From Clostridia bacterium (GTDB taxonomy: Bacteria; Bacillota; Clostridia; Oscillospirales; Acutalibacteraceae), in contig JAFZOL010000051.1 in the NCBI GenBank assembly GCA_017550625.1, forward strand, positions 1 to 49,278: 49,278 nucleotides of DNA, written 5' to 3'. A program made the translations under genes and the position numbers. A model generated the notes under the pieces. That model was not told the DNA's origin. It made no database searches and saw only the letters and a program-made list of their open reading frames with translations. The number at the start of each line of letters is the position of its first letter. Within the stretch, counting starts at the first letter, position 1. This document shows, in pieces, positions 1-49,278 of this stretch.

Positions 1-18
1 TCACTTTGGGATTTATAT

Positions 19-229
19 GCCGCAGCGGCGCACTTATTTGCGAAATACTGTGTTGCAGGGGTCGGATATCCGTCAGGATTATCCGACCCCTGCGCCTTGT
101 CTTTCACAAAAATTGCATCCGCTGCGGTGCGAAGCAGTTTTTCGCCAGCTATTTTTTGTTCGAACAATCTGAACGGCAGGGGGTAATCCTGGCGGATATC
201 CCCTGCCGGACAGGCAGTTCGGGCGGAAA
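19..229. repeat. 211-nt structured dispersed repeat, copy 1
   Basis: This stretch recurs in the same orientation at 49068-49278 with about 18 substitutions and two single-base indels. It holds hairpin 1 (55-93: 14-bp stem, small bulge, TCC/GGA inner stem, GTCA loop) and hairpin 2 (174-208: 12-bp stem, TCC/GGA inner stem, TGGC loop). CCGCAGCGG near its start can also pair with CCGCTGCGG at 118-126. No credible gene lies in it. Strand of action, if transcribed, is unknown. Confidence 0.85.
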
Positions 230-305
230 AGAGCGGCGAAGAACCATGTAAATCCCTAAGTGAGGGCACCTAAAGGCGCTTTTTTTATCTTTTGTCCGTC
301 AGCGA

Positions 306-335
306 TTGACAACCCCGTCCCCGATACGCTATAAT
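306..335 (+). promoter_or_regulatory. sigma-A promoter of the CofE-type ligase gene
   Basis: TTGACA (306-311) and TATAAT (330-335) are separated by 18 nt. The leader then has a GGAGAG/CTCTCC inverted repeat and a GGAGG ribosome site eight bases before the ATG. The bases from 230 to 305 hold a short T-run after GGCGC at about 271-286 but no clear gene. Confidence 0.8.
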
Positions 336-390
336 AAACGAAAAGGGGAGAGCCCGCTCTCTCCGATCAAACAAAACGGAGGAAACCAGT

Positions 391-1584
391 ATGGCAGAGA
401 GATATATCGGTACCGTCGCGCGCGGTGTGCGCGCGCCCATCATCCGCGAGGGCGACGACATCGCCTCCATCGTGGTCGAAAGCGTCCTCAAGGCCGCCGA
501 AGGCGAGGGTATCGCGCTCAGGGACCGCGACGTAGTCGCCGTCACCGAGGCCGTTGTGGCCCGCTCGCAGGGCAACTACGCCACCGTTGACCAGATCGCG
601 GCGGATATCCGCGCCAAATTCCCGGGCGGCGAGTTCGGCGTCGTGTTCCCGATCTTGTCCCGCAACCGCTTCGCCGTGTGCCTCAGGGCCATCGCCCGCG
701 GCGGGAAAAAGATCCATCTCATGCTCTCTTACCCGTCTGACGAGGTGGGCAACCCCCTGTTCGACCCCGCCCTCACCGACGACGCGGGTATCGACCCGTG
801 GAAGGACGTGCTCACCGAGCAGGCCTTCCGCGAGAAATTCGGCAGCCCCAAGCATCCCTTCACGGGCGTCGACTACATCGCCTATTACCGCGAGCTCATC
901 GAGTCGCAGGGCTGCGAGGTCGAGATCCTTCTCGCCAACGACTGCCGCCGCATCCTTGAATGCACGAAGCACGTGCTCACCTGCGACATCCACACCCGCT
1001 TCCAAAGCAAAAAGCGCCTGCGTTCTGCCGGCGCCGAGACCGTCTACGGCCTCGACGATATCCTCACGGCCCCCGTCGAGGGCTCGGGCTTCAACGCGGA
1101 CTACGGTCTGCTCGGCTCCAACAAGGCCACCGAAGAGCGCGTCAAGCTCTTTCCTCGCGACTGCGAGGCGGTCGTGGCGTCCATCGCCGCCGAACTCTAC
1201 GAAAAGACCGGCAAACACGTCGAGGTGATGGTCTACGGCGACGGCGCGTTCAAGGATCCCGTCGGCAAGATCTGGGAGCTCGCGGACCCGGTGGTCTCGC
1301 CCGCCTTCACGCCCGGTCTCAACGGCCAGCCGAACGAGATCAAGCTCAAATACCTCGCCGACAACGATTTCAAGCACCTCTCGGGCGAGGAGCTGCGCAG
1401 CGCCATCAGCGCGCGCATCCGCGAAAAGGGCGCCGACCTCGTGGGCAACATGGCGTCGCAGGGCACCACGCCGAGAAGGCTCACCGACCTCATCGGCTCA
1501 CTGTGCGACCTCACCTCCGGCAGCGGCGACAAGGGCACCCCGATCGTCTGGATCCAGGGCTACTTTGATAATTACACAAACTGA
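391..1584 (+). CDS. Coenzyme F420-0:L-glutamate ligase-like (CofE family) protein
   Basis: A 397-residue protein resembling the CofE/FbiB-type gamma-glutamyl ligase fold found in Firmicutes. Known CofE enzymes add glutamate to F420-0 using GTP. The N-terminal segment IGTVARGVRAPIIREGDD followed by DRDVVAVTEAVVARSQGNY matches the family start, and DGAFKDPVGKIWELADPVV and GDKGTPIVW match its later conserved blocks. It starts at an ATG behind a GGAGG site and a strong promoter and appears monocistronic. No other F420 biosynthesis gene is in the window and most Clostridia lack F420, so the true substrate may be another acid. The family call is firm; the reaction is inferred. Confidence 0.75.
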   Translation: MAERYIGTVARGVRAPIIREGDDIASIVVESVLKAAEGEGIALRDRDVVAVTEAVVARSQGNYATVDQIAADIRAKFPGGEFGVVFPILSRNRFAVCLRAIARGGKKIHLMLSYPSDEVGNPLFDPALTDDAGIDPWKDVLTEQAFREKFGSPKHPFTGVDYIAYYRELIESQGCEVEILLANDCRRILECTKHVLTCDIHTRFQSKKRLRSAGAETVYGLDDILTAPVEGSGFNADYGLLGSNKATEERVKLFPRDCEAVVASIAAELYEKTGKHVEVMVYGDGAFKDPVGKIWELADPVVSPAFTPGLNGQPNEIKLKYLADNDFKHLSGEELRSAISARIREKGADLVGNMASQGTTPRRLTDLIGSLCDLTSGSGDKGTPIVWIQGYFDNYTN

Positions 1585-1615
1585 ATTTAGGGGCCGGGGC
1601 GCGGCGATGCCGCGC

Positions 1616-1645
1616 GGGTGCACGGGTGCACGGGTGCACGGGCAC
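1616..1645. repeat. GGGTGCAC octamer tandem repeat
   Basis: Three head-to-tail copies of GGGTGCAC (1616-1639) followed by GGGCAC lie between two GC hairpins. The same octamer recurs as its complement GTGCACCC at 4522-4545 and 11532-11547, always intergenic and always beside a GCCGC-type hairpin. Confidence 0.8.
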
Positions 1646-1682
1646 GCGGCGCAGCCGCGCAAAAATCACAAGATTTTGAAAG

Positions 1683-1713
1683 AAAAAAAGCCGGAATCGC
1701 TTCCGGCTTTTTT
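1683..1713. terminator. Bidirectional terminator between convergent genes
   Basis: A perfect GCCGGAA/TTCCGGC hairpin with a TCGC loop is flanked by an A-run and a T-run. It can end both the CofE-type gene on the + strand and the hydrolase gene on the - strand. Confidence 0.85.
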
Positions 1714-1724
1714 CATGCTCTGTT

Positions 1725-2384
1725 TTACATATCAGCGAGCCACTTGATCAGGTCCGTCTTCTCGTATGCGGTCGTCCAGCAGTTGTGGCCGAGCCCGCAA
1801 TAGGTGGTGAACTCCACGTCCGCCCCCGCGTCGTGAGCCTGCCGCACGGGCTGCAGCTCGAACTCGTAGGGCACGCAGGGGTCGTCGATCGAATGGAACA
1901 CCCTCACGCCCACGCCCGCGAGCTGATCCGCGAGCAGCTTGCCGCCGCCGCAGATCGGCGCGGCCTTCTTGAATGCCTGCGGAAACGCGGACAGCAGCGA
2001 CCACGTGCCGAACCCGCCCATCGACAGCCCCGTCACGGCCACGCGCGCCGGGTCGCCGCCGAAGCGCTCCACTGCCGCGTCGAGATAATCCTTCACGATC
2101 AGCGTGATGAGCTCCCACGTCACGGACACGGGGCACTGGGGCGACACGGTGATCACCCTGAGGCCCAGATAGTCCGGGTCCTTCGCAAACAGCTTCGGCA
2201 CGCCGTGGACGGTCACGAGCGGCAGCTCCTTTTCCGAGCCGTCGCCGCGCTCGCCCATGCCGTGCAGAAACAGGATCACGGGCAGCTTTTCCTTCGCGGG
2301 GTCGAACCCCGTCGGCACGGTCACAAGGCCGCTGAGCTTCCCGATAAAAGGCTCGTCCTTCGTAAACGTCGTCACGTTCTGCAT
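1725..2384 (-). CDS. Alpha/beta hydrolase, prolyl-oligopeptidase/dienelactone-hydrolase-like
   Basis: A 219-residue cytoplasmic hydrolase with no signal peptide. The oxyanion region LFLHGMGERGDGS (38-50), the nucleophile elbow GLSMGG with Ser121, Asp167/168 in the SIDDPCVPY loop, and His200 in GLGHNCW give a complete catalytic triad. It resembles the compact esterases annotated as phospholipase/carboxylesterase or as the hydrolase domain of secreted esterases. The substrate is unknown. The ATG follows a GAGGG site. It is a single gene in a convergent pair with the CofE-type gene. Confidence 0.8.
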   Translation of the reverse strand: MQNVTTFTKDEPFIGKLSGLVTVPTGFDPAKEKLPVILFLHGMGERGDGSEKELPLVTVHGVPKLFAKDPDYLGLRVITVSPQCPVSVTWELITLIVKDYLDAAVERFGGDPARVAVTGLSMGGFGTWSLLSAFPQAFKKAAPICGGGKLLADQLAGVGVRVFHSIDDPCVPYEFELQPVRQAHDAGADVEFTTYCGLGHNCWTTAYEKTDLIKWLADM

Positions 2385-2403
2385 ACTTTTCCCTCATCTT
2401 TCC

Positions 2404-2437
2404 AAAAAAGGACGATGCGACGGCACCGTCCTCTTTT
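2404..2437. terminator. Terminator hairpin between hydrolase and GGGtGRT gene
   Basis: An AAAGGACG/CGTCCTcTTT-type stem with A and T runs on either side. On the - strand it lies 70-100 bases downstream of the GGGtGRT gene and just upstream of the hydrolase gene. Confidence 0.65.
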
Positions 2438-2471
2438 ATTATCTTAGCGGTCAGGAGTCGGGGAAAGCTCC

Positions 2472-2492
2472 CCCTGGCCCCCGGCCTCTGGC
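2472..2492. repeat. CCCTGGC-type heptamer repeat
   Basis: Three degenerate heptamers (CCCTGGC, CCCCGGC, CTCTGGC) in tandem. Related heptamers occur at 4376-4407 (G-rich strand) and 7777-7800, all intergenic. Confidence 0.7.
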
Positions 2493-2502
2493 CTCTTAAG
2501 AA

Positions 2503-3522
2503 TCAGAACTTCCCGGCTTTTGCGGCTTCCTCGATCGAAACGGCCACCGAGACCGTCATTCCGACCATCGGGTTGTTGCCCGCGCCGATGAGGCCCATCA
2601 TTTCCACGTGCGCCGGCACCGAAGAGGAGCCCGCGAACTGGGCGTCGGAGTGCATGCGGCCCATGGTGTCGGTCATGCCGTAAGAGGCGGGGCCGGCGGC
2701 CATGTTGTCGGGATGCAGGGTTCTGCCGGTGCCGCCGCCGGACGCGACGGAGAAATACTTCTTGCCGGCTTCGACGCGCTCTTTCTTATACGTGCCCGCC
2801 ACGGGATGCTGGAAGCGGGTGGGGTTGGTGGAGTTGCCGGTGATGGAAACGTCCACGTTCTCGTGCCACATGATGGCCACGCCCTCCTGCACGTCGTTGG
2901 CGCCGTAGCAGTGCACGCGCGCTCTCGAGCTCTCGGGGTCCTTCGAATAGCACTTGCGGAACACTTCGGTGAGTTCGCCGGTGAAATAGTCGTATTTGGT
3001 CTCGATATAAGTGAAGCCGTTGATGCGCGAAATGATCTGGGCGGCGTCCTTGCCGAGGCCGTTCAGAATGACGCGAAGAGGCTTCTGGCGGACTTTATTG
3101 GCCTTCTCGGCGATGCCGATGGCGCCTTCCGCGGCGGCGAAGGACTCGTGGCCGGCAAGGAATGCGAAGCACTCGGTGTCCTCTTCAAGCAGCATCTTGC
3201 CCAGATTCCCGTGGCCGAGACCCACCTTGCGGCGGTCGGCGACGGAGCCCGGGATGCAGAAGGCCTGCAGGCCCTCGCCGATGGCGGCTGCGGCTTCGCT
3301 GGCCTTGCGGCAGTTCTTTCTGATGGCGATCGCCGCGCCCACGGTGTAGGCCCACTTGGCGTTCTCGAAGCAGATGGGCTGGATCTTCTCGACCATGTGA
3401 TACACGTCGAGGCCCGCGTCCTTCGTGATCTGCTCCGCTTCCTCGATCGAGCCGATGCCGTATTCGGCGAGCTTTTCGAGGATCTGTTTTTCTCTTCTTT
3501 CGTAGGATTCAAATTCAATCAT
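2503..3522 (-). CDS. GGGtGRT protein
   Basis: A 339-residue member of the family named for its GGGTGRT motif, present here as SVASGGGTGRTLHPDNM (about residues 263-279). The family has no established activity. It is typically found next to a NifU-like Fe-S scaffold gene, as here, where the scaffold ends 20 bases upstream. No signal peptide or membrane segment is present, and the protein has several cysteines but no CxxC cluster motif. The gene starts with ATG after an AGGAGG-like site (CAGAGGAGGACGAGA). Co-transcription with the scaffold gene is likely. A role in Fe-S or metal handling is guilt by association only. Confidence 0.85.
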   Translation of the reverse strand: MIEFESYERREKQILEKLAEYGIGSIEEAEQITKDAGLDVYHMVEKIQPICFENAKWAYTVGAAIAIRKNCRKASEAAAAIGEGLQAFCIPGSVADRRKVGLGHGNLGKMLLEEDTECFAFLAGHESFAAAEGAIGIAEKANKVRQKPLRVILNGLGKDAAQIISRINGFTYIETKYDYFTGELTEVFRKCYSKDPESSRARVHCYGANDVQEGVAIMWHENVDVSITGNSTNPTRFQHPVAGTYKKERVEAGKKYFSVASGGGTGRTLHPDNMAAGPASYGMTDTMGRMHSDAQFAGSSSVPAHVEMMGLIGAGNNPMVGMTVSVAVSIEEAAKAGKF

Positions 3523-3541
3523 CGTTCTCGTCCTCCTCTGC

Positions 3542-4234
3542 TTATTCCTTGCGCGGGTCGATGAACCTGACGGCGTCGGCCACGCGGCCGTACTGGCCCG
3601 AGGCCTTGAGCAGCGCGGTGGCGGCGTCGTCGCCGGCCTTGATAAAGCCCATCATCTTGCCGAAGTTCACGTATTTATAGCCGATGATCTCATCGTTCTC
3701 GTCAAGGGCGAGCTCGGTGATATAGCCTTCGGTCAGCTCGAGATAGCGGGGGCCCTTCGAAAGGGTGCCGTAGGTGGTGCCGGTCATCGAGCGGGTGCCC
3801 TTGCCGAGGTCCTCGAGGCCCGCGCCGATCTGCAGGCCGTCCTCCGAAAAGGCGCTCTGCGAGCGGCCGTACACGATCTGCAAAAACAGCTCGCGCATGG
3901 CGGTGTTGATCGCGTCGCACACAAGGTCGGTATTCAGCGCCTCCAGCACGGTCAGACCCGGCAGGATCTCGGCGGTCATGGCGGCGGAATGCGTCATGCC
4001 CGAGCAGCCGATCGTCTCCACGAGGGCTTCCTGAATGATACCGTCCTTCACGTTGAGCGACAGCTTGCACGCGCCCTGCTGCGGGGCGCACCAGCCGATG
4101 CCGTGCGTGTAGCCCGAAATATCCTTGACTTCACGCGGGGAGATCCACTTTGCTTCCTCCGGGATCGGCGCCGCGCCGTGATGCACGCCCTGATGCACGG
4201 GGCACATCTCTTTGACTTCTTTGGAATAGACCAT
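3542..4234 (-). CDS. Iron-sulfur cluster assembly scaffold (NifU/IscU-like) protein
   Basis: A 230-residue protein related to the IscU/NifU N-terminal domain. Candidate ligand cysteines are in GIGWCAPQQGACKL and TIGCSGMTHSA; the usual third ligand position is not obvious by eye. An upstream in-frame ATG at 4327 would add a spurious hydrophobic leader, so the start chosen is MVYSKEVKEM, which has AAGGAGG eight bases before it. It is first in a two-gene operon with the GGGtGRT gene. This long variant, with about 100 extra residues over classical IscU, goes with GGGtGRT in many Firmicutes. Confidence 0.8.
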   Translation of the reverse strand: MVYSKEVKEMCPVHQGVHHGAAPIPEEAKWISPREVKDISGYTHGIGWCAPQQGACKLSLNVKDGIIQEALVETIGCSGMTHSAAMTAEILPGLTVLEALNTDLVCDAINTAMRELFLQIVYGRSQSAFSEDGLQIGAGLEDLGKGTRSMTGTTYGTLSKGPRYLELTEGYITELALDENDEIIGYKYVNFGKMMGFIKAGDDAATALLKASGQYGRVADAVRFIDPRKE

Positions 4235-4277
4235 AAAAATCTGCCTCCTTTGGTTTCGTATCATAAAATGACATCTT

Positions 4278-4306
4278 ATTATAGCACGGGACAAATGAAA
4301 AAGCAA
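4278..4306 (-). promoter_or_regulatory. Promoter of the scaffold/GGGtGRT operon
   Basis: On the - strand, TTGCTT (4301-4306) and TATAAT (4278-4283) are spaced by exactly 17 nt, about 44 bases before the chosen ATG. Confidence 0.75.
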
Positions 4307-4313
4307 GATGAAC

Positions 4314-4338
4314 AATGCAAAATACAAAATACAAAATT
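4314..4338. repeat. AATGCAA/AATACAA heptamer repeat
   Basis: AATGCAA, AATACAA, AATACAA, then AATT: a perfect 7-nt period. The same heptamers with the same AATT end recur at 4412-4443, 7577-7608 and, in inverse orientation, 11473-11504. Confidence 0.85.
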
Positions 4339-4341
4339 AAC

Positions 4342-4368
4342 GGGCGCACAGGGCACACAGGGCGCACA
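4342..4368. repeat. GGGCRCACA nonamer repeat
   Basis: Three tandem nonamers (GGGCGCACA, GGGCACACA, GGGCGCACA). A single related GGGCACACA sits at about 7548. Confidence 0.75.
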
Positions 4369-4375
4369 GGGCCGA

Positions 4376-4407
4376 GGGGCCAGAGTCCAGAGGCCGGGGG
4401 CCGGGGG
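4376..4407. repeat. G-rich heptamer repeat (complement of CCCTGGC type)
   Basis: GGGGCCA, GAGTCCA, GAGGCCG, GGGGCCG in tandem, a 7-nt period related to 2472-2492 and 7777-7800. Confidence 0.7.
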
Positions 4408-4411
4408 AAAG

Positions 4412-4443
4412 AATACAAAATACAGAATACAGAATACAAAATT
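4412..4443. repeat. AATACAA/AATACAG heptamer repeat
   Basis: Four tandem heptamers (AATACAA, AATACAG, AATACAG, AATACAA) ending in AATT. Confidence 0.85.
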
Positions 4444-4521
4444 CTTTGAGGGATGAGCAGCGAGGCCACGGACGGCCTTGGTTGAGGTGCGCTCCTGCGA
4501 TTCGGTCCGCGGCCTTATCCC

Positions 4522-4568
4522 GTGCACCCGTGCACCCGTGCGCCCGCGCGGCTTTGCCGCGCTTTTTT
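4522..4568. repeat. GTGCACCC octamer repeat plus GC hairpin with T-run
   Basis: Two GTGCACCC copies and one GTGCGCCC are followed by a GCGCGGC/GCCGCGC hairpin and six T (4546-4568). The hairpin is terminator-like for + strand transcription, yet no + strand gene precedes it. It sits just past the end of the - strand AraC gene. Confidence 0.7.
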
Positions 4569-4569
4569 A

Positions 4570-5451
4570 TTATCCCACCGGTCCGGGCGTCGTCCGGTCC
4601 AGATCCCGGTATTCCGAGGGCGACATGCCGTATTCCTTGCGGAACGCGCGGTAAAAGCTCGAATAATCCCGGAACCCGCACGAGGCGTACGCCACCGAGA
4701 TCTCGGCCCCGCCCTTGATCGCCGCGGCGCAGGCGTCGAGCCGTTTTTTCGTGATATACTGATGCACGGGCAGCCCGGCGTTGTCCTGAAACAGATGCGA
4801 GATATAATATTTGCTCAGATAAAACGCGCGCGACAACGCGTCGAGCGACAGGTCCTCCTCCGGGTGCGCGTCGATGTAGGCGGTGATCGCGGCGTAGTGC
4901 GTTTCGGCCTCGCGCCGGTTGCCGCGCGCCTCCTGCTCGTGCGCGAGGCGACCCAACTGCAAAAGCAGCTCGCTGAGATACAGCGCCCGCATCGTCTCGC
5001 CGCCGAAGCGCGGCGCGTGCAGCTCGTCCAAAATCGCCAGCAGGCGCGTGCTGAGCGCGCTGAACGCCGGCAGGTCGAAGTGATATGCCCGCTTGCCCTG
5101 TTCCGCGCGCCTTAAGATCTCGCCGCTGCCGGGCGCGGCTGCCGTGAGGCGTTCAAGGTACCCGGGCTCGAGCCACAGCACGAACCGCCGGTAGGGTTTG
5201 CCGGAAGGGGAGAGCACCGCGCGGTGCAGCGTGCCGGGCGGGATCACCAGCACGTCGCCCTGTCTCAGCGCCCGCGTTTTGCCGTCCATCTCCATCGAAA
5301 CCTCGCCGTCCACGAAGAAATAAAGCTCATAGTGCGTGTGCACGTGCGCCTCGATCTGCCGGAGTCTCACGTCGCTGTAATAAAACAGCTCGCAGTCGCC
5401 GGCCTCCATGTGCTGGCGCGGGTCGAAGCGGCTTTCAAGCCTGTTCGCCAT
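4570..5451 (-). CDS. AraC-family transcriptional regulator with N-terminal cupin
   Basis: A 293-residue one-component regulator. The N-terminal cupin (about 10-130) shows HVHTHYELYFFVDGEVSME and RQGDVLVIPPGTLHRAV, with histidines suited to ligand or metal binding. The C-terminal AraC domain (about 195-290) has both helix-turn-helix units, LSLDALSRAFYLSKYYISHLF and ISVAYASCGFRDYSSFYRAFRKEYGMSPSEYR. The start chosen is MANRLESRF, behind GGGAGG; a longer in-frame ATG at 5532 lacks a ribosome site and overlaps the promoter. It is divergent from the mannonate/KDG operon, so it probably controls that operon and itself in response to a sugar acid. Confidence 0.85.
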   Translation of the reverse strand: MANRLESRFDPRQHMEAGDCELFYYSDVRLRQIEAHVHTHYELYFFVDGEVSMEMDGKTRALRQGDVLVIPPGTLHRAVLSPSGKPYRRFVLWLEPGYLERLTAAAPGSGEILRRAEQGKRAYHFDLPAFSALSTRLLAILDELHAPRFGGETMRALYLSELLLQLGRLAHEQEARGNRREAETHYAAITAYIDAHPEEDLSLDALSRAFYLSKYYISHLFQDNAGLPVHQYITKKRLDACAAAIKGGAEISVAYASCGFRDYSSFYRAFRKEYGMSPSEYRDLDRTTPGPVG

Positions 5452-5497
5452 GGGTTCGTCCTCCCTTTTCCGTCCGTCAAACGGACGTCTCATCTCC

Positions 5498-5526
5498 ATT
5501 ATAGCAAGATTTGCAATATTTGCAAC
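5498..5526 (-). promoter_or_regulatory. AraC-gene promoter with TTGCAA palindromic sites
   Basis: On the - strand a TATAAT box (5498-5503) lies 16 nt from a TTGCAA at 5520-5525. Two copies of the self-complementary hexamer TTGCAA (about 5511-5516 and 5520-5525) sit nine bases apart inside the divergent promoter region, a plausible operator for the AraC protein. Confidence 0.55.
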
Positions 5527-5537
5527 AACCAAAACAA

Positions 5538-5566
5538 TGGAAGCGCAAAAAGTTTTTTATTATAAT
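5538..5566 (+). promoter_or_regulatory. Promoter of the mannonate/KDG operon
   Basis: TATAAT (5561-5566) is preceded at 17 nt by a weak -35 (TGGAAG, 5538-5543). A weak -35 next to the TTGCAA pair fits activation by the divergent AraC regulator. Confidence 0.55.
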
Positions 5567-5599
5567 GGATTCGTAAATCACGAAAGGAGTCCGGATTTT

Positions 5600-6454
5600 A
5601 TGAAACAAAACGTACTCAACACCGATCTCAGCGGCAAGGTCGCCGTGGTCACGGGCGCGGGCGGCGTGCTGTGCTCGAATTTCTCGCGCGTGCTTGCGCG
5701 CGCCGGCGCGAAGGTCGCGCTCTTGGACCTCAACCTCGAGGCCGCCGAAGCGGTGGCGCAGTCCATCGTCGACGAGGGCGGCGTCGCCAAAGCCTACCGC
5801 TGCGACGTGCTCGACAGCGCGTCGTGCCTCGCGGTCGCCGAACAGACGCTCGCCGATCTCGGCCCCTGCGACATCCTGCTCAACGGAGCGGGCGGCAACA
5901 ACGCGCGCGCGAATACCGACAAGGAATACTACGAGGCGGGCGACCTCGACGCCGGCGTGAAAACCTTTTTCGACCTCGAGAAGTCCGGCGTGGAATTCGT
6001 GTTCAACCTCAATTTCATCGGCGCGCTGATCCCGACGCAGGCCTTCGCCAAACAGATGCTCGAGCGCGAGGGCTGCTCGATCCTCAACATCAGCTCCATG
6101 AACGCCTACACGCCCCTCACCAAGATCCCGGCGTATTCGGGCGCGAAGGCGGCGATCTCGAACTTCACCCAGTGGCTCGCCGTGCATTTCTCCAAGGTCG
6201 GCATCCGCGTCAACGCCATCGCCCCCGGCTTTTTCGTGGGCAAGCAGAACTATTCGCTGCTCTTCAATCCCGACGGCACGCCCACCGCGCGCACCGAAAA
6301 GATTCTGGCCGCCACGCCCATGGGGCGCTTCGGCGACACCGAAAAGGAGCTCGCGGGCGCCGTGCTGTTCCTGCTCAACAACGAGGCGGCGTCGTTCATC
6401 ACCGGCGTCGTGATCCCTGTGGACGGCGGCTTCTCCGCCTATTCGGGCGTATAA
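5600..6454 (+). CDS. uxuB: SDR-family D-mannonate oxidoreductase
   Basis: A 284-residue short-chain dehydrogenase. The NAD(P)-binding loop VVTGAGGVLCSNF (about 16-28), NGAGG (95-99) and the catalytic Ser166, Tyr179, Lys183 (ISSMNAY, YSGAK) are present. The insert TDKEYYEAGDLDAGVKTFFD and the tail GFFVGKQNYSLL with TPMGRFG match the SDR enzymes that interconvert D-mannonate and D-fructuronate (Bacillus YjmF type). The ATG at 5600 follows GAAAGGAG; an upstream in-frame ATG at 5408 would run through the promoter and the AraC gene start. A KDG-type kinase follows after 13 bases. Alternative: another aldonate dehydrogenase. Confidence 0.8.
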   Translation: MKQNVLNTDLSGKVAVVTGAGGVLCSNFSRVLARAGAKVALLDLNLEAAEAVAQSIVDEGGVAKAYRCDVLDSASCLAVAEQTLADLGPCDILLNGAGGNNARANTDKEYYEAGDLDAGVKTFFDLEKSGVEFVFNLNFIGALIPTQAFAKQMLEREGCSILNISSMNAYTPLTKIPAYSGAKAAISNFTQWLAVHFSKVGIRVNAIAPGFFVGKQNYSLLFNPDGTPTARTEKILAATPMGRFGDTEKELAGAVLFLLNNEAASFITGVVIPVDGGFSAYSGV

Positions 6455-6467
6455 AAAGGAGCGTCAT

Positions 6468-7538
6468 ATGGAAGTCAGAAAGTATAAATACGCGATCGCG
6501 TCGCCCACCTCGATGGGCGTGCGCATCACCCCCGAAAACCGCATGGCGGTGCAGAATTCCAACCGGTTTTACCTGCAGTCCACCAGCGCCGAGAGCAACG
6601 TGCTCAACGTCTCGTCCTCTCTCGGTCTGCCGTGTCTCGTGCTGACCCGTTTCGTCGAGGGCAGCCCCATCGCGGCGTTCATCAAGGCGCAGCTGCGCGC
6701 CCGCAACATCTGCTTCGAGGGGCCCGATATTCCGCAGGGCGGCCCGTGGGGCTGGCGGCACCAGTTCAACATCGCCGACTCCGGCTTCGGCCTGCGCGCC
6801 TCGCGCGTGTGGAACGACCGCGCCGGCGAGATCGGCCGCACCCTCGACGCATCGGACTACGACGTCGAGCGCATCTTCGGGCAGGAGGGCGTCGGCGTGC
6901 TGCACCTTTCGGGCCTCATCGCCGCCATGAGCGAAGACACCACCCGCTGCTGCCTGCAGCTCGCCCGTGAGGCGAAAAAATACGGCACGCTCGTGAGCTT
7001 CGACCTCAACTACCGCGCCTCGTTCTGGAAGGGCAGGGAGGCCGAGCTCTCGGCCGCCTTCAAAGAGATCGCCTCGGCCGCCGACATCCTCGTCGGCAAT
7101 GAAGAGGATTTCCAGCTCTGCCTCGGGCTCGAAGGCCCCGAGGCCGGCGGCAAGGACCTCTCGTCAAAGATCGAGAGCTTCAAGGGCATGATCACCCGCG
7201 CGAAACAGGAATACCCGAACGCGAAGGTGTTCGCCACCACGCTGCGCGAGGTGCTGTCCGCCAACCGCAACCTCTGGGGTGCGATCATGCTCGCCGAGGG
7301 CGAGTGGTTCGTTGAGGAGCCCCGCGAGATCGAGATCATGGACCGCATCGGCGGCGGCGACGGCTTCACCGGCGGCGTGCTCTACGGCGTGGTCTCGGGC
7401 AAGCCCGTTGCTGACTGGATCAAGCTCGGCTGGGCGGCGGGCGTTCTTGCCGCCGAAAGCCTCAACGACTGGGCCGAGCCCGCCGACGAAAAACAGCTCC
7501 GCGACGTCTATAAGGGCAACGCGAGAGTCCAGAGATAA
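6468..7538 (+). CDS. kdgK: PfkB-family sugar kinase, probable 2-dehydro-3-deoxygluconokinase
   Basis: A 356-residue ribokinase-fold kinase. The C-terminal anion hole reads RIGGGDGFTGG with catalytic base Asp298; the first Gly-Ala of the usual GAGD is Gly-Gly here, as in several KDG kinases. SFDLNYRASFWKG and DILVGNEEDF are the expected conserved strands. The gene sits 13 bases after the mannonate oxidoreductase with a GGAG site. The pair fits hexuronate or aldonate breakdown through 2-keto-3-deoxygluconate, although no mannonate dehydratase or KDPG aldolase is in the window. KDG is the most likely substrate but is not proven by sequence alone. Confidence 0.75.
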   Translation: MEVRKYKYAIASPTSMGVRITPENRMAVQNSNRFYLQSTSAESNVLNVSSSLGLPCLVLTRFVEGSPIAAFIKAQLRARNICFEGPDIPQGGPWGWRHQFNIADSGFGLRASRVWNDRAGEIGRTLDASDYDVERIFGQEGVGVLHLSGLIAAMSEDTTRCCLQLAREAKKYGTLVSFDLNYRASFWKGREAELSAAFKEIASAADILVGNEEDFQLCLGLEGPEAGGKDLSSKIESFKGMITRAKQEYPNAKVFATTLREVLSANRNLWGAIMLAEGEWFVEEPREIEIMDRIGGGDGFTGGVLYGVVSGKPVADWIKLGWAAGVLAAESLNDWAEPADEKQLRDVYKGNARVQR

Positions 7539-7576
7539 AGGGCCGAGGGCACACAGGGAAATAGCCGCGTAAGATG

Positions 7577-7608
7577 AATGCAAAATGCAAAATGCAAAAT
7601 ACAAAATT
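7577..7608. repeat. AATGCAA heptamer repeat
   Basis: AATGCAA three times, AATACAA once, then AATT. It lies in the 311-base gap 7539-7849, which otherwise holds a GGGCACACA nonamer, the CCCTGGC heptamers at 7777-7800 and a GCGCAC/GTGCGC inverted repeat just before the gnd ribosome site. No gene or clear promoter was seen there, although a TATAAT-like hexamer occurs near 7712. Confidence 0.85.
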
Positions 7609-7776
7609 GTATGATGTCTTTCGGTAGTACGGCTGCCCGACAGGGTGCATAAACCGATTCCATATCCGTCTGCCGCGCTGCCGGGAAGAATACGCTCAGC
7701 TGCGCTGCGCTATATAATGCCGACCTCCGGCCCCTTCACTTCTCCCTGTTTACCATTTACAACCATGTTCCTTTTT

Positions 7777-7800
7777 CCCTGGCCCCTGGCCTCTGGCCCC
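7777..7800. repeat. CCCTGGC heptamer repeat
   Basis: CCCTGGC, CCCTGGC, CTCTGGC, then CCC in tandem, 50 bases before gnd. Confidence 0.8.
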
Positions 7801-7849
7801 TTGCGCACACCCCTGTGCGCCCCAATAAAAAAATTAAGGAGAAATCAAT

Positions 7850-9293
<1,444 letters not shown>

Positions 9294-9301
<8 letters not shown>

Positions 9302-10151
9302 GCCGAAGCTTGTCGCCCTCGATCTCGACGGCACGCTGCTCGATTCCGACAAGCGTCTCTCAAAAGAAAACGACCTCGTCCTCGCCCGCGCCGCGGGGGA
9401 GGGCGTGACCGTCGTGCCCGCCACCGGGCGCTTTTACGAGGCGATGCCCGAAGAGATCAGGCGTCTGCCGTACGTGCGTTACGTTATCGAGGTCAACGGC
9501 GCTGGCGTCGTGGATCTCGAAACGGGCGAAAAGCTCGTCCGCGCCGATATTCCGTGGGACGAGGCCGTCGCCATCATGGAGGTGCTCGACGGCTGCGACG
9601 TGATCTACGACTGCTTTTCGGGCGGGCAGGCGTTTATGGGGCGCGCCCATTACGACCGCATCCCCGAATTCGCGCCCGACCGGCATTACTACAAGATGCT
9701 CACGGAGCTCCGGCAGCCCGTGGACGACCTCAAGGCGTTTCTCAGAGAGACGAAGCGTCCCATCCAGAAGACGCAGTTCTTCTTCCGCGACATGGACCTG
9801 CGCGCCCGTCTCCTCAAAGAGTTCCCGGCGCGGTTTTCGGGCTATACGGTCACGTCCAGCGTCGTTAACAATATTGAGATCACGCACAAAAACGCGAACA
9901 AGGGCCACGCGCTCACGGCGCTCGGCACCGCCCTCGGCATAGACGTTGCCGACAGCATGGCGTTCGGCGACGACCTCAACGACGTGCCCATGCTCCTCGC
10001 GGCGGGCGTCGGGGTCGCCATGGCGAACGCCGGGCCCGAGGCGAAGGCGGCCGCCGACCTCATCGCCCCCTCGAACGACGAAAACGGCGTCGCTATTGTA
10101 CTCGCACGCGTGCTTTGGGGAACCCAACGCGGCGGAAAGGATGCTTTATGA
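9294..10151 (+). CDS. Cof-type HAD-superfamily phosphatase
   Basis: A 285-residue HAD hydrolase of the Cof/IIB class. Motif I is DLDGTLLDS with the nucleophile Asp and acid Asp near residues 10 and 12; motif II is in VVPATGRFY; motif III/IV is the KGHALTALGTALGI lysine followed by AFGDDLNDVPML. The start ATG lies inside the end of gnd, and the stop overlaps the ATG of the next gene as ATGA, so the three are one operon. The likely substrate is a sugar phosphate, possibly a gluconate or mannonate derivative from this pathway, but the family is promiscuous. Confidence 0.85.
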
Positions 10152-11428
10152 ACGATATCACACTTATATCTCCCCGCGAAGAGGGGCTCACGAACGAAGA
10201 ACTCAAAGCGGCTCTGCTTCAAAGCCTCGAAGGGCGGACCGTCCGGCGGGCGCTGATTCTGCCGCCCGATTTCACGCGCTTTCATTCCGGCGCGGGATAC
10301 CTCACGAACGTTTATTACCACGCCCTGACCGAGCGCGGCGCCGAGGTCGACGTCCTGCCCGCCCTCGGCACGCACGTGCCGGTCACAAGGGCGCAGTGGG
10401 ATACGATGTTCGGCGATGTTCCCTACGAAAAGATGCTCGTGCACAACTGGCGCACGGACGTCGTGAAGCTCGGCGAGATCCCGGGCGACTACGTCGCCTC
10501 GATCACCGACGGCCTCTGGACCGAGCCGATCGAAGCCGAGGTGAACCGCCGCGTGATGGACGAGTCCTACGACCTCATCATTTCGCCCGGGCAGGTGGTC
10601 CCGCACGAGGTCATCGGCATGTCGAACCACGCCAAGAACCTGTTCGTGGGCGTCGGCGGCAGCGACATGATCAACAAGTCCCACATGGTCGGCGCGGTCT
10701 ACGGCATGGAGCGTATGATGGGCCGCGACCACACCCCCGTGCGCAAACTCTTCGACTACGGCATGGAGCACTTCCTTAAGGACCGCCCCATCCTCTTCGC
10801 CCTCACCGTGACCACCGCCCCGGGCGGCAAGATCCGCACGCACGGCCTGTTTCTCGGCGAGGGGCGCGAGTGTCTCACCAACGCCGTGAAGCTCGCGCAG
10901 CAAAAGAACATCGACTTCGTGCCCACGGGCCTCAAAAAATGCGTCGTCTACCTCGACCCCGAAGAGTTCCAAAGCACGTGGCTCGGCAATAAGGCGGTCT
11001 ACCGCACGCGCATGGCCATGGCGGACGGCGGCGAGCTTCTGATCCTCGCCCCGGGCGTCGAGCGCTTCGGCGAGGACCCTGCCGTGGACGCTCTCATCCG
11101 CAAATACGGCTACCGCGGCAGGCTCAACACCCTCGAACAGTTCAAAAAGCCCGAAAACGAAGACCTGCGCGCCAACATGGGCGCGGCGGCGCACCTGATC
11201 CACGGCTCGTCCGACGGGCGCTTCACGATCACCTACGCCGTGAAAAACATCACGCGGCGCGAGATCGAAGACGTGGGCTTCGTTTCCGCCGATTACGACA
11301 AAGCGGCGGCGAAATACGACCCCGCAAAGCTCCGTTACGGTTACAACACCGTGGACGGCGAAGAGGTCTATTTCATCCCGAACCCCGCCCTCGGGCTCTG
11401 GATCAACCGCGAAGCGTTTGAAGAATGA
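10148..11428 (+). CDS. LarA-family nickel-pincer racemase/epimerase homolog, possible gluconate/mannonate 2-epimerase
   Basis: A 426-residue protein of the lactate-racemase (DUF2088/LarA) superfamily. Landmark residues are kept with LarA spacing: PPDFTRF (39-45), His75 in ALGTHVP, His153 in VPHEV, Lys163 (the pincer-nucleotide attachment position) and His179 in NKSHM. The His-to-Lys and Lys-to-His gaps are 10 and 16, as in LarA 174/184/200. Some LarA homologs epimerise D-gluconate and D-mannonate at C2. Placement behind mannonate oxidoreductase, KDG kinase and gnd points to that substrate. The ATG is coupled to the HAD gene by ATGA. No larB, larC or larE cofactor gene is in the window. Confidence 0.8.
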   Translation: MNDITLISPREEGLTNEELKAALLQSLEGRTVRRALILPPDFTRFHSGAGYLTNVYYHALTERGAEVDVLPALGTHVPVTRAQWDTMFGDVPYEKMLVHNWRTDVVKLGEIPGDYVASITDGLWTEPIEAEVNRRVMDESYDLIISPGQVVPHEVIGMSNHAKNLFVGVGGSDMINKSHMVGAVYGMERMMGRDHTPVRKLFDYGMEHFLKDRPILFALTVTTAPGGKIRTHGLFLGEGRECLTNAVKLAQQKNIDFVPTGLKKCVVYLDPEEFQSTWLGNKAVYRTRMAMADGGELLILAPGVERFGEDPAVDALIRKYGYRGRLNTLEQFKKPENEDLRANMGAAAHLIHGSSDGRFTITYAVKNITRREIEDVGFVSADYDKAAAKYDPAKLRYGYNTVDGEEVYFIPNPALGLWINREAFEE

Positions 11429-11429
11429 A

Positions 11430-11467
11430 AAAACGCCGGAGGCTTATCTCAAGCCCCCGGCGTTTCT
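11430..11467 (+). terminator. Terminator after the LarA-like gene
   Basis: An AAACGCCGG...CCGGCGTTT stem with an inner GGCTT/AAGCC helix begins directly after the stop codon. The T-run is short. Confidence 0.75.
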
Positions 11468-11472
11468 CATTC

Positions 11473-11504
11473 AATTCTGTATTTTGTATTTTGCATTTTG
11501 CATT
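11473..11504. repeat. Inverse-oriented AATGCAA heptamer repeat
   Basis: AATT followed by CTGTATT, TTGTATT, TTGCATT, TTGCATT: the complement of the array at 7577-7608, sharing its AATT cap. Confidence 0.85.
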
Positions 11505-11531
11505 CTTCCTACGCGGCCCTGCCGCGTGCCC

Positions 11532-11562
11532 GTGCACCCGTGCACCCGCCGCCGCAGGCGGC
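11532..11562. repeat. GTGCACCC octamer repeat plus GCCGCC hairpin
   Basis: Two GTGCACCC copies (11532-11547), preceded by a partial GTGCCC, then a GCCGCC/GGCGGC hairpin. This is the third instance of the octamer-plus-hairpin module. Confidence 0.75.
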
Positions 11563-11567
11563 TATAT

Positions 11568-12542
11568 TTATTCACCGTCAAACACCATCGGCGTAAACCG
11601 TATCCCGTTCACGGTCTGCTCGGTATCCGCCGCCGAAAAGCCCAGCGCCTTATAAAACGGCAGGCCGTAGGGCGACGAGTTGAGCGTCACCGCCCGCCCC
11701 GGACAATCCTCTCTGAGCCGCCGCCAGAGCCGCGTGCCCACGCCGCAGCGGTGATAGGGCCCGTCCACGAAGAAAAAGCAGACGTGCATCCTGTCCGGCC
11801 TATATCCGATCTCACCGACGAGCCTCTCGCCGTCGAACGCGCCGACATACTCGATCCCCGCGAGATAGGTTTCGTCGTGGATGCTCTTATAAAACTCCTC
11901 GGTGCCCTCGGGCGCGTAGGCGGGCGACTCGTACTCTGTGAACACCTTCCACGCCAGCGCCAGCGCCGCCGGGACCTCCTCTTTTGTCAGCGGGCGCACC
12001 GAAAAGCCGTTCACCCAGTCCTCTCTCGTGAGCCTCGTGACGTGCTCGGTACGGATATCGCCCATCAGCGGCCAGAACACGTCCTTGTTCGTGTGATGGT
12101 AAATAAACCCGCATTTTTCCTGCGCGCGTTTCGATTTCTCGTTGCCGTCGAAATACCCGCACCAAAGCGTTTTGAGCCCGAGGTCCGCGAACGCGTGGCG
12201 GATGAGCTCCCTTGTCGCCTCCGGGATGAGCCCCCGTCCCCAGAACGGCACGCCGATCCAATAGCCGATCTCGCCCTCGCCGTCGGGCAGGGCAAGGTTG
12301 CTGTTCTCCCCGAGCTTCAGCCCGATGCTGCCGATCGCCCGGCCGTCCTCTTTCAGGCACACGGCGTACGTCTCCGGCACCGCGAGCACGTTTTTGATGA
12401 TTTCGCGGCTGTCGTCCACGCTCGTGTGCGGCGGCCAGCCCGCCGGCGGGCCGACGCGCGGGTCCTTCGCGTATTCGTATAAACTCTCGGCGTCCCGCTC
12501 TTCCCACGGGCGCAGCATGAGCCTTTTCGTCTCGAATCTCAT
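11568..12542 (-). CDS. Tandem two-domain GNAT N-acetyltransferase
   Basis: A 324-residue protein made of two GNAT folds. Domain 1 (about 1-170) begins MRFETKRLMLRPWEERD and has the acetyl-CoA loop WGRGLIPEATREL, typical of the RimJ/RimL group that acetylates N-termini or small amines. Domain 2 (about 185-324) has PYHRCGVGTRLWRRL and ends FYKALGFS...FTPMVFDGE, a separate GNAT of the single-domain type. The start at 12542 follows GGGAG; a longer ATG 12 codons upstream has no ribosome site. Substrates are unknown. Gene fusion of two acetyltransferases is seen directly in the translation. Confidence 0.8.
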   Translation of the reverse strand: MRFETKRLMLRPWEERDAESLYEYAKDPRVGPPAGWPPHTSVDDSREIIKNVLAVPETYAVCLKEDGRAIGSIGLKLGENSNLALPDGEGEIGYWIGVPFWGRGLIPEATRELIRHAFADLGLKTLWCGYFDGNEKSKRAQEKCGFIYHHTNKDVFWPLMGDIRTEHVTRLTREDWVNGFSVRPLTKEEVPAALALAWKVFTEYESPAYAPEGTEEFYKSIHDETYLAGIEYVGAFDGERLVGEIGYRPDRMHVCFFFVDGPYHRCGVGTRLWRRLREDCPGRAVTLNSSPYGLPFYKALGFSAADTEQTVNGIRFTPMVFDGE

Positions 12543-12579
12543 GGTTTCTCTCCCTTCACGGGGACGTTTCATAAACAAA

Positions 12580-12623
12580 AAACCGTCCGTTCTCCCTTAT
12601 TTTAGAGAACAGGCGGTTTTATG
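12580..12623 (-). terminator. Terminator of the membrane-protein gene
   Basis: A long imperfect stem (AAACCGTCCGTTCTC against GAGAACAGGCGGTTT) ends in a T-run on the - strand, 25 bases past the membrane-protein stop. Confidence 0.75.
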
Positions 12624-12646
12624 TCAAGCCTTTTTTGCCGTGCCGT

Positions 12647-13222
12647 TTAGTTCTTCGCGGCGTGTTTTTTCATCATGTGCTTTTTATAGAGCGTGAGCAG
12701 CACGCTGCAACCGAGGTTGAGGATGAGGCACCCCAGAGCGAGCGAAACGAGGTTGCTCGGCAGGTCCGCCACGGCCTCTCCGGATTTGACGAACGACACG
12801 ATGAAATAGCAGAAGCCGACGTTGTTGAACAGGAAGGGAAAAATGGGCTGCAGGAGGATCAGCAGGGCGATCGACACGATCAGCAGCAGCGAGAGGGCCA
12901 CGAGCTTCGAGAGCCCCGCGCCCATCAGCAGCGGCACGCCCTTGATCACGCCCGCGGCGATCACGAGCCCCACGGCGCCGCCGAACAGGGTGGTCAGAAA
13001 GCGGTCGCGGTAGCTCAGCTCTTCCTGCATGAAGAACACGGTCACGCTCAAAAAGAACGACCAGTTGATGATCTCGATCCCGCCGAAGTGGGTCAGCTCG
13101 TGCGTGTGCAGCACCTGATAGATCACGTTCCACAGGATGATCCACAGGAACACGATCACAAGGCCCAGCATCTTGGCTTTTTTCGGTTTGTTAAAGAATT
13201 TCAGCGCGTGCGCGTTTTCCAT
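12647..13222 (-). CDS. Multi-pass membrane protein of unknown function
   Basis: A 191-residue integral membrane protein with about five hydrophobic segments: 18-36 (LGLVIVFLWIILWNVIYQV), about 55-70, 80-105, 110-135 and 155-180. The N-terminus is short and lysine-rich and the C-terminus ends KKHMMKKHAAKN, so both ends are probably cytoplasmic. No catalytic motif or transporter signature was recognised. The start has AAAGGAG ahead of it and is preferred over an upstream ATG at 13255. It is transcribed away from the large branched-chain acid block. A lone histidine-rich HTHELTHFGG segment lies between the first two helices. Confidence 0.6.
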   Translation of the reverse strand: MENAHALKFFNKPKKAKMLGLVIVFLWIILWNVIYQVLHTHELTHFGGIEIINWSFFLSVTVFFMQEELSYRDRFLTTLFGGAVGLVIAAGVIKGVPLLMGAGLSKLVALSLLLIVSIALLILLQPIFPFLFNNVGFCYFIVSFVKSGEAVADLPSNLVSLALGCLILNLGCSVLLTLYKKHMMKKHAAKN

Positions 13223-13614
13223 AAAAACGCTCCTTTCATATTTCAATGCGCCCATCTTATCATGTTAAAATCGGCCCTGTCAACGCTTTGGCGCGATCCT
13301 CTACAAAGGGCCCGAAACTTGCTTTTCCGTCGCCCTGCCGCGCGGATTCTGCGTTTTCTCCGACACCCCGCTCTTGTTTTGTCGCGGACCAAACGCGCCC
13401 GCGTTCAAAAAACGGCAGATTCCCCCGTTTTTGACGGTCTCGCCGCCGTTTTTGCCGCGCCTTTATATCAATTATTTCTATTTTTAATAAAAAACAGAAA
13501 AAAGATGTGGATTTACCCGAAAAGATGTGTTATAGTTATTCTGATTTTCTATACCGCGTTTCGCCCCCGTTTTCCGGGTCCGGCGAATTTACGCGGCGTT
13601 CGGAGGCAGAGAGT
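13223..13614. other. Divergent intergenic region before the branched-chain acid block
   Basis: This 392-base gap holds no convincing gene. CAAAAAACGG/CCGTTTTTG (13406-13433) can form a hairpin with T-rich ends in both directions. An AT-rich patch at 13465-13505 is followed by a weak promoter-like pair TGGATT/TATAGT (13508-13513, 13531-13536; 17-nt spacer). GGAGGC lies 8-13 bases before the next ATG. No T-box motif like that at 20055 was found here. Confidence 0.5.
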
Positions 13615-15027
13615 ATGAAAACGGTACAACTCAGCGACGTCACCATGAAGCGCGCGCCCCAGCCGGGTGCCGAGGGCCTTACGTTTCGCGAAAAGCTCGA
13701 GCTTGCGCGCCTGCTCGACGGCCTCGGCGTGCCGTCGGTCGAGGCGCCCCCGGTCGAGGACCGGCGCACCGACGCGTTGCTGCTCAAATCCCTGTCCGGC
13801 GCGTTATCGCAGGCTTCTCTCGTCGTCACGGTCCCGGCGGGCGACCCCGAGGCGATAGACTCTCTCTGGGCGTGCCTCAGAGAGGCCAAAAAGCCCCGCC
13901 TGCAGGTCAGCCTCCCCGTGTCCACAGTCGGTATGGAATACCTCTGCCACAAAAAGCCCGACGCCATGCTCGCCTTCATTTCCGAAAACGTGGCGGCCTG
14001 CCGGGCGAAATGCCCCTCGGTCGAATTCTGCGCCGAGGACGCCGGCCGCGCCGAGCCCGAATTCCTGCGCGCGGCCTTCGCCGCCGCCGTTGAGGCGGGG
14101 GCTTGTGTCATCACCTACTGCGACTCCGCGGGCGACCGCCTGCCCGAGGAGCTTTACAAGGCCGTCTCCGCCGTCCGCGAGGCCTTTCCGGACGTCAGGC
14201 TCGGCGTGCGCATTTCCAACGACGTCTACATGGCGGACGCCGGCGCGGTCTACGCCGTCAGAGCGGGCGCGGACGAGATCAAGGTCGCGGTCGTCGGCAG
14301 CGAGCTGACGTCCCTCAAGCGCTTCGCCGCCGTGCTCAAAGCGCGGGGCGAGGAGCTCGGCGTGACCTCGGATCTCAGAATGACCGAGCTCAACCGCACC
14401 GTGGGGCAGATCGAGCGGCTCGTCAAGCGCTCCCGCCCCAAGACCTCGCCGTTTGAGGACGGCGTGCGCCCCTCCGACGAGGGCTTCTCGCTCAACGCCT
14501 CCGACGACGCCGCCGCCATCCGCCGCGCGGCCGAACGCCTCGGCTATTCGCTGACCGAAGAGGACGAAAAGCGCGTCTACGCGGCGTTTCTGCAGGTCGC
14601 GGACAAAAAGGGCAGCCTTTCCGACAAAGAGCTCGACGTGCTGATCGCCACCTCGGCCATGCAGGTGCCGCCCACCTACACGCTCGAGAGCTACGTGATC
14701 AATTCGGGCAACCGCATCACCTCCACGTCTCACGTGCGGCTGAGGCGCGGCGATGAGATCGAGGCGGGCGTGTGCCTCGGCGACGGCCCGATCGACGCCT
14801 CGTTCCTCGCGATCGAGCAGATCGTGGGCACGCATTACGAGCTCGACGACTTCCAGATCCGCTCGGTCACCGAGGGGCGCGAGGCCATGGGCGAGGCCGT
14901 GGTGCGGCTCGTCAGCGGCGGCAAGCTCTACGCCGGGCGCGGCATCTCCACCGACATCGTGGGCGCCAGCATCCAAGCGTACGTGAACGCTTTGAACAAG
15001 ATTCTTTTTGAGGAGAACGACGCATGA
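13615..15027 (+). CDS. Catalytically degenerate 2-isopropylmalate synthase-like protein
   Basis: A 470-residue homolog of the LeuA/homocitrate synthase family. An HMGL-like barrel (about 1-265) is followed by a linker and a well-kept LeuA allosteric domain (about 355-470: GDGPIDASFLAIEQIVG, YAGRGISTDIVGASIQAY). The active site is not kept. The usual TLRDGEQ reads TMKRAPQ (residues 9-15), losing the metal-binding Asp, and the usual HxHND reads RISND (199-203), losing both metal histidines. FCAED and CDSAGDRLPEE show the barrel is otherwise alignable. The start at 13615 has GGAGGC upstream. Its stop overlaps the next start (ATGA). It may act as a leucine or valine sensor or an altered enzyme. 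Confidence 0.75.
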   Translation: MKTVQLSDVTMKRAPQPGAEGLTFREKLELARLLDGLGVPSVEAPPVEDRRTDALLLKSLSGALSQASLVVTVPAGDPEAIDSLWACLREAKKPRLQVSLPVSTVGMEYLCHKKPDAMLAFISENVAACRAKCPSVEFCAEDAGRAEPEFLRAAFAAAVEAGACVITYCDSAGDRLPEELYKAVSAVREAFPDVRLGVRISNDVYMADAGAVYAVRAGADEIKVAVVGSELTSLKRFAAVLKARGEELGVTSDLRMTELNRTVGQIERLVKRSRPKTSPFEDGVRPSDEGFSLNASDDAAAIRRAAERLGYSLTEEDEKRVYAAFLQVADKKGSLSDKELDVLIATSAMQVPPTYTLESYVINSGNRITSTSHVRLRRGDEIEAGVCLGDGPIDASFLAIEQIVGTHYELDDFQIRSVTEGREAMGEAVVRLVSGGKLYAGRGISTDIVGASIQAYVNALNKILFEENDA

Positions 15028-17501
15028 GGCTTTCATTTTCCACCCGCGGGCGCTTCGGCGGAAACTGGCAGGACCAGATCCGTTTGGCGCTCGAAAACGG
15101 CTTCTCGGGCGTCGAGGTCTACGACGCGTATAAGGACGCGTCCCTCGTGGGGCCGGGGGCCCCGCTGTCGCCCGACGCCGCCCTGCTCACGCTCCGGCAG
15201 CTGCGCGAGCGCGGCCTTTCGATCCCCGTGCTCGACTCCTCGGTCGATTTCGCCCTCGAAACGGACGAAACGGCAGCGGCGATCTCGTCGCTTCTCTCTC
15301 TCACGGCGCTTTTGCAGACGCCGAACGTGGCGGTGCGCACCGACTGCGGCGACCCCGAAAAGGTCGAGGCATCGCTCAGCCGCCTGCTGCCCGAGGTGAA
15401 GAAGGCGGGCGCTGTGCTGCTCATCAAAACGAACGGCGCGTTTTCGGACACGGCGAAGCTCCGCGCGCTGCTCGACGCCTTCGCGTGCGACGAGCTGGGC
15501 GTATTGTGGGACGTGCACCATCCCTACCGCGACTGCGGCGAAATGCCGGACGAAACGATCCGCAACCTCGGCGCCTACGTGCGCCACGTCCACCTCAGGG
15601 ACTCGCTCGACCGCGACACCTACGCCCTCGTGGGCGAGGGCTCCATGCCGATCCCCGACGTGATGCGCGCGCTCTCGAGCATCGACTACATGGGCTTCAT
15701 CTCGCTCGAGTGGAAGCCCGAATGGATGCCGGACCTGCCGTTCCCGGACGTGATCCTGCCGCATTTCGAAAACTACATGACGCGCTTTTCCTCCACCAGG
15801 GGCAAGAAAAAGGCGCTTTATCCGAACCACGACGGCACGGGCGAATACGTGTGGAAAAAGGACGAGCTCATCGACCTCACCTTCCCGCAGGTGCTCGACC
15901 GCATGGCCGAGGAATTCCCCGACCAATACTGCTTCAAATACACCACGCTCGACTACACCCGCACCTACCGCGAGTTCCGCGAGGACGTGGACGCCTTCGC
16001 CCGCGCCCTCGTGTCGCTGGGCGTGCGCCCGGGCGCGAAGGTCGCCGTGTGGGCCACCAACGTCCCGGCGTGGTACATCTCGTTCTGGGCGGCCACGCGC
16101 ATCGGCGCGGTCCTCGTCACCGTGAACACCGCCTATAAGATCCACGAGGCGGAGTATCTGCTGCGCCAGTCCGACACGCACACCCTCATCATGATCGAGT
16201 CGTGCCTCGACTCCGACTACCGCGCCATCGTCAACGAGCTCTGCCCCGAGATCGCCTCGGCCAAGCCCGGGCAGGCGCTGCACTGCAAGCGGCTGCCGTT
16301 CCTTCGCAACGTGATCACGGCGGGCTTCCGCATGCCCGGGTGCCTCACGTTCGACGAGGCCATGGCGCGCAAGGACCTCGTGTCCGAGCGCGAGACCGCG
16401 CGCCTCGCTTCTCTCGTGCGCCCGTCGGACGTTTGCAACATGCAGTATACCTCCGGCACCACGGGCTTCCCGAAGGGTGTAATGCTCACGCACTACAACG
16501 TGGTCAACAACGGCAAGTGCATCGGCGACCGCATGGGCCTCTCCACGGCTGACCGCATGATGATCCAGGTGCCCATGTTCCACTGCTTCGGCATGGTGCT
16601 CAGCATGACCGCCTCGATGACCCACGGCGCCACCATGTGCCCCATGCCCTATTTCTCCGCCAAGAGCTCGCTCTCGTGCGTCACGCAGGAGAAGATCACC
16701 TGCTTCAACGGCGTGCCCACCATGTTCATCGCCATGTTCAACCACCCCGATTACCGCAAAACCGATTTCTCGCACATGCGCACGGGCATCATGGCGGGGG
16801 CGGGCTGCCCGCCCGAGCTCATGCGCCGCGCCGCCGACCCGGACGAGATGCACATGACCGGGATCGTCAGCGTCTACGGCCAGACCGAATCCTCGCCCGG
16901 CTCCACGATGACGGCGTGGACCGACCCGCTCGATATGCGCACCGAAACCGTGGGCTACGCCTTCCCGCACGTGCAGTGCAAGATCGTGGACCCCGCCACC
17001 GGCGAGATCTTGCCGGACGGCGAAAACGGCGAGTTCTGCTCGAAGGGCTACAACACGATGAAGGGCTATTACAAAATGCCCGACGCCACGAAGGACGCGG
17101 TTGACGCCGACGGGTGGCTGCACTCCGGCGACCTTGCCTGCCGCGCGCCCGACGGCACCTACCGCATCACCGGGCGCATCAAGGATATGATCATCCGCGG
17201 CGGCGAGAACCTGTACCCCAAAGAGATCGAGGAGTTCATCCTCACGCACCCCTTGGTGTCCGACGTGCAGGTCATCGGCGTGCCCGACAAACGCTACGGC
17301 GAAGAGGCGCTGGCGGCCGTGATCCTCAAAGAGGGCGCCGTTCTCACTGAGCCCGAGCTGCGCGAATACATCGTCAAATCGCTCGCGCGCCACAAAGTGC
17401 CGAAATACATCGAATTCACGGACGCGTTCCCCATGAACGCCGCCGGCAAGATCCTGAAATACAAAATGCGCGAAGACGCCGTGAAGCGTCTCGGCCTGTA
17501 A
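15024..17501 (+). CDS. Fusion of a xylose-isomerase-like TIM barrel and an acyl-CoA synthetase
   Basis: An 825-residue fusion. Residues 1-255 are a sugar-phosphate isomerase/epimerase-type barrel with Asp163/His166 (LWDVHHPYR), His190 (HVHLRD) and Glu229 (ISLEW). The strand that normally supplies a metal-binding Glu reads LLIKTNG with Lys135. Residues 280-825 are an AMP-forming acyl-CoA ligase: YTSGTTGFPKG (475-485), VYGQTESSPG, the HSGD motif, GRIKDMIIRGGENLYP, and the acyl-adenylation Lys809 in NAAGKILKYK. The ligase part resembles medium-chain fatty acyl-CoA synthetases. ATGA coupling to the LeuA-like gene and 19 bases to the next ligase make one operon. The reaction joining the two halves is unknown. 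Confidence 0.85.
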   Translation: MRLSFSTRGRFGGNWQDQIRLALENGFSGVEVYDAYKDASLVGPGAPLSPDAALLTLRQLRERGLSIPVLDSSVDFALETDETAAAISSLLSLTALLQTPNVAVRTDCGDPEKVEASLSRLLPEVKKAGAVLLIKTNGAFSDTAKLRALLDAFACDELGVLWDVHHPYRDCGEMPDETIRNLGAYVRHVHLRDSLDRDTYALVGEGSMPIPDVMRALSSIDYMGFISLEWKPEWMPDLPFPDVILPHFENYMTRFSSTRGKKKALYPNHDGTGEYVWKKDELIDLTFPQVLDRMAEEFPDQYCFKYTTLDYTRTYREFREDVDAFARALVSLGVRPGAKVAVWATNVPAWYISFWAATRIGAVLVTVNTAYKIHEAEYLLRQSDTHTLIMIESCLDSDYRAIVNELCPEIASAKPGQALHCKRLPFLRNVITAGFRMPGCLTFDEAMARKDLVSERETARLASLVRPSDVCNMQYTSGTTGFPKGVMLTHYNVVNNGKCIGDRMGLSTADRMMIQVPMFHCFGMVLSMTASMTHGATMCPMPYFSAKSSLSCVTQEKITCFNGVPTMFIAMFNHPDYRKTDFSHMRTGIMAGAGCPPELMRRAADPDEMHMTGIVSVYGQTESSPGSTMTAWTDPLDMRTETVGYAFPHVQCKIVDPATGEILPDGENGEFCSKGYNTMKGYYKMPDATKDAVDADGWLHSGDLACRAPDGTYRITGRIKDMIIRGGENLYPKEIEEFILTHPLVSDVQVIGVPDKRYGEEALAAVILKEGAVLTEPELREYIVKSLARHKVPKYIEFTDAFPMNAAGKILKYKMREDAVKRLGL

Positions 17502-17520
17502 CGCACCCCGGAGGGACCCT

Positions 17521-19776
17521 ATGACAACCACAGAAATGCAGAAAATGCGCGAGGTCGCGCTCAGAATCCGCGAAATGCGCGAGATCACGGGCCTTACGCG
17601 CGCCGAAATGGCCCAGAAGGTCGAGGTCACGCCCGAAGAATACGACGCCTACGAAAGCGGATCGGTGGACTTTCCGTTCACCTTCATCCACAAGTGCGCC
17701 CTCGTGTTCGGCATCGGCATCACCGACCTGCTCGAGGGCAAAAGCGCGCACCTGTCGTCCTACACCGTCACCCGCAAGGGCCACGGCCTTGAGACCGCGA
17801 AAGAAGACGGCATCGAGATCCGCGACCTTGCCCCCATGTTCCGCAAAAAGATCGCCGAACCCTACTGGGTGCGCTATGAATACGATCCCGCGTTGCAGGA
17901 TAAGCCCATTCATTTGGCGAAGCACTCGGGGCAGGAGTTCGACCTCATCATCTCCGGCCGCCTCAAGGTGCAGGTCGGCGACAACGTCGAATACCTGAGC
18001 GAAGGCGACAGCATTTATTACAACTCCTCCACGCCCCACGGCATGATCGCCGTGGACGGCCGCGAATGCCTGTTCGTGGCGGTGGTGCTGCCGGGCGCCG
18101 ACGACGCCCCCACGCGCGACACCCTGATCCCCGCCCGCTATTCGGGCCGCAAGTTCATCTCGTCCGCGTTCATCTCCTGCGGCGAAAACGAAAACGGCTA
18201 TCCGCTCTCGGTCGAGCTGCACCAGCCCGACACCTTCAACTTCGCCTTCGACGTGGTCGACGCGCTTGCAAAACGCGAGCCCGAAAAGCTCGCCATGCTG
18301 CACGTGTCCGACGACGGGTCCGAGCGCCGCTTCACGTTCAACGACATGAAGCGCGCGTCGAACCAGTGCGCCAACTATTTCAAGAGCCTCGGCGTCAAAA
18401 AGGGCGACCGCGTGATGCTCGTGCTCAAGCGCCACTATCCCTTCTGGTTCGCCATCCTCGGCCTGCACAAGCTCGGCGCCGTGGCGATCCCGGCCACGAA
18501 CCAGCTCCAGGCGCACGATTTCGAATACCGCTTCAACGCCGCGGGCGTCAGCACGATTTTGTGCACCGCCGACGGCGACGTCGCCGCCCAGGTCGAGCTC
18601 GCCGAAAAGACCTGCCCCACGCTGGTGCGCAAGCTCATCGTCGGCGGCTCCCGCCCGGGCTGGAAGGATTTCGACGCCGAATACCCGCTCTATTCCACGC
18701 ATTTCTACCGCGACGACGACACCGCCTGCGGCGACGATCCGCTGCTCATGCTCTTCACGTCCGGCACCACCGGCTACCCGAAGATCGCCGTGCACACGCA
18801 CAAATACCCGCTCGCGCACTACATGACCGCGAAATACTGGCACGGCGTGAGCGACGAGGGGCTGCATTTCACGATCTCCGAAACCGGCTGGGGCAAGGCG
18901 CTGTGGGGCAAGCTCTACGGCCAGTGGATGTGCGAGGGCGCGATATTCGTCTACGATTTCGACCGCTTCGACGCGTCGAAGATTCTGCCGATGTTCGAAA
19001 AATACCATATCACCACGTTCTGCGCCCCGCCCACGATCCTTCGCATGATGGTCAAGCAGGACCTCTCGAAATACGATTTCTCGTCCGTCGAGCACATGAC
19101 CACCGCCGGCGAAGCGCTCAACCCCGAGGTCTACCGCCAGTTCGAAAAGGCCACCGGCATCCAGATCATGGAGGGCTTCGGCCAGACCGAGACCACGCTC
19201 GCCATCGGCAACTTCTTCGGCGGCACGCATAAGATCGGCTCCATGGGCAAGCCCTCGCCTCTTTACGAAGTCACCCTGCTCGACCCCGACGGCAAAGAGG
19301 TGCCCGACGGCGAGGTGGGCGAGATCTGCATCCGCGAAAACGCCGCCTGCGGCCTGTTCTCGGGCTATTATCTCGACGACGAGCGCACGCGCGAAGTGCG
19401 GCACGACGGCTGGTATCACACCGGCGACACCGCTTGGCGCGACGAGGATGATTTCTACTGGTACGTCGGCCGCGTGGACGACGTGATCAAGTCCTCGGGC
19501 TACCGTATCGGCCCGTTCGAGATCGAGTCGGTCATCATGGAGCTGCCTTACGTCCTCGAGTGCGGCGTCTCGGCAGCCCCGGACGAAACGAGGGGCCAGG
19601 TCGTCAAGGCCTCGGTCGTGCTCGTGCCCGGGGTCGAGGGCACCGAGGAGCTCAAAAAAGAGATCCAATCTTACGTCAAATCCCACACCGCGCCCTACAA
19701 ATACCCCCGCATCGTCGTCTTCCGCGACTCGTTGCCCAAAACGGTCAGCGGCAAGATCCAGCGCGCGCTGCTTTGA
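17521..19776 (+). CDS. XRE-cupin-acyl-CoA synthetase fusion, paralog 1
   Basis: A 751-residue three-part protein. Residues 12-65 form an XRE helix-turn-helix (LRIREMREITGLTRAEMAQKV...EEYDAYESG). Residues 115-190 form a cupin (HSGQEFDLIISGRLKV, GDSIYYNSSTPHGMIAV). Residues about 225-751 form an AMP-forming acyl-CoA synthetase of the ACSM/butyryl-CoA-ligase type with FTSGTTGYPK (412-421), GFGQTET, YHTGDTAW, GRVDDVIKSSGYRIGP and Lys745 in TVSGKIQ. The enzyme domain looks intact. It starts at ATG behind GGAGGG. A DNA-binding, ligand-sensing and acid-activating protein could sense its own substrate; that is inference. Confidence 0.85.
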   Translation: MTTTEMQKMREVALRIREMREITGLTRAEMAQKVEVTPEEYDAYESGSVDFPFTFIHKCALVFGIGITDLLEGKSAHLSSYTVTRKGHGLETAKEDGIEIRDLAPMFRKKIAEPYWVRYEYDPALQDKPIHLAKHSGQEFDLIISGRLKVQVGDNVEYLSEGDSIYYNSSTPHGMIAVDGRECLFVAVVLPGADDAPTRDTLIPARYSGRKFISSAFISCGENENGYPLSVELHQPDTFNFAFDVVDALAKREPEKLAMLHVSDDGSERRFTFNDMKRASNQCANYFKSLGVKKGDRVMLVLKRHYPFWFAILGLHKLGAVAIPATNQLQAHDFEYRFNAAGVSTILCTADGDVAAQVELAEKTCPTLVRKLIVGGSRPGWKDFDAEYPLYSTHFYRDDDTACGDDPLLMLFTSGTTGYPKIAVHTHKYPLAHYMTAKYWHGVSDEGLHFTISETGWGKALWGKLYGQWMCEGAIFVYDFDRFDASKILPMFEKYHITTFCAPPTILRMMVKQDLSKYDFSSVEHMTTAGEALNPEVYRQFEKATGIQIMEGFGQTETTLAIGNFFGGTHKIGSMGKPSPLYEVTLLDPDGKEVPDGEVGEICIRENAACGLFSGYYLDDERTREVRHDGWYHTGDTAWRDEDDFYWYVGRVDDVIKSSGYRIGPFEIESVIMELPYVLECGVSAAPDETRGQVVKASVVLVPGVEGTEELKKEIQSYVKSHTAPYKYPRIVVFRDSLPKTVSGKIQRALL

Positions 19777-19809
19777 TCGGTGCGATTGTATAAAAAATAA
19801 TTATTTATA

Positions 19810-19838
19810 TTGACTTTATCATTTGTTGGTGCTATAAT
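19810..19838 (+). promoter_or_regulatory. Promoter of the T-box transcript
   Basis: TTGACT (19810-19815) and TATAAT (19833-19838) are separated by 17 nt. This near-consensus promoter places the RNA start at about 19845, at the head of the T-box leader. Confidence 0.85.
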
Positions 19839-19844
19839 CTGTTT

Positions 19845-20107
19845 CGATTTCATCCAAAGGCTGTAACGAAGAGGTCAGCGCGAAGGACGGGCCAAGAGAG
19901 CCGGCGGCAGGTGTGAGCCGGCGCCGAGCCCGCGCTGAGGTCGCTTTTGAGCCGGAGAGAAGAAAGGGGATACCCCGAGTAGAGCTCTCCCGATTTCGCC
20001 GCGTTAAGGCGCAGGGAGCGATCCCGAAGGGGCGGCAGACTGCCGCAATTTGAGTGGTACCGCGGGCTTTTGCCCGTCTCAAAGTGTTCTTTGAGGCGGG
20101 CTTTTTT
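19845..20107 (+). promoter_or_regulatory. T-box riboswitch, probable valine specifier, with terminator
   Basis: The leader has a T-box stem I with AGAGAG and GGCAGGTG-type conserved elements (19895-19920). The antiterminator sequence TGGTACCGCGGG is at 20055-20066 and a strong terminator at 20072-20107 (13-bp stem, six T). AAGAG and CTTTT close the specifier loop and GCGCG/CGCGC lies above it. By analogy with glyQS, where one purine separates specifier from stem, the specifier is GTC at 19940-19942 (valine). The bulge base T in TGGT matches discriminator A73, as in tRNA-Val, and argues against serine. The T-box itself is near certain; valine is probable. Confidence 0.85.
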
Positions 20108-20134
20108 CTACCGCGGCGGAAAGGACGGTTTCTT

Positions 20135-22429
20135 TTGGAAAAACTGACCGGGCTTGATTACAAGATCATGGAAATGGCGCTGCGCATCCGCGAGCTGCGC
20201 GAGATCACGCGCTTCACCCCCGCCGAAATGGCCGAGAAGACCGGCGTTTCGGTCGAGGAGTATCTGAGCTGCGAAAACGGCGAAAGCGACCTCAACTTCG
20301 CGTTCATCTACCGCTGCGCCTTGGCGTTCGGCGTGGACGTGACCGACATCATCGAGGGCGTGAGCCCCACGCTGCGTTCCTATACGCTCACGCGCGCGGG
20401 CGGCGGGCAGCGCATCGACCAGGCGCACGGCATGGAATACTATAACCTCGCCGCGTCGTTCCTAAACCGCATCGCCGAGCCGCTTTACGTGCACTCCACG
20501 TTCTCCGAAGAAGCGCAGCACAAAGATATCCAGCTCACGTCCCACGCGGGGCAGGAGTGCGACATCGTGATCACCGGCCGCCTCATGGTGCAGGTCGGCT
20601 CGCACAAAGAAGTCCTCGGCCCCGGCGACAGCATCTATTACGATTCCTCCACCCCGCACGGCATGATCGCGGTCGGGGGCGAGGACTGCCGTTTCTACGC
20701 CATCGTGCTCAACCCCACGGGCGAGCCGATCCCGGAGCTCACCCCCGCCAAGCTCATCCCGAACGCCGAGCGCACCGTGCGCCGCCCCGACGACGGGGGC
20801 GCCGTCTGGCGGCAGTTCGTGGACGTGGAAGAGGACGAGCACGGCACGCCGCTCTCGATCCAATTCAAAAACGCGGACCGCTTCAACTTCGGCTTCGACG
20901 TGGTGGACGCCATCGCCGCCAAGGCCCCCGAAAAGCTTGCGATGCTCCACGTCGCGGCGGACGGCACGGAGCGGCGCTACACCTTCAACGACATGAAGCG
21001 CGCCTCGAACCAGTGCGCGAACTACTTCAAGAGCCTCGGCGTGAAAAAGGGCGACCGCGTGCTGCTGGCGCTCAGGCGCCGGCAGGAGTTCTGGTTCGCC
21101 ATCCTCGGCCTCAACAAGCTCGGCGCGATCGCCATCCCCGCCACGAGCCAGCTGCAGGCGCACGATTTCGAATACCGCTTCAAGGCCGCGGGCGTCACGG
21201 CGGTGGTCTGCACCGCGAGCGACGACACCGCCCACCAGGTCGACCTCGCGCTCGAAAGCTACGACGGCATGAAACACAAGCTGCTCGTCGGCGGCACGCG
21301 TGAGGGCTGGCGCAGCTTCGACGAAGAATTCCCGCTCTATTCGGCGCATTTCTACCGCGACGACAATTCCCCCTGCGGCGAAGACCTCATGCTCATGTAT
21401 TTCACCTCCGGCACCTCGGGCTACCCCAAGATCGCCGCGCACAACCACAAATACCCGCTCGGCCATTTCCACACCGCCCATTACTGGCACGAGGCCGATC
21501 CCGACGGCCTGCATTTCACGATCTCCGACACCGGCTGGGCCAAGGCCATGTGGGGCAAGCTCTACGGCCAGTGGCTGTGCGAGGCCGCCACGTTCGTCTA
21601 CGATTTCGACCGCTTCGACGCGTCGAAGATCCTGCCGATGTTCGCGAAATACCACATCACCACGTTCTGCGCCCCGCCCACCATGCTGCGCATGATGGTG
21701 AAGCAGGACCTCTCGAAATACGATTTCTCGTCCGTGAGGCACATGACCACGGCGGGCGAAGCTTTGAACCCCGAGGTCTACCGCCAGTTCGAAAAGGCCA
21801 CGGGCCTCCAGATCCTCGAGGGCTTCGGCCAGTCCGAGACCACTATGGTCATCGGCAACCTCACCGGCGCGCCGCATAAGATCGGCTCCATGGGCAAGCC
21901 CGTGCCGACCTACAAGGTCCGCCTTATCGATCCCGACGGCAAAGACGTGCCGGTCGGCGAGGTCGGCGAGATCGTGATCGACATCACGGGCGGTATGCCG
22001 CCGGGCCTCGCGGTCGAATACTACGGCGACCCCGAAAAGACCGCCGAAACGTGGCGCGACGGTTTCTATCACACCGGCGACACCGCGTGGCGCGACGAGG
22101 ACGGCTATTTCTGGTACGTCGGCCGCGTGGACGACGTGATCAAGTCCTCCGGCTACCGCATCGGCCCGTTCGAGATCGAATCCGTCATTATGGAACTCCC
22201 GTACGTCCTCGAGTGCGGTGTCTCGGCCGCCCCGGACGAGACCCGCGGGCAGGTCGTCAAGGCCTCGGTCGTGCTCGTGCCCGGCAAAGAGGGCACCGAG
22301 GAGCTCAAAAAAGAGATCCAGACCTACGTCAAGACCCACACCGCCCCCTACAAATACCCGCGCATCGTGGTCTTCCGTGACTCCCTTCCCAAAACGGTCA
22401 GCGGCAAGATCATCCGCAGCGCTCTGTGA
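20135..22429 (+). CDS. XRE-cupin-acyl-CoA synthetase fusion, paralog 2, T-box controlled
   Basis: A 764-residue paralog of the preceding gene with the same order: XRE helix-turn-helix (about 14-68), cupin (HAGQECDIVITGRLMVQVG, GDSIYYDSSTPHGMIAV) and acyl-CoA synthetase (YFTSGTSGYPK, GFGQSET, YHTGDTAW, Lys758 in TVSGKII). The start is TTG at 20135, nine bases after AAGGA, which gives an N-terminus matching paralog 1; the first downstream ATG at 20168 has no ribosome site. Long stretches near the C-terminus are identical between the paralogs, but paralog 2 has a longer cupin-ligase linker. Expression should rise when the cognate tRNA, probably tRNA-Val, is uncharged. Confidence 0.85.
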   Translation: MEKLTGLDYKIMEMALRIRELREITRFTPAEMAEKTGVSVEEYLSCENGESDLNFAFIYRCALAFGVDVTDIIEGVSPTLRSYTLTRAGGGQRIDQAHGMEYYNLAASFLNRIAEPLYVHSTFSEEAQHKDIQLTSHAGQECDIVITGRLMVQVGSHKEVLGPGDSIYYDSSTPHGMIAVGGEDCRFYAIVLNPTGEPIPELTPAKLIPNAERTVRRPDDGGAVWRQFVDVEEDEHGTPLSIQFKNADRFNFGFDVVDAIAAKAPEKLAMLHVAADGTERRYTFNDMKRASNQCANYFKSLGVKKGDRVLLALRRRQEFWFAILGLNKLGAIAIPATSQLQAHDFEYRFKAAGVTAVVCTASDDTAHQVDLALESYDGMKHKLLVGGTREGWRSFDEEFPLYSAHFYRDDNSPCGEDLMLMYFTSGTSGYPKIAAHNHKYPLGHFHTAHYWHEADPDGLHFTISDTGWAKAMWGKLYGQWLCEAATFVYDFDRFDASKILPMFAKYHITTFCAPPTMLRMMVKQDLSKYDFSSVRHMTTAGEALNPEVYRQFEKATGLQILEGFGQSETTMVIGNLTGAPHKIGSMGKPVPTYKVRLIDPDGKDVPVGEVGEIVIDITGGMPPGLAVEYYGDPEKTAETWRDGFYHTGDTAWRDEDGYFWYVGRVDDVIKSSGYRIGPFEIESVIMELPYVLECGVSAAPDETRGQVVKASVVLVPGKEGTEELKKEIQTYVKTHTAPYKYPRIVVFRDSLPKTVSGKIIRSAL

Positions 22430-22438
22430 GGTGCGCCC

Positions 22439-23248
22439 ATGAAAGTGACGCTCATCCAGCAGGATACCCGCTTCGCGGATCCCGATTATAATTTCACCCA
22501 TATTTCGGCGCTCATCGAAGAGGCGGTCAAAGCCGAGTCGCCCGACGTGATCGTCCTGCCCGAGACCTTCAACACCGGCTTCTTCCCGCGCGAAAACCTC
22601 GCGTCCTTCGCCGACGACGACGGCAAGCGTACCCGTGAGACCATCGGCGCGCTCGCGAAAAAGCACGGCGTGAACGTCGTGGCGGGCAGTGTGGCGAACC
22701 GCCGCGCCGACGGCGTATATAACACCGCCCTCGTTTTCGACCGCGAAGGAAACGAGATCGCCTCCTACGACAAGACCCATCTCTTCACCCCCTCAGGCGA
22801 AGACGACTTCTTCGTCAAAGGCGACCACCTGACCTCCTTCACGCTCGACGGCGCGAAGTGCGGCCTCATCATCTGCTACGATATCCGCTTCCCGGAGCTC
22901 ACGCGCACCCTCGCCCTCGGCGGCATGGACGTGCTCTTCGTCGTGGCGCAGTGGCCCGAGCCCCGCATCGCCCATCTTCTCGCGCTCTCCAAGGCCCGCG
23001 CGATCGAGAACCAGGCCTTCGTCGTCTGCTGCAATTCCTGCGGCAAAGCGGGCGGCACCCAAAACGGCGGGCATTCCTCCGTCCACGACCCGTGGGGCGC
23101 TTTGCTGGCCGTTGCAGGGGCGGGGGAGGAGATCCTCTCTGCGGCCTGCGACCTTACGGTGCTTTCGGGCATCCGCGAATCCATCAACGTTTTCCGCGAC
23201 CGCCGTCCGGCGCTCTACCGTCTCGGCGCGGCCCCGGAGGATATATAA
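22439..23248 (+). CDS. Carbon-nitrogen hydrolase, omega-amidase-like
   Basis: A 269-residue nitrilase-superfamily amidase with the catalytic triad Glu42 (LPETFNTGF), Lys112 (DKTHLF) and Cys146 (IICYDIRFPE). The LPETF, YDKTHLF and CYDIRFPEL motifs are those of omega-amidase (Nit2/YafV type), which hydrolyses 2-oxo-glutaramate or succinamate produced after glutamine-type transamination. The gene begins 9 bases after the T-box-controlled ligase, with its GAGGTG site overlapping that stop codon, and a branched-chain aminotransferase follows. That pairing supports a role in transamination chemistry. It is cytosolic, with no signal peptide. Confidence 0.85.
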   Translation: MKVTLIQQDTRFADPDYNFTHISALIEEAVKAESPDVIVLPETFNTGFFPRENLASFADDDGKRTRETIGALAKKHGVNVVAGSVANRRADGVYNTALVFDREGNEIASYDKTHLFTPSGEDDFFVKGDHLTSFTLDGAKCGLIICYDIRFPELTRTLALGGMDVLFVVAQWPEPRIAHLLALSKARAIENQAFVVCCNSCGKAGGTQNGGHSSVHDPWGALLAVAGAGEEILSAACDLTVLSGIRESINVFRDRRPALYRLGAAPEDI

Positions 23249-23277
23249 AAGCGAAAACCAAAAAAGGAGCATAGATC

Positions 23278-24375
23278 ATGGAACACACCTATCCCGTAAC
23301 CGGAACCACGCATCCCAAACCCCGCCCGACCGACGAAAACAACCTCGGCTTCGGCCTCTATTTCACCGACCACATGTTCCTCATGGACTACGATGAGGGG
23401 CAGGGCTGGCACGACGGGCGCATCGTGCCCTACGCCCCGCTCGAGATCGACCCCGCCTCGTGCGTGCTGCACTACGCGCAGATGATGTTCGAGGGCATGA
23501 AGGCCTACCGCCGTCCCGACGGCAGACTGCAGCTCTTCCGCCCCGACATGAACGCCAAGCGCATGGCGCGCACCGCCGACCGCATGGCCATGCCCGTCCT
23601 GCCGCAGGAGATCCTGATCTCCGCGGTCTCCGAGCTTCTCGACGTGGACAAGGACTGGATGCCCAAGGCGCCCGACACCTCGATGTATATCCGCCCGTTC
23701 ATCTTCGGCAACGAGATCTCGTTCTCGGCGATGGCGGCCAAGCACTACACGTTCGCGATCATCCTCGCGCCCACCGGCGCTTATTACGCCTCCAACACCG
23801 GCAAGCTCGGCACCTCGCGCATCTACGTGCAGGATGAATACATCCGCGCTGCGCAGGGCGGCACGGGCTTCGCGAAGGTCGGCGGCAACTACGGCGGCGC
23901 CATGCGCGCCACCGAGGTCGCAAAGCAGTTCCACTGCAAGGACGTGCTCTGGCTCGACGCCCGCGACCACAAATACGTCGAAGAGATCGGCACCTCGAAC
24001 GCCTTCTTCCGCATCGGCGACGAAGTCATCACCGCCCCGCTCGACACCGGCACCATCCTGCCCGGCGTCACGCGCGACTCCGTGATCCAGCTTCTGAAAA
24101 AATGGGGCGTGAAGATCACCGAGCGCAGGCTCTCGATCGACGAGCTGCTCGCCGCGCAGAAGGACGGCTCCCTTAAGGAGATCTTCGCCTCCGGCACCGC
24201 TGCCGTCATCGCGGCCATCGGCTGCCTCAACGTCAAGGGCGTCGACTATCCGGTCGCCGACGGCGAGGCGGGCGAGATCGCCACGCGCCTGTATAACGAC
24301 CTCTACGGCATGCAGACCGGCAAGGTCGAGGACTATATGGGCTGGACCTGGCCGCTCGACATCACGGTCGATTGA
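23278..24375 (+). CDS. ilvE: Branched-chain amino acid aminotransferase
   Basis: A 365-residue fold-type IV PLP enzyme of the longer (class II, eukaryote/Gram-positive) BCAT group. It exchanges amino groups between Val, Leu or Ile and 2-oxoglutarate. The Schiff-base lysine is Lys200 in GFAKVGGNYGG. YAQMMFEGMKAYR, the EEIGTSNAF cofactor loop (GTG-loop equivalent) and the FASGTAAVI phosphate-binding turn are present. The ATG follows AAAAGGAG. It lies between the amidase and the 2-oxoacid:ferredoxin oxidoreductase genes, so it would supply the branched 2-oxo acids they use, or take them back to amino acids. Confidence 0.93.
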   Translation: MEHTYPVTGTTHPKPRPTDENNLGFGLYFTDHMFLMDYDEGQGWHDGRIVPYAPLEIDPASCVLHYAQMMFEGMKAYRRPDGRLQLFRPDMNAKRMARTADRMAMPVLPQEILISAVSELLDVDKDWMPKAPDTSMYIRPFIFGNEISFSAMAAKHYTFAIILAPTGAYYASNTGKLGTSRIYVQDEYIRAAQGGTGFAKVGGNYGGAMRATEVAKQFHCKDVLWLDARDHKYVEEIGTSNAFFRIGDEVITAPLDTGTILPGVTRDSVIQLLKKWGVKITERRLSIDELLAAQKDGSLKEIFASGTAAVIAAIGCLNVKGVDYPVADGEAGEIATRLYNDLYGMQTGKVEDYMGWTWPLDITVD

Positions 24376-24377
24376 GC

Positions 24378-25037
24378 ATGAAACGCGTCACCCTGTTCTG
24401 CGGGCACTATGGCAGCGGCAAGTCGAACCTCGCCGTCAACTACGCCCTGTACCTAAGGTCGCTCGGCAAAGCCGTCAGCCTCGCGGATATGGATATCGTG
24501 AACCCCTATTTCCGCTCCGCGGACTCGAAAACCGAGCTCGAGGCGGCGGGGGTCACGGTCGTCGCGCTCCCGTTCGCGCGCTCTAACGTCGATCTGCCCG
24601 CCCTGCCGGCCGAGCTCTACGGCCTCGTGCAGCGGCGCGACACGTTCGCCGTCCTCGACGTGGGCGGCGACGACCGCGGCGCGCTGGCGCTCGGGCGCTA
24701 CGTGCCCTATCTCAGGGCGGAAAACGACTATGATATGCTCTTTGTCGTCAGTTTCCGCCGACCTCTCACCCCCACGGCAGAAGACGCCCTCGCTGTGCTC
24801 AGAGAGATCGAGCTCGCGGCGGGCCTTCGCTTCACGGGGCTTGTGAACAACACGAACCTCGGCGCCGAGACCACGGCCGGAACCGTGTTAGACTCTGTCG
24901 CCGAAACGCAGAAACTCAGCGTCCTTGCGGGCCTGCCCGTCGTGATGACGTCGTTCGACCGTCGTCTCGGCGAGCTCCCGGTGCCGTCGCCCTTCCCGAT
25001 GGCGCTGCAGAAAAACGACCCCGCCCGGGGCGCGTGA
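24378..25037 (+). CDS. P-loop (MinD/Mrp/ArgK-like) ATP-binding protein
   Basis: A 219-residue P-loop NTPase. The deviant Walker A motif is GHYGSGKSNLAVNYAL near the N-terminus, followed by a switch segment SLADMDIVNPYFRS and VLDVGGDDRGALALGRY. LVNNTNLG resembles the N/TKxD-type guanine-base motif region but is not a clear match. Such proteins recur between ilvE and vor genes in Clostridia, with no assigned role. The start is taken as the ATG two bases after the ilvE stop; a TTG two codons upstream overlaps that stop. Possible roles are cofactor loading or metal-cluster insertion into the oxidoreductase, inferred from position only. Confidence 0.7.
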   Translation: MKRVTLFCGHYGSGKSNLAVNYALYLRSLGKAVSLADMDIVNPYFRSADSKTELEAAGVTVVALPFARSNVDLPALPAELYGLVQRRDTFAVLDVGGDDRGALALGRYVPYLRAENDYDMLFVVSFRRPLTPTAEDALAVLREIELAAGLRFTGLVNNTNLGAETTAGTVLDSVAETQKLSVLAGLPVVMTSFDRRLGELPVPSPFPMALQKNDPARGA

Positions 25038-25051
25038 AAGGATTTGATCAT

Positions 25052-25258
25052 ATGCCGAAGGTCACGTTCCTCACCGACCGCTGCAAGGGCTGCGGCCTGT
25101 GCGTCTCCGTCTGCCCGCGCGGCATCCTCGCGCTGGATACGGAGCATATCAACAAAAAAGGGCACAACCCCGCGGTGATCACCGACCAAACTAAGTGCAT
25201 CGCCTGCGCGTTCTGCGCCACAATGTGCCCCGACTCGGTCATCACCGTCGAAAAGTGA
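25052..25258 (+). CDS. 2[4Fe-4S] ferredoxin subunit of a 2-oxoacid:ferredoxin oxidoreductase (delta)
   Basis: A 68-residue ferredoxin with two complete cluster motifs, CKGCGLCVSVCP and CIACAFCATMCP. It corresponds to the small delta subunit (VorD/KorD) that carries electrons from the thiamine site to soluble ferredoxin. The start is ATG at 25052 behind AAAGGA; a GTG at 25034 overlaps the previous stop and is less likely. The alpha subunit begins nine bases after it ends. Confidence 0.9.
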   Translation: MPKVTFLTDRCKGCGLCVSVCPRGILALDTEHINKKGHNPAVITDQTKCIACAFCATMCPDSVITVEK

Positions 25259-25267
25259 GGTGGCAAG

Positions 25268-26331
25268 ATGGATAAAAAGGTTCTCATGAAGGGCAACGAG
25301 GCGATCGCCGAGGCGGCGATCCGCGCCGGCTGCCGCCACTATTTCGGCTATCCCATCACCCCGCAGACCGAGCTTGCGGCCTACATGGCCAAGCGCATGC
25401 CCAAGATCGGCGGCGTCTTCCTGCAGGCCGAAAGCGAGATCGCCGCGATCAACATGGTCTACGGCGTCGCTTCCACCGGGCGCAGGGTGATGACCTCGTC
25501 CTCCTCGCCGGGCGTCTCGCTCAAGCAAGAGGGCATCTCTTACATCGCGGGCAGCGACCTGCCGTGCCTGATCGTCAACGTCCAGCGCGGCGGCCCGGGC
25601 CTCGGCGGCATCCAGCCGAGCCAGTCCGACTATTTCCAGGCCACCAAGGGCGGCGGCCACGGCGACTATCATCTCATCGTCGTCGCACCTTCATCCGTGC
25701 AGGAGATGGCGGATCTCACGTCGCTCGCGTTCGACCTCTCCGAAAAATACCGCGTCCCTGCCATGCTTCTGGCGGACGGCACCATCGGCCAGATGATGGA
25801 GCCCGTGGTCCTCTCCGAGCCCCACGACCCCGTCTTCACCGAAAAGGACTGGGCGGTCACCGGCACAAAGGGGCAGCGCGAGCACCACATCGTCAACTCC
25901 CTCTACCTCGTGCCCGAAGAGCTCGAGAAAAAGAACTTCGAGCGCTTCGAGCGCTATCAGGCGATCGAAGACAACGAGGTCCGGTACGAGCGCTTCATGA
26001 TGGACGACGCCGACTACTGCGTCGTGGCGTTCGGCATCGCGGCGCGCGTGTCGAAAAACGCCGTCGTCGAGGCGCGCAAACAGGGCATGAAGGTCGGCCT
26101 CATCCGCCCGATCACCCTCTGGCCGTTCCCGAAACAGGCGCTCGCCGAGGCGGCGAAGCAGGTCAAGGGCTTCCTCAGCGTCGAGCTCTCGATGGGCCAG
26201 ATGGTCGAGGACGTCAGGCTCGCCGTGAACTGCTCGCGTCCCGTGGCGCTGTGCCGGCGCACCGGCGGCATGATCATGTCGCCCGACGAGGTGCTTGACG
26301 CCCTCAAAAAGCTTGCGGGAGGTGCCGAATC

Positions 26332-26335
<4 letters not shown>
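25268..26335 (+). CDS. vorB: 2-oxoacid:ferredoxin oxidoreductase alpha subunit, VorB type
   Basis: A 355-residue pyrimidine-binding/transketolase-type subunit. [16 protein letters not shown] and [24 protein letters not shown] are the signature regions of the VorB/KorA group, which decarboxylates branched 2-oxo acids or 2-oxoglutarate to acyl-CoA with ferredoxin as acceptor. The family call 3-methyl-2-oxobutanoate dehydrogenase fits the neighbouring aminotransferase and acyl-CoA ligases. The ATG follows GAGGTGG, and the stop overlaps the beta start by ATGA. The substrate could also be 2-oxoglutarate; sequence by eye does not settle this. Confidence 0.88.
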
Positions 26336-27086
<751 letters not shown>

Positions 27087-27090
<4 letters not shown>

Positions 27091-27620
27091 CCACTCGCAT
27101 TCTGATCGCGGGCTTCGGCGGGCAGGGCATCCTGTTCGCGGGCAAGTTCCTCGCCAATAAAGGCCTGCTCGAAGGCAGGCAGCTGAGCTGGCTGCCGTCC
27201 TACGGGCCCGAAATGCGCGGCGGCACGGCGAACTGCAGCGTCGTCCTCTCCGACGATCCGGTCGGCTCGCCCATCGTGGACCGGCCCGACGTGCTGATCG
27301 TGATGAACCTCCCGTCGCTCGACAAATACGAAACCGCCGTCGTGCCCGGCGGGGCGGTGTTCGTGGATTCCGCCCTGATCGAGCGGCCTGTCGGCCGCGC
27401 CGACGTCACGGCATATTACATCCCCGCCACGCGCCTCGCGCAGCAAAACGGCGTGCCCGGCCTTGCCAACATGATCATGATCGGCAAGGTCCTGCGCGAA
27501 TGCGGCTTCACGTCCTTCGAGGGCGTCGAAGAAGCCCTTCACAGCGTGGTGTCCGCCAAGCACGCCGATCTGTTCGACGTGAACCTCAAGGCCCTGCGCC
27601 TCGGTTACGAATTCGAATAA
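27087..27620 (+). CDS. 2-oxoacid:ferredoxin oxidoreductase gamma subunit
   Basis: A 177-residue gamma subunit with the family signature [17 protein letters not shown] at the N-terminus and [19 protein letters not shown], the CoA-side segment. It completes the four-subunit ferredoxin-dependent complex. The start overlaps the beta stop. An amidohydrolase gene begins three bases after its stop and is probably in the same transcript. Confidence 0.9.
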
Positions 27621-27622
27621 CC

Positions 27623-28438
27623 ATGAGAAACGGTTTTCGCGTCACGGACGCGCACTGCCACGTCTATCCCGACGCCATCGCCGAGAAGGCGGCGGAGAAT
27701 ACCGGCCGGTTCTATGCCGTCGGGCACGAGCTCGACGGCAAGGTCGGCACGCTGGTCGATGCTTCGCTGAAAGCGGGGGTGGATCACTGCGTCATCCAGT
27801 CGGTCGCCACCACGCCGCGGCAGGTCGAAAGCATCAACCGCTTCATCGCCGCCACCGTCGCCGAAGGGGAGGGCTTCTTCACCGGCCTCGGCGCCCTGCA
27901 CCCCGACAGTGAAAACCGGCGCCGCGACGTCGAGACCCTGATCTCACTGGGCCTCCACGGCGTCAAGCTCCACCCCGAGATCCAGCGCTTCGCCCTCGAC
28001 GAGCCCCGCGCGCTCGAGATCTTTTCCCTGTGCGAAGAATACGGCCTGCCGGTGCTGCTGCACACGGGCGACAAGCGCTACGACTGTTCGAACCCCAACC
28101 GCCTGATCCCCGTCCTCAAACGCTTTCCGGATCTCACGGTCGTGGGCGCGCACCTCGGCGGCTGGTCGATCTGGGACGAAGCCGTCGACGCCCTCGGCGG
28201 GGTGAAAAATCTGTGGTTCGACTGCTCGTCCACCTTCGCGTGGGTCGATCCCCTGCACGCGAAGGATCTCATCCTGCGCCTCGGCGCCGACCGCGTGATG
28301 TTCGGCACCGACTATCCGATGTGGACGCCGAAAACCGAGCTCGATACCTTCCTCTCCCTCGGCTTTTCCGAACGTGATTCCCGCCTCATCCTGTGGGAGA
28401 ACGCCGCCAAAGTCTTCGGCGTCGGCAAAACGGAGTGA
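27623..28438 (+). CDS. TIM-barrel amidohydrolase (ACMSD/2-pyrone-dicarboxylate hydrolase-like)
   Basis: A 271-residue metal-dependent hydrolase of the amidohydrolase_2 type. Metal and catalytic residues are visible as DAHCHVYP (10-17), HGVKLHPEIQRF, LLHTGDKRY, GAHLGGW and the C-terminal MFGTDYPMW Asp. Members hydrolyse lactones or decarboxylate aromatic acids; the substrate here is unknown. It is the last gene of the branched-chain acid block, three bases after the gamma subunit. A perfect CCGCG/CGCGG hairpin without a T-run follows at 28436-28459. Confidence 0.8.
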   Translation: MRNGFRVTDAHCHVYPDAIAEKAAENTGRFYAVGHELDGKVGTLVDASLKAGVDHCVIQSVATTPRQVESINRFIAATVAEGEGFFTGLGALHPDSENRRRDVETLISLGLHGVKLHPEIQRFALDEPRALEIFSLCEEYGLPVLLHTGDKRYDCSNPNRLIPVLKRFPDLTVVGAHLGGWSIWDEAVDALGGVKNLWFDCSSTFAWVDPLHAKDLILRLGADRVMFGTDYPMWTPKTELDTFLSLGFSERDSRLILWENAAKVFGVGKTE

Positions 28439-28592
28439 CCGCGCGCCGCGGTTCACTCGTCTCTGCGCCCGTCTTCCCGCCGCCGCTTTCCCCGCGTTTT
28501 CCGCGAAAGAAAAATCGCCGGAAAACAAAAAAATCACTTGACAATTCATTCCTTTGGTGCTATATTATGTAGGCATTCAAAAATGAATGTAT
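28439..28592. promoter_or_regulatory. tRNA promoter region (TTGACA/TATATT)
   Basis: TTGACA (28538-28543) and TATATT (28561-28566) have a 17-nt spacer and lie 26 nt before the mature tRNA end. The bases before that hold a GC hairpin and a poly-A patch but no gene. Confidence 0.8.
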
Positions 28593-28669
28593 GCGCTGGT
28601 AGCTCAGCTGGATAGAGTAACTGGCTACGAACCAGTAGGTCGGGGGTTCGAGTCCCTTCCAGCGCGCCA
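28593..28669 (+). tRNA. tRNA-Arg (anticodon ACG)
   Basis: A complete 77-nt cloverleaf. The acceptor stem is GCGCTGG/CCAGCGC with discriminator G and an encoded CCA, the anticodon stem ACTGG/CCAGT closes a CTACGAA loop (ACG, reading CGN after A-to-I editing), and the T-arm is GGGGGTTCGAGTCCCTT. It lies at the left edge of the 24-bp-repeat-bounded island. Confidence 0.95.
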
Positions 28670-28671
28670 TC

Positions 28672-28695
28672 AAAGAAACCTCTTTTGTCTACCAA
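28672..28695. repeat. Island direct repeat, left (putative att)
   Basis: A 24-bp sequence starting AAAGAAACCTC and ending CTACCAA, identical to 34684-34707. It contains the left arm of the tRNA terminator. Confidence 0.8.
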
Positions 28696-28713
28696 TACAA
28701 GAGAGGTTTTTTC
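28676..28713 (+). terminator. tRNA-Arg terminator
   Basis: AAACCTCTTTTG pairs with CAAGAGAGGTTT and is followed by a T-run, six bases after the tRNA CCA end. Its left arm is part of the duplicated 24-bp repeat. Confidence 0.85.
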
Positions 28714-29003
28714 TTGCATTTTGGGCGAAAAACAGGCAAAATACGGTGAAATCGGGCTTCGGAGCGGTCGATTGGCTGCTCTGGAGCCCGATTTTTTGCT
28801 TTCAAAGGCGGAAAATGGCTGAAAATGTTGGTGTACTTTTGTTAGTTCTTTACATTTGCAAAGAACTCCTAAAAGGGTCAGGGAGGCGGGATTTGAACCA
28901 TCGCCTAATCAGCATTGATATGAAATCCTTACTGATAAGTAGCCAAAACATTTGACTTTTGCGTTTCTTCTGGCGCCCTTCTGTCATTCAGATGTGTATA
29001 ATT
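28714..29003. other. Non-coding left end of the island with a second terminator and a tRNA-like fragment
   Basis: ATCGGGCT/AGCCCGAT with a T-run (28751-28797) is a terminator-like hairpin. GGGAGGCGGGATTTGAACC (28881-28899) is the complement of a tRNA T-arm and 3' acceptor side; two T-stem pairs are broken and no cloverleaf remains. CTAATCAGCA (28905-28914) recurs at 34670-34679. No gene is supported. Confidence 0.6.
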
Positions 29004-30110
29004 CTACTTCGCGCACCTTGTGATACCGGTGTCGCTTGTAAAATTTGGGACGTTATAGAGAACCAGCACCTCGGTGACGCCGTTTTCCTCGATATACTTC
29101 TGCACCGAACCGCGGAAGAATCGCATATCGATCATATGTGTTTCCTCATAATCATCAATGCAGAACTGTGCAAAGCAGTTGGCGTAGGAATCTTTCAGAA
29201 TCAACAGCTTTCCCGCGCCCTCGCCGGAAACCACCGTTGTCGCCTGATTGGAATTGAAGAAGGCGGCGTACTGATCCGAGCCGTTCAGGTATTTGCGCTC
29301 GTAGATCGAGTCCGTCACGTAGTTTCCGCTGTTGTAATCGACCTTATGAGCTTCTGTCTTGTAGTAGGCGTCGATCACGTCAAACGGCGCGAATGGGTAG
29401 TTGACCTTTGCGTAGGTGGTACCGCGGAAATTGTCGCAGAGCTGCTCCTTAGTCCACGCGGTGATCGGATCTATAACTTCGCCCTTGGCCTCTATCCATG
29501 CGGCATAGGCGTAATACGCGCCGAGGCTCGTCCAATGGTGATCGGTTTTGTAGAAAAGGTATTCGACATTGTGCTCATTTAAGACGTCCGTTACATCAAC
29601 AACGTTCAAGCATTGTTTTTTCGCGTATTCGATGATCTCCTGCTGATCCGCATTCGGAGCGTAGACTGGCAGCTTTTCCGAGAGGATATTGCCCGCTGTC
29701 GGAGCGAGCATCAGGCGCAAGGTAATTCCTCTTGTCGCGATCGCATCCTGCAGTTGCTTCACTGCGCCGATATTGGCGACGGTCTGCTTTACGGGAAAGG
29801 TTTTGTGTATTTCTATCAGATAGCCGTCTTCGGCAAAATAGACGCCGCCGCTTTCCTTTTTTCCGGAGAGTCTTTCAGCAACGGTTTTAATTGTGACCCA
29901 GCCGTTGCGAGAAGGAAACTGGTCGGCAAGATAGTTTTCGATATCATCTCCGAACTTGCCGGAACGAATGGATTCCCACGATATTGCCGGGAACTGTGCG
30001 AGCGTCCGTTTTTCACTCTCGGAATAATATTTGTCCGCCGTAAGCAAGTGCGACGCAACGCCTGCGGCGAGCAGGAGACAGAATAGAATCGATATAATCT
30101 TATTTCTCAT
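29004..30110 (-). CDS. DHHW-family surface protein (AlgJ/AlgX-like)
   Basis: A 368-residue protein with an N-terminal signal/anchor helix (about 4-24) followed by an SGNH-like extracytoplasmic domain. The diagnostic TDHHWTSLGAY motif is at 189-199 (Asp190, His191), and LILKDSYANCFAQF supplies the usual Asp-Ser pair. DHHW proteins work beside MBOAT enzymes to place acetyl groups on cell-surface polysaccharides. The start at 30110 has AGGAGG eight bases ahead and is preferred over an ATG 42 codons earlier lying inside the MBOAT gene. It begins eight bases after the MBOAT stop and is the last gene of the set. Confidence 0.85.
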   Translation of the reverse strand: MRNKIISILFCLLLAAGVASHLLTADKYYSESEKRTLAQFPAISWESIRSGKFGDDIENYLADQFPSRNGWVTIKTVAERLSGKKESGGVYFAEDGYLIEIHKTFPVKQTVANIGAVKQLQDAIATRGITLRLMLAPTAGNILSEKLPVYAPNADQQEIIEYAKKQCLNVVDVTDVLNEHNVEYLFYKTDHHWTSLGAYYAYAAWIEAKGEVIDPITAWTKEQLCDNFRGTTYAKVNYPFAPFDVIDAYYKTEAHKVDYNSGNYVTDSIYERKYLNGSDQYAAFFNSNQATTVVSGEGAGKLLILKDSYANCFAQFCIDDYEETHMIDMRFFRGSVQKYIEENGVTEVLVLYNVPNFTSDTGITRCAK

Positions 30111-30118
30111 ATCGCCTC

Positions 30119-31522
30119 CTAAAACCGAAAATACAGGAACGGATTGTACGATCCGCTGATGAGGTATGCCACGGACAGGGCAGACAAGCCCAAAACCCGG
30201 ACGGTATCGGCCGTAAGGAGAACGCCCTCGCCGCATTTTACGGTCATCTTCTCATACAGTTTTTTCATCAGCGGCGTGGAAGCAATCATACAGACCGCAA
30301 TGAGCGGCAGATAGGACAAAAGCTGATACATCGCATCGGAATTGACAAATCCCGCGCCTCCGCCGAACATGACCTTAAGGAATGCAAAGCCCTGTCCGAA
30401 ATCGTCAAAGGCGAACAACACCCAGCCGAGCAGCACGGTCAGCATGGCGTAGATATGACCGACGAAGGACGGCGCTTTTTTCAGCCATTTGAGAAGGAAG
30501 AGCTTTTCGCATACGAGCAGCAAGCCGTAGAACACGCCCCATAGGACGAAGTTCCAGCTTGCCCCGTGCCAAAAACCGGTCAGAAGCCAGACGACCGCGA
30601 TATTGCGGATCTGCAGCGTAAGCCCTTTACGGTTGCCACCAAGTGGGATGTATACGTAATCACGGAACCATGTGCCGAGAGACATATGCCAGCGCCGCCA
30701 GAATTCCGTCACGCTCTTTGAGATATACGGATAGTTGAAGTTTTCGAGGAATTCAAATCCGAACATCTTTCCAAGTCCGATCGCCATATCGCTGTAGCCG
30801 GAGAAGTCAAAGTAGATCTGGAAGCCGAACGCGATAATACCGAGCCAAGCGCCGATGGCGGTCAGTTCAGCCGCGCTTGTTTCGGAGATAGTGCTCCACA
30901 AAAGACCTATATTGTTGGCAAGCAGGACCTTCTTCCCGAGGCCCGTGACGAAACGCTTCACGCCGTCGCCGAACTTATCAAAGCTATGCGTGCGCTCGTC
31001 AAGTTGCTCGGCAATATCCTGATACCGTACAATAGGTCCTGCAATGAGCTGCGGGAACAGCGAAACGTACGCACCGAAGGAAATGATGTTCCTCTGCATC
31101 TTGGCGTCGCCCCGATACACGTCGATGGTGTAGCTCATCGTCTGGAAGGTATAGAACGAAATGCCGATGGGAAGGGGCAAATTCAGTTGCGGGATCGCTG
31201 TGCCGAAGATCCCGTTGACCGTGCCGATAAAGAAGTCCGTGTATTTGAAAAAGAACAGCAGACCGAGATTGGTGCAGATCGACAGGATCAGGCCGATTTT
31301 TTGTTTTGAGGTGCCTCTGTATTTTTCCACCAGCCGCCCGCAGGTATAGTCAAGCACTGTGGAGAATAACATCAAAACGACGTAAATCGGCTCGCCCCAT
31401 GCGTAGAAGATCAGGCTGAAGATAAACAGGACCGCGTTCTTGCCCTGCCTGGGTACCGCAAAATATACCAACAGTACTGCAGGCAGGAAAAGAAGCAGAA
31501 AGGTCAAACTTGAAAAGACCAT
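30119..31522 (-). CDS. MBOAT-family O-acyltransferase (AlgI/DltB-like)
   Basis: A 467-residue polytopic membrane acyltransferase with about ten to twelve hydrophobic segments. The conserved histidines are His279 in FWRRWHMSLGTWF and the catalytic His319 in LTGFWHGASWNF. The RDYVYIPLGGNRKG loop between them is the AlgI/PatA-type signature. It would move acetyl groups from the cytoplasm to a surface glycan, with the DHHW protein completing transfer. It follows the DUF4358 lipoprotein gene by six bases, so the three form one operon. Confidence 0.92.
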   Translation of the reverse strand: MVFSSLTFLLLFLPAVLLVYFAVPRQGKNAVLFIFSLIFYAWGEPIYVVLMLFSTVLDYTCGRLVEKYRGTSKQKIGLILSICTNLGLLFFFKYTDFFIGTVNGIFGTAIPQLNLPLPIGISFYTFQTMSYTIDVYRGDAKMQRNIISFGAYVSLFPQLIAGPIVRYQDIAEQLDERTHSFDKFGDGVKRFVTGLGKKVLLANNIGLLWSTISETSAAELTAIGAWLGIIAFGFQIYFDFSGYSDMAIGLGKMFGFEFLENFNYPYISKSVTEFWRRWHMSLGTWFRDYVYIPLGGNRKGLTLQIRNIAVVWLLTGFWHGASWNFVLWGVFYGLLLVCEKLFLLKWLKKAPSFVGHIYAMLTVLLGWVLFAFDDFGQGFAFLKVMFGGGAGFVNSDAMYQLLSYLPLIAVCMIASTPLMKKLYEKMTVKCGEGVLLTADTVRVLGLSALSVAYLISGSYNPFLYFRF

Positions 31523-31528
31523 GACAGA

Positions 31529-32116
31529 TTAGTTCTTCGGAACTACAGCGAGATTTTCGGGAAGCGAACCGAACAGGTCTTTCAGCGCGGCGTCGACTTT
31601 CTCGTACTCCTTAGCAGCAAGCTTCGCCTCGGCTTCGCCGTCTTCACCGTCATAGGATGCACCAGCGATGATCAGCATAACCGTATTGCCAACTTTATAA
31701 AGTCTTGCGCCTTCCACCTTCGCGACGCCGAAAGGATATTGACGGATATAGTCAATCGTCTGCGCATATGACTCGTTCAAAAGCGCAACCGCTTCATCCA
31801 CATACCCCTCTTCACATTCCGCGATCACAACAGAGTCCAGATCGACAGATGGGATAACGGCCTGTTTTGCTACATAGGTTTTCACCTTTGTCAGATCGAG
31901 ACGACCGATCGCGCTCGTAAACAGCCCCTCCTCGGCCACGTCAACCGTAGCGAGATAGCCTTCTCCGAGCGCCTTCGCGATCGCCGCTTCGATCTCGGCA
32001 GGCGTCTTGTCCGTATTGACAGGCTCATTGCTGTTATTATTATTTTTGCTTGTGGAGCAGGCTGCAAGGGAAAACACCATCAGGGCTGCAAGAAGGAGTG
32101 CAAATAGTTTTTTCAT
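31529..32116 (-). CDS. DUF4358 lipoprotein
   Basis: A 195-residue exported protein. The lipoprotein signal is MKKLFALLLAALMVFSLAAC, with the lipobox Cys at 20, followed by an Asn/Ser-rich linker and a DUF4358-type domain (GYLATVDVAEEGLF... YVDEAVALLN ...). DUF4358 proteins accompany MBOAT/DHHW pairs in Clostridia; their role is unknown but probably in surface-glycan acetylation. The start at 32116 is preceded by GAGG; a longer ATG at 32236 lies in the non-coding leader. First gene of the O-acetylation operon. Confidence 0.8.
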   Translation of the reverse strand: MKKLFALLLAALMVFSLAACSTSKNNNNSNEPVNTDKTPAEIEAAIAKALGEGYLATVDVAEEGLFTSAIGRLDLTKVKTYVAKQAVIPSVDLDSVVIAECEEGYVDEAVALLNESYAQTIDYIRQYPFGVAKVEGARLYKVGNTVMLIIAGASYDGEDGEAEAKLAAKEYEKVDAALKDLFGSLPENLAVVPKN

Positions 32117-32220
32117 TTTGTTATACCTCGTTTTCGTTATGTATTCAGAGCCTCGTTCCGCCCGCACGTGCGCTGTGGTTTTCTGACGCTCTGTAAATAT
32201 AACGACCGGGCTTATGAAAA

Positions 32221-32260
32221 TGTCGGAGGATTTCAAAAAATTTTTTGAAACCCTCCGACA
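32221..32260. terminator. 40-nt near-perfect palindrome between anti-sigma and DUF4358 genes
   Basis: TGTCGGAGG and CCTCCGACA flank TTTCAAAAAATTTTTTGAAA, with one mismatch overall. It lies 21 bases beyond the anti-sigma stop and 105 bases upstream of the DUF4358 start on the - strand. It can act as terminator for the first pair or as an operator for the second operon; the short T-run leaves this open. Confidence 0.55.
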
Positions 32261-32280
32261 AAACTGTCTTAATCTCGTGT

Positions 32281-32946
32281 CTATTTTATTGCCTCATATA
32301 GTTGCTTCATTGTTTCCTCGTCTGTGCCGTCAGTATTAATCAGAATAAAGGTAACCTCTCCGTTCGTCCATGTGATTTTACGGTAAATCTCATCCTCGCT
32401 GCGAACGGCCTCAAAAACAGCGTCATTCTGCGCGTCTATTATCTCCGCTCCTGCGGGCGTACCATTCAGCCCCGAAAAATCGCCACTTTGCCGGGATGCA
32501 CGGAGCGTATAGGAATTTCCATCATACTCAAAGTAAATATTTGCCATCTTGCCATCGCAGATCGTGTATTCGACGTTCTCAGCACCCATGGGAGCGTCAA
32601 TCTCAATTCCGAGCTGTTCTGATATTGCCGATGCATTTTCAACCGGCAGAAAGGGATTTGCAAGCTCCACGACGGGATCTTGTGTGGTGGACGGGTTGAT
32701 TACGTTTGGCATAACTTTCACTCCTATGATCGCAATGACGAAACAGGCGGCGACGGGCAGCGCCCATTTTATGATGCGTTTGATTGGGATGATTTTTGCT
32801 TTTGCAGACGGCGCTTCGGCTTCGACCTTTGCCGTTGCCTGCGCTTCGGCCTTCCGTTTGATATTCGCAAGCATCCGTTCCCTTGCGCCTTCGGAGGGTT
32901 CGATGCCGTCAACGGATGACTTGAAACGTTCGTTATAATCGCTCAC
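32281..32946 (-). CDS. Membrane anti-sigma factor-like protein
   Basis: A 221-residue single-pass membrane protein. A cytoplasmic N-terminal part (1-60) is rich in Ala, Lys and Glu, the transmembrane helix is about 61-80 (IIKWALPVAACFVIAIIGVKV) and an extracytoplasmic domain follows (about 95-221) resembling the DUF4367-type sensor (YEFDGNSYTLRASRQ-like strand and TWTNGEVTFILI). The start is GTG at 32946, behind AGGAGGG, overlapping the sigma stop as GTGA. Coupling to an ECF sigma gene makes it the probable anti-sigma. The classical zinc-binding anti-sigma motif HxxxCxxC is absent. Confidence 0.75.
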   Translation of the reverse strand: MSDYNERFKSSVDGIEPSEGARERMLANIKRKAEAQATAKVEAEAPSAKAKIIPIKRIIKWALPVAACFVIAIIGVKVMPNVINPSTTQDPVVELANPFLPVENASAISEQLGIEIDAPMGAENVEYTICDGKMANIYFEYDGNSYTLRASRQSGDFSGLNGTPAGAEIIDAQNDAVFEAVRSEDEIYRKITWTNGEVTFILINTDGTDEETMKQLYEAIK

Positions 32947-33446
32947 CTTGTTTCACTCCCTCCTAATACATTTCTAAGTAGATTTCGTGCGTCCCGCATT
33001 TGATTTCTCACCGTAGACGGCGGCCTTCCAAGCGTAGCGGCAATCTCGTCTGTCGAGTATCCCTCATAATAATAGAGCCATATCACATCTTTGAGCTTCG
33101 GCGGCAGATTCATTACCGCCTCCAGTATGTCGGAGTGATCTTCAGGTTCCGGTGCGGCGATCTCCGGCATCATATCGTCATCGATAGAGCCGACATTTTT
33201 TCGGGCATAACTTTTCAGCCTGTCCTTGCAAAGATTGATCGCCGTGACCGTCAGCCATTTTCGCTCGTGCGTCTCATCCTCAAATGTAAAATCGCCGGTC
33301 AGCACCTTGACGAAAACGTCCTCCGTGCAGTCCTCCGCATCCGCCTCGATTTTCATATATGTAAAGCAGAGGCGGTAAACATATTTCCAGTGTCTGTCAT
33401 AGAACGCCTCAAAATCTGCATCCGTACGCAATGCAGTTTTCGCCAT
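32943..33446 (-). CDS. ECF-type RNA polymerase sigma factor
   Basis: A 167-residue sigma-70-family factor of extracytoplasmic-function size. Region 2 (about 10-80) includes FEAFYDRHWKYVYRLCFTYM and AEDCTEDVFVKVL. Region 4 (about 105-160) includes LPPKLKDVIWLYYYEGYSTDEIAATLGRPPSTVRNQM, a helix-turn-helix that binds the -35. The ATG follows AGGAGG. It is coupled to the anti-sigma gene and lies upstream of the O-acetylation operon, which is its likely target, directly or together with envelope genes elsewhere. Confidence 0.9.
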   Translation of the reverse strand: MAKTALRTDADFEAFYDRHWKYVYRLCFTYMKIEADAEDCTEDVFVKVLTGDFTFEDETHERKWLTVTAINLCKDRLKSYARKNVGSIDDDMMPEIAAPEPEDHSDILEAVMNLPPKLKDVIWLYYYEGYSTDEIAATLGRPPSTVRNQMRDARNLLRNVLGGSETR

Positions 33447-33511
33447 ATGGAAATCCTCCTTACATGTATATAACGAATGAGAAACTCGATTTGTCGGGTG
33501 AGTCTCAGGAA

Positions 33512-34486
33512 TTATATTACGACACCTTTCGCGGAATACTTTTTGCTGCTGCGATGGGTGCCGGTAGCGTCCCTTACGATGTTGCTACGCCGGAGCTTCT
33601 CCGCCTGCACGGCATCGAAGACTACGCGCTTGATGATTGCATCGTGGGACTGCTCTGCCACGAACATAGGATGCAGCGGATCGACGTTCAGATTCTTCAT
33701 TCGTTTATTATCCGGGAAACCGGAGGAATATGATTTCAGCACCACGACATCGCCTATGTATTTTTCGTTGCTGAGCATGGTGTCGATGCTGCGCTTACAC
33801 CAGCGGTCTTTGCCGGTTGGAGATTTGATACCACGGGCTTCGAGCTCGTTCAGAATTTTAACGACGCTGTATCCTTTCAGGTACAAATCAAAGATGAGGC
33901 GAACGTTTTCGGCCTCCTCGGGAACGATAACCAGTACGCCGTCCTTGGAGCGATAGCCGTAGCACTTTCTGCGATATAGCGAAGAGGTGCCGTCCTCGGC
34001 CTGATGTTTGATGCCCCAGATTATGTTTTTGCTGCGGGTGCGGTTTTCATCCTCGGCGATGGCAGCAGCGATTTGAATCTGCAACATGCTGCCTGCGTCC
34101 TCAGTACGGATATCGTATTCAGAGAAATGAACCAGCACGCCCTCCATGACTAGCTCCTGTATTGCCTTCATGGCCTCGAGGCTGTCACGGCCGAAGCGGC
34201 TGACGCTCTTGGCGTATACGACGTCGATCTCGCCGCAATGGCAATCTTTCAGCAAACGCTTATACTCAGGGCGGCCAGAAACAGAGGAACCGGAGTGAAC
34301 ATCCATATAGATGTCGACGATACGGAAATCCGGATTGGAGCCGACCTCCATGGTAAGGAACGAGATCTGATTGATCAGGCTGTGGATCTGCTCACGGCTG
34401 GCAGAGCTGACACGGCAGTAAATCGCCACGCGCTTCTGCGGCTCGATTCTTGGCAGAACAGTTACTTTTCGATCAGGCACCGGCAT
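33512..34486 (-). CDS. Serine recombinase (resolvase-type N-terminus, short form)
   Basis: A site-specific recombinase of about 324 residues. The catalytic domain (about 18-165) has VAIYCRVSSASREQ with the nucleophile Ser near 27, DVVYAKSVSRFGRDS and the long E helix. A Recombinase domain follows (GYRSKDGVLVIVPEEAENVRLIFDLYLKGYSVVKILNELEARG, WCKRSIDTMLSNEKYIGDVV). The protein stops soon after KKYSAKG, before the zinc-ribbon and coiled coil of large serine integrases, so it is a short form or a truncation. The start is uncertain among GTG 34489, ATG 34486 and GTG 34480; the last has the best ribosome-site spacing. It lies just inside the right island end. Confidence 0.85.
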   Translation of the reverse strand: MPVPDRKVTVLPRIEPQKRVAIYCRVSSASREQIHSLINQISFLTMEVGSNPDFRIVDIYMDVHSGSSVSGRPEYKRLLKDCHCGEIDVVYAKSVSRFGRDSLEAMKAIQELVMEGVLVHFSEYDIRTEDAGSMLQIQIAAAIAEDENRTRSKNIIWGIKHQAEDGTSSLYRRKCYGYRSKDGVLVIVPEEAENVRLIFDLYLKGYSVVKILNELEARGIKSPTGKDRWCKRSIDTMLSNEKYIGDVVVLKSYSSGFPDNKRMKNLNVDPLHPMFVAEQSHDAIIKRVVFDAVQAEKLRRSNIVRDATGTHRSSKKYSAKGVVI

Positions 34487-34489
34487 CAC

Positions 34490-34789
34490 CTCACAATCCA
34501 GCAGTTATTATACCACACGGAACTGGAAATTGAAATAGCCTACTCGAAAAATTCACAGACGGATAATAAAGATCGCGTAAAAGGAACACATTTAATATAG
34601 CGAAGAGGCTGTAAAATCAGCACTTTTAGTGAGTCAATGCGTTTTCAATTCGAGTCCTCTGAAAACGGACTAATCAGCACATGAAAGAAACCTCTTTTGT
34701 CTACCAAGGTAAAAGAGGTTTTCTTGCTGTTCTATCCGTTTAAATATGATATAATCATCTCAACAAATCGGAGTTTGTGAGGGAGTTAA
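34490..34789. other. Right end of the island, non-coding
   Basis: The gap holds CGTTTTC/GAAAACG (34640-34667) enclosing TTCGAGTCC, a tRNA T-loop-like fragment, then CTAATCAGCA (34670-34679) and the right 24-bp repeat. A TATAAT at 34750-34755 probably belongs to the next acetyltransferase gene. No gene is supported. Confidence 0.6.
34684..34720. repeat. Island direct repeat, right, with terminator hairpin
   Basis: The 24-bp copy (34684-34707) is followed by AAAAGAGGTTTTC, so that AAACCTCTTTT and AAAAGAGGTTT again form a terminator. The copy downstream of the tRNA does the same with different right-arm bases. Confidence 0.8.
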
Positions 34790-35290
34790 ATGGAGATTTC
34801 ACTATTGTCAGATCGCTATCATGTGTTACGCATGACAGAAGATAATATTGCAGAAATATATGCATTGTGCAGAAATAATACTTTATACTATCATTACTGC
34901 CCGCCATTTGTTACAGAAGAAAGCATTGCAAGTGATATGAAAGTGCTTCCTCCTAACAAGGAGAATTCCGATAAGTTTTTTCTGGGATACTATGATGGAG
35001 AAAAGCTGATTGCGGTAATGGATTTAATCTTGAGTTACCCCGATCGGGATACCGCTTTTATCGGTTTTTTTATGACAGATACCTCCGTACAAAATGCCGG
35101 CATCGGGAGCGGGATCATTAAAACACTATGCTCTTTTTTAAAGAACCATGGTTTTTCAAGTGTTCGCCTTGGCTGGGTCAAGGGAAATCCACAGGCCGAA
35201 CATTTCTGGAAAAAGAATCTCTTCATAGAAACCGGAGTAACTTATAACACAGATGATTATACTGTGGTCGTAGCGCAGCGTACAATATAA
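34790..35290 (+). CDS. GNAT N-acetyltransferase
   Basis: A 166-residue acetyltransferase with the acetyl-CoA-binding segment VQNAGIGSGIIKTLCSFL (about 101-118) and a late GNPQAEHFWKKNLF helix typical of RimI-like members. The codon choice is markedly AT-rich compared with genes left of 28 kb, suggesting transfer. The ATG has GAGGGAG seven bases before it and a TATAAT box about 35 bases upstream. It lies just outside the right island repeat. The substrate is unknown. Confidence 0.8.
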   Translation: MEISLLSDRYHVLRMTEDNIAEIYALCRNNTLYYHYCPPFVTEESIASDMKVLPPNKENSDKFFLGYYDGEKLIAVMDLILSYPDRDTAFIGFFMTDTSVQNAGIGSGIIKTLCSFLKNHGFSSVRLGWVKGNPQAEHFWKKNLFIETGVTYNTDDYTVVVAQRTI

Positions 35291-35373
35291 CTTCCGGTTT
35301 GCAGAAGAGAAAAGCGGCGTTACGTTTGTGTGTTCTTACCTCGATCTCGGTACGTTTGTGCGCTCTTTCACAA

Positions 35374-35403
35374 AGAAAAAAGGCATCGCAAGATGCCTTT
35401 TTT
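35374..35403 (+). terminator. Terminator after the GNAT gene
   Basis: AAAAAAGGCATC/GATGCCTTTTTT with a GCAA tetraloop. A near-identical hairpin (GGCATT...GATGCC) is at 36917-36945. Confidence 0.85.
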
Positions 35404-35424
35404 CTTTGGAATTTTTAATCTGAA

Positions 35425-35575
35425 GAGACTCGAACCCGGAGCGGGCTCGAAGCGTAAAGAAAACCCTCCGGTGGAGGGTTTTCAGCTTCGAGGTCTTTGC
35501 GCGTAAGCGCAAGGACGCGGTTTCTTTGAAACCGCTGTCCCTTCCGGCGCGCGGAAAAGCGCTCGCGCTTTTTCT
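35425..35575. repeat. Dense hairpin array, non-coding
   Basis: Four consecutive stem-loops: AAACCCTCC/GGAGGGTTT (35461-35481), GTCTTTGCGC/GCGCAAGGAC (35493-35516), GCGGTTTC/GAAACCGC (35517-35535) and AAAAGC/GCTTTT with a T-run (35555-35574). The array is preceded by GACTCGAACCCGG (35427-35439), the complement of a tRNA T-arm. No reading frame here looks coding. It may be a structured RNA or an intergenic repeat family. Confidence 0.65.
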
Positions 35576-35602
35576 TTGGTGCAAACATCACAAAATCAAG
35601 GA

Positions 35603-35631
35603 TTGAAAAGTTAACATTTTTCGAGTAGAAT
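35603..35631 (+). promoter_or_regulatory. Promoter of the P-loop protein gene
   Basis: TTGAAA (35603-35608) and TAGAAT (35626-35631) have a 17-nt spacer. Confidence 0.65.
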
Positions 35632-35682
35632 AGTATAGCAAGAAAAGAGATTGACAGATCGTGATCCTCGGAGGCGCGTCAT

Positions 35683-36363
35683 TTGAAAATCGAAAACAAT
35701 ATCTTAAAGCATTATCTGAAAAACGTATACTTTATCACCGGCACGGCTTATTCCGGCAAGTCGACGACGGTGAAAATGCTCGCGGACAAATACGGCATGA
35801 TCTTCTGCGGTGAGAATTATCACAGCGCCGTCTCAGACGTCGTGGCAACGCCGGACGCGCAGCCGGACATCTGCTATCTGAACGACCTGACCGATTTCAA
35901 GGATTTCGTTCGCCGTTCCCCCGAGGAATATGAGAGATGGGTCTTCTCCACCGGCAGGGAAGCGGCTGAGTTTGAGATCGCCGAGCTTCTTTCGCTGTCA
36001 AAGAGCAACAAAAAGATCATTGTCGATACCAACATCCCCGTCGACGTGCTGAAGGAGATCTCGGACTACACCCATGTCGCCGTGATGCTTTCGCCGCAGT
36101 CCATGAGCGTCGAACGGTTTTTCGACCGGGACGATCCCGAAAAACAGTTTATCCTGCGCGTCATCCAAAGCTGTGAAAACCCCGAAGCGGTCATGGAGAA
36201 TTATAAACAGGGACTTCGGCGTATCAACAGCAAAGCGCATTATGACGAACTTGCGAACAGCGGCTTTTTCACCGTCGTGCGGCAGGACGACGGCAAAGAT
36301 ACGAGAGAAGAGGTCTGCGAAAGAATCGCGGCGCATTTCGGTTTGACAGACCACTTTTCGTGA
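35683..36363 (+). CDS. P-loop kinase/ATPase of unknown substrate
   Basis: A 226-residue protein with a Walker A motif FITGTAYSGKSTTV (17-30), a hydrophobic strand KKIIVDTNIP that could carry the Walker B Asp, and an Arg-rich lid near ERFFDRDDPEKQ. The layout is that of a small nucleoside/shikimate-kinase-like fold; comparable Firmicute proteins are annotated only as AAA family ATPase. The start is TTG with GGAGG nine bases upstream and a promoter 50 bases before it. Function unknown. Confidence 0.7.
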   Translation: MKIENNILKHYLKNVYFITGTAYSGKSTTVKMLADKYGMIFCGENYHSAVSDVVATPDAQPDICYLNDLTDFKDFVRRSPEEYERWVFSTGREAAEFEIAELLSLSKSNKKIIVDTNIPVDVLKEISDYTHVAVMLSPQSMSVERFFDRDDPEKQFILRVIQSCENPEAVMENYKQGLRRINSKAHYDELANSGFFTVVRQDDGKDTREEVCERIAAHFGLTDHFS

Positions 36364-36417
36364 AAAAGAAACGGCTCTTAATTCATCCCGACAAACCGGG
36401 ATTTCCGGAGGACCTAA

Positions 36418-36873
36418 ATGCTTGCATATCACAAAACGACGGAAGAAGAAAAACACGCGATCTGCGAATGGAAGTATGACGGCGTGTATTCCATATATAA
36501 TAGTATTCCTTACGAGGAACAGGTGAAAACGCGTCGGGGATTTGCGAACCCCAAAAACAACTACTATTCGTTTTTCGACGGGAGCGAACTGATTGCTTAT
36601 ATTAACCTGGTTGAAAAAGAAACCGAGGTCTTGTTGGGCGTTAGCGTAGCCCCGGCTTTTTGCGATCGGGGGTACGGTCAGAAGATCTGTAAAACGGCCT
36701 GCGGGCTGTCCCGTCAACTGTATCCGGGAAAGCCGGTTTGCATCCAAGTCCGGACGTGGAATATGCGGGCAGTCAGATGCTATGAAAAAGCCGGTTTCCG
36801 AATCATCGGGGAACCGGTCACAATAACAACGCCTGTCGGAGAAGGCTTGTTCTATCATATGACGGCGGATTGA
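36418..36873 (+). CDS. GNAT N-acetyltransferase
   Basis: A 151-residue single-domain acetyltransferase. VSVAPAFCDRGYGQKICKTA (about 77-96) is the acetyl-CoA loop and WNMRAVRCYEKAGFRIIGE is the C-terminal signature helix. A GGAGG site precedes the ATG by six bases. It follows the P-loop gene by 54 bases and may be co-transcribed. It ends before the hairpin at 36917-36945. Confidence 0.85.
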   Translation: MLAYHKTTEEEKHAICEWKYDGVYSIYNSIPYEEQVKTRRGFANPKNNYYSFFDGSELIAYINLVEKETEVLLGVSVAPAFCDRGYGQKICKTACGLSRQLYPGKPVCIQVRTWNMRAVRCYEKAGFRIIGEPVTITTPVGEGLFYHMTAD

Positions 36874-36916
36874 AGGATCCCTGTTTGCCGAAGCGGCAAG
36901 CCGCTGTTCGTGCTTA

Positions 36917-36945
36917 CAAAAAAGGCATTGCAGGATGCCTTTTTT
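36917..36945 (+). terminator. Terminator after the second GNAT gene
   Basis: AAAAAAGGCATT/GGATGCCTTTTTT hairpin, nearly the same sequence as 35374-35403. Confidence 0.8.
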
Positions 36946-36995
36946 CTGTTCCCGAGAAACGTGGGATTTCACATCTGTCCCCGCTGTCTTTTTTA

Positions 36996-37024
36996 TTGCT
37001 TTCCCAGCCGCTCTGTGGTATAAT
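36996..37024 (+). promoter_or_regulatory. Promoter of the GNAT/alpha-galactosidase operon
   Basis: TTGCTT (36996-37001) and TATAAT (37019-37024) with a 17-nt spacer, 35 bases before the next ATG. Confidence 0.75.
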
Positions 37025-37058
37025 ACCCTTGAATCATCCAAATCACAGGAGAAAAGAC

Positions 37059-37610
37059 ATGCTCTTGAAAATCACGGCTTTTCACGATCTTGACGCAAGA
37101 AAGCTGATGGACGTCTACGCCGAGAGCAACGCCGACAACACGGCGTATTTCTGCCCGGGAGAAACGGACCTTGCCTCTGCCGTCAAAAAGGTGGAAGAAG
37201 GGTTCCTCGAATACCTGAAAAACGATTTTTTCCGCCGAGATGAAGCCGTATACTGGGTGCTTGAAGAGGACGGCGTCTGGGTCAGCGCGCTGCGCACGTG
37301 CCGGGTGGGGCGGGAACTCTATTACCTCGAAGCGCTCGAGACACGCCCGGACCGCAGAATGAAAGGATGCGCCGCGAACCTTCTCTCCGGCGTTCTCGCC
37401 GACATGAAACAACACGGCGCTTTCCGTTTGTGCGACTGCGTGGGCAAGCGTAACGCCGCGTCCCTGAAAACCCACGAAACCTGCGGATTCCGCATCGTTT
37501 CGCAAGACGGCTTCGACTACCTGCAAAACGAAACGAACCCGCGTTGCTTCGGCCTCGAATACCGCTGCCCGCCCGTTCATTCAACCGTCGAAAGAGGTGA
37601 CGCCCGATGA
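37059..37610 (+). CDS. GNAT N-acetyltransferase-like protein
   Basis: A 183-residue GNAT-like protein. LYYLEALETRPDRRMKGCAANLLSGVLADM (about 88-117) is the acetyl-CoA-binding stretch, with RRMKGCA in place of the usual R/QxxGxG/A, and RNAASLKTHETCGFRIV is the C-terminal motif. The start at 37059 has AGGAG upstream and a promoter; an earlier in-frame ATG at 36870 overlaps the previous gene and a terminator. Its stop overlaps the next gene's start (ATGA), so both are in one operon. Confidence 0.8.
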   Translation: MLLKITAFHDLDARKLMDVYAESNADNTAYFCPGETDLASAVKKVEEGFLEYLKNDFFRRDEAVYWVLEEDGVWVSALRTCRVGRELYYLEALETRPDRRMKGCAANLLSGVLADMKQHGAFRLCDCVGKRNAASLKTHETCGFRIVSQDGFDYLQNETNPRCFGLEYRCPPVHSTVERGDAR

Positions 37611-39631
37611 AAAAAGCCGAAGGCTCGTGGAGCGGCATGCGCAAATACCTCGAGCAGGATATGCTCGCGCCGGAGCTCCGGGGCAGGGTCCGCTGGAACT
37701 GCTCCACCTCGGTCGGCATGGACGGCTGCCGCTTTTTCGAATTGTATATCGACGGCGTTCCCTTCAAGCGTTTCTCGTGGGAGACGGTGAACTCCTATTT
37801 CATCGCCGCCGGTCTCGCCGAAAAGCCCTCGCCGATGAACACCCGCGACTACTGGGACGGCTTCTGGGCCCTGATGGATCGCTACCCGCCCGATACCCGC
37901 ACCGAATACACCGACGGTGAGCTCTGCGACGCGCTGGAGCGCTACCGCGCCGAGGACATCGGGACGAGCCTGCGTTCCCCGGACCCCCTCGTCGTGATGT
38001 TCGCCCTCCTTGACCGCCGCGTCGGCAGGCGCACGCTCAAAAACCTCGAGGCCGAAATGCCCCAAAAGCCCGAATGGCTGCGCGCCCTCTACCGCGTGCG
38101 CACGGGCGAATCAAATAAAACCGGAGGTGCCCCCATGCTGCAGATCCCCGAACTCTGCGCCTATCGCGCCGAGATCATATGTGAAAACGAACATTCCGAC
38201 GCGCGCCTGCGCGTCGAATCCGCCGGCAACATGCTGCGCGTCTATCTGACCGCGAACGAGAGCCATCCCACCTTCGTCCGCCTTTTCTGGGACGCGCCGA
38301 ACGCCCCCGATACCCTCGTGCTCGGCGACGCGTGGGAGCGCTCCTACGGCGAGCTGGGCTTTTTGCCCCTCGGCGAAAACGACCGCCCGATGCCGTGGTA
38401 TTTCATCGCCACCGACAAAACCGACTGCTTCTGCCTCGGCGTCAAAACGCGCCCGCGCGCCTTCGTCTCGTTCCGTTACACGGCCGAGGGCCTTTCCTGC
38501 ACGCTGGACTGCCGCAACGGCGGGGGCGGCGTGGAGCTCGGCGGCAGGGAAGTCTGCCTCGCCGAATTCCTGCTGAAAGAGTATCGCGGCACCGACGATT
38601 TCGACGCCCTCGGCGATTTCTGCTCCCTTCTTTGCCCCGACCCGATCCTGCCGTCAGCGCCCGTCTTCGGCAACAACAACTGGTATTACGCCTACGGCAA
38701 GAGCTCGCGCGAAGAGATTTTTGCCGACGCGCGCATGACCGCAGAACTCGCGAAGGGCCTGCCCGCCCCCGCCTTTGAGGTGATCGACGACTGCTGGCAG
38801 CTTCATTCCTGCGCCGGGCCGTGGCTGCCGAACGACAAATTCGGCGACATGAAGACCCTCGCCGACGAGCTCCACGCCATGGGCCTCAAGGCCGGCATCT
38901 GGGTGCGGCTGCTGCGCACCGAAGAAAAGGTCCCCGACGAAATGCTCATTCTCCGCGGCGGCGAGCGCGAATACCTCGACCCCACGGTGGACGCTGTCAA
39001 GGCCCTCATCCGCGCCGATATCGGCCGTATCCGGAGCTGGGGCTACGACCTTTTGAAGCACGACTACACCACCTTCGACCTCTTCGGCGCGTGGGGCTGC
39101 GAGCTTGCCGACGGGATCACAAACGTCCCCGACTGGCATTTTGCCGACCGCACGAAAACCAACGCCGAGATCGTGCTCGATCTCTATACGCTCATCCGCG
39201 AGGCGTGCGGCGACATGCTCGTGATCGGCTGCAACACGGTGTCGCACCTCGCCGCCGGCCTCGTCGAGATCGCCCGCACCGGCGACGACACGAGCGGCCG
39301 CGAATGGGAGCGCACGAAAAAGATGGGCGTAAACACGCTGGCGTTCCGTTTGGCGCAGAACAAGCGCTTTTATCTCGCGGACGCGGATTGCGTCGGCATC
39401 CTCGGCGACTGCATCCCGTGGGAGCTCAACCGCCGCTGGCTCGACCTGCTCGCGAAGAGCGACAGCGCCCTTTTCGTCTCCGCCCCCGCAGATATTTCGG
39501 ACGACAAAAAGCGCGATATTTCGGCCGCGTTCGCCGAAGTGCAATCGCCTCACGCCTTGCGCCCCGTCGACCGCCGCGAAACGAAAACGCCGTCCCTCTG
39601 GCAGGCGGACGGCGAAACGTTCAGCATATAA
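37607..39631 (+). CDS. In-frame fusion: SF0329-like domain plus alpha-galactosidase-like glycosidase
   Basis: A 674-residue reading frame with two unrelated parts. Residues 1-170 resemble the SF0329 family (WSGMRKYLEQDMLAPELRGRV, later CDALERYRAEDIG). Residues 177-674 resemble a GH36-type alpha-galactosidase: NNNWYYAYGKSSREEI, VIDDCWQ, LKAGIWVRLL, LLKHDYTTFDLFG with the probable nucleophile Asp, and ISDDKKRD. At the junction a strong GGAGG site precedes Met177 (38135), and a TAA stop in another frame lies just before it. The glycosidase can therefore be translated alone (38135-39631, 498 residues). The fusion may come from a recent indel or a sequence error. Confidence 0.75.
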   Translation: MKKAEGSWSGMRKYLEQDMLAPELRGRVRWNCSTSVGMDGCRFFELYIDGVPFKRFSWETVNSYFIAAGLAEKPSPMNTRDYWDGFWALMDRYPPDTRTEYTDGELCDALERYRAEDIGTSLRSPDPLVVMFALLDRRVGRRTLKNLEAEMPQKPEWLRALYRVRTGESNKTGGAPMLQIPELCAYRAEIICENEHSDARLRVESAGNMLRVYLTANESHPTFVRLFWDAPNAPDTLVLGDAWERSYGELGFLPLGENDRPMPWYFIATDKTDCFCLGVKTRPRAFVSFRYTAEGLSCTLDCRNGGGGVELGGREVCLAEFLLKEYRGTDDFDALGDFCSLLCPDPILPSAPVFGNNNWYYAYGKSSREEIFADARMTAELAKGLPAPAFEVIDDCWQLHSCAGPWLPNDKFGDMKTLADELHAMGLKAGIWVRLLRTEEKVPDEMLILRGGEREYLDPTVDAVKALIRADIGRIRSWGYDLLKHDYTTFDLFGAWGCELADGITNVPDWHFADRTKTNAEIVLDLYTLIREACGDMLVIGCNTVSHLAAGLVEIARTGDDTSGREWERTKKMGVNTLAFRLAQNKRFYLADADCVGILGDCIPWELNRRWLDLLAKSDSALFVSAPADISDDKKRDISAAFAEVQSPHALRPVDRRETKTPSLWQADGETFSI

Positions 39632-39633
39632 AT

Positions 39634-40101
39634 ATGATGGTATCTTTATATAGACCAACGCTCCGGGATCTGTGGTTCCGGCAAAAACTGCTCGCGGACG
39701 GCGAAACGATGTCGTATAACCGCGACTGGGGCGGCACGCTCCTGTTCCCGGAAGACGCGTGGGAACCTTGGTACGCCCGCTGGGTCGGCGACGGCACGGG
39801 ACGGCATTTTTACCGCTACGTCCTGAACGAAACCGGCGATTTCGTCGGCGAGGTCGCTTATCATTATAACGAGACCCTCGGCGGCTACGCGGCGAACGTG
39901 ATCGTTTACGCCACGTTGCGGGGCAGGGGATACGGCGCCGCCGCCCTTGAGGCCCTGTGCGCCGCCGCGAAAGAAAACGGCGTTTCGTCGCTCTATGACG
40001 ATATCGCCGCCGACAACCCCGCGATCACCATGTTTTTGCGCCGGGGCTTTGCCGAACAGTCCCGGACGGACGGCGTGATCATTCTGAAAAAAGACCTCTG
40101 A
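39634..40101 (+). CDS. GNAT N-acetyltransferase
   Basis: A 155-residue acetyltransferase with VIVYATLRGRGYGAAALEALCAAA (acetyl-CoA loop RGRGYG) and NPAITMFLRRGF near the C-terminus. The start codon lies three bases after the glycosidase stop, with a second ATG one codon on (39637); no strong ribosome site, so it is probably translationally coupled. It ends six bases before the convergent SGNH gene with no obvious terminator between them. Confidence 0.8.
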   Translation: MMVSLYRPTLRDLWFRQKLLADGETMSYNRDWGGTLLFPEDAWEPWYARWVGDGTGRHFYRYVLNETGDFVGEVAYHYNETLGGYAANVIVYATLRGRGYGAAALEALCAAAKENGVSSLYDDIAADNPAITMFLRRGFAEQSRTDGVIILKKDL

Positions 40102-40107
40102 ACCCCT

Positions 40108-40668
40108 TTATTCGCCGCACGCTTTTCTGATCGCGTCTGCCGTGCTCTCGGCGCAGAGCCTCGCACCCTGCTCCGAAAGGTGGATGGTGTCGTCGCACAC
40201 GTTCACGTATAGGTCGCGCGCCACCACGGCGTGCAGGTCGTTGACCGTCACGCCCGCTTCGATGAGCCGCGGCACGACGAGGGCGTTATAGCGTTCGATC
40301 ACGGGGTTGTGGTTATACGGGTTCTCCGGGCGCACGGGCGTGGTGGTGGCGAAGATCACCTTTTTGCCGCGCTGTTTCAAGATCTCCACGATGCGCATGA
40401 TCTGCGACACGTACGTATCCTCCGGCGTGAACGGCCCGTCGCCGAACAGCTCGCAGATATCCCATTCGCCGGAGTTAAAGTGCACGGCGTCGGCCTCGGC
40501 GATCTTGTCAGCGTAGTCGAACAGTTGCCTGAGCACGTACGAAACGAATCTGCCGTTATCCTCCGGCTGCCACACGTCAAATCCTTCCCCGAGCAGCTCC
40601 GGCACCAGTTTTCCGTAGCCATACAGCCGGATGGAATCCCCGAGCAGCACGATTCTTTTCTTTTCCAT
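40108..40668 (-). CDS. SGNH/GDSL-family hydrolase
   Basis: A 186-residue cytoplasmic esterase-like protein. Block I is VLLGDSIRLYGYG with the nucleophile Ser12, block III is HFNSGEWDICELFG (Asn), and block V is CDDTIHLSEQGARL with the catalytic Asp and His. The block II Gly region is NGRFVS. Members hydrolyse acyl esters on sugars or lipids. It has its own promoter and faces the acetyltransferase gene. Confidence 0.85.
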   Translation of the reverse strand: MEKKRIVLLGDSIRLYGYGKLVPELLGEGFDVWQPEDNGRFVSYVLRQLFDYADKIAEADAVHFNSGEWDICELFGDGPFTPEDTYVSQIMRIVEILKQRGKKVIFATTTPVRPENPYNHNPVIERYNALVVPRLIEAGVTVNDLHAVVARDLYVNVCDDTIHLSEQGARLCAESTADAIRKACGE

Positions 40669-40696
40669 ATTTTACTCTCTCCGTCTCTTTTTTCTC

Positions 40697-40725
40697 ATCA
40701 TAACACGCCCGCGCCGCGATGTAAA
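40697..40725 (-). promoter_or_regulatory. Promoter of the SGNH hydrolase gene
   Basis: On the - strand TTTACA (40720-40725) and TATGAT (40697-40702) with a 17-nt spacer. Confidence 0.65.
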
Positions 40726-40763
40726 GCAAAATCGCGGGCGGCAAACCAAAAGGAGCCCGTTTT

Positions 40764-41501
40764 ATGCCGATCTGGAACCCCTGGCACGGCTGCCGCAAAC
40801 TGAGTCCCGGGTGCGCGCACTGCTACGTGTACCGTCGCGATGAAAGCATAGGCAAGGATGCGTCCGTCGTCACGAAGACCGGCGATTATGCTCTGCCGCT
40901 CAAAAAGGACCGCTGCGGCGCTTATAAGCTCACGCCCGGAAACGGCACGGTCTACGCCTGCATGACGTCCGATTTCTTTCTCGAAGAGGCCGACGCGTGG
41001 CGGCAGGGCTGCTGGGATATGATCCGCGCGCGGCAGGATCTGAGGTTTTTCATCATCACCAAGCGCATCGACCGCTTCGAGCAGTGCGCCCCGCCCGACT
41101 GGGGCGACGGCTGGGACAACGTGACCATCTGCTCCACTTGTGAAAATCAGGACCGGGCCGACTACCGCCTGCCGATCCTGCTCTCTTTGCCGCTCAAGCA
41201 CAGGCGCGTCGCCAGCGAACCAATGCTCGAGGCGATCTCGATGGAAAAATACCTCGCCTCGGGCCTCATCGAGCACGTGATCTGCGGCGGCGAATCGGGC
41301 CCCGACGCGCGGCAATGCCGCTACGAGTGGGTGCTGGACCTCCGCAGCCAATGCGTGAGGACCGGCGTGCCGTTCACGTTCAAGCAGACGGGCGCCAACT
41401 TCGTCAAAGACGGCAGGCGCTATCAGATCGAGCGCAAATACCAGATGTCTCAGGCAAAAAAGGCGCACATCGATTACGTCCCGCCGAAAGAGCTCCCGTG
41501 A
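40764..41501 (+). CDS. DUF5131 (phage Gp37/Gp68-like) family protein
   Basis: A 245-residue protein starting WNPWHGCRKLSPGCAHCYV (4-22), the family hallmark with three cysteines placed like a radical-SAM Cx(n)CxxC site. CMTSDFF, FFIITKRIDRF and GGESGPDARQC are the other conserved blocks. The family occurs in phages and mobile regions; its reaction is not established. The ATG follows AAAAGGAG. It stands alone between the SGNH gene and the flavin-complex operon. Confidence 0.85.
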   Translation: MPIWNPWHGCRKLSPGCAHCYVYRRDESIGKDASVVTKTGDYALPLKKDRCGAYKLTPGNGTVYACMTSDFFLEEADAWRQGCWDMIRARQDLRFFIITKRIDRFEQCAPPDWGDGWDNVTICSTCENQDRADYRLPILLSLPLKHRRVASEPMLEAISMEKYLASGLIEHVICGGESGPDARQCRYEWVLDLRSQCVRTGVPFTFKQTGANFVKDGRRYQIERKYQMSQAKKAHIDYVPPKELP

Positions 41502-41561
41502 GCCGCCCGTACGGCACGTTACATAAATCAGTATTGATTCTTCCCTGAAAGGAGACCCCAT

Positions 41562-42038
41562 ATGAAAGAAGTCGACCTGTCGTTCCTCCGTTCGCTTCTC
41601 GGCGAATACGAGGGCGACCCCCACGCGCTGATCGAAATATTGCAGCGCGCGCAGGAGCATTACGGCTACCTGCCGAAAGAGGTGATCGCAGAAGTTTCGC
41701 GCGTCACGGGCACGCCCGCGGCGAAGATCATCGGCGTGGCCACGTTTTACGCCCAGTTCCGCCTGAACCCCGTGGGCAAATACCTCATCATGCTCTGCAA
41801 GGGCACGGCCTGCCACGTCAACGGGGCCGACGGCATCGAAAAGGCCGTTTCGGAAGAGCTCGGCGTCGGCGACGGCGAAACCACCCCCGACGGGCTTTTT
41901 ACCCTGAAAACGGTGGCGTGCCTCGGCTGCTGCTCGCTCTCGCCCGTGATGATGGTCAACGACGAGACCTTCGGGTCGCTCACGCCGCAAAAGGCCGTCG
42001 AGATTTTGCGCGGTTACCGCGGCGGAGAAAGGAGCTGA
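41562..42038 (+). CDS. NuoE-like [2Fe-2S] subunit of an NAD(P)H-linked complex
   Basis: A 158-residue thioredoxin-like ferredoxin subunit. Cluster ligands are Cys79, Cys84 (CKGTAC), Cys120 and Cys124 (CLGCC), the NuoE/HydC/HndA spacing, and the TFYAQF segment is typical. Its partner NuoF-like gene begins four bases after its stop. The ATG follows AAAGGAG. It carries electrons within the soluble flavin complex encoded here rather than in a membrane complex I, since no nuoA-N genes are near. Confidence 0.93.
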   Translation: MKEVDLSFLRSLLGEYEGDPHALIEILQRAQEHYGYLPKEVIAEVSRVTGTPAAKIIGVATFYAQFRLNPVGKYLIMLCKGTACHVNGADGIEKAVSEELGVGDGETTPDGLFTLKTVACLGCCSLSPVMMVNDETFGSLTPQKAVEILRGYRGGERS

Positions 42039-42042
42039 ACCC

Positions 42043-43788
42043 ATGCGCATCGTGATCGGAGAAGGCAGCTGCGGCATCGCCGCCGGCGCCGAAAAAATGT
42101 ATAAAGCCCTCGAGCCCCTCAAAAACGGGTTCTCGCTCGGCATCACCGGGTGCATCGGCATGTGTTTTTTAGAGCCGATCGCCGACATTTACGACGACAG
42201 GGGGCTGCTTCTCAAGCGCCTCGTGCGCGTCACGCCGAGCGACGCCCCGCGCATCGCCGCGGCGGTGACTTCCGGCGACCTCTCGTCTCTTTCCGACCTT
42301 GAGATCACCGACGACGATGCCTCGTTCCTCTCGAAGCAGACCCGCATCGCTCTCAGGCACTGCGGCAGGATCGACCCCGAGGACATCGGCTCCTATCTCG
42401 CCGACGACGGTTATCGGGCTATCACGAAGGTCCTAAAGGATTACACCCCCGAGCAGGTCATCGACGAGATCAAAACTTCGGGCCTCGCCGGCAGAGGCGG
42501 CGCGGGCTTCCCCACGTGGTTTAAGTGGGACGCCGCCCGCAAGGCCCCCGGCGACGAAAAATACCTCATCTGCAACGCCGACGAGGGCGACCCCGGCGCG
42601 TTCATGGACCGCGCTGTCATCGAAAGCGACCCCCATTCGCTCATCGAGGGCATGCTGATCGCAGCCTACGCCATCGGCGCCGAAAACGCCTTCGTCTACG
42701 TGCGCGCGGAATACCCGCTCGCGATCAAACGCCTCAAAAAAGCGATCGCCGACGCCGAAGCGAAGGGCTTCCTCGGCGAGCATATCCTCGGCACGGATTT
42801 CTCGCTCAGGCTCCGCATCAAGGCGGGCGCGGGCGCGTTCGTCTGCGGCGAAGAAACGGCGCTCATCGAATCGCTCGAGGGAAGCCGCGGCATGCCGCGC
42901 TTAAAGCCCCCGTTCCCGGCGCAAAAGGGCTACGTGGGCAAGCCCTCGAACATCAACAACGTCGAAACCTTCGCCAACGTCGCGTGGATCATTAACCACG
43001 GCGGCGCGGCCTTCGCCGCTATGGGCACCGAGACCAGCAAGGGCACCAAGGTGTTCGCCATCACGGGCAAGATCCGCCGCGGCGGCCTCGTGGAGATCCC
43101 GATGGGCCTCACGCTCCGGGACGTGATCTTCGGCATCGGCGGCGGCATCCGCGGCGGCAAGCGCTTCAAGGCCGTGCAGATGGGCGGCCCCTCGGGCGGG
43201 TGCATCCCCGAAAGCCTGCTCGACACCGTGATCGACTACAAGGCCCTCTCGGCCACGGGCGCGATCATGGGCAGCGGCGGCATGGTGGTGATGGACGAAG
43301 ACACCTGCATGGTGAACATGGCGAAGTTCTTCCTCGATTTCACCACCAAAGAATCCTGCGGCAAATGCGTGCCCTGCCGCGTCGGCACCAAGCGCATGTT
43401 CGAGATCCTCGACCGCATCACGAAGGGCGAGGGCGAGCAAAGCGACCTCGAAAAGCTCGAGACCCTCTGCGCCGGCGTCAAGGACGGCGCCCTGTGCGGC
43501 CTCGGCCAGACCGCGCCGAACCCCGTGCTCACCACGCTCAGATACTTCCGCGACGAATACGAGGCGCATATCAGCGAAAAGCGCTGCCCGGCGAAGGAAT
43601 GCCCTGCGCTGCGGCGCTACCGCATCGATCCGGCGCTTTGCCGCGGCTGCACGCTGTGCGCGCGCAAATGCCCCGTCGGCGCGATCAGCGGGGCGGTCAA
43701 GGAGCCCCACGCGATCGACCCGGCAGTCTGCGTGCGCTGCGGCGCGTGCGAAACCGCTTGCCGCTTCGGCGCGGTGATCGCCGAATGA
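42043..43788 (+). CDS. NuoF-like NAD(H)/FMN subunit with C-terminal ferredoxin domain
   Basis: A 581-residue flavoprotein. In order: a thioredoxin-like [2Fe-2S] domain (1-90; TGCIGMCF), the FMN/NAD fold (about 140-390; GRGGAGFPTW, ICNADEGDPGAFMDR), an SLBB strand region, the NADH [4Fe-4S] motif SCGKCVPCR (about 445) and two [4Fe-4S] clusters at the C-terminus (CRGCTLCARKCP, CVRCGACETACRF). This is the HydB/NfnF-like architecture of electron-bifurcating complexes. It is followed after 25 bases by an NfnB/GltD-like flavoprotein. Confidence 0.93.
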   Translation: MRIVIGEGSCGIAAGAEKMYKALEPLKNGFSLGITGCIGMCFLEPIADIYDDRGLLLKRLVRVTPSDAPRIAAAVTSGDLSSLSDLEITDDDASFLSKQTRIALRHCGRIDPEDIGSYLADDGYRAITKVLKDYTPEQVIDEIKTSGLAGRGGAGFPTWFKWDAARKAPGDEKYLICNADEGDPGAFMDRAVIESDPHSLIEGMLIAAYAIGAENAFVYVRAEYPLAIKRLKKAIADAEAKGFLGEHILGTDFSLRLRIKAGAGAFVCGEETALIESLEGSRGMPRLKPPFPAQKGYVGKPSNINNVETFANVAWIINHGGAAFAAMGTETSKGTKVFAITGKIRRGGLVEIPMGLTLRDVIFGIGGGIRGGKRFKAVQMGGPSGGCIPESLLDTVIDYKALSATGAIMGSGGMVVMDEDTCMVNMAKFFLDFTTKESCGKCVPCRVGTKRMFEILDRITKGEGEQSDLEKLETLCAGVKDGALCGLGQTAPNPVLTTLRYFRDEYEAHISEKRCPAKECPALRRYRIDPALCRGCTLCARKCPVGAISGAVKEPHAIDPAVCVRCGACETACRFGAVIAE

Positions 43789-43813
43789 CCGGAAAGGGGA
43801 GAGGTGAACCGAC

Positions 43814-45841
43814 ATGAGTGAATATGTAAATATCAAAATAAACGGCGTGCCCGTGGCCGCCGAAAGGGACGATACGATCCTGCTCGCCGCCGAGCGCGCG
43901 GGCGTGCACATCCCGAACCTCTGCTATCTCAAAGAGCTCTCGCCCTACGGCGCGTGCGGCATGTGCGTGGTCGAAACGAACGTCTCGCCCAAGCTCCTGC
44001 GCGCCTGCTCCGCGAAGGTGAGCGAGGGCATGGAGATCGATACCGAGAGCGAGCGCGTGCTGCGCGCAAGGCGTCTGTCGCTCGAGCTCATGATGGGCGA
44101 CCACGACGGCGACTGCGTCGCGCCATGCGTGCTCAACTGCCCGGCGCACACGAACTGCCAGAAATATCTCGCCGAGATCGCGGCGGGCGACTACGCCGCC
44201 GCCCTCGACACGATCCGCGAAAAGATCCCGCTGCCTGCCAGCATCGGCCGCGTCTGCCCGCACCCGTGTGAAACGGCGTGCCGCCGCAAAAACGTCGAAG
44301 CGCCGCTCTCCATCTGCGCGCTCAAGGCCTTCGCCGCCGACCGGATGTACGAAAAGGGCCTTCCCGTGCCCGAAAAAGCCCCCGCCACCGGCAAAAGCGT
44401 CGGCGTGATCGGCGCGGGTCCCGCGGGCCTCACGGCGGCCTATCAACTCTCAAAACGCGGGCACAAGGTCGTCGTCTACGACAAAATGCCGAAGCCCGGC
44501 GGCATGCTGCGCTACGGCATCCCCGAATACCGCCTCCCGAAGGCCGTGCTCGACCGCGAGATCGACGTGATCAAAGCCCTCGGGGCCGAAATCATTTCTA
44601 ACTGCGAGATCGGGCGCGACGTTACGGTCGAAGAGCTCCGTGCTCGCCACGACGCCCTTCTCGTCGCCAACGGCGCGTGGAAGAGCGCCTCGATCCGCTG
44701 CCCGGGCGAAGACCTCGCCGGCGTGTTCGGCGGAATCGACTTTTTGCGTGAAGCCGCCCTCGGCGGCAGGCCCGCCATCGGCGAGCGCACCGTGATCGTC
44801 GGCGGCGGCAACACCGCCATGGACGCGTGCCGCACCGCAGTTCGCCTCGGGGCGAAAGAAGTCAGCGTCGTCTACCGGCGCACCCGCGCCGAAATGCCTG
44901 CCGAGGACGTTGAGATCGACGAAGCCCTTGAAGAGGGCGTAACCTTCCGTTTTCTCACGAACCCCGCCGAGATCCTCGGGTCCGACGGTAAGGTCAGCGG
45001 TGTCAAGCTGCAGGTCATGCAGCTCGGCGAGCCCGACGCGAAGGGGCGCCGCCGTCCCGTGCCCGTGGAGGGCGAGTTCCTGTATCTCGACGCCGATTCC
45101 GTCATCATCGCCGCCGGGCAGAAAAACGACCCCGCCGGGTTCGAAGCCCTGCCCGTGACCGACCGGGGCACCATCGCGGCCGACGAACGCTCCTTCTTAA
45201 CGTCCCTTCCCGGCGTCTTCGCCGCGGGCGACGCCGTGAACAAGGGCGCCGGCATCGCGGTCGAGGCCATCGCCGCGGCAAACGCCGCCTCCCTTGCCGT
45301 CGACGCGTACCTGAAAGGGGAGCCCTATATCTCAAAAGACCCCGTGCTCTCGCGCCGTGACGAAAAGGATATCGACTTTTCGCAATACGAAAAACGCCCC
45401 CGCGCCGCCATGCCGCAGCGCCCCGCTTCCGAAAGACGAAACGACTTCGGCGAGATCAACCTCGGCTTCGACGAGGAGACCGCGAAAAACGAGGCGGCCC
45501 GCTGCCTCAAATGCGGCTGCCACGACTACGGCGAATGCAGCCTGATCCGCTACGCCGACCGATATGACGTCGACTGCAAACGCTACGCCGGCGAGTTCCA
45601 CCCGCGCTTCACCGAGTCGTCGCTCGGCGCCATCGAGCGCAACCAAAATAAGTGCATCCTGTGCAACCTCTGCGTGCGCGTGTGCGAAACCGAGGCCAAA
45701 CGCGGCATCCTCGGCCTCGTGGGCAGGGGCTTTACCACCGTCATCAAGCCCGAATTCGGCGATCTCGACGTCGCCGCGATCTGCCGCGGCTGCCTCAAAT
45801 GCGCCGGGGCCTGCCCCACCGGGGCGCTCAAGATCCTCTGA
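43814..45841 (+). CDS. NfnB/GltD-like FAD oxidoreductase with N-terminal [2Fe-2S] and C-terminal ferredoxin domains
   Basis: A 675-residue flavoprotein. Residues 1-95 are a NuoG-like [2Fe-2S] domain (Cys39, then GACGMC). Residues about 100-190 are the GltD-type [4Fe-4S] region (CVLNCPAHTNC, CPHPCETACRR). Residues about 195-510 are the FAD and NADPH folds (GVIGAGPAGLTAAYQLS, VIVGGGNTAMDACRTA, FAAGDAVNKG). The C-terminus has two [4Fe-4S] motifs (CILCNLCVRVC, CRGCLKCAGACP). With the two preceding genes this matches the three-subunit Sporomusa-type Nfn transhydrogenase, proposed to couple NADH, NADPH and ferredoxin. No hydrogenase or formate dehydrogenase gene adjoins. Confidence 0.9.
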   Translation: MSEYVNIKINGVPVAAERDDTILLAAERAGVHIPNLCYLKELSPYGACGMCVVETNVSPKLLRACSAKVSEGMEIDTESERVLRARRLSLELMMGDHDGDCVAPCVLNCPAHTNCQKYLAEIAAGDYAAALDTIREKIPLPASIGRVCPHPCETACRRKNVEAPLSICALKAFAADRMYEKGLPVPEKAPATGKSVGVIGAGPAGLTAAYQLSKRGHKVVVYDKMPKPGGMLRYGIPEYRLPKAVLDREIDVIKALGAEIISNCEIGRDVTVEELRARHDALLVANGAWKSASIRCPGEDLAGVFGGIDFLREAALGGRPAIGERTVIVGGGNTAMDACRTAVRLGAKEVSVVYRRTRAEMPAEDVEIDEALEEGVTFRFLTNPAEILGSDGKVSGVKLQVMQLGEPDAKGRRRPVPVEGEFLYLDADSVIIAAGQKNDPAGFEALPVTDRGTIAADERSFLTSLPGVFAAGDAVNKGAGIAVEAIAAANAASLAVDAYLKGEPYISKDPVLSRRDEKDIDFSQYEKRPRAAMPQRPASERRNDFGEINLGFDEETAKNEAARCLKCGCHDYGECSLIRYADRYDVDCKRYAGEFHPRFTESSLGAIERNQNKCILCNLCVRVCETEAKRGILGLVGRGFTTVIKPEFGDLDVAAICRGCLKCAGACPTGALKIL

Positions 45842-45864
45842 TCGCCCGGGCAACGGCGGGTTGC

Positions 45865-45893
45865 TTGACGGCACGCCGAAAGCGCGGTACAAT
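45865..45893 (+). promoter_or_regulatory. Promoter of the XRE/zinc-ribbon gene
   Basis: TTGACG (45865-45870) and TACAAT (45888-45893), 17-nt spacer, 29 bases before the ATG. Confidence 0.75.
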
Positions 45894-45922
45894 GGGATCA
45901 GCAAAACGAAGGAGGTCCCCTT

Positions 45923-46687
45923 ATGAATACGAGAGACGTTATTAAAGAACTCAGAACGAAAAAAGGCCTGTCGCAGGATGAGCTCGCCGATCGGGTCTTC
46001 GTGACCCGCCAGGCGGTCTCGCGCTGGGAGACCGGCGAGACCGTGCCGAACACCGAAACGCTCATGCTGTTGTCGAACCTGTTCGGGGTGTCCATCAACA
46101 CCCTGCTCGGCTCGCCGCAGAAGCTCATCTGCCAGTGCTGCGGCATGCCGCTCGAAGATGAGATCATCGGCAAAAACGCCGACGGCTCGCTCAACGAGGA
46201 CTACTGCAAATGGTGCTACGCCGACGGCACCTACACCTACCACGACATGGACGACCTCATCGACGTGTGCGTCAAGCACATGGTCGGCGAGCACTTCACC
46301 GAGGAGCAGGCGCGCGCCTACATGAAGCAGACCCTGCCGCACCTCGACTACTGGAAGCGCTACGAGGAGCTCAGCGACGACGGCCAGTTCGAGGCGTTCA
46401 AACGGCAGCTCGTGGACGAGATCAACGCCCTCGGGATCGAGGGCATGCCCAAGGTCGAAAAGCTCAGCGCCCTCGTCGGCAGCTACGTGAACCTCGCATA
46501 CCCCCTCCCGGGCGGCGCGACCGTCAAGTTCCTTGACGACGGCGCCACCTACCTCGGCACGCAGCTCGAATCCCCGTTCGGCGGCGAGCGCTGCTTCGGC
46601 GTGCTCGCGAACATGGATTTCATCCTTGTGTGCACTTACGATGCCGGGGGCGAGAACCCCGAGCTCGTGCTTTACAAAAAGAGATGA
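45923..46687 (+). CDS. XRE-family regulator with zinc-ribbon domain
   Basis: A 254-residue protein. Residues 5-62 are an XRE helix-turn-helix (LRTKKGLSQDELADRVFVTRQAVSRWETG). Residues 70-100 are a zinc-ribbon with CQCCGMPL and DYCKWCYADGTY, and TYHDMDDLIDVCVKHMVGEHF matches the tail of that putative zinc-ribbon family. Residues about 160-254 form a small C-terminal domain (FDDGATYLGTQLESPFGGERCFGVL-like) of unknown role. The start has AAGGAGG upstream and a clear promoter. It may sense metal or redox state; the target genes are unknown. Confidence 0.85.
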   Translation: MNTRDVIKELRTKKGLSQDELADRVFVTRQAVSRWETGETVPNTETLMLLSNLFGVSINTLLGSPQKLICQCCGMPLEDEIIGKNADGSLNEDYCKWCYADGTYTYHDMDDLIDVCVKHMVGEHFTEEQARAYMKQTLPHLDYWKRYEELSDDGQFEAFKRQLVDEINALGIEGMPKVEKLSALVGSYVNLAYPLPGGATVKFLDDGATYLGTQLESPFGGERCFGVLANMDFILVCTYDAGGENPELVLYKKR

Positions 46688-46723
46688 CCGGCTTCCGGCC
46701 GCGCTGAAAAGGGAGGGCGCCGT

Positions 46724-47302
46724 ATGTGCTGCCGCTATTATTTCAGCCACCGTCCCGAAGAGGACGAGGCGAGCACGATCCTGTCCCTGATGGAGCGGGA
46801 CTATCCCGGCGCGTATAAGCTTGGCGAGATCTTTCCGGGCGATACCGCCGCCGCGGTGATCGGTGAGGAAAAGCGCCTTCGCCACGTGCCCGCCGTGTTC
46901 GGCTTTCCGGGGTTCAAACCGAACGCTCTGATCCTCAACGCCCGCGCCGAGACCGCCGCCGACAAGCCCACCTTCGCCGAAAGCCTGCGCTATCGCCGCG
47001 TGATATTGCCGGCCAACGGCTTCTTCGAGTGGGGCCGCGACGAAAACAAGACGAAATACCTTTTCACGCTCGACGGTCTTCGCACCCTCTATCTCGGCGG
47101 GCTCTATAAGCTCGTCGAGGGCAAATACCGCTTCGTGATCCTCACGCGCCCGGCCAACGACTCGATGCGCGAGGTGCACGACCGCATGCCCGTCATCGTC
47201 GGCGCGCGGGACGTGCGCCCCTATCTCACCGACCCCGCCGCCGCGATCGAGCTGATCTCCGCCCCCGCGCCGATGCTCCACCGCACCCCGGCGGACCCCT
47301 GA
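46724..47302 (+). CDS. SRAP-family (HMCES/YedK) abasic-site DNA-protein crosslinking protein
   Basis: A 192-residue SRAP-domain protein. The catalytic Cys2 follows the initiator Met (MCCRY), LILNARAETAADKPTF and VILPANGFFEW give the conserved Asn, Glu and active-site strand, and VHDRMPVIV provides the conserved His. SRAP proteins form a thiazolidine crosslink with abasic sites in single-stranded DNA to shield them. The ATG has GGGAGG upstream, and it follows the XRE gene by 36 bases, so it may share that promoter. Confidence 0.9.
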   Translation: MCCRYYFSHRPEEDEASTILSLMERDYPGAYKLGEIFPGDTAAAVIGEEKRLRHVPAVFGFPGFKPNALILNARAETAADKPTFAESLRYRRVILPANGFFEWGRDENKTKYLFTLDGLRTLYLGGLYKLVEGKYRFVILTRPANDSMREVHDRMPVIVGARDVRPYLTDPAAAIELISAPAPMLHRTPADP

Positions 47303-47307
47303 CCGCC

Positions 47308-47339
47308 AAAACGCACCCTCATCCGAGAGTGCGTTTTTT
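47308..47339 (+). terminator. Terminator after the SRAP gene
   Basis: AAAACGCAC/GTGCGTTTT with an inner CTC/GAG helix, an ATCC loop and six T. Confidence 0.85.
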
Positions 47340-47353
47340 CGTCCCGCTTTCTC

Positions 47354-47382
47354 TTGTTTTTTCCGTCACTATGTGTTAAAAT
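47354..47382 (+). promoter_or_regulatory. Promoter of the secreted hydrolase gene
   Basis: TTGTTT (47354-47359) and TAAAAT (47377-47382) with a 17-nt spacer. Confidence 0.65.
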
Positions 47383-47402
47383 GTAACAGAGGTGACATGA
47401 TC

Positions 47403-49040
47403 ATGAAAAAAGCAATTGCCTTCCTGTTGTGCGCCGTCCTGCTTTGGGCGGCGGCGTTCCCCGTTTTCGCGGTGGATTACTCAAACCCCAGCCGTGAGAT
47501 CCCGGTGGTGCTGATCGGCGGCGACGGCGACCCCATTTACGACGCCGACGGCAATCTGGTGCTCGACGCCTCGCACATCACGATGGTGTTCGGCGGCGTG
47601 GATTCAAGCGAAGCCTACAAGTCGATCGCCAACGTCCTTCAGCCGATGCTGCTCGAGGGCATCCTGTTCAACAAGTGGGATAATTACTACGCCGCGCTCG
47701 AAAGCGAGATCGGCGAGCTGACCGCTTCCTTCCGTCTGGACGAAAACGGCAACGCGGTGAACGGCACCTCGGTCTCCCCGAAGCGGTTCGAGGATATGGA
47801 AAAGGCCCTGTCCGTCGACAAGAAGATCAAAAAAGGGTATTACGCGTATAACGACTACCATTTCTGGTACGACTGGCGTCTCGATCCGCTCGAGATCGCC
47901 GATCAGCTTGCGGACTACATCGACCGCGTGCTCGCCGTCACCGGCGCGCCCAAGGTCGCGATCATCAGCCGGTGCGTGGGCACCAACGTCGCGATGGCTT
48001 ACGTCGCGAAATACGGCACCGAAAAGGTCTACGGCTTCGGCATCGACGGCACCATCACCAACGGCGGCGAGTTTCTCAGCGACGCCATCAGCGGCAAATT
48101 CAAGCTCGACGGCCCCGCGCTTGAGCGTTTTCTGACGGACTATGACATGCTCGGCATGTTCGATATCTCCGAGTTCGCCATGGCGTCGGTCGACCTTCTC
48201 GTGAAGAGCGGCGCGCTCAACGCCGGCGACAAGCTGCTGCGCGCCACGATCTACGATAAGATCGAGCAAGGCGCCACCTCCGCGATCGCGCTGAGCACCG
48301 TGTTCACCATGCCCTGCTACTGGGGCTTCGTGTGCAAAGAGGACTACGAGACCGCCAAAGACTACGTGTTCGGTGAGGAGGGCAGCGAAAAGCGCGTGAA
48401 ATATGCCGGCCTCATCGCGAAGCTCGACGCCTATCACGAGACCGTCCGCCTGCATCTCACCGATCTGTACGCGCAGATGAAAAATGACGGCGCGAACATC
48501 GCGATCATCTCGAAATACGGCTTCCAGATGGTGCCGATCTGCGAATCGTGCGACGCGATCTCCGACCAATACGCGTCCGTCACGCGCTCCTCCTTCGGGG
48601 CGACCACGGGCACGATCTACGAGCCGCTCCCGGCCGACTATCTCGAAGCCCGCCGCGCCGCCGGGTACGGGCGCTACCTCAGCCCCGACGGCTGCGTGGA
48701 CGCCTCCACCTGCCTCTATCCCGATTACACGTGGTTCACCAAGGGCATCCGCCACGGCGACTGGCAGGACGTCGAGAACCAGATCCTCTACACCGTGCTC
48801 ACCGCCGACCGGCAGCTGACCGTGGACGACCTGCCCTATACGCAGTTCATCGTCTATGACGACGAGACGGGCGAAGTCTCGCCCATGACCGCCGAAAACT
48901 GCGCTACCGAATACTGGGAGGCCGACAGGGAAAAGGACTATCCCACGAGCATATTCGTGCGTATCCGGCAGTATTTCGAGTCCCTGCGCACCTGGCTGCG
49001 CCTTGCCTTCGCCCTTCTCAAAGAAAAAGCCGCCGCGTAA
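47403..49040 (+). CDS. Secreted LCAT-like alpha/beta hydrolase with cysteine nucleophile position
   Basis: A 545-residue exported protein. The signal peptide is MKKAIAFLLCAVLLWAAA plus FPVFA, cleaved near 23. The mature part opens with PVVLIGGDGDPIY, has the LCAT-type WYDWRLDPLEIADQLADYI segment (about 156-175) and a nucleophile elbow IISRCVGTN with Cys191 where lipases have Ser. WFTKGIRHGDW near 440 probably supplies the catalytic His. Two TMSA-like or repeat domains were not seen. A C-terminal amphipathic stretch (IRQYFESLRTWLRLAFALL) could touch the membrane. The start at 47403 fits GAGGTG at eight bases; two upstream ATGs are too close or unsupported. Confidence 0.75.
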   Translation: MKKAIAFLLCAVLLWAAAFPVFAVDYSNPSREIPVVLIGGDGDPIYDADGNLVLDASHITMVFGGVDSSEAYKSIANVLQPMLLEGILFNKWDNYYAALESEIGELTASFRLDENGNAVNGTSVSPKRFEDMEKALSVDKKIKKGYYAYNDYHFWYDWRLDPLEIADQLADYIDRVLAVTGAPKVAIISRCVGTNVAMAYVAKYGTEKVYGFGIDGTITNGGEFLSDAISGKFKLDGPALERFLTDYDMLGMFDISEFAMASVDLLVKSGALNAGDKLLRATIYDKIEQGATSAIALSTVFTMPCYWGFVCKEDYETAKDYVFGEEGSEKRVKYAGLIAKLDAYHETVRLHLTDLYAQMKNDGANIAIISKYGFQMVPICESCDAISDQYASVTRSSFGATTGTIYEPLPADYLEARRAAGYGRYLSPDGCVDASTCLYPDYTWFTKGIRHGDWQDVENQILYTVLTADRQLTVDDLPYTQFIVYDDETGEVSPMTAENCATEYWEADREKDYPTSIFVRIRQYFESLRTWLRLAFALLKEKAAA

Positions 49041-49067
49041 GGGCGGTGCAGATAAGGGATAATATAG

Positions 49068-49278
49068 CCGCAGCGGCGCACTTGTTTGTGAAATACTGCG
49101 TTGCAGGGGACGGATAACCGTCAGGTTTATCCGTCCTCTGCGCCTTGTCTTTCGCAAAAATTGCATCCTCTGCGGTGCGAAGCAGTTTTGTCGCCAGCTA
49201 TTTATCGTCCGAACAATCTGAACGGCAGGGGATAATCCTGGCGGATATCCCCTGCCGGGCGGGCAGTTCGGGCGGGAA
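49068..49278. repeat. 211-nt structured dispersed repeat, copy 2
   Basis: Same orientation as 19-229 and cut by the window edge at or near its end. Hairpin 1 (49103-49141) and hairpin 2 (49223-49257) are kept, with paired changes relative to copy 1. It lies 27 bases after the secreted hydrolase gene. Confidence 0.85.

Follow-up and report, generated by a model that had tools for sequence, protein, structure and literature searches.

The chemistry that takes branched short-chain acids to branched-chain amino acids in the rumen has been known since the 1960s, and the original carboxylation studies were reportedly isotope and enzyme work. 2-Ketoisovalerate:ferredoxin oxidoreductase (VOR), whose chemistry is reversible in principle, is better known from amino acid fermentation. 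Classical ilv-leu operons carry T-box leaders, in which the RNA senses a lack of charging of one particular tRNA and then switches on the genes behind it. According to the part of PMC7356843 available to us, isovalerate is converted in the rumen to leucine, 2-methylbutyrate to isoleucine and isobutyrate to valine; the available part of PMC10658910 describes methanogens that make isoleucine from 2-methylbutyrate and leucine from isovalerate; and that of PMC10026030 reports that S. aureus MbcS activates exogenous isobutyrate and 2-methylbutyrate, and isovalerate poorly.

We analysed a window, by which we mean the whole stretch of 49,278 nt, from a Clostridia bacterium of the Acutalibacteraceae (GCA_017550625.1, contig JAFZOL010000051.1, positions 1-49,278, forward strand). 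A preliminary description of the sequence had proposed a twelve-gene block running in a single direction. Pfam and NCBIfam profile searches confirmed all twelve genes at 13615-28438, every one on the + strand, with domain matches for each of the LeuA homologue, three acyl-CoA ligases, branched-chain amino acid aminotransferase (BCAT), four-subunit ferredoxin oxidoreductase and amidohydrolase that it had named. The genes and control elements are as follows.

13615..15027, + strand: leuA-like gene, here named leuAx (HMGL-like 82 bits, LeuA_dimer 105 bits); proposed leucine sensor
15024..17501, + strand: TIM-ligase, with a TIM barrel (AP_endonuc_2) joined to an AMP-binding, AMP-forming acyl-CoA ligase; proposed to activate isovalerate in the leucine arm
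17521..19776, + strand: HTH-cupin-acyl-CoA ligase 1 (cupACS1); proposed 2-methylbutyrate ligase of the isoleucine arm, from its tree placement
19810..19838, + strand: sigma-70-like promoter TTGACT-17-TATAAT, 5' of the T-box, called from sequence pattern alone
19854..20084, + strand: T-box leader with specifier GUC (valine), Rfam RF00230, 89.1 bits
20072..20107, + strand: intrinsic terminator, a hairpin with a T run that overlaps the antiterminator of the T-box, from folding of 20050-20116
about 20135..22429, + strand: HTH-cupin-acyl-CoA ligase 2 (cupACS2); proposed isobutyrate ligase of the valine arm, on the valine side of the tree
22439..23248, + strand: C-N hydrolase, YafV-like, omega-amidase type (CN_hydrolase 178 bits); accessory
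23278..24375, + strand: BCAT, exceeding the NCBIfam cut-offs of TIGR01123 and NF009897
24378..25037, + strand: P-loop protein, weakly NUBPL/ParA-like (ParA 21 bits, below the cut-off of 27.1)
25052..25258, + strand: vorD, 2x[4Fe-4S] ferredoxin subunit (Fer4)
25268..26335, + strand: vorB, POR_N and PFOR_II (NF005507, 566 bits, cut-off 399)
26332..27090, + strand: vorA, TPP-binding subunit (TPP_enzyme_C)
27087..27620, + strand: vorC, POR gamma subunit (POR 121 bits)
27623..28438, + strand: Amidohydro_2 protein, from a domain match; accessory

VorDBAC has all four subunits of a VOR, with TPP and 4Fe-4S domains. Other details of the preliminary description stood in part. The "many" ATGA overlaps exist but number three (leuAx/TIM-ligase, vorB/vorA and vorA/vorC), and the BCAT/P-loop junction would be TTGA, provided that the TTG start is used. 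The gene called an omega-amidase is a C-N hydrolase, but its closest NCBIfam model, PRK10438 (YafV, which we take to be an omega-amidase), scored 138 bits, under the cut-off of 249. The protein called a P-loop ATPase does have a P-loop motif, GHxGSGK, that is invariant across 27 aligned sequences including the window's copy, but its match to the ParA/NUBPL family is weak and below cut-off; our guess is that it is perhaps an Fe-S maturation factor for VOR. The twelve genes are not a single uninterrupted unit, because the promoter-like site and the T-box leader occupy 19777-20134, about 360 bases between ligase 1 and ligase 2. Ligase 2 has two candidate starts, TTG at 20135 and GTG at 20054, the latter inside the T-box; given the T-box and terminator leader upstream, the TTG at about 20135 is therefore the likelier start.

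The best explanation for this block, and one that we hold with high confidence, is a starvation-controlled operon that makes leucine, isoleucine and valine from branched short-chain acids. Three ATP-dependent ligases would each activate one branched acid, isovalerate by TIM-ligase, 2-methylbutyrate by ligase 1 and isobutyrate by ligase 2; VorDBAC, with reduced ferredoxin and CO2, would convert the acyl-CoAs to 4-methyl-2-oxovalerate, 3-methyl-2-oxovalerate and 2-oxoisovalerate; and BCAT would aminate the three 2-oxo acids to leucine, isoleucine and valine. In many relatives a T-box for the matching tRNA would open each arm on shortage of its own amino acid, and an inactive LeuA homologue with its regulatory domain kept would signal the leucine level to TIM-ligase. 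The most likely assignment is isovalerate to leucine, 2-methylbutyrate to isoleucine and isobutyrate to valine, by way of VorDBAC in the carboxylating direction and then BCAT. We infer the substrates and the direction of flux, both of which are well supported; for the anabolic reading, the computational support is strong. Ligases, a ferredoxin-dependent oxidoreductase and a BCAT are encoded together, in a genome in which the classical route was not found.

The net chemistry of this proposed route is identical to that of the rumen pathway as given in the available part of PMC7356843. What the block adds to the rumen studies is an operon in which every amino acid has a ligase of its own, together with T-boxes and a LeuA-derived protein. 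Its VOR resembles described VORs in its four subunits and in a VorB over the NCBIfam cut-off, but sits with T-box-controlled ligases. Likewise, the RNA switch and its specifier logic are those of the classical ilv-leu T-boxes, whereas the T-boxes of the block precede ligases of another pathway, with one specifier for each branched-chain amino acid.

The T-box in the window lies 5' of ligase 2 and was matched with an E value of 1.6e-18, its score just missing the Rfam gathering score of 93. It carries the T-box bulge sequence, a specifier codon and a competing terminator, the region of which (20050-20116) has a folding energy of -35.1 kcal/mol (z -5.7). The specifier was read as the valine codon GUC in the Rfam alignment by eye and by both of our specifier scripts. 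The valine arm is the only one with a visible T-box inside the window: ligase 1 lacks a leader of its own, and its isoleucine role therefore rests on the tree described below, while an Rfam search with E up to 1 found no T-box 5' of the window's leuAx. Rfam searches with E up to 0.01 also found none 5' of leuAx in relatives L002, L067, L069 and L072, and the leucine role of the window's leuAx/TIM-ligase pair thus rests on relatives.

Scanning the window and 100 loci by pattern detected 150 T-box-like leaders, of which 72 precede leuAx, 39 precede ligase 1, 29 precede ligase 2 and 10 have no block gene downstream. With a specifier rule based on the stem I helix, leaders of the leuAx/TIM-ligase pair had a leucine specifier in 61 of the 62 that could be read (72 found), those of ligase 1 an isoleucine specifier in 35 of 37 (39 found), and those of ligase 2 a valine specifier in 24 of 28 (29 found). 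This was our second rule, devised after the output of the first script had been seen; it removes a preference for C at the third base that had caused the first script to misread several cupACS2 leaders (first-script readings: 17/28 valine for cupACS2, 62/69 leucine for leuAx, 38/39 isoleucine for cupACS1). Reading cmscan alignments by eye provided a check independent of both scripts. An Rfam T-box above gathering score was found 5' of leuAx in 16 of the 20 relative loci searched, being absent in L002, L003, L005 and L016, and all ten of these alignments that were read by eye gave CUC, leucine. Ten additional alignments, from partly overlapping loci, gave six leucine, two isoleucine and two valine specifiers, all at the expected genes, and the L070 leader was also read by eye as CUC. 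Since many relatives have a separate T-box for each ligase unit, each arm would respond to its own amino acid.

We also built a tree of 82 HTH-cupin ligases by a quick method. One branch, with SH-aLRT support of 100%, separated all 34 sequences labelled isoleucine by their T-box from all 24 labelled valine; the window's ligase 1 fell on the isoleucine side and its ligase 2 on the valine side. The other 24 rows carry neither label: 16 have no T-box in reach, three were unread and five have other specifiers (three Glu, one Ser, one Asn).

These leaders bear on the direction of the pathway. VOR and BCAT are enzymes of branched-chain amino acid fermentation in fermenters, and with a reversible VOR the block could run catabolically: imported valine, leucine and isoleucine would be transaminated and oxidised by VOR to acyl-CoAs and reduced ferredoxin, and the branched acids excreted. 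However, T-boxes for those same amino acids open upon starvation, and AMP-forming ligases would spend ATP instead of earning it. The preliminary description had called the system reversible; the leucine, isoleucine and valine T-boxes and the AMP-forming ligases instead point toward synthesis.

LeuAx and LeuA share an identical two-domain layout with a conserved LeuA_dimer domain (PF08502, covering positions 2-131 of 131 in leuAx), but leuAx lacks the metal ligands and catalytic residues. We take the aligned Arg-Asp of the LeuA motif LRDGEQ to be catalytic, with the Asp also binding metal, and the His-x-His to be metal ligands. Among 110 leuAx sequences the Asp is kept in none, each of the two His in one, and the Arg in 21, with Lys in its place in 74; by contrast, all four residues are intact in two canonical LeuA proteins from the same order. 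Comparison of leuAx with PDB 3ewb likewise showed the loss of catalytic residues. Mean pairwise identity across the 110 sequences was 46% in the barrel and 66% in the LeuA_dimer domain. An active 2-isopropylmalate synthase is unlikely with the metal ligands and catalytic residues gone; to judge by its sequence, leuAx looks like a dead enzyme that retains a live regulatory domain. It probably reports leucine to the adjacent TIM-ligase, where we infer both leucine binding and the target from gene adjacency and the leucine T-boxes.

At least 572 relatives of leuAx were found in named genomes, a number that may include ordinary LeuA because the search patterns lie in the shared domain, and we analysed the best 80 of these loci. 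The preliminary description had suggested examining the conservation of the block across relatives. TIM-ligase lies 3' of leuAx on the same strand in 79 of the 80 loci, with a gap of at most 120 bases in 77 and of 169 and 176 bases in two, and the 80th locus stops at a contig end. Among the same best 80 of at least 572 relatives, a VorB-like gene with an identity of 69% or more was present in 34 loci, a BCAT match in 33, a C-N hydrolase in eight and an Amidohydro_2 match in six (four of them at 26-39% identity). The association of genes in the block is not chance. By their titles, these best 80 relatives come mostly from Oscillospiraceae and other Clostridia genomes assembled from ruminant and other gut metagenomes, and they also include Bacteroidales, Eggerthellaceae, Coriobacteriaceae, Erysipelotrichaceae and one labelled Deltaproteobacteria. 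Two belong to cultured carriers: locus L140 of Erysipelotrichaceae bacterium NK3D112 holds leuAx, TIM-ligase, both HTH-cupin ligases, the P-loop gene, vorD, vorB and vorA, at which point the locus stops, and locus L095 of Bittarella massiliensis GD6 holds leuAx and TIM-ligase.

In the remaining 46 of these 80 loci, many of them ended by a contig edge, no VorB reaches 69% identity. This leaves room for another role of the leuAx/TIM-ligase pair, for instance in activating aromatic acids, with its position beside the VOR block a mere accident. Downstream of the pair in L041 lie two genes with indolepyruvate-type oxidoreductase domains, an AMP-binding ligase resembling PaaK, and an ACT protein, and L042 has a member of the same cluster as the first of these two genes at the equivalent position. 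We nevertheless consider a separate purpose unlikely, as leucine specifiers precede the pair and the LeuA_dimer domain is present. Ten loci have a NifJ-cluster protein, a single-chain oxidoreductase, downstream of the pair, and L142 has the beginning of such a protein; Pfam was applied to two of the ten and to the L142 piece, and the others were called by clustering. Genes of the ilv set precede the pair and NifJ in both L116 and L117; Pfam identified both acetolactate synthase subunits, large and small, and ilvC in L116, and ilvD in L117, while the remaining ilv genes and BCAT were placed by clustering. No leuB was found in the genomes of these two loci, as expected if the pair replaces leucine synthesis alone, which also speaks against a separate purpose. 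Replacement of the classical route by block genes is not universal, because leuB was matched in 10 of the 50 leuAx genomes tested (nine over the cut-off; the 50 were drawn from the best 80 of at least 572 loci), and five of these ten have Bacteroidales or Bacteroidetes names.

In the block's own assembly (2.88 Mb, 80 contigs, 97.5% complete) we found neither ilvC nor leuB. No leuC-sized gene was found in it, the sole aconitase-family gene being a 769-residue frame that is too long for leuC, and no true leuA: the leuAx query returned only itself, yet it recovers ordinary LeuA in other genomes. The search of this assembly for acetolactate synthase gave only a weak match (181 bits against a cut-off of 538). 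One ilvD-family gene is present on a different contig, with no ilv gene among the surrounding ORFs as read by eye. Thus, of the classical genes that the preliminary description had suggested might be missing, ilvC, leuB and a leuC-sized gene were not found but an ilvD-family gene remains; its proposal of carboxylating synthesis of valine, leucine and isoleucine that bypasses the usual route is supported by these searches, including those for true leuA and acetolactate synthase, together with the T-boxes, the decisive evidence, which that description had missed. Among 26 genomes of the same genus examined, ilvC was found in two and a near full-length leuA-like gene in 23. The classical genes not found in the own genome are what a scavenger might also show, as the catabolic direction would have it, but neither a LivK-type binding protein nor BrnQ was found in the same genome. 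A Peripla_BP_6 protein was found in 12 of 16 same-genus genomes searched. This genome may be a partial auxotroph and may need histidine, since it gave no match to hisD.

We counted the same genes in 147 genomes of the order, each at least 90% complete, with statistics that ignore phylogeny. Genomes with a full HTH-cupin ligase had ilvC in 9 of 48 cases as against 67 of 99 others (odds ratio 0.11, p 2e-8, ignoring descent) and leuB over cut-off in 17 of 48 as against 75 of 99 (p 4e-6, ignoring descent), whereas the control gene hisD was equally frequent (41/48 and 82/99, p 0.81). The hisD control rejects general auxotrophy as the cause of classical gene loss for the group, though not for the block's own genome. 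The 48 genomes were picked by hand from 65 with a match at E <= 1e-200, on the basis of a covered N-terminus and at least 55% identity (G161, counted as a full ligase, stops at residue 625), and the 17 excluded matches were weaker, truncated or without the HTH-cupin part. Restoring six excluded genomes gave ilvC in 11 of 54 as against 65 of 93. For leuB we counted the 92 genomes over the family cut-off, rather than the 99 that matched at E <= 1e-60. A weaker leuB-family match in three of the ligase genomes (G051, G161 and G165) was left uncounted. The 39 full-ligase genomes without ilvC are spread over 30 genera and 13 families. In sampled genomes of the window's own family, all three with a full ligase lacked ilvC and all ten with ilvC lacked a full ligase. 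A leuB above cut-off was retained in nine of the 39 ligase genomes lacking ilvC, where it would still work if isobutyrate supplied 2-oxoisovalerate. The lower frequency of ilvC in ligase genomes, with hisD equal, also counts against a catabolic block, and together with the starvation-opened T-boxes, the cost in ATP and the LivK-type and BrnQ importers not found in the own genome, it leads us to regard that direction as quite improbable.

MbcS is the best NCBIfam model for ligases 1 and 2, although both miss its equivalog cut-off (439 and 427 against 850 bits), and TIM-ligase is nearest a different model. The poor activity of MbcS on isovalerate, as given in the available part of its description, fits a separate ligase for the leucine arm. 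Unlike MbcS, the two HTH-cupin ligases have an HTH and a cupin fused at the N-terminus, and their product would go to amino acids and not to lipids. Their closeness to the MbcS model would suit lipid salvage, in which fatty acid synthesis would draw on isobutyryl-, 2-methylbutyryl- and isovaleryl-CoA from the ligases, as it does with MbcS in S. aureus, and VOR and BCAT would make the same CoAs from amino acids. Amino-acid-specific T-boxes and a LeuA-type domain, however, indicate amino acid supply; VorB (at least 69% identity) is present in 34 and BCAT in 33 of the best 80 of at least 572 loci, and lipid salvage leaves the lower ilvC frequency unexplained; we consider it very improbable. For the synthesis of amino acids from branched acids, we lean, if only slightly, toward its fullest form: a complete three-armed route that replaces ilv/leu in gut anaerobes, with a T-box for each arm, a dead LeuA serving as the leucine sensor subunit in feedback control of the isovalerate ligase, and an HTH-cupin sensor built into each of the two remaining ligases.

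We found no published description of this operon, in a search that was thin on subscription journals and is thus weak evidence of novelty. As far as we have seen, the pathway is of a known kind, and the operon, the ligase and T-box control specific to each amino acid, and the LeuA-derived protein are apparently new. Branched-chain volatile acids were described as ruminococcal growth factors in 1962 (in the reference list of PMC7356843), and they are given as feed to ruminants (PMC10311502). The block would supply a genetic basis for the rumen pathway from branched acids to leucine, isoleucine and valine, in the form of testable genes whose T-box codons name the predicted substrates. Bacteria that cross-feed on branched acids could be recognised by it, and it would correct models that score such genomes as branched-chain amino acid auxotrophs; leuAx is a likely example of an enzyme converted to a sensor. 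If the proposal is true, gut bacteria would rely for these three amino acids on branched acids from their neighbours, and the growth-factor effect would be explained at the level of genes.

We identified an ilvD-family dehydratase gene in the window's own genome (contig C77, 21638-23329; extracted as locus L060, 4639-6330, minus strand), a genome without ilvC. Its neighbour, read by eye, is a transporter-like gene, and the product may be a sugar-acid dehydratase. Among 26 same-genus genomes, only two (G005 and G007) contain ilvC, together with ilvD on short contigs; these copies may be either true genes or contamination.

The leuA-like/TIM-ligase pair, the proposed leucine arm, also occurs in other arrangements. 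In loci L116 and L117 (about 3500-17500 in both), ilv genes are followed by the leuA-like gene, the TIM-ligase gene and a NifJ-type oxidoreductase gene; we found no leuB in the genomes carrying these loci. In locus L041 (5729-9828), indolepyruvate-type oxidoreductase genes adjoin the pair and precede genes for a PaaK-like AMP-binding ligase and an ACT-domain pair protein. Protein clustering placed clusters of these genes in locus L042 as well, and the group looks like a set converting aryl acids to aromatic amino acids. Gut-1 RNA (Rfam RF01706) was observed at L008:373-450, between a T-box and the leuA-like gene, and at L068:1296-1371.

The window contains the following additional genes:

391-1581, plus strand, F420-0:gamma-glutamyl ligase-family protein
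2503-3522, minus strand, GGGtGRT-family protein
29004-31522, minus strand, MBOAT and DHHW/AlgX-like gene pair
42043-45841, NuoF-like and NAD(P)H/Fe-S flavoprotein genes

The MBOAT and DHHW/AlgX-like pair is of the kind that accompanies polysaccharide O-acetylation. The NuoF-like and flavoprotein genes possibly encode a ferredoxin-linked redox complex, which could be relevant to how reduced ferredoxin is supplied.
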